IMG/VR virus record: IMGVR_UViG_3300033146_002098 | Coordinates: 16,627-42,994 of that record | Strand: one strand, 5' to 3' | Length of the DNA stretch: 26,368 nucleotides | Source: a virus | Shown: in pieces, positions 1 to 26,368 of the stretch | How positions within the stretch are numbered: the first letter of the stretch is position 1 | How the letters are laid out: every line of letters begins with the position of its first letter | The notes under the pieces: model-generated | Database searches by the model: none | What the model saw: only the letters and a program-made list of their open reading frames with translations | Told to the model about the DNA's origin: nothing | Program-made: the position numbers and the translations under genes

Positions 1-279
1 GATATTAATAATTATATCTCTAATTTTAATAATTTAAGTATGTTATCTAAATCTATATTCATTCATATATATTATTTATTTAATCTTAAAAGCGATAATT
101 TTTCATTATATAATCAATGGTTAACTGAATTAGCAACATTCTTTAATAACAATACAATTAGTAGTATATATAGATTAATAGTATTACTTTATAGTTTAGT
201 AATACAAAATGATATATTTATTAATTTACTTAATGATAATGCAAATCATTATATTACTGATTTTTGGGACAATAATTAA
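1..279 (+). CDS. C-terminal end of an unknown protein (5' truncated by window edge)
   Basis: The reading frame is open from the first base of the window to a TAA stop, so the gene starts upstream and only its last 92 residues are visible. A methionine at position 40 is internal and should not be taken as the start, because no ribosome binding site precedes it. The visible part is rich in Leu, Ile, Asn, Tyr and Phe and shows no motif I recognise. It ends 17 bases before the baseplate-like gene, so it is probably another tail or baseplate gene in the same transcript. Function is unknown. Confidence 0.6.
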   Translation, partial: DINNYISNFNNLSMLSKSIFIHIYYLFNLKSDNFSLYNQWLTELATFFNNNTISSIYRLIVLLYSLVIQNDIFINLLNDNANHYITDFWDNN

Positions 280-296
280 AAAGAAAGGAAAATAAT

Positions 297-2192
297 ATGG
301 CTGATGTTATAAGTTATGATCCACATTTAAATGAAGTCATTGAATTATTATTTGAATATATAAATTGGATGACTGAATATGATGCTGCAGAAACAGATGC
401 TGAAAGATCTGCTTTACAAGGTACATTCTCTCCTGCAATAGAAGCCATGTTATTAGAAAATAAAGAAGATTCAGAAAATTACTTTTCAGTAGTATTAGAT
501 CAAGGGATATATAATACAGATGATTATCTTAAATTTAGAACTTTTTTAATATATTGGTATGCTGGTTTTAAAACTTTAAATTATGAAGAAAAAACTAAAT
601 CGGATATTGATATTGTTGATAAAGATTTATTATTACAATCACTTGGTTATACTTTATATTATTTACATAATGATGCTAATAAAAAAATATTAAGTACTAC
701 TATTTCAGATTTATATTCTATTAAAGGTTCTCCATTATCTATACAACAAGCATTTACTTTATTAGGATTAAATAATTTTACTATATATGAATACTGGTTA
801 TATGTTTCATCAGATAATACTACATTATATTTACAACCAGAAGCTATTACTGATACTAGTTTAGTTACTTCATTTGATAATGCATATAATTTTTTAACTA
901 AAAGTTTAAGTTCAGTTACTGTTGATGATCCACATTGGTATTATACTGAATCAGAAATTATTAGTATTAATGATTCTGAACCTCTTGGATTACCATCATT
1001 AACTCCTTATATAGGATTAGCTTCTGCTAATGATTGGATATATCAATCTAAATTAATTATGTCCAGAACAAGTAGAATTATTAAAATGCAATATAATGAA
1101 CTAATTAATAATAATATACAACCTCCAAAAATATATTATTTTTCACCATTAGATAGTAATTTATCAATTCTTGAAATAGTATTATCATTATCATATTTAT
1201 ATAATACTATATATGGTAGAACTAATGAGCCACAAAGAAATGGTATTGATGAATTTATATATCAATTTCAAGGAGATAAAAATATTCTAACAGATGATGT
1301 TGTTTTTATTAATGAATTTAATGATGCATTTAGAGTGCCAAAAACAAAACAAGAAAGAGAAGATTTATTAGAACAAGAAAAACATGATTGGATGACTTTA
1401 CAAAAAGAAATTGGTTTTGATCATAATGATTTAATAACAATATTAACTAATAATTTTCCAGAATTAAAAAATAAATTAGATGAATATATTAGCGCTTCTA
1501 TGGGAGTATTTGCTTTAAAAGAAATACTTGGATTATTTGATTTATATGTCAGATATGATATGGGAATAGCTAACTATTCAGCATTATATATGATAGAAGA
1601 TCCTTTATCAGGTCAAGAAGATGCAGTTAAAAAAGTTCTTGATTTTTTCAAACCATATCAAACTAGATTAATTGAATATTCTACTTATTTAATAATTAAT
1701 GATATACCTGGTAATTATTTCTTAATGGATGATAGTTTATTTCTTATAATTAAACAATATATTAATGATGTATATGATCAATTAGTAGATGGTCCAGGTC
1801 CACATATTACAGTATTTCAAAAGTTTAAAGATATTATAGGATTTGAATCTTTTAGTCCTGAAAATAGATACCTTTATGATATACTATGGTTTGATCTTAT
1901 AATGTTAACTATTAATCAATATATTAAAGAAGTTTATATAGATGTAATGGATGACAGAATACAAATAAATATGCAAAAAATATTAACAAGTTATTATAAT
2001 AATTTAATAAATGATCAATTAAAACTTATGGCAAATTTAACTTTTAAAGATAGAATTAATTATAATAATAGCAATGCTATTTATGATTATTTATGCTTTG
2101 ATACTTTTCAGTTACGGAACAAAAATAAATATTTTGATAGTTATACATCATACTACAATGATAGTGTTACTATTCAAGAAATAATTTTATAA
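297..2192 (+). CDS. Baseplate-like tail protein (weak P2 gpI resemblance)
   Basis: This 631-residue protein starts at an ATG behind AGAAAGGAAA and lies just upstream of a virion protein and the sheath gene. Around residues 140-165 it has the segment SIKGSPLSIQQAFTLLGL followed by an aromatic EYW. I see a resemblance to the 'KGTP..i..aL..LG...EW' region of P2 gpI-type baseplate proteins. It has no signal peptide and no clear membrane segment. A baseplate role is inferred from that short resemblance and from the position next to the sheath gene. It could equally be another large structural tail protein. Confidence that it is a real virion gene is high; the specific role is uncertain. Confidence 0.6.
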   Translation: MADVISYDPHLNEVIELLFEYINWMTEYDAAETDAERSALQGTFSPAIEAMLLENKEDSENYFSVVLDQGIYNTDDYLKFRTFLIYWYAGFKTLNYEEKTKSDIDIVDKDLLLQSLGYTLYYLHNDANKKILSTTISDLYSIKGSPLSIQQAFTLLGLNNFTIYEYWLYVSSDNTTLYLQPEAITDTSLVTSFDNAYNFLTKSLSSVTVDDPHWYYTESEIISINDSEPLGLPSLTPYIGLASANDWIYQSKLIMSRTSRIIKMQYNELINNNIQPPKIYYFSPLDSNLSILEIVLSLSYLYNTIYGRTNEPQRNGIDEFIYQFQGDKNILTDDVVFINEFNDAFRVPKTKQEREDLLEQEKHDWMTLQKEIGFDHNDLITILTNNFPELKNKLDEYISASMGVFALKEILGLFDLYVRYDMGIANYSALYMIEDPLSGQEDAVKKVLDFFKPYQTRLIEYSTYLIINDIPGNYFLMDDSLFLIIKQYINDVYDQLVDGPGPHITVFQKFKDIIGFESFSPENRYLYDILWFDLIMLTINQYIKEVYIDVMDDRIQINMQKILTSYYNNLINDQLKLMANLTFKDRINYNNSNAIYDYLCFDTFQLRNKNKYFDSYTSYYNDSVTIQEIIL

Positions 2193-2219
2193 TAAAAAAG
2201 GTTTGGAGGTTATTTTCTA

Positions 2220-2894
2220 ATGTCAAATATTAAACGACAAGTCATAGCAATATCTGACAATGAACAAAAGAATTTCTATGATAAAGTGAAAACCAAATCA
2301 ATTCCTTATGGAGGATTTGTTTCTATTGTAGATAAAAAAACAGGTGAACTATTAGTTGATAAAAAAGAATTCAAATTAATAGATGATACTATTAAAGGTA
2401 AAGATAATCTAATAGTTTGGAGTGGTAGAGAAATAGTACCACAAAAATTATTTAACGTTGATAGAATATCTGGTTCAAATGAAAAAGATCTTTTCATTTG
2501 CTGGTTTGGTCTTGGTACTGGTGGAGCTGATCCACTTGATCCATTAAACCCAATATCACCAGATAGTTCAGATACTGCTTTAAATAATGAAATAGTTATA
2601 GATTCTAGTGATCCTTTAAATGCAGATGGTGGTAGAAAGAAACCTTTTGATGCTAATATTGAATTCTTACAAGATACTGCTAATGGAAGCAAATGGTTAA
2701 TTTCAAAAGCAACTATTACTATTAATGATACTGATGCTAATGGTAATGATTTAAGTGAAGCTATGTTATATTTAGCTGATACTAATGATGCTTCTACTGT
2801 TACAACTTTTAAAGCTTGGGCTAGAGTTACTTTTTCAACAATTAGAAAAGATTCTGATAGAGAATTAATATTTCTTTGGTTTGTATACTTTTAA
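2220..2894 (+). CDS. Virion structural protein, probably tail/baseplate
   Basis: This 224-residue protein starts 10 bases after a GGAGGT ribosome binding site and sits between the baseplate-like gene and the sheath gene. Its middle (residues about 66-118) has SGREIVPQKLF, then WFGLGTGGADPLDPLNP, a Gly/Asp/Pro-rich loop. The C-terminus ends in a hydrophobic beta-like stretch (WARVTFSTIRKDSDRELIFL). The overall look is a beta-rich structural protein, and its place in the tail cluster supports this. I do not recognise a named family. There are no catalytic motifs, signal peptide or membrane segments. It may be a baseplate, tail-terminator or fibre-adaptor component; the sequence does not decide between them. 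Confidence 0.6.
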   Translation: MSNIKRQVIAISDNEQKNFYDKVKTKSIPYGGFVSIVDKKTGELLVDKKEFKLIDDTIKGKDNLIVWSGREIVPQKLFNVDRISGSNEKDLFICWFGLGTGGADPLDPLNPISPDSSDTALNNEIVIDSSDPLNADGGRKKPFDANIEFLQDTANGSKWLISKATITINDTDANGNDLSEAMLYLADTNDASTVTTFKAWARVTFSTIRKDSDRELIFLWFVYF

Positions 2895-2955
2895 AATAAT
2901 GCATATTGATTGAACAAAAGTTATATAATTAAAAAATAGGAGGAGTTATATAAAA

Positions 2956-5013
2956 ATGGCAAACATAAGTCCTGGTGTATATGTAAAAATTATTGATAAT
3001 AGTGAATTTATAAATGAAGTTCCATCTATTACAATGTTTGTCCCATTCTTTTCTGATAAAGGGATTGATAATAAATTGGTTTTTCTTAATGGTACTAAAA
3101 CATTATTGACTAAATTTAAAGTAGATAATATTTTAAATCAAGGAAAAGAATTTAGGGAAGGCTATTTATGTCTTAAAAATTGGTTAGCAATTTCTGGTTC
3201 TGCTTATGGTATGAGAGTTTTACCACCTGATGCAACATATTCTAATATTTTAGTTTCATTAAAATTAGATCCAACTAATAACTATTGGATTATATCATTA
3301 GAAAATGTAACTGGTGTTCAAACTAAAGCAGAAATTGAAACTATAGTTAATACTACTAGTACTACTTCTAAACCATTATATATGTTATATGGTATTGGTA
3401 GAGGTGAATACTATGATAAAGTTAGTGTTAATTTTGTTGATGCTGTAAATGCTGATGATCAATACTATATTGATATATATTTAGATGATGCAGATGGTAG
3501 TGCAGTAATGGCAGAATCTAGATTAATTTCATTTAAAGAAGATATGGTTGATGATACTGGTGAAAGTATTTATTTAAAGGACGTATTATCTTTCTATTCA
3601 GATTTAATTTATGCTAAAATGAATGATACTAATATTATTGAATATTTAAATGCTGCTTTTAATTCTATACCTATTGAAGTATTATATGAATTATCTGATC
3701 CTGCTGGTCATACTGTTATAAATAATATGGGTTATTGGACTGGTGAAAATCCTAGTGGAGCTTTTTCTGGTCATGTTAATGAAGTTGCAGTTTATGATGG
3801 TTCTAATTGGTCATTTACTGATATCGTTAGAGGTGCTGCTTTTAAATATGCTAATGCTATTTCAGTTGTTACTGATCCAAGTACTTTAACATTAGATGAA
3901 AATAATCATCTTGATAGATATTATGTAGGTAGTGGTGCTACTGGAGCTTTTGCTGGACAAGATGGTAAAGTTGCAGTATATCATCAAGCATTTGATTATT
4001 TAACTCCTGAATGGACTTTTGAAGATATGTCTAGTTATATGTTTGATGGTGATACATTAAATCCTTTTGATAGATTCACATCAATATATTCAGCAGCCAA
4101 TTCTAATGATAGTGATATTAAACATCTTAATGAAGGAAGTCAAGGTTCTTTAATGAATTCTGTAACTGGTAGAATTGATTCTAGTATTGCTACTCAATAT
4201 TTAGTAAAATCATATAATGGTGAAATTGATAGTAAAGTTATTAATACTGAATTTGTTTATTTTCCATTTACATTTTGTCCATATCCAAAAGATGTAAAAG
4301 ATGCTGCACAAGCAATGGCTCAATATATTAGAAGAGATACTATAATTATTACAGATGTTGGTGATAATAATTCTCCTGATGTTGATATATTAAGACGGCA
4401 AAATGAATTTGCTTATAATACTTATTTTGTTGCATTATATGGTAATTATACTAGAGTTTATAATTCTGATATTGGTAAAGATATTTGGGTATCACCTTGT
4501 TATCATATGTCAACAGTTATTCCTTATACAGAAACTATTGCTGAATTATGGAGTGCACCAGCTGGTATTGCAAGAGCTTCATTACCAAATGTTAAAGAAG
4601 CAAGATATGAACCAGAACTTGGTGATAGAGATAATCTTTATAGAGCACAAATAAATCCAATAGTTCATTTTAGAGAAGGTTTTATAGTATGGGGACAATT
4701 AACTTCACAAACAAAAGCTTCTAGTTTACAAGATATTAATGTAGTTGTTACTATACTTTATATTAAGAAAGCATTAAAACAATATTGTAGAAATTATGTA
4801 TTTGAAAATAATGTACAAGAAGAAAGAGATAAAATATATAATACAGTTGATGAATTTTTAAAGTCAATTAAAGATGATGGTGGTTTATTGAAATACTCAC
4901 TTGAAGTAGTAGATGATGATTATCATTATAAAAGAAAAATAGTACCTGTTAATGTAATCTTATGGCCTACTAAAATCATTGAAAAAATTGAATTGAATCT
5001 TTTCGTAAGATAA
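2956..5013 (+). CDS. Contractile tail sheath protein with two inserted repeats
   Basis: The 685-residue product has the sheath-type N-terminus SPGVYVKIID (residues 5-14). Its C-terminal part (about 600-685) has a long basic/acidic helix containing FENNVQEERDKIYNTVDEFL and ends in beta strands with VPVNVILWPTKIIEKIEL, as in phage tail sheaths. Sheath subunits polymerise around the tail tube and contract to drive injection. The central part is unusual: residues 256-287 and 316-355 hold two copies of a GAF(S/A)G..(G/N)(K/E)VAVY...W(S/T)F motif resembling the DUF2793-type repeats of phage surface proteins. These are probably an exposed insertion. The start follows AGGAGG, and an intrinsic terminator lies directly downstream. 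Identification as a sheath is secure; the identity of the insertion is inferred. Confidence 0.88.
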   Translation: MANISPGVYVKIIDNSEFINEVPSITMFVPFFSDKGIDNKLVFLNGTKTLLTKFKVDNILNQGKEFREGYLCLKNWLAISGSAYGMRVLPPDATYSNILVSLKLDPTNNYWIISLENVTGVQTKAEIETIVNTTSTTSKPLYMLYGIGRGEYYDKVSVNFVDAVNADDQYYIDIYLDDADGSAVMAESRLISFKEDMVDDTGESIYLKDVLSFYSDLIYAKMNDTNIIEYLNAAFNSIPIEVLYELSDPAGHTVINNMGYWTGENPSGAFSGHVNEVAVYDGSNWSFTDIVRGAAFKYANAISVVTDPSTLTLDENNHLDRYYVGSGATGAFAGQDGKVAVYHQAFDYLTPEWTFEDMSSYMFDGDTLNPFDRFTSIYSAANSNDSDIKHLNEGSQGSLMNSVTGRIDSSIATQYLVKSYNGEIDSKVINTEFVYFPFTFCPYPKDVKDAAQAMAQYIRRDTIIITDVGDNNSPDVDILRRQNEFAYNTYFVALYGNYTRVYNSDIGKDIWVSPCYHMSTVIPYTETIAELWSAPAGIARASLPNVKEARYEPELGDRDNLYRAQINPIVHFREGFIVWGQLTSQTKASSLQDINVVVTILYIKKALKQYCRNYVFENNVQEERDKIYNTVDEFLKSIKDDGGLLKYSLEVVDDDYHYKRKIVPVNVILWPTKIIEKIELNLFVR

Positions 5014-5033
5014 AATTTATTTTAGAATATAAA

Positions 5034-5067
5034 ATGGGATATTATTAAATTAATATCCCATTTTTTT
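5034..5067 (+). terminator. Intrinsic terminator after the sheath gene
   Basis: An 11-bp perfect stem ATGGGATATTA / TAATATCCCAT (5034-5044 and 5051-5061) with a 6-base loop is followed by seven T. It lies 21 bases after the sheath stop codon. The core GGGATATTA/TAATATCCC is reused in the terminator at 12543. Confidence 0.9.
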
Positions 5068-5135
5068 ACATTAAAAAATACTTAAATATGTAAAATGATA
5101 GAACAAATAGTAAAACTAAAATAAGGAGAATTACG

Positions 5136-5270
5136 ATGTCTATCATTATTAATATTGCTGTTGCTTGTATCATACTGGCTATGTATCGTTTAGACAGTAA
5201 TAATGATATTGTATTCTCTATTATATTATTTAATATCGGAATAATACTTGGTTATTTATATAAAAAATAA
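5136..5270 (+). CDS. Small two-helix membrane protein
   Basis: A 44-residue reading frame starts at ATG 11 bases after an AAGGAGAA ribosome binding site and ends in TAA. The product has a hydrophobic segment at residues 3-17, a short polar loop RLDSNND (18-24), a second hydrophobic segment at 25-42, and a Lys-Lys C-terminus. This is a small hairpin-type integral membrane protein. Such proteins in phages include holins and other lysis or membrane proteins, but nothing here proves that. It stands alone between the sheath terminator and the fibre gene, so it may have its own promoter. The good ribosome binding site and clean hydrophobic pattern argue that it is real. Confidence 0.6.
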   Translation: MSIIINIAVACIILAMYRLDSNNDIVFSIILFNIGIILGYLYKK

Positions 5271-5301
5271 AGTTTAAAATTTTTAAGGAGGTCTTAAAAT
5301 A

Positions 5302-7668
5302 ATGGCCCTTACAAATGAACAATGGGATGCTATACAAACAAGAGGTGTAGATCCATTTAGAGCTGTAGAATCGAATGAAGTTAATAAACATACTAGAATT
5401 GTTTCTCTTGGAAGAGATTTAATATTAACTGGTGGAGAATGTGATAAAGGTTCTTGGAATATAGTTAATATTACTCAAGGTCAATTTATTAAAGATGATG
5501 TTTATATATCTATAAATAATACGATATTTTTATATTTTGATGATCCATTAAATTATGTAGTAGTAGATGGTAATGGAATGGATTATGCAGGTGAATATTA
5601 TGTTGTATTAGAATATGTATATTCAGAAGCTAATCCTCCACATATTGCTAAAATTAAAATTGCTAAACATTTTTCAGATATTACTGATTGGCATATTATA
5701 CTTGCTAAAGTTACTGTAATATGGAATGCTACTGAATCTAGATATGAAATTGATACTGTTGATAATTCTGTATCAACTCCTTGGAATTTTGAAAATCCTG
5801 GGTTTTCAATTTTACCTATATATCCTAATCCAACTGATGTAGTACAAGTTGGTCCTGGTAAATATATCAAATTAGACCATTCTGGTGGCGTATTATATGA
5901 AGGTGGAGTATCTCCAGCTTTTGACCCTGTGACTGCTACTGGTCAACATCGTTATGATTGGCTTTGTATTGATGATAATAAAGTTCTTTCTATTATTAAA
6001 GGAATAGAATATTCTAATCCTGGTAATCCTGCTGAATTAGCTCCGTCATTAGTAGCTTCTAAATATGGATTAGGTATTATACATATTTCAGAAACTGGTG
6101 CTGCTGGTGATGAAGTTAAAATTGAACAAGCTGATATAGTTAGATTTGCTGAAGTAATGAATTCTGGTGTTGATATTAGTGGTACTATTACTTGGTTATC
6201 ATTATTAGATACACCAAATAGTTTTTCTGGTCAGGGTGAAAATGTTGTAAGAGTTAAATCTGATGAAAGTGGTTTAGAATTTATTTCTCATTTGCAAGCA
6301 TTTGGTGTTATTAATCATGAATTAGAAACTAATTGGAATGGTACTGATGTTGAATGGCAATTACCATATATTCCTGATCATAATCATTATATAAGAATTA
6401 CATCAGATGGTGTTCAAATGGAAGAAGGTCAAGATTGGGATTGGAAATCTGGTGCTTTAGATACTATTGTATTTGCTACTCCACCTACTAATTGGACCGA
6501 CTTTATTGAAATGTATTCTGGTGGTTCTTTTACCACTTTTTTAGATTTAGTAGATACTCCAAGTACTTATGTAAATAAAGGTCTATTTAATGTAAGAGTT
6601 AAATCTGATGAAACTGGTTTAGAATTTTATGAAGATAATACTACTTCTGCAGTTGAAGTACATGATCCATTAGATGATTCTGTTTATGTTTCTGAATTTA
6701 CTTATATTAGACCTACTGATGGAAAAAGAGCTTTACATTTTCCTGGCGGAGATAGTCCTTCATTTGCACCAGTATCATCTGGACAAACTAGATATGATTA
6801 CTTAGTAATTGATGATAATAAAGTTTTATCTATTATACAAGGAGTTGAACAAGTAACTCCTACAAATGCTTATGATATGGCACCTGATATTCCTTATGAT
6901 AAACTTGGTATTGCTATAATTAGAATTACTGAAGATACTACTGTTTTAATTAATATAGATGATATAATTATAGCTACCGAAAGTCTTAATAAAGGTGCTG
7001 GACAGTATCCTACATTTTTGCAATTAAGTGATGTATCTGATTCTAATTATACTGGAATGGCTAAAGATTATACTCCTTTAGTTAATGCAGCAGAAACAGG
7101 TCTTGAATTAAAAAATAGAAAAGTGATTGAAACTGCTGGTAATCAAACTAATTCATTAAGAGTCGGTTTAGATAATATGCTAAAAACAAATATATATCAT
7201 GATGGTACTGATGGATATATTAATACTGAAACTGGTGATTTATATTTAGATTCTGCAAGTGGTGATATTAGAAGTCATGGACAAATATATAATGCTGTAT
7301 ATAATGATTATGCTGATAGTTTACCATTATTAGAAGGACAAATTAAAGTACCAGGAAAAGCTTATTGTGTAAATTCTCAAGGTAAAGCTTATATCTGTGA
7401 TAGAAGAGGTGCTATAAATACTATTGGTATTTGCTCTAATGTCTATGGATATTGTTGTGGTCAAGATGGTGAAGGATTTGTTGAAATAGGTGTTGCTGGT
7501 TGGGTTCCTGCTTTATGTGATAAACAAACTTATTTACCAGGTACTAGATTAATTGCTAATGAATCTGGATTATTAACAGAAGCTTTAACTGATGAGGAAA
7601 AATTAAATGCTATTGCTATATTCATGTATAATAGAGGAGATGGAAAATCATGGTGCAAAGTTCTATAA
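5302..7668 (+). CDS. Large modular tail fibre protein
   Basis: The 788-residue protein starts behind AAGGAGGT. It contains three copies of a tail-fibre type repeat, 'L.LxDTPxSY....VRVKSDExGLEF', at residues 298-327 and 412-442 with a divergent copy at 572-601. It also has two copies of a 90-residue module centred on RYD.L.IDDNKVLSII (from residues 214 and 494). The C-terminal domain (about 670-788) begins VYNDYADS and holds seven cysteines, a number not seen in the rest of the protein. These are hallmarks of a trimeric fibre built by module duplication, with the C-terminal domain the likely tip or chaperone-like end. Its stop overlaps the next gene by 19 bases, suggesting coupled translation. 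Receptor binding is inferred from family and context. Confidence 0.82.
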   Translation: MALTNEQWDAIQTRGVDPFRAVESNEVNKHTRIVSLGRDLILTGGECDKGSWNIVNITQGQFIKDDVYISINNTIFLYFDDPLNYVVVDGNGMDYAGEYYVVLEYVYSEANPPHIAKIKIAKHFSDITDWHIILAKVTVIWNATESRYEIDTVDNSVSTPWNFENPGFSILPIYPNPTDVVQVGPGKYIKLDHSGGVLYEGGVSPAFDPVTATGQHRYDWLCIDDNKVLSIIKGIEYSNPGNPAELAPSLVASKYGLGIIHISETGAAGDEVKIEQADIVRFAEVMNSGVDISGTITWLSLLDTPNSFSGQGENVVRVKSDESGLEFISHLQAFGVINHELETNWNGTDVEWQLPYIPDHNHYIRITSDGVQMEEGQDWDWKSGALDTIVFATPPTNWTDFIEMYSGGSFTTFLDLVDTPSTYVNKGLFNVRVKSDETGLEFYEDNTTSAVEVHDPLDDSVYVSEFTYIRPTDGKRALHFPGGDSPSFAPVSSGQTRYDYLVIDDNKVLSIIQGVEQVTPTNAYDMAPDIPYDKLGIAIIRITEDTTVLINIDDIIIATESLNKGAGQYPTFLQLSDVSDSNYTGMAKDYTPLVNAAETGLELKNRKVIETAGNQTNSLRVGLDNMLKTNIYHDGTDGYINTETGDLYLDSASGDIRSHGQIYNAVYNDYADSLPLLEGQIKVPGKAYCVNSQGKAYICDRRGAINTIGICSNVYGYCCGQDGEGFVEIGVAGWVPALCDKQTYLPGTRLIANESGLLTEALTDEEKLNAIAIFMYNRGDGKSWCKVL

Positions 7669-8576
7669 AAGAACTATATAATCCTAAACATATAATTAAT
7701 AATTTTAATGATATTGAATTTGAAAATGTTAATGTCTTTTTACATTGTATTCAATATGATTATTATAATTATATTAATAAAAATGCTTCTATTATTAAAA
7801 TCAACATAAATAGTTTAGAAGAATTAAATACGTTATCTAATTTGTTAGAAAAAACTAATCTTTATAATATGGTAACATTAAATTTAAAATTCTCTAAAGA
7901 TTGTTTTTATAAGGTTCTTGAAGATTCTAATAATAAAATTTATAATTATATATATCCAATTAATATAGACTTTATACCAGAATTAACAACTAAAGAATTA
8001 CTTGAGAAATATCCTCATTTTAAAAATTGGTTTAGCAAAAAACCAATTATAATTGATTATGAAATTGAATATAATAATTTTATTGATAGATTTAATAATG
8101 TTATAACTATATTAAGAAATAAACAATGGAGATTTTTTAATTTTAAATTTGATTTTATATCTTTTGAAGAAATGAAAATTAAAGAATATGCTTTATTAGA
8201 ATTCTGGATTAATCATATTATTAGTTGGACATCAGATTCTAGAAATAGAAATGGTTTAGTTTTTAATTATTCTAATAAATTTATTAAAACAGTCTATATT
8301 GATAATAAACTTAATCTTAAATATAATAATAATGGTGAAACATTCTTTAACATATATAATAGTATAAATAAAAATGGAGAAGATTTTTCTAATGAAGAAT
8401 TATCTAAATTACATCAATATTTAGAACTTAATGAATCTAAATGTTATTTTATTTTAAAATCTAAATTATTTAATTGGTGTATTTTAGATTTTGATCAGAA
8501 TCTAAAATTAGAAACTTCTATAAATGAGATTCCTATTATAACACAACTTGTAGGTGGATTATTAATAAATGTCTAA
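7650..8576 (+). CDS. Unknown protein coupled to the fibre and radical SAM genes
   Basis: This 308-residue protein starts inside the end of the fibre gene (19-base overlap) after AGGAGATGG, and its end overlaps the radical SAM gene by 8 bases. The sequence is rich in Asn, Ile, Phe and Tyr. Alternating strand-like and helix-like segments (for example INIDFIPEL, KPIIIDYEIEY, FNFKFDFISFEEM) suggest an alpha/beta, perhaps TIM-barrel-like, fold. It lacks the CxxxCxxC motif of radical SAM enzymes. One possibility, weakly supported, is a degenerate radical-SAM-like or substrate-recognition partner for the enzyme encoded next. Tight coupling on both sides shows it belongs to the fibre, radical SAM and cysteine-rich protein cassette. 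Function is unknown. Confidence 0.6.
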   Translation: MVQSSIKELYNPKHIINNFNDIEFENVNVFLHCIQYDYYNYINKNASIIKININSLEELNTLSNLLEKTNLYNMVTLNLKFSKDCFYKVLEDSNNKIYNYIYPINIDFIPELTTKELLEKYPHFKNWFSKKPIIIDYEIEYNNFIDRFNNVITILRNKQWRFFNFKFDFISFEEMKIKEYALLEFWINHIISWTSDSRNRNGLVFNYSNKFIKTVYIDNKLNLKYNNNGETFFNIYNSINKNGEDFSNEELSKLHQYLELNESKCYFILKSKLFNWCILDFDQNLKLETSINEIPIITQLVGGLLINV

Positions 8577-9687
8577 TTACTTTCAGATTCCAGCAACTGA
8601 TTTATTATTAACTAATAAATGTAATATGCAATGTAAATATTGTTTTGAAGATGATAAAAAATCTGGTTGCGATCTTAATGATAAAACTTTCAAATTTATA
8701 ATTGATAATAATATAGTTAAATTAATTTCTCCTTTTGGCGGTGAACCACTTATTAAGTTTCCATTGCTTTTAAATAATTATAAATATTGTAATGAAAATA
8801 AAAATATTCAAGATATACATATTAAAAATTACATAATTACAAATGGATTATTAATTGAAAAACATATCAAAGAAATTAAAGAAAATAATTTTAATTTACA
8901 AATTAGTTTAGATGGCATTAAAGAATCTAATCATAATAGAATTACAAAAACAAATATTAATAGTTATGATATAGTTATGAATGCTATTGAATTATGCTAT
9001 AAACATAAAATTAATTGGAGTATACATGGTGTTATTCTAAAAGATACTATTAAATATATATCTAGAAACTATATTTTTACTTTTAAATTATATCAAAAAT
9101 ATTATGGATTAAAAGAAACTATTAAAAGAATGGATGGTAATTGTTTTTCAATTGCCTTTGAAGAAGAATATTCAGATTCTGATATTGATTTATTTTTAAA
9201 TGAATATTCTAAAATTAATAACTATATTAATAATGTAAAAGATTTAACTAAAGAAAATAAAAATCAACTTAAAAAATATCTATTTTCACATATATCAAAA
9301 ATCTGTTCAGCAGGAATGTCTTTTTCTGCTTTAGATGGTAATTTGGATATTTATCCATGTCATAGATATTCTTTATCAAAAGATTTTAATAAATTCAAAC
9401 TTGGTAATATTAAAAATATTAAACAATTTGATTTAAAAACAATTAAATTATATAACACTTTATTTAGATTACAAAGGAGAAATCCTATAATGTATTCTAA
9501 TAATAATTTTCAATTTAAAGTTTCTAATAATAGAACTAATTTATTATATTATTATTGTCCAGCAAGTAATCATTTTATTTCTAATAATCCTTATTTTATA
9601 CCAAGTAAATATAGTATATTAATTCAGAAGTTATCAATATTATTAGAAACTTTTTTAAATAATAAGGAGGAATCTAAAAATGATTAA
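8569..9687 (+). CDS. Radical SAM protein with SPASM-like C-terminal region
   Basis: The 372-residue enzyme has the radical SAM cluster motif TNKCNMQCKYCFED with C18, C22 and C25 (CX3CX2C). It is followed by GGEP at residues 57-60, the S-adenosylmethionine-binding strand, and by ISLDGI near residue 110. The C-terminal part has C246 and C264 in the pattern C..G......DG....PC typical of SPASM/twitch auxiliary cluster regions, and C330 in a later YYYCP. The fold is that of peptide- and protein-modifying radical SAM enzymes (sactipeptide, ranthipeptide or sulfatase-maturase type). It overlaps the unknown protein upstream by 8 bases and the cysteine-rich protein downstream by 8 bases, and the latter is the obvious candidate substrate. 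Assignment to the superfamily is firm; the reaction is inferred. It is distinct from the activase NrdG at 18593. Confidence 0.85.
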   Translation: MSNYFQIPATDLLLTNKCNMQCKYCFEDDKKSGCDLNDKTFKFIIDNNIVKLISPFGGEPLIKFPLLLNNYKYCNENKNIQDIHIKNYIITNGLLIEKHIKEIKENNFNLQISLDGIKESNHNRITKTNINSYDIVMNAIELCYKHKINWSIHGVILKDTIKYISRNYIFTFKLYQKYYGLKETIKRMDGNCFSIAFEEEYSDSDIDLFLNEYSKINNYINNVKDLTKENKNQLKKYLFSHISKICSAGMSFSALDGNLDIYPCHRYSLSKDFNKFKLGNIKNIKQFDLKTIKLYNTLFRLQRRNPIMYSNNNFQFKVSNNRTNLLYYYCPASNHFISNNPYFIPSKYSILIQKLSILLETFLNNKEESKND

Positions 9688-10252
9688 TATAGGTGATCTT
9701 ATTTTACCAATTGATATAAATACAATTATAGATAAAATAAATGCAGAAGGTGTTAGAAGGGATGTTACTACTCCAGTATTTGATCATAGATTACAAGATC
9801 ATGAAATTGATAAAGATACAATATATAAAATGGCACAAAGAAATGAACTAATAAATAATAATCATTGTTATTGTGAAAGTGATCCTACTATGTCAATTCA
9901 TCATGGTGGAGATGTATTACCTTTAAATATTAATTCTTCAAATATAGATGGTGAAATTGAAGAATCAGATATTAATGGTTTACTAACTGATATTAATGCT
10001 ATGTCAGCTCAAACTAATTGTTCAATACATGAAAATCATTTTACTACATATTATTGTGATTATAATGGTTGTCATGATGGTTGCTGGTCTGTTTGTGGTG
10101 TTCATACATATGGACTTAATTGTGCTACTGATTGTCATTGTCAAAATTATTGTTCATATGTTGGGGACGGTAGTTGTTATTGTCATAATGTATGTCCATG
10201 TCAAAATGTCTGCTCTTGCGATGCTGTTTGTAATTGTGAATTTGTAACTTAA
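9680..10252 (+). CDS. Protein with cysteine-rich repeat C-terminus, candidate radical SAM substrate
   Basis: This 190-residue protein starts after AAGGAGGA inside the end of the radical SAM gene. The N-terminal 120 residues are ordinary and polar, with one HCYC cluster near residue 62. The C-terminal 70 residues hold sixteen of its nineteen cysteines. Residues 166-189 are four exact-length hexapeptide repeats of the form C-x-C-x-x-V, preceded by CHCQNYC and CHDGCWSVC. Two explanations fit: a ribosomally made substrate whose cysteines receive thioether bridges from the adjacent radical SAM enzyme, or a metal-binding, metallothionein-like tail. Position between two fibre genes suggests a virion or fibre-associated protein. 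I know of no named family. The gene is certain; the role is inference. Confidence 0.75.
   Translation: MINIGDLILPIDINTIIDKINAEGVRRDVTTPVFDHRLQDHEIDKDTIYKMAQRNELINNNHCYCESDPTMSIHHGGDVLPLNINSSNIDGEIEESDINGLLTDINAMSAQTNCSIHENHFTTYYCDYNGCHDGCWSVCGVHTYGLNCATDCHCQNYCSYVGDGSCYCHNVCPCQNVCSCDAVCNCEFVT
10175..10246 (+). repeat. Four in-frame 18-bp repeats encoding CxCxxV
   Basis: Four consecutive 18-base units each encode Cys-x-Cys-x-x-Val. The bases differ between units while the amino acid pattern is kept, so selection acts on the peptide pattern rather than on the DNA. Confidence 0.8.
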
Positions 10253-10285
10253 TAAATTTTAAATATAAATAAGGAGATATAAATT

Positions 10286-11506
10286 ATGGGACTTAATAAA
10301 ATACCTGGTGATAAGCTAACTGATCATAATAATTTAGAAGGCTTACAAGGTGGTTCTTCTACTGAACGATATCATTTAACATTAGCTGAAAAAAACGCTA
10401 TTGGTAGCGGTTCTTCTATTGAAACAACTTATCCGATGTTAAAATACTGTAAACAAGATAATTTTGGAGAATTATCAGGTAATGATATAGATTATTATAT
10501 TGATTGTGTTAGTGGTGATGATTCTACTGGTGATGGAACTAGTTCTAATCCTTTTAAAACATTAAAAAAAGCAATAGAATCATCACCAACATTATGGATA
10601 GGCAATTTTAATTTTATAATAATTAATGATATTTATACTTTAGATAGTATGGAGTATATTACTTTAAAAGGTGCTACAAGAATTGATATACCAATACCAA
10701 TTACTTATACTATTAAATCAGAAAGTGGTGGAACATTAACTATCTCTAGAGATTCTAGTTTAGCAGATGGTAATGCTTCTGGTTTATATATTAGTAATTC
10801 TTATAGATCTCTAAGTAAAGAAGAAGTATTGGTAGGAATAATTGCTTTAAAAATTGATGAATGCCAATTACATATCACATGTGCTAATAGTATTAGTTGG
10901 GCAGATACCCCTTCAAAACTCACATTTGCAAAACAATCTAGTTCTGTTGATGGTACTTTTACATTATTTAATTTTAGTGATACTTTTTGGTATTTAGTAG
11001 ATGGATCTTCTACTGTTACATTAACTATTGATATGACTGGTATTAATAGTGGTAATAATTATAGACCTTGCTTAATTCAGGTTCATTCTTTGAGATTTCC
11101 AGTTGGTTATACATATACTGGGAAATTAGTTATTGATACTTTAGATCCTACACTAGAAGTTCCAGCATTAGCACATGTAAATACTACACAAAGAGTATCC
11201 GATGGATTTTGGTTTGTAAATCATAGTGTATTATTAGAAATTAAGAATGCTTATGTAGGATTATTATTTGGATCATTAGGTATATCATCTCATCCAGCAA
11301 TAGTTAGAATTGATAATACTTCTAAAAATAGTAATATAATGTTAGCAAATTCATTAGCACTAACTAATTGTAATGAAGGAATTCATTTAAGAAGAAATAT
11401 AGTTGCAAATTATCAATATTATGGAACTGAGCCAGTATTTACGGGTTGCACTACTGATTATGTCTTAGATGCTAATGCTCAACTAATTCCAAGTGGTACT
11501 ATTTAA
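10286..11506 (+). CDS. Tail fibre / receptor-binding protein with beta-helix start
   Basis: The 406-residue protein starts behind AAGGAGATAT. Residues 11-40 contain LTDHNNLEGLQGG and YHLT, a signature found near the N-terminal or shaft region of many phage fibres. Residues 69-97 read DYYIDCVSGDDSTGDG then NPFKTLKKAI, matching the opening of right-handed parallel beta-helix domains of the pectate-lyase-like type (dyYvd..sGsD...Gt...pFkTi..Ai). The rest is repetitive strand-forming sequence, consistent with a beta-helix. It is therefore a likely receptor-binding or surface-polysaccharide-acting fibre. No catalytic residues can be assigned by eye. An intrinsic terminator follows the gene. Confidence 0.78.
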   Translation: MGLNKIPGDKLTDHNNLEGLQGGSSTERYHLTLAEKNAIGSGSSIETTYPMLKYCKQDNFGELSGNDIDYYIDCVSGDDSTGDGTSSNPFKTLKKAIESSPTLWIGNFNFIIINDIYTLDSMEYITLKGATRIDIPIPITYTIKSESGGTLTISRDSSLADGNASGLYISNSYRSLSKEEVLVGIIALKIDECQLHITCANSISWADTPSKLTFAKQSSSVDGTFTLFNFSDTFWYLVDGSSTVTLTIDMTGINSGNNYRPCLIQVHSLRFPVGYTYTGKLVIDTLDPTLEVPALAHVNTTQRVSDGFWFVNHSVLLEIKNAYVGLLFGSLGISSHPAIVRIDNTSKNSNIMLANSLALTNCNEGIHLRRNIVANYQYYGTEPVFTGCTTDYVLDANAQLIPSGTI

Positions 11507-11529
11507 AATGTATTGATATATAGTCAATT

Positions 11530-11556
11530 ACTATGGAGACGAGCTCCATAGTTTTC
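11530..11556 (+). terminator. Intrinsic terminator after the beta-helix fibre gene
   Basis: A 9-bp stem ACTATGGAG / CTCCATAGT (11530-11538 and 11544-11552) with a 5-base loop is followed by TTTTC. It is one of the few GC-containing hairpins in this AT-rich stretch and lies 24 bases after a stop codon. Confidence 0.75.
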
Positions 11557-11599
11557 TTCACTAATCCAAATAAATTAATTTTTAAAGGAGTAATTAAAA

Positions 11600-12139
11600 A
11601 TGAACATAGCAATTTATAACAAATCAACCAAAATTTTACATCATATTATTAATGATGCTGAAATATTTTCTAATGAGATTAAAGGTAGTAATAAAACTAT
11701 GAAAGGTTTTTCAGGATGGGTTGATTATGGTTTTATAACAATTCCAGATTCCTATAATTTAGCTGATCATATATCTGGATCAGAAACCATTACACAAACA
11801 GATCCTATTACTGGAGAATCTCATGAAGTTACAGTACCAACTTATGATAATGGTGCTTATATTGAAGGCGAATTAATTCCAAATTCAGATTCAGTAGTTG
11901 ATGAATATGATGCTACTGCAGTACAAGCTAAAGAACTTGGTATATTAGTTACTAAAAAAGTAAGAAGACAATATACATTAGATAATGAAAATGAACTTAA
12001 TAGAAAAATGAATGCTGTTAATAATGGTATACTTGATAGTTCTTCTGATGATGGTATTAAAGCTATTTCTGATTTTACAGCTTATAATACTTATGTTGAG
12101 CAATGTATTACAGAAGCTAAATCAGAATTAGGAATTTAA
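11600..12139 (+). CDS. Putative fibre-associated or fibre-assembly protein
   Basis: This 179-residue protein starts behind AAAGGAG. Its N-terminus (MNIAIYNKSTKILHHII) and mid-region (GFSGWVDYGFITIPDSYN) look like the short accessory proteins that follow fibre genes in many phages. The C-terminal half is helical and charged (residues 118-179, ending TYVEQCITEAKSELGI), similar in layout to fibre-assembly proteins. There is no enzyme motif, signal peptide or membrane segment. The role is inferred from neighbours only. It sits between a terminator and a small Lys-rich protein gene, so it may start a separate short transcript. Confidence 0.5.
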   Translation: MNIAIYNKSTKILHHIINDAEIFSNEIKGSNKTMKGFSGWVDYGFITIPDSYNLADHISGSETITQTDPITGESHEVTVPTYDNGAYIEGELIPNSDSVVDEYDATAVQAKELGILVTKKVRRQYTLDNENELNRKMNAVNNGILDSSSDDGIKAISDFTAYNTYVEQCITEAKSELGI

Positions 12140-12188
12140 ATCAGAATTATTTTGAATATATTAAAAATTTAAAGGAGAATTTAAAATA

Positions 12189-12497
12189 ATGCCAAAGAAA
12201 AAAGATAATAAGGAATCTAAAAAGAAATCAAAAGTAACAAAAATAGATTCTAAAAAAGATAATAAGGAATCTAAAAAGAAATCAAAAGTAACAAAAATAG
12301 ATTCTAAAAAAGTAAATAAAAATAATTTACAATCTGAAATTAAAGAATTAAAAATTCAGATTTATGATATTTTAGAAAATGAAAATATGATTAATCTTAA
12401 TATTAAACAATTAACTAATAAGCATAATGAATTAGAAAAAAATAAAATGGAATTAATAGGTAAATTAAATAAGTTAAGAACTCAATTAGTTAAATAA
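12189..12497 (+). CDS. Small Lys-rich coiled-coil protein with internal tandem repeat
   Basis: This 102-residue, strongly basic protein starts behind AAAGGAG. Residues 6-23 and 24-41 are two identical 18-residue units beginning DNKESKKK. Residues about 46-100 form a heptad-like coiled coil (LQSEIKELKIQIYDIL and later LEKNKMELIGKLNKL). It could bind nucleic acid or act as a small scaffold or structural protein. I do not recognise a family. It is the last gene before a strong terminator and closes the tail module. Confidence 0.55.
   Translation: MPKKKDNKESKKKSKVTKIDSKKDNKESKKKSKVTKIDSKKVNKNNLQSEIKELKIQIYDILENENMINLNIKQLTNKHNELEKNKMELIGKLNKLRTQLVK
12204..12311 (+). repeat. Exact 54-bp tandem duplication
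   Basis: Two identical 54-base units (12204-12257 and 12258-12311) lie inside the Lys-rich gene. There is no synonymous difference between the copies, which points to a recent in-frame duplication. Confidence 0.9.
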
Positions 12498-12542
12498 AAT
12501 AGTTATTTCGCTGACAATATACATTACTTATTTTAAGTATAA

Positions 12543-12575
12543 GGGGATATTAAAAATTAATATCCCCCATTTTTT
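12543..12575 (+). terminator. Intrinsic terminator closing the tail module
   Basis: A 10-bp perfect stem GGGGATATTA / TAATATCCCC (12543-12552 and 12558-12567) with a 5-base loop is followed by CA and six T. It nearly duplicates the stem of the terminator at 5034. Confidence 0.9.
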
Positions 12576-12643
12576 ACGTGTTAATTATTAATATTTTAAT
12601 AATTAGATTAAATACTGAAAATAGGTTCTTATTATATCATTCC

Positions 12644-12746
12644 AAAAAAAGATCAACAGTAGAGAGAACATATCTAAAAATATATTATATATAAATAATA
12701 GTTGTACCAAAACAACTACTAACTATAAAGTAATTAAAGATATATG
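12644..12746 (+). repeat. 103-bp direct repeat, copy 1 (candidate structured RNA)
   Basis: This copy is identical to 12845-12947 except at 12707 and 12709, both in the loop of a hairpin with stem TAGTTGT/ACAACTA (12699-12718). CATATCT near the 5' end can pair with AGATAT near the 3' end to enclose the element. An alternative pairing ATAGTT/AACTAT competes with the central hairpin. A hairpin GTTCT-ATA-AGAAC (12750-12762) follows at once. Confidence 0.8.
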
Positions 12747-12813
12747 TAAGTTCTATAAGAACAATGGAGTAGTTTTTTAAAGTCAGATCGCAGAATCTAT
12801 TAAAAAATTAAAT

Positions 12814-12838
12814 TGTTCTTATAAGAAACATTTTTTTT
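12814..12838 (+). terminator. Intrinsic terminator between the two repeat units
   Basis: The near-palindrome TGTTCTTATAAGAAACA (12814-12830, one bulged A) is followed by eight T. It would end a short RNA that contains repeat copy 1, making that unit a likely independent small transcript of under 200 bases. Confidence 0.65.
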
Positions 12839-12844
12839 ACATTG

Positions 12845-12947
12845 AAAAAAAGATCAACAGTAGAGAGAACATATCTAAAAATATATTATATATAAATAAT
12901 AGTTGTAACCAAACAACTACTAACTATAAAGTAATTAAAGATATATG
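12845..12947 (+). repeat. 103-bp direct repeat, copy 2 (candidate structured RNA)
   Basis: This is the second copy of the element, offset exactly 201 bases from the first and 101/103 identical to it. It is followed at once by a hairpin GTTCTT-CTTGA-AAGAAC (12948-12964), which has the same shape as the one after copy 1 but a different loop and stem length. Conservation stops at the edge of that hairpin. Confidence 0.8.
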
Positions 12948-13080
12948 GTTCTTCTTGAAAGAACATTGACCAGTCTTTTAAGTGTAGTTACAAAAAATAA
13001 TCATTTTATCAATTAATTTCAAAAAAGTATCTTTTATAGTATCTCTTTTTTTTTGTTAAATTTTTAAATTTTTAGTATTA

Positions 13081-13125
13081 AGATAGGATTTTTTAATCTT
13101 TAGTGAGATTAAAAAAATCCAATCT
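13081..13125. other. Long hairpin upstream of the RNA polymerase gene
   Basis: AGAT-A-GGATTTTTTAATCT pairs with AGATTAAAAAAATCC-A-ATCT across a 6-base loop, with one mismatch and one extra A, giving about 18 paired bases. There is no T-run after it, so it is not a standard terminator on the + strand. A small hairpin AGACTAAAGTCT follows at 13131-13142. An RNA leader structure or a protein-binding site is possible. Confidence 0.6.
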
Positions 13126-13250
13126 AAGAAAGACTAAAGTCTACTATTACACTATTTAAAAATTAGTTATACTTTCATTTATATCAGTACAAAAAATATA
13201 AAAAATTTTAAAAAATTACAAAATAAATATCTGACAAGAAAGGAAACAAA

Positions 13251-16200
13251 ATGTATACTCCAGAAAAAATACAATTATTTATTAGAAAGGTCAATAAACT
13301 TAGATTTCTTCCTAATACTAAAGAAAATAGAAATAAATATAAAATTATATATCTACCAGAAAATATCAAATTTGATAAAGTATATCCTTTAATGAACTTA
13401 TATAAACAAGATATTAGGAGAGTTGTTAATCCAAGATTAAAAATTTCTGGTATGGGTACTATTAATATAAATACAGATACTAATAAAGCTATTAAAAAAT
13501 TAGGACTATTAATATCAGTTAATAGAAAATCAGTTGAAAATACTAATCAGAATTATATTATTGATACAACAGAAATAATCAAAAAAATTATTACTGTTAA
13601 TAAAAGAAATTTTATTTCTAGTGTAAGTAATAGATTATATACTTCTTTATTAGATAAGTTAGTTACTCCTTTAAATAAAAATAAAAAAGAAACTACTTAT
13701 AAAAATATTATAATGTATTGCATGGATGTAGGTTCACCAATAGAACCAGATATTAAAAGAAGAGTTATATTTCCATTATTATTTTTTTATATTAGAAATA
13801 AAATACAAATACCTGGTATAGATTATATTTTTTTATGTTTAGTAAATTCTAAAAAACCTGATAAGTTACCAGTATACATAAAAATTTATGATTCTAATAT
13901 TAAAGGTAATTTCTATTCAAGAATAATGAATATTTTTAAAAGTATCAAATTAGATAATACTGAAATTGAAAATTATGTAGATGATCTTTCACAAAATATA
14001 ATTAAAAATGAAACAGATAATTCTAATATGTTAAATAATATATATCAGAAAATTACCAATAAGAAATCTGATGAAGTAACTGATGTTGAAAAATATAAAA
14101 TCAATAATAAGATTTCATCTGCAATATCAATATATTTAAAAGATAATCCAGAAAATACAAATTTATTTACAGATATATTAGGTAAAAAATCTGATTCTGT
14201 TAATGAATTAATATTGAAACATGCAATAATAGCAACTGCAACTATATATGCAGCAACTAGAAATAAAGAAAAAAGTGATAAAATTTTAAAAATTGGATTA
14301 AAATCAAGTAAGAAAACTAATACTAAATTAAAAAATAATGATATTAATATAATTAAAAAATTTACTGATTTAACAGATACTTATATAGATAGAGTAATAG
14401 ATAAATTTACTTTTCAGAATTTATCTCAAGATCCATTAATATCTAAATTAGATTTACCAAAGATAGTAGACGATAAAGTTCCTGATGAATTATTTTATAA
14501 GAAACAATATGATTATACTGTGGAATTAAAAAATGATATAATTAAATTATTTAAACAATTTGAAACAAAACAATTTCCATTAAAATTAATTAGTATTAAA
14601 GCTAGTAATAAACAAAATGAAAATGAAATTAAAAAAACAGTATATATGGTTTTTGATATTACATTACAAGATGATAAAGGTAAACAATTTAATATACAAT
14701 TAATGTTACCAAGTATAGATAGTAATGGTAATTTTTTAATAAATGGACATAAGAAATTATTAATAAATCAATTAATATTAAAGCCAGTATATTTTCCAAA
14801 ACCAAGAGTATGTAAAATAACTTCTTTTTTCTCAACAGTAACAATTGAAAATAGATATGTTAGACAAATTTATTATTTAAGAATTTATCTAGTTGGTTTA
14901 GTATTGTCTATGTATAATTATTTAGCATATACTACAAGATCATTAGGTGGTCCTGATTATATATTTAAAAGATTAGGATTAACTTATCAAATTAGTGATA
15001 ATACTAAAGAAACAACTAAAATTAAAAGAAGTACTAAAAATAATTGGTATATAAATTTTTTTAATCAAGGTACTATATTTTTTAATAAAGCTAAAATGGA
15101 ATCTTCACCGTTATTAAGATCATTATATTATGGTATGAAAATGGTTAATTATAAAAGATTAAAAATTACATTACAACAATTTTTAGATCCTAATTTTCAA
15201 TCAACAATAATAATATTAGGAACTGGAAAAAAGAATGCTCCTTATAGATTAGATAATCTTAATGCTGGATTCTTAGATCAAGTAACTAAAGAATTATTAG
15301 AAAATGATAATTATCCTACAAAGTTACTTGATTTATTTTGGTGGGCTATGGAAAAAGTTCAAACTGATTATGTAGATGTTAGAACTGATTTGTCAAAACA
15401 AAGAGTTAGATCAACAGAAGTTTTTACTCATGGAGTATATAAGCAATTATTAATAGCATATAATCAATATTTAAATAAAAGATTATCTGGTATTGAAGAT
15501 GCTAATTTTGAAATTGATCCAATGCATGTATTTAAACAAATTGCTAATTCTCAATTAGTTAGAATGAAAAATAATATTAATCCAATGCAAGAATTAACTG
15601 ATATGAGTAGAACTACTTTAGTAGGTTTAGGTGGTATAGCTAATTCTAATGGAGCTACAGGTTCTTTGAGAACTATTAATGATAGTTACTTTGGTACATT
15701 AGCTCCTGCTGATACTCCAGAAGGTGGTGCTATTGGGATATTAAATCAATTAACTGTTAATAGTAGTTTTAAAAATACAAGAGGAGAATTAAATCTTAAA
15801 CAAATTAATAATAATGAAAAAGCAGGTTTATTATCAGTTAGTGGTGCTATTGTTCCATTCTGTAATCATAATGATGGAGCTAGAATGATGATGGCTACAA
15901 ACCAAACTAGACAGATTGTATCATTAATGAATCCTGAACCACCATTAGTTCAAACTGGTTATGAAACAATTTTAGCTAGTTTTTTAAGTGATGCTTTTTT
16001 AAAAAGAAGTCCATTTAATGGAACAATAGTTGAAGTTACTAATAATTATATAATGATAAAAGAAAAATCAAAACAACATCAAAAAGAAAATAAAATTAAA
16101 ATTGATTTACAACCTGTTTTATTACCTTCTGGTCAAGGTATTCATGGAGTTTCATATTTTAATCCAAAAGTAAAAGTAGGTCAAAAGATAAAATATAATC

Positions 16201-17678
16201 AAGTTATTGCTGAAGGTGCTACTATGGTTGATTCTACTATATCATTAGGTAGAAATTTATTAGTAGGTTATATGCCATATAAAGGTTATAATTTTGAAGA
16301 TGGAATAGTAATCAATTCTAAATTATTAAAACAAAAAAGAATGATATCAAAGCATTTACAAAAAATTGAATTTCATATACCAGAAAATTCAAAAATATTA
16401 TCAACACCAGGAAATGATCCTAATAGAAAAGATATTAGTTCTACATTAGAAGAATTATTTAATATTACAAATGATGAAGGCGGGATAAAATATTCAGCTG
16501 GTGATACTATAATATCATATTTACCAAAACAAATATCTGAAATGATTGAATTAGATATTGATGAAATGACATCAGATGGAATTATATTAATAAAGGCTCC
16601 TTATGACGGTAGAATAATAGATATTGAAGTGAGTAGTAATGAATCTATAGATGATCATCCAAAATTAAAAAAATTATTTTTGACTAGTAATCAATTAAAA
16701 AAATCAAAAGGAAAAGCAGTAATTCCAAATGGTAAATATAAATTAAAAGATGAAACATTTAAAGGAACTATAATTAATATATTATATGAATATAAAGATG
16801 AAGGAATTATACTTGGTAATAAATATTGTAATAGACATGGTAATAAAGGCACAATTTGTTATATAGAAGATAAAATGCCTATTACTCCTTGGGGAGAAGA
16901 ATTAGATATTATATTTAATCCACTTGGTATTATTTCTAGAATGAATATTGGTCAAATTTTAGAATTATATTGTGGTTTAATTTGTAGAGAATTAAGAAAT
17001 AGAATGGTTAAAAATTCTTCTAAAAAGAATGTAACTAGTTTACTTAAAAATATATATCAGGATATATTAGATAATAGTCCTAAGAAAGTTGTATCTAAAT
17101 CTATGATTAAAATTATAAATAATATGAGTACAACTGTTTATAAAAAATGGTTTGAAAATAATGTTAAAAATAGAATTGGTTTTTCTTTAATATTTCCTAC
17201 GTTTAATACTCCAACTATGAAAGATATTTCAAAAGTATTAATAAAATTAAAACTAAAAGATTCATATATATTAGATTTACCAAGTTATGGACCAGGAGTT
17301 AAAACAAAATTCCCAGTAGCTGTAGGTTACTTATATATTTACAAATTAGAACATATGGCTAAATTTAAATTATCATCGAGATCAACCGCAAAGTATTCTA
17401 GTAAAACTATGCAACCAACAGTAGGTAAAAAAAATATTGGCGGTCAAAGATTTGGTGAATTTGATTCATGGGCTTTATTTAGTTATGGAGCTAAATCATT
17501 AATAAAAGAATTTTATAGTTTATCATCTGATGATGTTAGTAATAAAAATAAAGTAATATCTGATATTATACAAGATGGATTAGCTCATTTACCAGATGAA
17601 GCTAAAACAACTCCAACAAAGGATTTATTAGAAATGTATATTAAAATGATGATGTTAGATATACAAGGAGAAATGTAA
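13251..17678 (+). CDS. Phage DNA-directed RNA polymerase beta-subunit homologue
   Basis: The 1475-residue protein carries the RpoB conserved blocks in order: GNFLINGHKKLL (493-504), NPMQELTDMSRTT (777-789), ADTPEGGAIG (820-829), SGAIVPFCNHNDGARMMMA (864-882), LGRNLLVGYMPYKGYNFEDG (999-1018), GNKYCNRHGNKG (1189-1200) and GGQRFGEFDSWAL (1397-1409). The two lysines of the catalytic region (K1191 and K1199) are kept. Beta and beta-prime together form the active centre; no beta-prime or sigma gene is in the window. Compared with bacterial beta, which has the first block near residue 130, this protein has roughly 360 extra N-terminal residues of unknown fold and a shorter remainder. In phiKZ/AR9-type phages beta is split into two genes, whereas here it is one chain. 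The start follows AGAAAGGAAA, and the stop overlaps the next start (TAATG). Confidence 0.92.
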   Translation: MYTPEKIQLFIRKVNKLRFLPNTKENRNKYKIIYLPENIKFDKVYPLMNLYKQDIRRVVNPRLKISGMGTININTDTNKAIKKLGLLISVNRKSVENTNQNYIIDTTEIIKKIITVNKRNFISSVSNRLYTSLLDKLVTPLNKNKKETTYKNIIMYCMDVGSPIEPDIKRRVIFPLLFFYIRNKIQIPGIDYIFLCLVNSKKPDKLPVYIKIYDSNIKGNFYSRIMNIFKSIKLDNTEIENYVDDLSQNIIKNETDNSNMLNNIYQKITNKKSDEVTDVEKYKINNKISSAISIYLKDNPENTNLFTDILGKKSDSVNELILKHAIIATATIYAATRNKEKSDKILKIGLKSSKKTNTKLKNNDINIIKKFTDLTDTYIDRVIDKFTFQNLSQDPLISKLDLPKIVDDKVPDELFYKKQYDYTVELKNDIIKLFKQFETKQFPLKLISIKASNKQNENEIKKTVYMVFDITLQDDKGKQFNIQLMLPSIDSNGNFLINGHKKLLINQLILKPVYFPKPRVCKITSFFSTVTIENRYVRQIYYLRIYLVGLVLSMYNYLAYTTRSLGGPDYIFKRLGLTYQISDNTKETTKIKRSTKNNWYINFFNQGTIFFNKAKMESSPLLRSLYYGMKMVNYKRLKITLQQFLDPNFQSTIIILGTGKKNAPYRLDNLNAGFLDQVTKELLENDNYPTKLLDLFWWAMEKVQTDYVDVRTDLSKQRVRSTEVFTHGVYKQLLIAYNQYLNKRLSGIEDANFEIDPMHVFKQIANSQLVRMKNNINPMQELTDMSRTTLVGLGGIANSNGATGSLRTINDSYFGTLAPADTPEGGAIGILNQLTVNSSFKNTRGELNLKQINNNEKAGLLSVSGAIVPFCNHNDGARMMMATNQTRQIVSLMNPEPPLVQTGYETILASFLSDAFLKRSPFNGTIVEVTNNYIMIKEKSKQHQKENKIKIDLQPVLLPSGQGIHGVSYFNPKVKVGQKIKYNQVIAEGATMVDSTISLGRNLLVGYMPYKGYNFEDGIVINSKLLKQKRMISKHLQKIEFHIPENSKILSTPGNDPNRKDISSTLEELFNITNDEGGIKYSAGDTIISYLPKQISEMIELDIDEMTSDGIILIKAPYDGRIIDIEVSSNESIDDHPKLKKLFLTSNQLKKSKGKAVIPNGKYKLKDETFKGTIINILYEYKDEGIILGNKYCNRHGNKGTICYIEDKMPITPWGEELDIIFNPLGIISRMNIGQILELYCGLICRELRNRMVKNSSKKNVTSLLKNIYQDILDNSPKKVVSKSMIKIINNMSTTVYKKWFENNVKNRIGFSLIFPTFNTPTMKDISKVLIKLKLKDSYILDLPSYGPGVKTKFPVAVGYLYIYKLEHMAKFKLSSRSTAKYSSKTMQPTVGKKNIGGQRFGEFDSWALFSYGAKSLIKEFYSLSSDDVSNKNKVISDIIQDGLAHLPDEAKTTPTKDLLEMYIKMMMLDIQGEM

Positions 17679-18388
17679 TGCTAGATAAAGAAATTATAAA
17701 AGAAAAATATTTAATGCAATCTAATTTAGAATTAGATAGTGTTTCTAATTGGATTAAAATAAAATCATTAGACAATACTAAAATTATTTTAAAATTATTA
17801 GATTTTATATTTTCTAAAAATAGTAATAAATATATATGGAAAGAATTAAGAAATGATATTTTAAAAAGATTTATATGGGAATGTCATTTAAATAATTTAA
17901 TAATAGATTGGAATAGTATAGTTGGTTTAAATGAATTAAAATTAAAGTATTATAATAAAATTCCTGATTGGTATGAAGATATATATGAAGATGATTCAAT
18001 CATACAAGCATGGAATAAAATTATATATGAAAGTTTATATTTACAGTATCCTAATTTAGATATTAAATTATTAGATATTTCTGATAATAATTATATTGAA
18101 ATATTTTGTAATCTTTTTAATATAGTAGAAATATTAGAATTTAATTTACCAAAATTTTTAAAAAAATCATTAATTGGATTTTATGATATTTATAAAGATT
18201 TTTCTAAGGAAGAATATAGTAAGATTTTAAAAACTCCAATAAGAGAATTGAAAGAAGAATATATTGGTGTTATTTGGAATTTAACTATTGAAAAATTAAA
18301 AAGAATTATTTCTTGGAAAAAGGTAAATATATTTATTGATACTCAAAATTGGGATTTTATTAATGAATATATTTTTTATAAATTATAA
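17678..18388 (+). CDS. Unknown protein translationally coupled to the RNA polymerase subunit
   Basis: This 236-residue protein starts at an ATG that shares its A with the polymerase gene's stop (TAATG), so the two are made from one transcript with coupled translation. It is rich in Lys, Ile, Leu, Trp and Tyr, mostly helical by pattern, and has no recognisable catalytic or zinc motif. Tryptophans are frequent (for example WKELRNDILKRFIWECHL near residue 55). Coupling makes a polymerase-associated factor worth considering, but nothing in the sequence proves it. The next gene begins 21 bases later. Confidence 0.6.
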   Translation: MLDKEIIKEKYLMQSNLELDSVSNWIKIKSLDNTKIILKLLDFIFSKNSNKYIWKELRNDILKRFIWECHLNNLIIDWNSIVGLNELKLKYYNKIPDWYEDIYEDDSIIQAWNKIIYESLYLQYPNLDIKLLDISDNNYIEIFCNLFNIVEILEFNLPKFLKKSLIGFYDIYKDFSKEEYSKILKTPIRELKEEYIGVIWNLTIEKLKRIISWKKVNIFIDTQNWDFINEYIFYKL

Positions 18389-18409
18389 ATAATAAAAAGG
18401 AGATTGTTC

Positions 18410-18562
18410 ATGAGTAAAAAAATATGTGGAGAAAAATGTGAAATTTATTCAAGAGTATGTGGGTTTTTTAGACCTGTTGATGGTTGGAATCGTGGTAAGA
18501 AACAAGAATTTAAAGATCGTAAAGAATATGATATAAAAATTAATAATAAAAAAACAAAGTAA
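18410..18562 (+). CDS. nrdD (C-terminal part): Stand-alone glycyl radical segment of class III ribonucleotide reductase
   Basis: The 50-residue protein starts at ATG behind AAGGAGA. Residues 10-41 (beginning CEIYSRVCGFFRPV, then WNRGKKQEF and DRKEYD) match the extreme C-terminus of anaerobic reductase NrdD, where the motif 'C..YSRVVGYLRPV..WN.GK..EF' carries the radical glycine. G18 in RVCGF would be the radical site. The main nrdD product at 19339-21084 stops right after its zinc-binding cysteines and lacks this segment, so the two polypeptides together make one NrdD. NrdG, which installs the radical, is encoded between them. A known parallel is the autonomous glycyl radical cofactor of pyruvate formate-lyase (YfiD, and T4 Y06I). 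Identification of the motif is firm; working in trans is inferred. Confidence 0.85.
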   Translation: MSKKICGEKCEIYSRVCGFFRPVDGWNRGKKQEFKDRKEYDIKINNKKTK

Positions 18563-18592
18563 AATAGAAATATTCTAAGGAGGCTTTTCATT

Positions 18593-19300
18593 TTGATAGT
18601 AGGATTTCATGGTACTTCATTAGTAGATTATCCAAATCTAGTTAGTAGTGTAATATATTTATCTGGTTGTAATTTGCATTGTCCATATTGTTATAATGCA
18701 ATAATAGTCAATAATAATAAAAAAACAAATGTCTTTTCTGAAGAAGAAATAATTAATCAATTAAAAATCAGAAAATTATTTATTGATGCTATTGTAATAA
18801 CAGGTGGGGAGCCAACATTATATAAAGATTTAATACCACTAGTAAATAATATAAAAACAAACGTACCAGAAATAAAAATTAAATTAGATACTAATGGATT
18901 AAGACCAGAAATTTTTTCAAAATTAGTTGATATAATAGATTATGTTGCAATGGATATAAAAGATGATCCATATAATTATTTTCAATATTTTTCTTCTAAT
19001 GATGTTTCTAAACAAGTTCTAGAAAGTATTAATTTATGTCGTAAAGTAAAAAATTATGAATTTAGAACTACTATTACAAAGAAAACTTTTACATTACAAT
19101 CCGCTATTGAAATATCAAAATACTTAAATAAAAAAGATAATTACTATATACAAAATTTTCAATATCAACTTAATCCTGAATTATTAATTAATCATGGATT
19201 ATTTGATAATGATAATGAAAGAAGTTTTTCATTGTCAGAAGCAAAAAAAATTACTAAACCAATTAGTGATATATGTCAAATACATTTTAGAGGATTTTAA
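18593..19300 (+). CDS. nrdG: Anaerobic ribonucleotide reductase activating protein (radical SAM)
   Basis: The 235-residue protein uses a TTG start, 9 bases after AGGAGG; no upstream ATG fits. The N-terminus MIVGFHGTSLVDYPN and the cluster motif SGCNLHCPYCYN (C26, C30, C33; CX3CX2C) are typical of NrdG/PflA-type activases. They are followed by ITGGEPT near residue 66 for S-adenosylmethionine binding. NrdG cleaves S-adenosylmethionine to abstract a hydrogen from the glycine of NrdD, which is required for anaerobic deoxynucleotide synthesis. It sits between the separate glycyl radical protein (30 bases upstream) and nrdD (38 bases downstream), fitting one functional cluster. The length is somewhat above the shortest phage NrdG. 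NrdG versus a PflA-like activase is settled by the context. Confidence 0.88.
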   Translation: MIVGFHGTSLVDYPNLVSSVIYLSGCNLHCPYCYNAIIVNNNKKTNVFSEEEIINQLKIRKLFIDAIVITGGEPTLYKDLIPLVNNIKTNVPEIKIKLDTNGLRPEIFSKLVDIIDYVAMDIKDDPYNYFQYFSSNDVSKQVLESINLCRKVKNYEFRTTITKKTFTLQSAIEISKYLNKKDNYYIQNFQYQLNPELLINHGLFDNDNERSFSLSEAKKITKPISDICQIHFRGF

Positions 19301-19338
19301 AATAATTTTAAAATAAAAAAAAAAGGATTTCTCAGAAC

Positions 19339-21084
19339 ATGAATATACAGATAAATAAAAATCAAATAATACCACAAAGATCAGTTCAATTTGAACCAAC
19401 ACCTGCATTTATAAAAAAATCTATTAACTTAGTAAACGATTATATTTCTAAAGATGATTGGAGAGTTAATGAAAATGCTAATGCTGGGTATTCTATACAA
19501 GGATTAAATAGTCATATTACTACTTATGTATCTGCATTATATTGGTTATATGAAATATATAATGAAGATATAAGAAATGCACATACAAGAGGAGAAATGC
19601 ATATACATGATCTTGGATATTTAACAGCATATTGTGCAGGATGGAGTTTGAAAGATTTATTACTTAAAGGATTCGGTGGAGTATATGGAAAAATAGCTTC
19701 AAGACCTGCAAAACATTTTAGAGCTATATTAGGACAAATATGGAATTTTATGTATTCAATGCAGGGAGAAGCTGCTGGAGCTCAAGCATTTTCATCTTTT
19801 GATACATACCTTGCACCTTTTATTAAATTTGATAAATTAAATTATTCTCAAGTAAAACAAGCTATGGAAGAATTTATATATAATATGAATATTCCAACTA
19901 GAGCAGGATTTCAAACTCCATTTACAAATATAACAATGGATTTACAATGTAATTCTGTAATGAAAGACCAACCAGTTATATATGCTGGTGAATATATTAA
20001 TCATACATATTCTGAATTTCAAAAGGAAATGAATATGATTAATAAAGCATTTTGTGAAGTTATGATGCAAGGTGATTCTAATCAAAGAATATTTACATTT
20101 CCAATACCAACTTATAACATTACTAAAGATTTTGATTGGGAAGATAAAAATTTAAAATCATTATGGGAAATGACTGCTAAGTATGGAATTCCTTATTTTG
20201 CAAATTATGCTAATTCAGATATGAGCCCTGAACAAGCCACCTCAATGTGTTGCCGCTTAAGAATTGATCATACTGAACTTAATAAAAGAGGTGGTGGACT
20301 TTTTGGTTCTAATCCATTGACTGGTAGTATAGGTGTTGTTACTATTAATTTACCAAAGCTTGGTTATCTTGCTTATAGTAATAATGATTTTTATGATAGA
20401 TTAGAAAAAGTAATGTATCTTGCAAAAGATTCTTTATTAATTAAAAGAAATATTATTGAAGATTTAACTGAGAATGATATGTATCCATATATAAAATATT
20501 ATTTATCTGATATTAAGAAAAGATTTAATAAATATTGGGCTAATCATTTTAATACAATAGGTATTATAGGAATGAATGAATGTTGTTGAAATAGAATACA
20601 TAAACCATTATCACATCCAGATGGTAAAAAGTTTGCTTTAGAAGTATTAGATTTTATGAGAAGTAAATTATTAAAGTATCAAAAAGAAACAAAGTTGATG
20701 TGGAATTTAGAAGCAACCCCAGCCGAGGGCATGGCTTTTCGCTTAGCAAAAAAAGATAGATTAAAATATAAAAATATAATTACATCAGGTACGGAAGATA
20801 ATCCTTATTATACTAATAGTACTCACTTACCAGTAGATTATACTAATGATGTATTTGAAGCATTAACACATCAAGATGAATTACAATGTAAATATACTGG
20901 TGGTACTGTATTTCATGCTTATTTAGGAGAAGCTATAGATGATTGGAGAACTTGTAGAAACTTAGTTAGAAAGATTGCTGAAAATTTTAAGTTGCCATAC
21001 TATAGTATATCGCCCGTATTTAGTATTTGCCCAAAATGCGGGTATATATCCGGAGAGCACGATACTTGTCCCAATTGTGTATAA
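19339..21084 (+). CDS. nrdD: Class III ribonucleotide reductase large subunit, interrupted by one in-frame TGA and lacking the glycyl radical end
   Basis: Read through one TGA (20587-20589, codon 417), this encodes 581 residues of anaerobic ribonucleoside-triphosphate reductase, which reduces NTPs to dNTPs. Residues 87-102 (MHIHDLGYLTAYCAGW, C99), MCCRL (303-307, with the thiyl cysteine), GGGLFGSNPLTGSIGVVTIN, GMNECC (411-416), NLEATPAEG and a zinc site (C564, C567, C577, C580) are all present. There is no N-terminal ATP-cone, so no dATP shut-off is expected. Without readthrough the parts would be 19339-20589 and 20590-21084; the first internal ATG of the second part, at 20656, has no good ribosome binding site. 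The protein ends one residue after the zinc site; the glycyl radical segment is encoded at 18410. Three short patches have higher G+C than their surroundings. Confidence 0.85.
20587..20589 (+). other. In-frame TGA codon inside nrdD
   Basis: TGA follows Cys-Cys in GMNECC and is followed by Asn, with clear NrdD homology in the same frame on both sides. Candidates are recoding (selenocysteine or suppression), a true nonsense mutation, or a base error. The only nearby stem I find is ACCAT/ATGGT (20604-20608 and 20621-20625) with a 12-base loop, which is too weak to call a SECIS element. Confidence 0.85.
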
Positions 21085-21131
21085 TCAAAATTAATTTGAA
21101 TATATAGTAATTCTATAATAAGGGAGTTATT

Positions 21132-22064
21132 ATGTATCAAAAATATTTTGAATTTATCAATATATATCCATATATTGATAGCTGCATTAAAATAAATTTA
21201 AATTTTGATGATGCTTATATTAGATTAAAACAATATTATAAAAAAGATTTTAAATATACTAAAAAACAAATATATAAAAATTATGTATTATATTATGCAA
21301 TTATAAATAGAAATTTAAAACTTGATTTTGACAATATAAAATATAATAATATTAAAAAATTTATAGTTGATATATATAATATTAAAATTAATAAAATACA
21401 ATTTTTAGACACTATTATTAATGATTTAGAATTTCATAATAATGATATATATTATGAAATTATTGATAAAAATAATATTGATAAATTAGATCAACAAACT
21501 GTAGAGAAATTATTTAATACTATACTTGATAATAGTAAATTAAATGAAACTAAAACTAAAACTAAAACTAAATCAATATTTAATTTTATATATAATAGTA
21601 AACATCAAATATCATATACTTTTTATAAAATAAAAAAGTTATATGATTATAGTATTATTAGTAAATCTTTATTATATTATATTACTATAAAAAAATTAAA
21701 AAAAGATATTAATAATAATATTTCGAATAAAAATAATAGTTCTATAACATCAAATAATTTTATAGAAATTATGACTGAAGAATTTAATTGTTTACAAGAA
21801 ATAATTAAATTAGATTCTAAATTAGAAGATTATTTAACAGAATTATATTTTAAGTTTAATTTTAAATATATTAAATATGAACATGGAAGATCAAATTTAT
21901 ATAATAATATAACTGGTAATATTTTACCATATAATTCTTCATCTTCATCTTCATCAGAATGTAATAATTCTTCATCACCATCTTCATCAGCAGATTCTTA
22001 TTTAATAGACTATAAATATTTAGCAGCTCAATATTTTTTAGATTTTAATCAAGGAGATAAATAA
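21132..22064 (+). CDS. Unknown protein with low-complexity tracts
   Basis: This 310-residue protein starts behind AAGGGAG and ends in TAATG overlapping the next gene. It is extremely rich in Ile, Lys, Asn and Tyr. A Thr-Lys repeat (KTKTKTKTK, from about residue 139) is encoded by four ACTAAA units, and a Ser-rich linker (about residues 269-290) by TCTTCA-type units. The C-terminal 20 residues are ordered-looking (DYKYLAAQYFLDFNQ). There is no recognisable domain, signal peptide or membrane segment. Function is unknown; the Ser-rich linker may separate a helical body from a short C-terminal docking peptide. Confidence 0.55.
   Translation: MYQKYFEFINIYPYIDSCIKINLNFDDAYIRLKQYYKKDFKYTKKQIYKNYVLYYAIINRNLKLDFDNIKYNNIKKFIVDIYNIKINKIQFLDTIINDLEFHNNDIYYEIIDKNNIDKLDQQTVEKLFNTILDNSKLNETKTKTKTKSIFNFIYNSKHQISYTFYKIKKLYDYSIISKSLLYYITIKKLKKDINNNISNKNNSSITSNNFIEIMTEEFNCLQEIIKLDSKLEDYLTELYFKFNFKYIKYEHGRSNLYNNITGNILPYNSSSSSSSECNNSSSPSSSADSYLIDYKYLAAQYFLDFNQGDK
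21549..21572 (+). repeat. Hexanucleotide repeat (ACTAAA)4
   Basis: Four perfect ACTAAA units lie in frame inside the unknown gene at 21132. A change in unit number would keep the reading frame. Confidence 0.85.
21935..21990 (+). repeat. TCTTCA-type serine-coding repeat
   Basis: Three consecutive TCTTCA units start at 21936, followed by further interrupted copies up to 21990. Together they encode the Ser-rich linker of the unknown protein. Confidence 0.75.
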
Positions 22065-22525
22065 TGACAAGATATATAAAAAGAATACCAGATAATTGTT
22101 TTCTTCAAGATACTGAAACTTTTGATAAAGAAGTTGAATTGATATGTCAAATAACTAAGTATGCAAATAGTTTTGCTTTAAAAGGTTATAGATGGCCTTA
22201 TATACAAAAAAAGCTAACTGAAAAATTTGGTAATAAAAAATATGCTTGGGTTATTAACTTTTTAGAATTTAAAAAAAATATTCCTAAAAAATATAAAAAG
22301 AAAAATAGTAAGCAATATATTAAATTAACTAAAAATAGTAGAATACCAAATTTAAAAATAAAAGATAATGATTTAAAAATTTTATTGAGTTTAAATACAA
22401 TATCTGAAGCTCATAAATATATTGTAAAAAATAAATTAGAATTGAAATATAATTTTGATGTTAAATATATATTAGATTGGTGGACTTCAAAAAAATTTGT
22501 AAAAAAGGAAAAACCAAATGAATAA
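22064..22525 (+). CDS. Unknown protein, paralogue of the protein at 25311
   Basis: The 153-residue protein starts at an ATG overlapping the preceding stop (TAATG), with AAGGAGAT just upstream. It shares a pattern with the protein at 25311-25691: an N-terminal helical part, then WVINFLEFKKNI (here) versus WLINFLEFKKEI (there), and near the C-terminus YILDWWTSKK versus LIDWWWITNRK. The middle is lysine-rich. The two genes are therefore members of one small family inside this phage. No catalytic motif is seen. The N-terminal helices could form a small DNA- or protein-binding domain, but that is a guess. The stop overlaps the hydrolase gene by 8 bases. Confidence 0.6.
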   Translation: MTRYIKRIPDNCFLQDTETFDKEVELICQITKYANSFALKGYRWPYIQKKLTEKFGNKKYAWVINFLEFKKNIPKKYKKKNSKQYIKLTKNSRIPNLKIKDNDLKILLSLNTISEAHKYIVKNKLELKYNFDVKYILDWWTSKKFVKKEKPNE

Positions 22526-23207
22526 TAGTTTATTATACAAATTAAAAAGAAAATTATATACCGTAATTGGTGATTTAACTTGGCATGGATTTAAAAAACC
22601 ATTTAGCATATTATACAAACCAAAAGGTTATAAAATTAAAGATAAAACTCTAAATGATTTAAATTATTTTGTATTTAATGAATTATTATTACCTGGTGAT
22701 ATAATACTAAGAAGATATGATAAATATTTTAGTAGTTATTTTATCCCTGGAGAATTTAAACATGCAGGTATATACATTGGTAAGGATGAAAATGATAATA
22801 CCCATAGAGTAATACATTCAATATCTGAAGGTGTACAATATATAAATATTTTTGATTTTTTTAAGACTGATTATATTTGTATTATAAGAGTTAATGATTT
22901 AACTGATAAGGAAAGATTATTAGTTTGTAATAGAGCTAAGGCTTGTCTTAATAAACCTTATGATTTTGATTTTAGATATACTAATTCAGAAGCTTTATAT
23001 TGTACTGAATTAGTTGGTTATTGTTATGAACCATTAAAGGATAAATTTAAATTTAAATTAAAAATGCAAGGCTGGGGACCAATTAAAAGAAAATCTTTAT
23101 TAGCAGATAATATTATATTAACAGAAGAAGGATGCTTAATATATAATAGTCCTAATAGTGAAAAATTCAAAGTAATCCAGAAAAAATTAAAAATTGAAAA
23201 GGAGTAA
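22518..23207 (+). CDS. Permuted NlpC/P60-type (YiiX/YebB-like) cysteine hydrolase
   Basis: The 229-residue protein has the layout of the permuted papain-like family. LPGDIILRR (58-66) is followed by FKHAGIYIG with histidine H82, then a second histidine at H100 (HRVIH), and a later catalytic cysteine C162 in ALYCTELVGY. In this family the histidine precedes the cysteine, the reverse of ordinary NlpC/P60. Members cleave amide or thioester bonds in cell wall, lipids or proteins; the substrate here is not known. There is no signal peptide: the N-terminus is basic, with an aromatic stretch. It overlaps the gene before by 8 bases and is followed by a zinc-ribbon gene. Wall cleavage during lysis or modification of a host component are both possible. 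Confidence 0.7.
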   Translation: MNNSLLYKLKRKLYTVIGDLTWHGFKKPFSILYKPKGYKIKDKTLNDLNYFVFNELLLPGDIILRRYDKYFSSYFIPGEFKHAGIYIGKDENDNTHRVIHSISEGVQYINIFDFFKTDYICIIRVNDLTDKERLLVCNRAKACLNKPYDFDFRYTNSEALYCTELVGYCYEPLKDKFKFKLKMQGWGPIKRKSLLADNIILTEEGCLIYNSPNSEKFKVIQKKLKIEKE

Positions 23208-23215
23208 ATTTGATT

Positions 23216-23383
23216 ATGTCTAAAACTGTAATCCGAATACAAAATAAAAAAACTAAATATGGTTTTTGTAAAGGTTGCAATAAAGTTGATTTGGAATTAG
23301 TTAGATTTGAATCTAATTTTGGAACTGAAACATTATGTATTAAATGTTATAATGAACGATTTATAAGTAAGAAAGAGGATTAA
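23216..23383 (+). CDS. Small zinc-ribbon protein
   Basis: The 55-residue product has two CxxC pairs, C18/C21 (FCKGC) and C41/C44 (LCIKC), spaced as in a zinc ribbon, and a basic N-terminus. Small zinc-ribbon proteins in phages often bind nucleic acid or a host polymerase, but no partner is indicated. GGAG lies 11 bases before the ATG. An in-frame TTG at 23210 is closer (5 bases) and could be used instead, adding two residues. The stop is 3 bases before the next ATG, so the genes are in one operon. Confidence 0.65.
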   Translation: MSKTVIRIQNKKTKYGFCKGCNKVDLELVRFESNFGTETLCIKCYNERFISKKED

Positions 23384-23386
23384 AAA

Positions 23387-24403
23387 ATGAATAAAGTTTT
23401 AACAATTGAATATGGTAAAAATCCACAAATAAAAATATATAAAAATAATATATCTAAGATAGAAGAATATAAAGTTGGAGATAAAATTATTAGTAAGAGA
23501 CTTGGAATAACACCAACTAAATATCCAGTTTCTTTTAAATATGAACACAATAAAAAATTAGTATGTGAAGAAGTAACTAATATAAATCAAGAAATTTTAG
23601 ATTTTTATTTATTAGATAAAAAAGGTACTCAATTTAAATTATGGGATAATAAATATTGTGATTATATTTTTCCTGGTGAAACTTGGGAAATTGATTTAGA
23701 ATCATCTGCTATGGCTAAGAAACATATAATTTTTAAAAATTATGTAGTAGAAGATAAAATATTAGAAATTAATTTACAAATAAATTTTAATGATATTAAA
23801 AAGATATTTACTAAAAAATATATTAAATATATTATAGATTTAATAAATGATAATCCAAAAAAGAAAATTATTCATTTTAATATTATGACTCAATTAAATA
23901 ATTTAGATGATCAATATATTTCATATATTTATACTAATGTTTTACCATTATTCTTTTTTAAAGTATCATCTGTAATAGATAGAAAAGATATATTATATAT
24001 TGATTATGATTTAAAAGAATTAGAATATATTGAAGAAACTAGTAATGATAAAATATTATCAGTTGGTATTGATGAAATATCAAAAGAAGAACTAATATTA
24101 CAAGTTAAAGATCATGAAGATTTAATATTTAATTATATGTTATATGCTAAAACTGATCCATATAAAATTTTCTTTACTCCTTCAAAAACAATGTCTATGT
24201 ATTTAATGGGTATTTTAAAAAGAGGAGACATAAATATGTTAGTTCCATGTGGTGTAGCATTATGGGAAGATTATTATTTTAATCCAATATATTATAATAC
24301 TATTAAATTAGAAAATGATATTGTACATTTAACAAATATTCCAAATAAAAATATTTTAAAATTAAATGATTTTTTAATTAAAAAATTAAAAATGGAGAGT
24401 TGA
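23387..24403 (+). CDS. Unknown 338-residue protein
   Basis: The start codon is preceded by AAGAAAGAGGAT and lies three bases after the zinc-ribbon stop. The N-terminal 60 residues look like beta strands (VLTIEYGKNPQIKIYKNN), and the remainder is mixed helix and strand. ILKRGDINMLVPCGVALWED near residue 280 is the most conserved-looking segment. I do not recognise a family, and there is no signal peptide or membrane segment. It ends in TGA, the only annotated gene end that uses TGA. The next small gene starts 5 bases later, with its ribosome binding site (GGAG) inside this gene. Confidence 0.6.
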   Translation: MNKVLTIEYGKNPQIKIYKNNISKIEEYKVGDKIISKRLGITPTKYPVSFKYEHNKKLVCEEVTNINQEILDFYLLDKKGTQFKLWDNKYCDYIFPGETWEIDLESSAMAKKHIIFKNYVVEDKILEINLQINFNDIKKIFTKKYIKYIIDLINDNPKKKIIHFNIMTQLNNLDDQYISYIYTNVLPLFFFKVSSVIDRKDILYIDYDLKELEYIEETSNDKILSVGIDEISKEELILQVKDHEDLIFNYMLYAKTDPYKIFFTPSKTMSMYLMGILKRGDINMLVPCGVALWEDYYFNPIYYNTIKLENDIVHLTNIPNKNILKLNDFLIKKLKMES

Positions 24404-24408
24404 AAATT

Positions 24409-24501
24409 ATGTATAATATATTATTTTATTTGATAATGTTTGTAATAGGTTTTAATACTGGTAGATTATTAAATTATAGGGTTCATAATAAACATGAATA
24501 A
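24409..24501 (+). CDS. Tiny single-helix membrane protein
   Basis: A 30-residue reading frame starts at ATG 11 bases after GGAG. The product MYNILFYLIMFVIGFNTGRL is hydrophobic over residues 4-15 and basic towards the C-terminus, fitting a single membrane-spanning peptide. The last 8 bases overlap the start of the HAD-like gene, a typical coupled arrangement here. It is too short for a family assignment, so the position and ribosome binding site are the only support. Confidence 0.45.
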   Translation: MYNILFYLIMFVIGFNTGRLLNYRVHNKHE

Positions 24502-24919
24502 TATAGTTACTATATTTGATTGGGATGGAACATTAGTAAATGAAATAAAATTTACTAATAATTTAGAATGTATTATTGGTACATTATTTAAACAAAAATA
24601 TATTAATAAATCATTAGTCTTAGAAATTTTAAAAAATAATAATTATAGTATAATAACAGCAAGATGTATATATTCAATGTTATTAGTTAGATTAAGATTG
24701 ATAAAAGATTTTTATAAATATTTAACAATATCAGAAATAATAAATATTTTATTAACTAGATTTAAAGTAGATACTCCAAGTAGAAAATTTTTTTATAAAA
24801 AGTATGATGATATCACTTTACAAGAAATGGCTTCAATTAAAATAAAATATAAACTTACTCAATTAAATTTTTCTGGTATTAAAAAATGTAATATTAAATA
24901 TATAGATTTAGATCTATAA
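24494..24919 (+). CDS. HAD-superfamily-like phosphatase or nucleotidase, short
   Basis: The 141-residue protein begins with HAD motif I, FDWDGTLV (D9 nucleophile, D11 acid/base), and has a motif II-like segment SIITAR with T55. HAD enzymes hydrolyse phosphate esters, and in phages they often act on nucleotides or nucleic acid ends. A clear motif III/IV (Lys, then an acidic pair) is not obvious; the C-terminal YIDLDL could supply the acidic residues. The protein is short for the family, so it may be a minimal cap-less HAD or an inactive remnant. AGGG lies 12 bases before the start, which overlaps the tiny membrane protein gene by 8 bases. Confidence 0.6.
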   Translation: MNNIVTIFDWDGTLVNEIKFTNNLECIIGTLFKQKYINKSLVLEILKNNNYSIITARCIYSMLLVRLRLIKDFYKYLTISEIINILLTRFKVDTPSRKFFYKKYDDITLQEMASIKIKYKLTQLNFSGIKKCNIKYIDLDL

Positions 24920-24968
24920 ATTAAAGAATAAATAATATAATTGTATATATAATTAGGAGAGTATAAAA

Positions 24969-25241
24969 ATGTTATATCAACATAAAGTAAATTTTGAAAT
25001 TGATATTGATTTCGATGATTCAATAACTAATCAATTTCAAAATAATAAAACATATATAAGTATATTATTTAAAGAATATATTTTACAAAATAAAAGAAAT
25101 ATAAAATTTTTAAAAAATTACCCAGAAATAAATAAAATAATAATTTATGAAAATAATATAAAAATATTTGAATTACATAATGCTAATAAAAATAATTATA
25201 TTGATAATATAAAAATAACTGATATACCATGTTCTCCATAG
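24969..25241 (+). CDS. Small unknown protein
   Basis: The 90-residue product starts behind TTAGGAGAG and ends in TAG, the only TAG stop in the window. It is acidic at the N-terminus (FEIDIDFDDS) and Lys/Asn/Ile-rich afterwards, with no recognisable motif. A long hairpin overlaps its stop codon and extends to 25284. Function is unknown. Confidence 0.5.
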   Translation: MLYQHKVNFEIDIDFDDSITNQFQNNKTYISILFKEYILQNKRNIKFLKNYPEINKIIIYENNIKIFELHNANKNNYIDNIKITDIPCSP

Positions 25242-25284
25242 AAATAGGTAAGGATAATAAAAAGTGAAATTCTTACCTATTTCT
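25240..25284. other. Long hairpin overlapping a stop codon
   Basis: AGAAATAGGTAAGGAT (25240-25255) pairs with ATTCTTACCTATTTCT (25269-25284), 16 pairs including one G-T, with a 13-base loop. There is no T-run behind it, so it is either a terminator of weak form, an RNA processing or stability element, or a protein-binding inverted repeat. Confidence 0.7.
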
Positions 25285-25310
25285 AATATTAAAAATTAAG
25301 GTTTGTTTTT

Positions 25311-25691
25311 ATGAATCAATTAGAAAAAGAATCTAATGAAATTTGTATCATAATTAGAAAAGCACAAATATTAATAGATTCAGGTTTATCATATTTTGAA
25401 GCTAAAGATATATTATCAAAAACTTATAAAATAGAAAGTAATTGGTTAATTAATTTTTTAGAATTTAAAAAAGAAATTAAGAAAACAAATATATTATATA
25501 TTGAAAATATATTAGATAATAATTATAGAGAAATTATATTAGAGTTACCAAATCAATATCAAGTATATAAATTTTATGAACAATATCTTGATCAAAATTT
25601 ATTTGATTTAAAAACTTTAATTGATTGGTGGTGGATAACTAATAGAAAGAGCAGTTTATCTTTTGATAGTAACCAATGTAAATTCCTCTAA
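25311..25691 (+). CDS. Unknown protein, paralogue of the protein at 22064
   Basis: The 126-residue protein shares WLINFLEFKKEI and a C-terminal LIDWWWITNRK with the protein at 22064, and the N-terminal helical part has the same layout (an EKES...CIIIRKAQ helix followed by a second helix). It lacks the Lys-rich middle of its paralogue, which accounts for most of the length difference. The start follows a weak AAGG and a long spacer, so translation may be low or may depend on the upstream hairpin. It is the last + strand gene before a terminator. Function is unknown. Confidence 0.55.
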   Translation: MNQLEKESNEICIIIRKAQILIDSGLSYFEAKDILSKTYKIESNWLINFLEFKKEIKKTNILYIENILDNNYREIILELPNQYQVYKFYEQYLDQNLFDLKTLIDWWWITNRKSSLSFDSNQCKFL

Positions 25692-25724
25692 TGTATCCTT
25701 TTCGTAGTCATAATTAAAATTGTA

Positions 25725-25761
25725 TGGGGTTGATCTTTAAAAAGATTGACCCCAATTTTTT
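25725..25761. terminator. Terminator between convergent genes
   Basis: TGGGGTTGATCTT pairs with AAGATTGACCCCA (25725-25737 and 25742-25754), 13 pairs including two G-T, followed by AATTTTTT on the + strand. It lies between the ends of the + gene at 25691 and the minus gene at 25775. It may act in both directions, with the better T-run on the + side. Confidence 0.85.
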
Positions 25762-25774
25762 ACGGTTTAAATAT

Positions 25775-26125
25775 TTATAAATTATTAATAATATTATTAA
25801 TTTTTTTAGTTAAATTATTAATTCTTTTTTTCTTATCTTTAATAGTTTTATTTTCAGGTATAGTTTTATCCAAATCATTTACCCAGTAATGTTTCATTTT
25901 TCTTTTTGGATATTCCATTACTACATACTTATGAGCTCTAATAATTTTATTTTTATTCCATCCAATTATAGTAATGCCATCAATAATAATTTGCCAATAG
26001 TTATGTAATTTTGAATGATAGTTTGCTAATTGCGTATCATTTAAATTTTTAATTTCATTAACAGGAATTTCTTTAATAGGCTTTTTAATATTTTCAGAAT
26101 AATCTAAATAAGTTTTTTTCTTCAT
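25775..26125 (-). CDS. Unknown small basic protein on the opposite strand
   Basis: This is the only convincing minus-strand gene of the window. The frame is open further upstream (to 26170), but the start is placed at 26125 because AGAAAGGAAA lies just before that ATG, the same ribosome binding site form as at 297 and 13251. This gives 116 residues beginning MKKKTYLDYSEN. The protein is Lys/Asn/Ile-rich, with YWQIIIDGITIIGWNKNKIIRA in the middle and a coiled, basic C-terminus. I recognise no family. Its opposite orientation and position next to a new + strand start suggest a boundary between transcription units, perhaps an early gene. Confidence 0.6.
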   Translation of the reverse strand: MKKKTYLDYSENIKKPIKEIPVNEIKNLNDTQLANYHSKLHNYWQIIIDGITIIGWNKNKIIRAHKYVVMEYPKRKMKHYWVNDLDKTIPENKTIKDKKKRINNLTKKINNIINNL

Positions 26126-26327
26126 AAAAATTTCCTTTCTATTTTTATATATTTTATGACATATGTTCATAATTAGTTACTGTTATTTTAAGTGGTGGTT
26201 TACTATATATATATATTATATGGAATTCTAAAATTTTTGATTCTTTTATAGTAATATAGAAGTGTTAAAATTTTAAAATTCTTTTTTTTTTGTTTTTTAA
26301 TAATATAAAAAAGGAGAAGTTATAAAA
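26126..26327. promoter_or_regulatory. Divergent intergenic region
   Basis: About 200 AT-rich bases separate the start of the minus gene from a new + gene, so promoters for both must lie here or nearby. The region contains an alternating TA tract near 26204-26220, a TTAAAATTTTAA palindrome near 26266 and a long T-run at 26282-26291. I cannot assign a -10 or -35 with confidence in such sequence. Confidence 0.45.
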
Positions 26328-26368
26328 ATGAAAATCAAAAATATCAGTAAAAATGAGTATCGCAAGTC
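26328..26368 (+). CDS. Start of an unknown gene (cut by window edge)
   Basis: An ATG at 26328 follows AAGGAGAAG with good spacing, and the frame stays open to the end of the window, giving MKIKNISKNEYRK. Only 13 residues are visible, so nothing can be said about function. Confidence 0.6.
   Translation, partial: MKIKNISKNEYRK

Follow-up and report, generated by a model that had tools for sequence, protein, structure and literature searches.

The closest described systems are the PapB ranthipeptide maturase (NF047865) and the CteB/SCIFF maturase (TIGR03974, PDB 5WGG), radical SAM enzymes whose genes adjoin that of a Cys-rich substrate. Repeated-Cys proteins are also linked, by family name, to radical SAM/SPASM enzymes in the CXXX-repeat and Cys-every-fifth systems (TIGR04115, NF038107), which are bacterial rather than viral families. 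Among cultured phages, Campylobacter Firehammerviruses have a Cys-repeat protein encoded among their tail genes (PHROG 26958; CPt10_1891, CPT_0180, CP21_105), with a radical SAM gene ~2.3 kb downstream. Two Campylobacter phages, CP220 and CPt10, carry 11-12 radical SAM genes, a number described as "highly unusual" and for which a metabolic benefit was suggested (PMC2853527). The Campylobacter phage literature that we examined contained no link between the repeat protein and a radical SAM enzyme, and our literature search found no paper joining a phage radical SAM enzyme with a fibre or Cys-repeat protein. Cysteine cross-links do stabilise the tail of Agrobacterium phage Milano, for which a disulphide network is described (PMC10811340).

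The window analysed here, a 26,368-nucleotide stretch of DNA, comes from a large virus of anaerobic bacteria. It contains a cassette that shares with the PapB and CteB systems the radical SAM core, a CSAG...YPCH SPASM-type motif and the adjacent Cys-rich gene. The cassette differs from both in its location in a phage tail operon, its putative pseudo-radical SAM partner, its retention of three of the seven SPASM cysteines and a candidate substrate of 190-316 aa. We consider it fairly probable that the cassette makes a tail-fibre-associated Cys-repeat protein and matures it by radical SAM chemistry, probably through a heteromer of the enzyme with a dead paralogue. The features are as follows.

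5302..7668, + strand: tail-fibre-like protein, 788 aa (PHROG 11660 tail protein, 2.5e-13)
7650..8576, + strand: partner protein (P0001), 308 aa, predicted degenerate (pseudo) radical SAM/SPASM fold (AlphaFold model, structural matches)
8569..9687, + strand: radical SAM enzyme (P0002), 372 aa, reduced SPASM-like C-terminus; nearest curated family PapB ranthipeptide maturase
8620..8643, + strand: CNMQCKYC (CxxxCxxC), SAM-binding [4Fe-4S] cluster motif, residues 18-25, invariant in four cassette enzymes
9304..9558, + strand: region of three conserved SPASM-type cysteines (C246, C264, C330)
9664..9671, + strand: Shine-Dalgarno sequence aaggagga of the Cys-rich gene, clear, inside the radical SAM gene
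9680..10252, + strand: Cys-rich protein (P0003), 190 aa, 19 Cys, candidate substrate and putative fibre-type virion protein
9713..9760, + strand: N-terminal motif DINTIIDKINAEGVRR, common to ~30 other phage Cys-repeat proteins (motif profile)
10019..10237, + strand: Cys-dense C-terminal region ending in (CxCxxV) repeats
10286..11506, + strand: next fibre-like gene (PHROG 4577 tail protein, 1.1e-9), 33 bases downstream of the Cys-rich gene

In the ORF list of the window, the four genes from the fibre to the Cys-rich gene overlap by 19, 8 and 8 bases, in agreement with a first-pass annotation that had reported end-to-start overlaps of 8-19 bases and had proposed a peptide-modification cassette among virion genes. 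A clear Shine-Dalgarno sequence (gaggag) lies upstream of 7650; that for the start at 8569 is weak (aggtgg) and far upstream. The genes are no chance pattern of ORFs: homologues of all three proteins downstream of the fibre are likewise clustered in other phages. The phage that carries the cassette also encodes an anaerobic NrdD/NrdG, which fits with an oxygen-sensitive radical SAM enzyme.

The enzyme belongs to the radical SAM superfamily, with a PF04055 match of 52.3 bits (cut-off 29.5) and the cluster ligands C18, C22 and C25 invariant among the four cassette enzymes. The original label, radical SAM-SPASM, held for its first half; of the seven-Cys SPASM pattern P0002 keeps C246, C264 and C330 and has lost the CxxC, the middle Cys and the last Cys. 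By analogy with the CteB and anSME structures, we take the three retained residues to be a three-ligand AuxI site and the AuxII cysteines to be missing. The SPASM domain is thus incomplete, and activity should not be assumed. Among curated families, NF047865 matched each of the four cassette enzymes best; the four form a single clade in the tree (support 100/100), and their top solved-structure match was CteB, a thioether-forming enzyme. P0002 scored highest against the peptide thioether maturases yet stayed under their family cut-offs: its 106 bits against NF047865 lie below the 340-bit equivalog cut-off and place it outside that family. TIGR04115 and NF038107 were distant (40 and 51 bits vs cut-offs of 350 and 600), and their repeat spacing is unlike that of the cassette. 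A viperin identity was rejected, as the pVip score of 47.8 bits was lower than that for PapB.

The partner had been left as a protein of unknown type. P0001 lacks CxxxCxxC, has no conserved Cys across four homologues and has no family in NCBIfam. An AlphaFold model built from the four sequences (pLDDT 67, pTM 0.68) gave TigE (Z 8.8) and CteB (Z 8.6) as its best structural matches; the eleven highest-Z entries were all radical SAM enzymes (Z 6.8-8.8), and the next, unrelated entry had a Z of 6.7. Phage radical SAM proteins were also on top in BFVD. An earlier model from three sequences (pLDDT 59) did not separate radical SAM enzymes from other barrels. No signal emerged when the partner's profile was compared with that of the radical SAM family, so the assignment is one of fold only. 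We hold this fold with moderate confidence, and the model makes P0001 a likely degenerate radical SAM/SPASM protein.

P0003 is as Cys-rich as first described, and 17 of its 19 cysteines lie within the last 80 residues. The (CxCxxx)4 pattern occurred once in the window and in 0/100 shuffles, and the residues following Cys vary in the repeat region. When a profile of 32 N-terminal motifs was run against 3905 sequences, P0003 ranked first (E 1.8e-4), and none of 500 shuffled P0003 copies was among the 25 best matches. P0003 therefore falls in the group that we define here by INxExxRR N-terminal to a Cys-repeat region and a nearby radical SAM gene. Searches of Pfam and PHROG returned no family match for P0003, no Peptidase_S74 and no recognised fibre domain.

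A Cys-repeat scan made blind to the enzyme yielded 54 viral stretches; 45 carried a radical SAM gene, always on the same strand, and the two genes were at most 523 bases apart in 36 of the 44 cases measured. No radical SAM gene was found in 120 control stretches of low-complexity DNA matched by a generic (CxCxxx)4 DNA pattern, a search that returned low-complexity DNA only. Approached from the enzyme side, 31 of 69 radical SAM loci had a Cys-repeat ORF on the same strand within 5 kb, and one had such an ORF on the opposite strand. Ten contigs, comprising the nine stretches without the gene and one in which it was incomplete, were searched whole: six contained radical SAM genes, and the four that did not were all fragments. 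Wide occurrence of the Cys-repeat protein without the enzyme would have spoken against the proposed cassette; these counts do not refute it. Across 84,980 prokaryotic genomes the pattern was nearly absent (three stretches), and the two of these that contain a genuine Cys ORF have radical SAM and fibre-type genes as well. The pairing recurs across many unrelated phages, among them the cultured Firehammerviruses, whose repeat (CxCNYCT) is unlike that of P0003 and next to whose repeat gene no homologue of the 308-aa partner was found. In a tblastn search of named phages, Cys-repeat proteins not of the Campylobacter type gave no match, although the low-complexity filter may hide matches. Weak radical SAM matches in human faecal "Bacteriophage sp." contigs were set aside; the four examined looked like host-type or sulfatase maturases and had no Cys-repeat neighbours.

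Several Cys-repeat proteins of the scan run into a Peptidase_S74 tail-fibre chaperone domain, found only on P0003 relatives with other repeats. In one locus (L241) the domain comes directly after the repeats (E 2.8e-8); in another (L154) it is encoded by the following ORF.

Outside the window, homologues of all three cassette proteins (23-35% identity) are clustered in three deeply divergent phage lineages, two of which have the identical gene order behind a fibre gene; the suggested check on gene order thus came out in favour of the cassette. What these phages have in common with ours, within the 19-kb stretches compared, is limited to the cassette, a single RecA-like gene and the C-terminal part of the fibre. 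Viral contigs scanned with P0002, P0003 or the RNAP beta subunit as single-sequence queries yielded no relatives.

Our proposal for the pathway is as follows. P0002 would probably form a heteromer with the catalytically dead paralogue P0001 and recognise the N-terminal part of P0003, possibly via the INxExxRR helix. Under anaerobic conditions it would modify residues in the Cys repeats, most likely by linking Cys to carbon through thioether bridges, as CteB and PapB do; a substrate Cys may ligate an open site on a single auxiliary cluster. The cross-linked protein would be incorporated into the tail fibre or baseplate, where a rigid, protease- and redox-resistant shape would be the benefit. 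Such a product would resemble the Milano tail in using cysteine cross-links as a stabiliser, whereas those described for Milano are disulphides, with no dedicated radical enzyme (PMC10811340).

P0003 could instead be modified but stay out of the virion, as a late-expressed effector of RiPP type, intracellular or secreted, that serves as a bacteriocin or in superinfection or anti-defence. The enzyme family is one of RiPP maturases, its closest plasmid relatives are located in RiPP clusters, and P0003 has no S74 domain. We nevertheless regard this as unlikely: the cassettes do not have the make-up of a RiPP cluster (short precursor with leader, protease, exporter), no exporter or protease gene was seen in those of the window, L133, L213 and L134, and 190-316 aa is long for a RiPP. 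The Cys gene lies among fibre-type genes in all four lineages, and the fibre chaperone is present on related Cys-repeat proteins.

It is similarly doubtful that the cysteines of a fibre protein stay unmodified and form disulphides or bind metal, with the enzyme acting on a different virion protein or on a small molecule. The Milano disulphides (PMC10811340) and the YkgJ-like CxxxCxxCC genes located after the Cys gene in L133 and L213 are compatible with this, but so tight and repeated a linkage with many different Cys repeats would be unexpected for an enzyme with another substrate. A metabolic or host-fitness role, as proposed for CP220 and CPt10 (PMC2853527), is very improbable here; the gene lies inside an overlapping fibre operon, its pairing with Cys-repeat genes is conserved and its top match is to peptide maturases, not metabolic enzymes. 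Maturation of a fibre-associated Cys-rich protein is thus probably what the cassette performs.

The recurrence of the pairing across unrelated phages suggests chemical hardening or decoration, by some phages, of the fibre proteins that they encode. We judge it only just on the probable side that radical SAM enzymes cross-link Cys-repeat segments of the tail-fibre proteins in many large phages, here with a dead paralogue. If true, radical SAM chemistry would for the first time be seen to mature structural proteins of viruses: phages would cross-link adhesion proteins post-translationally with oxygen-sensitive radical enzymes, a virion maturation route for which our literature search found no description. 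It could account in part for the presence of 11-12 radical SAM genes in CP220 and CPt10, which has been puzzling since 2010 and can be put to the test in cultured phages. It would also give access to a large natural collection of Cys-repeat scaffolds in many repeat designs, together with the enzymes that match them.

The first-pass annotation had also offered the C-terminal "YNDYAD" domain of the upstream fibre as a second target. Its count of seven cysteines was correct. The fibre is 38% identical over 138 aa to that preceding the L133 cassette, and in the homologous domain only ~1 of the 7 cysteines is aligned to Cys. We rejected the fibre's own cysteines as substrate on this alignment, which indicates that they are probably not a target.

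ORF calling in the window recovered the four genes named in the first-pass annotation as described, together with their end-to-start overlaps (19, 8 and 8 bases). The cassette lies 33 bases from the next fibre gene:

5302-7668, + strand, fibre gene
7650-8576, + strand, partner (P0001, 308 aa)
8569-9687, + strand, radical SAM (rSAM) enzyme (P0002, 372 aa)
9680-10252, + strand, Cys-rich protein (P0003, 190 aa)
10286-11506, + strand, fibre gene

P0002 certainly contains a radical SAM domain. P0003 has 19 Cys, 17 of them in its last 80 residues, and ends in CxCxxV repeats; the pattern (CxCxxx)4 was absent from 100 shuffles.

We then looked for the cassette in other phages. An IMG/VR search with a profile of P0002 and four relatives yielded L133 and L134/L135, and a second profile added L213:

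L133: fibre, partner (301 aa), rSAM (367 aa), Cys-rich protein (316 aa)
L213: very long fibre-like gene, partner (306 aa), rSAM (391 aa), Cys-rich protein (258 aa)
L134/L135: fibre, rSAM, Cys-rich protein, glycosyltransferase-like gene, partner, second rSAM

Their Cys-rich proteins contain 61 (L133), 42 (L213) and 21 Cys (L134/L135, 212 aa) and end in CSCEYN, CGCEYN and CVCEYN, respectively. The cassette proteins are 23-35% identical to those of the window, and the four cassette enzymes form one fully supported clade in the tree. Outside the cassette, the 19-kb stretches match the window only in the L133 fibre C-terminus and one RecA-like gene; with so few other matches, these are distant phages that have the cassette in common with the window phage. 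Small CxxxCxxCC proteins, YkgJ-like by eye and without a Pfam match, lie directly 3′ of the Cys-rich gene in L133 (10014-10870) and L213 (10909-11325). In L134, the second rSAM gene (11441-12229) immediately follows the partner gene, with the glycosyltransferase-like gene in the same operon.

For all four enzymes the top-scoring family was the PapB ranthipeptide maturase, followed by other peptide maturases, with every curated-family score below its cut-off. The closest solved structure is the thioether-forming SCIFF maturase CteB (5WGG/5WHY); one coordination site of its AuxI is open and is presumed to accept a substrate Cys. Three of the seven SPASM cysteines are kept (CSAG, YPCH and C-P-A/S positions); because they match what we take, from anSME and CteB, to be the AuxI ligands, we infer a single auxiliary cluster with three ligands. 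The predicted chemistry would be of a known kind. Residues following Cys in the Cys-rich proteins vary and so do not fix the acceptor position for sulphur.

The partner matched no family in domain and family searches. Its AlphaFold model, built with four homologues (pLDDT 67, pTM 0.68), shows a beta/alpha barrel, after which come a beta hairpin and a helix. All eleven top PDB alignments were radical SAM enzymes, including TigE (Z 8.8, 237 aligned, rmsd 5.0), CteB (8.6), anSME (7.7) and DesII and SuiB (6.8-7.0), with the first unrelated barrel at 6.7; phage radical SAM proteins led the matches in a viral structure library. The homologue alignment contains no conserved Cys, and sequence profile comparison gave no confirmation of an rSAM relationship. 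On its model, the partner is likely a dead rSAM paralogue that, by analogy, may serve as a substrate-binding or stabilising subunit. We found no description in the open-access literature of rSAM chemistry on a phage fibre protein, and with a dead partner.

The cassette is real and conserved, and is one instance of a wider rSAM/Cys-repeat association. Cys-repeat genes, widely varied in design (CxCNYCT, CPCNCDF, CHSDCHSN, CxCVxRT, CQSCQ), were present at many of the 80 rSAM loci. A Cys-repeat ORF lay within 5 kb on the same strand in 31/69 non-redundant loci (opposite strand, 1), a lower bound since the single strict regular expression misses P0003 itself. In an enzyme-independent reverse test, the DNA pattern CxC[ND][YF]CxCxC[ND][YF]C identified 54 viral stretches, effectively fewer because several are near-copies. 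An rSAM gene was present in 45, on the same strand in all measured and within 523 bases in 36/44, compared with 0/120 control viral stretches (1.1 Mb); these counts rest on mostly incomplete metagenome contigs. We searched ten contigs whole, the nine without rSAM in the stretch plus L267, whose pattern ORF is incomplete. Six contained rSAM genes and four (60, 23, 16 and 13 kb) did not; in two of the four the stretch breaks off inside the Cys gene; the remaining two are similar to L294, whose rSAM sits ~3.2 kb downstream. Across 84,980 prokaryote genomes the pattern occurred in three stretches; in two of these the Cys ORF is real, and both also had rSAM and fibre-type genes.

Tandem Cys-repeat genes with varied N-terminal parts and near-identical repeats were seen in L249 (four, 4721-7285) and L226 (two, 12814-13958). 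A separate viral contig group (L136, L137, L139-L142, L144, L208) encodes, just upstream of the rSAM gene, a 187-191-aa protein with the C-terminal end CTCTCTCT...CCSECDCGD.

Peptidase_S74 is an intramolecular chaperone of tail fibres. In L241, which PHROG tail-fibre families match, it is continuous with the Cys repeat (E 2.8e-8); in L154 it occurs in the ORF after the Cys-repeat gene, and SDxRLKxxI...GVMAQEL-like C-termini are visible in many other Cys-repeat stretches. P0003 lacks an S74 domain, but a motif profile from 32 other Cys-repeat proteins, with the cassette left out, ranked it first of 3905 sequences (E 1.8e-4), with 0/500 of its shuffled copies among the 25 best matches. Its link to fibres would therefore lie in common architecture and in its position between fibre genes. 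In L154 (12054-13029), L219 (11399-12273) and L224 (11293-12095) the S74-like domain that follows the Cys repeat is divided over two ORFs: the Cys-repeat protein ends after SDxxLKxxIxYM/I, and the remainder is encoded by the following ORF, possibly a programmed break or a separate chaperone subunit.

The window covers bases 16627-42994 of a 42,994-base viral contig. Its phage has a contractile T4-like tail (sheath gene, 2956-5013) and encodes an RNA polymerase beta subunit of its own (13251-17678) as well as an anaerobic ribonucleotide reductase (NrdG, 18593-19300; NrdD, 19339-21084), so the host is probably anaerobic. A single in-frame TGA (20587-20589, NECC-TGA-NRIHKP) lies within NrdD, both halves of which match NRDD; it is a candidate selenocysteine codon or a true break, and the hairpin 3′ of it was no better than in shuffled sequence.

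The CxCNYCT type also occurs in 15 records of cultured Campylobacter Firehammerviruses, among them CPt10, CP220, CP20, CP21, F379 and IBB_35. Its gene is flanked by those for the tail tube and the baseplate, with an rSAM gene ~2.3 kb downstream. The sections consulted of the 2010 genome paper (PMC2853527) describe a 21-bp intragenic repeat in CPt10_1891 and 11-12 'highly unusual' rSAM genes, with a suggested metabolic role, and do not connect the two. For IBB_35, 38 virion proteins are reported from mass spectrometry (PMC3322345). The '21-bp repeat' protein (PHROG 26958) is the CxCNYCT Cys-repeat protein near rSAM in L290 (CPt10, 10001-11605) and L289 (IBB_35, 8001-9605), and may partly explain why these phages have so many rSAM genes.

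Follow-up and report, generated by a model that had tools for sequence, protein, structure and literature searches.

A block of 103 bp that stands twice in tandem ahead of an RNA polymerase gene in a giant-phage record is, in the reading that we tentatively favour with confidence a little short of even, a duplicated promoter for the phage's polymerase together with the first part of the 5' leader, in the regulatory region of the beta operon. The block looks more like a doubled phage-polymerase start site than a new small-RNA scaffold, and the interest of the element lies mainly in the possibility that the polymerase operon has its start site doubled.

The window analysed, a stretch of 26,368 nucleotides with a G+C content of 23%, comprises positions 16627-42994 of a virus record of 42,994 bases, itself a fragment of a giant-phage genome. 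It carries a contractile-tail gene cluster (sheath gene at 2956-5013), then the gene for the RNA polymerase beta subunit (13251-17678, + strand). The upstream operon ends at 12497, and the 753 bases from there to the beta gene form the longest gene-free stretch of the record. Near its start, at 12543-12577 (+ strand), the upstream operon, a late one, is closed by an intrinsic terminator (GGGGATATT...AATATCCCC, followed by T6), the sole terminator-like site found in a terminator scan (1 found, 0.0 expected). The beta gene encodes 1475 amino acids with Pfam Rpb2 domains, is also recognized by NCBIfam, and is 30-36% identical to its relatives; its product is a single unsplit chain, whereas phiKZ and AR9 have split subunits, and its C-terminus is canonical and bacterial-like; the AR9 beta subunit is only distantly related to it.

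The two copies of the block, unit 1 (12644-12746) and unit 2 (12845-12947), both on the + strand, begin 201 bases apart and are identical at 101 of 103 positions, as had been read from the sequence alone; the duplication is real, its length being far beyond chance. The two differences, at 12707 and 12709 in unit 1 (12908 and 12910 in unit 2), lie in the loop between TAGTTGT and ACAACTA; the sequence-only reading, too, had put them in a loop. Both copies begin with A7 and both end sharply. A nucleotide search of the whole record returned no third copy, and the only other long repeats in its 43 kb are a coding tandem at 12198-12305 and two short exact matches, of 38 and about 40 bases, between genes that neighbour each other.

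Because the + strand frame is open through both units save for one TAA, and 201 is a multiple of three, we tested for coding with a frame-specific codon model trained on the phage's own genes. The scores over the two units were -21.6 and -18.7 bits, the first of these for 12625-12780, against a mean of +22.6 and a 5th percentile of 11 for true genes of equal length. A protein-coding repeat is ruled out by these codon statistics, and searches with Pfam, PHROGs and tblastn gave no matches; the block is non-coding.

A promoter is suggested by a pentamer, GAACA, present in each core. Setting aside Shine-Dalgarno motifs, GAACA is the most over-represented pentamer between the genes of the record, with seven intergenic occurrences on the + strand and one of the reverse complement, at a density of 2.7 per kb against 0.59 per kb in genes. 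Three of the sites do not belong to the repeat (2912, 5101 and L002 7165), and all of these lie 33-48 nt before genes. For comparison, 80 IMG/VR loci were gathered with a small beta alignment, 15 of which (L009-L023) match most of beta at 30-36% identity. Upstream regions were compared in ten related records: in eight of them GAACA is the commonest of its 20 anagrams, and the pooled count is 63, against a mean of 15.1 for the other orderings and 14 for the reverse complement. Enrichment before genes is thus strand-specific in the record and in its relatives alike, and the aligned sites give the consensus AGAACA(A/T)A(A/T)TATAAA, typically 25-60 nt before a start codon, which we define here as the family GAACA late promoter. 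In the relatives the beta gene lies inside an operon and has no long leader; in most of them it follows a gene of about 1000 amino acids, beta'-like by PHROGs in L018. In L009, L011, L013, L018, L019 and L020 the box precedes the opening gene of this beta'-beta operon by about 34-42 nt. The family box is a computational inference; the same kind of count recovers the AR9 motif from a 40-kb stretch of AR9 (17 versus 3 reversed). A review states that, where phages have multisubunit polymerases, their late promoters could not be predicted from sequence (PMC7598289). In a family of uncultivated phages whose relationship shows in the polymerase beta subunit, a strand-specific GAACA box heading the beta'-beta operon is directly readable, which makes promoter recognition by such polymerases testable beyond AR9 and phiKZ. 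Two promoter-like motifs recur in L009-L023 and L172-L222, the late-type one just given and an early-type one, CTATATATATTA..TGA, and several of the related records hold a second beta-like gene.

The box of the duplicated block, AGAACA, lies at 12665-12670 in unit 1 and at 12866-12871 in unit 2 (+ strand) and is a candidate promoter element for the phage polymerase; each core contains AGAACATATCTAAAA, a near variant being AGAACATATT of record G005. Scored with the position weight matrix (PWM) of the relatives, each core reaches 9.0 where the best site reaches 13.8, and 115 of 2000 core shuffles did equally well; 9.0 is level with other intergenic candidates, and several sites inside genes score higher. 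The downstream half of the core box, TATCTAAAA, fits the family TATAAA in part and so falls outside the family as defined, as does the position of the boxes: their distances to the start codon of beta, 384 and 585 nt, exceed the 20-65 nt taken for membership and the roughly 25-60 nt of the relatives. Nearer to the beta gene is a weaker box at 13187-13202 (+ strand; GTACAAAAAATATAAA), a near-match to the family late promoter with a PWM score of 8.5, 64 nt before the polymerase start codon. The argument for a promoter thus comes mainly from a box shared across the family, from the strand it is on and from the operon it precedes, the PWM score being insufficient by itself. Given the GAACA box, a promoter is the simpler account of why the core is conserved and why it precedes the polymerase gene. 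A promoter takes up about 30 bp and does not by itself account for 103 conserved bases; recency of the duplication must be added to this account.

The nearest characterized counterpart is the late promoter of AR9, a PBS1-like Bacillus phage whose late promoters, in DNA that has uracil in place of thymine, serve its non-virion RNA polymerase. The mapped AR9 sites follow AACA-(6N)-TA/G, with the start at the last base; 17 of them deviate in spacing or bases, and certain AR9 genes are transcribed from two start sites (PMC5312081). Here too an AACA core lies upstream of genes in a phage with its own multisubunit polymerase, on the non-template strand at 12667-12670 and 12868-12871. The AR9 spacing is not kept, the core reading AACA-TATCTA-AA with a TA after four bases only; the present box also differs from that of AR9 in being GAACA with a TATAAA-like downstream half, and in standing in two tandem copies of 103 bp. 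Sequence searches for a homolog of the AR9 specificity subunit, gp226, gave no match in this record, which is a fragment, or in 14 relatives, a search that could easily miss one, since gp226-type proteins diverge past sequence detection (PMC9209446). With the AACA present, the T[A/G] spacing different and no gp226 match, we do not class the core with the late promoters of AR9, although it may work like them. An AR9-like early promoter was also considered and is not supported. Directly after the AGAACA box the core holds AAAAATATATTAT, which matches the early motif AAATATATATTAT-(6N)-G at 12 of 13 positions, but the start position lacks the G of AR9; 53 of 2000 shuffles match as well, no more than base composition allows, the window contains eight + strand sites of this kind, most of them within genes, and the core does not fit the early motif of the relatives (CTATATATATTA).

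Folding of the units is weak as a whole (z -0.7 to -2.2). All the stem motifs named in the sequence-only reading were found, CATATCT/AGATAT at 12669/12738, TAGTTGT/ACAACTA at 12699/12712 and ATAGTT/AACTAT at 12698/12721, and of these TAGTTGT/ACAACTA makes the only clear hairpin inside a unit: TAGTTGT-ACCAAA-ACAACTA in unit 1 (12699-12718, + strand; z -3.28), with both copy differences in its loop, and TAGTTGT-AACCAA-ACAACTA by sequence in unit 2 (12900-12919, + strand). Nothing covaries between the copies because the stem arms have the same letters in both. Each core had also been said to be followed by a GTTCT..AGAAC hairpin. The letters are there, at 12750-12762 and 12948-12964, but the structure is not favoured, with z of -0.24 and -0.39, no better than shuffles: the 3' end of unit 2 prefers another pairing, and the small hairpin of unit 1 is absorbed by a much stronger imperfect hairpin of 77 nt between the units (12751-12827, + strand; MFE -18.2, z -3.57, 1 of 200 shuffles). 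Three bases past the latter runs a T8 tract (12831-12838, + strand), and hairpin and tract together resemble an intrinsic terminator. A terminator-like site with eight T lies after unit 1, as first described, except that the hairpin preceding T8 is this one; it replaces the small GTTCT/AGAAC hairpin in that role. Unit 2 has no terminator-like ending; the next strong hairpin, in the leader upstream of the polymerase gene (13082-13125, + strand; z -4.9), is without a T tract.

We infer promoter activity in each core, the start points, a short RNA and an effect of the doubling on expression. In the mechanism that we propose, each AGAACA box would be a recognition element for the phage's own multisubunit RNA polymerase, with starts, placed by the AR9 spacing, near 12678 for unit 1 and near 12879 for unit 2. 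The unit 1 transcript would end at the 77-nt hairpin and T8 (12838); it would be a short RNA, about 160 nt long, with a stable hairpin near its 5' end. That of unit 2 would cross a leader of about 370 nt before entering the beta gene. Two start sites would then feed one region, and their doubling may raise or tune expression of the polymerase.

The main functional rival is a pair of sibling genes for trans-acting small RNAs, sharing a conserved core and differing in 3' ends directed to different targets, which we consider unlikely but worth weighing. Bacterial sibling small RNAs offer a likeness, two near-identical adjacent non-coding units the first of which has a terminator, with the difference that the present units are known from their sequence alone and that no homolog was found. 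The two units are non-coding, unit 1 closes with a terminator-like hairpin and T8, and both core differences keep to a loop. A constrained core with free ends also fits the distribution of differences: the ungapped 137-nt pair has 16, with 2 of them within the first 103 positions and the other 14 within the final 34 (hypergeometric 2.5e-8), a statistic that presupposes homology of these 34 positions, for which support is weak (7 of 1000 shuffles). The diverged part of unit 2 (12948-12980, + strand), which holds GTTCT..AGAAC and a second AGAACA (12960), is by the same measure weakly homologous to 12750-12780. Set against such a pair are the unstable 3' hairpins, the lack of a terminator after unit 2, the weak homology of the 34-nt ends, the promoter box, which accounts for part of the core, and the want of homologs or covariation. 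Exact patterns of 15 to 19 bases and hairpin patterns gave only unrelated matches in IMG/VR and genome contigs, the block gave only short, chance-level matches among phages and plasmids, and nucleotide and covariance-model searches of the 15 related phage records gave only AT-rich chance matches. Comparison with known RNA families, which the first reading had proposed as a check, yielded no match in Rfam 15 at gathering score (best chance matches E 0.05 and 0.75); the likeness to its riboswitches and phage RNAs goes no further than a few stems, and identity with a known family or riboswitch is rejected. The sequence-only reading, in which the core might be an RNA scaffold common to both units and the 3' part a recognition end particular to each, thus finds no support in homologs, covariation or a stable 3' hairpin. 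Of its candidate small RNA there survive the non-coding character and a plausible, short, terminated unit 1 transcript.

A recent tandem duplication of intergenic DNA with no function of its own is the main null explanation and seems to us about as improbable as the sibling pair. It would suit copies that are near-identical, specific to this record and without detected relatives, and whose whole-unit folding is weak. The adjoining small, lysine-rich ORF (12189-12497) opens with a perfect 54-bp tandem repeat, and the region is therefore prone to duplication. Chance duplication accounts less well for copies that start with A7 and stop sharply, for the family promoter box that they carry, and for their place in the longest gene-free stretch of the record. 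Nor do the relatives hold anything comparable: about 82 kb of intergenic DNA in ten related records contains no tandem intergenic repeat longer than 31 nt apart from a 43-nt tRNA-like match.

Rather less probable are twin regulatory RNAs, transcribed by the phage polymerase from promoters within the units; their 5' part would be common, and their 3' parts, particular to each unit, would act on different targets or feed back on the polymerase. Least probable, and a poor prospect, is a cis-acting leader whose alternative folding controls the polymerase operon, as an attenuator or as an autoregulatory site to which the polymerase binds: some pairings compete (ATAGTT/AACTAT; AGAAC/GTTCT/AGAAC), a hairpin with T8 lies between the units, the strong hairpin at 13082-13125 follows, and GTTCT/AGAAC is clustered (8 in 12600-13000 against 49 in the whole 26-kb window), but no anti-terminator is common to both units, unit 2 lacks the AACTACT/AGTAGTT pairing that unit 1 has, no riboswitch family in Rfam matches and the relatives have no such leader. 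Chance clustering of GTTCT/AGAAC is itself unlikely, and the promoter box accounts for part of the cluster.

The record also holds a tnpB gene on the minus strand (L002:5450-7100; guided_TnpB, 131 bits), its frame lost near the C-terminus, and the block was considered as a TnpB guide RNA; a nucleotide search of the whole record found no copy at the tnpB 3' end (L002 5450-6725), and that identity is rejected. A hairpin, CTATGGAG...CTCCATAG, flanks tnpB on both sides and recurs at 11530-11554 of the window as an exact repeat of 25 bases. Within the tail cluster, the 8569-10252 region contains a gene like those of radical SAM/SPASM peptide maturases (best NCBIfam match PapB, 2e-30, below cutoff), directly followed by a cysteine-rich ORF of 190 amino acids; the two could possibly specify a phage-encoded modified peptide. 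At 18404-18562 and 19339-21084, the anaerobic ribonucleotide reductase gene has an in-frame TGA (20587-20589; ...GMNECC*NRIHK...), and a glycyl-radical-like C-terminal piece, RVCGFFRPVDGWNRGKKQEFKDRKEY, is encoded apart, in a small ORF ahead of nrdG, the activase gene. A tRNA gene (L002:11839-11909; Rfam 70.7 bits) lies between baseplate-like genes.
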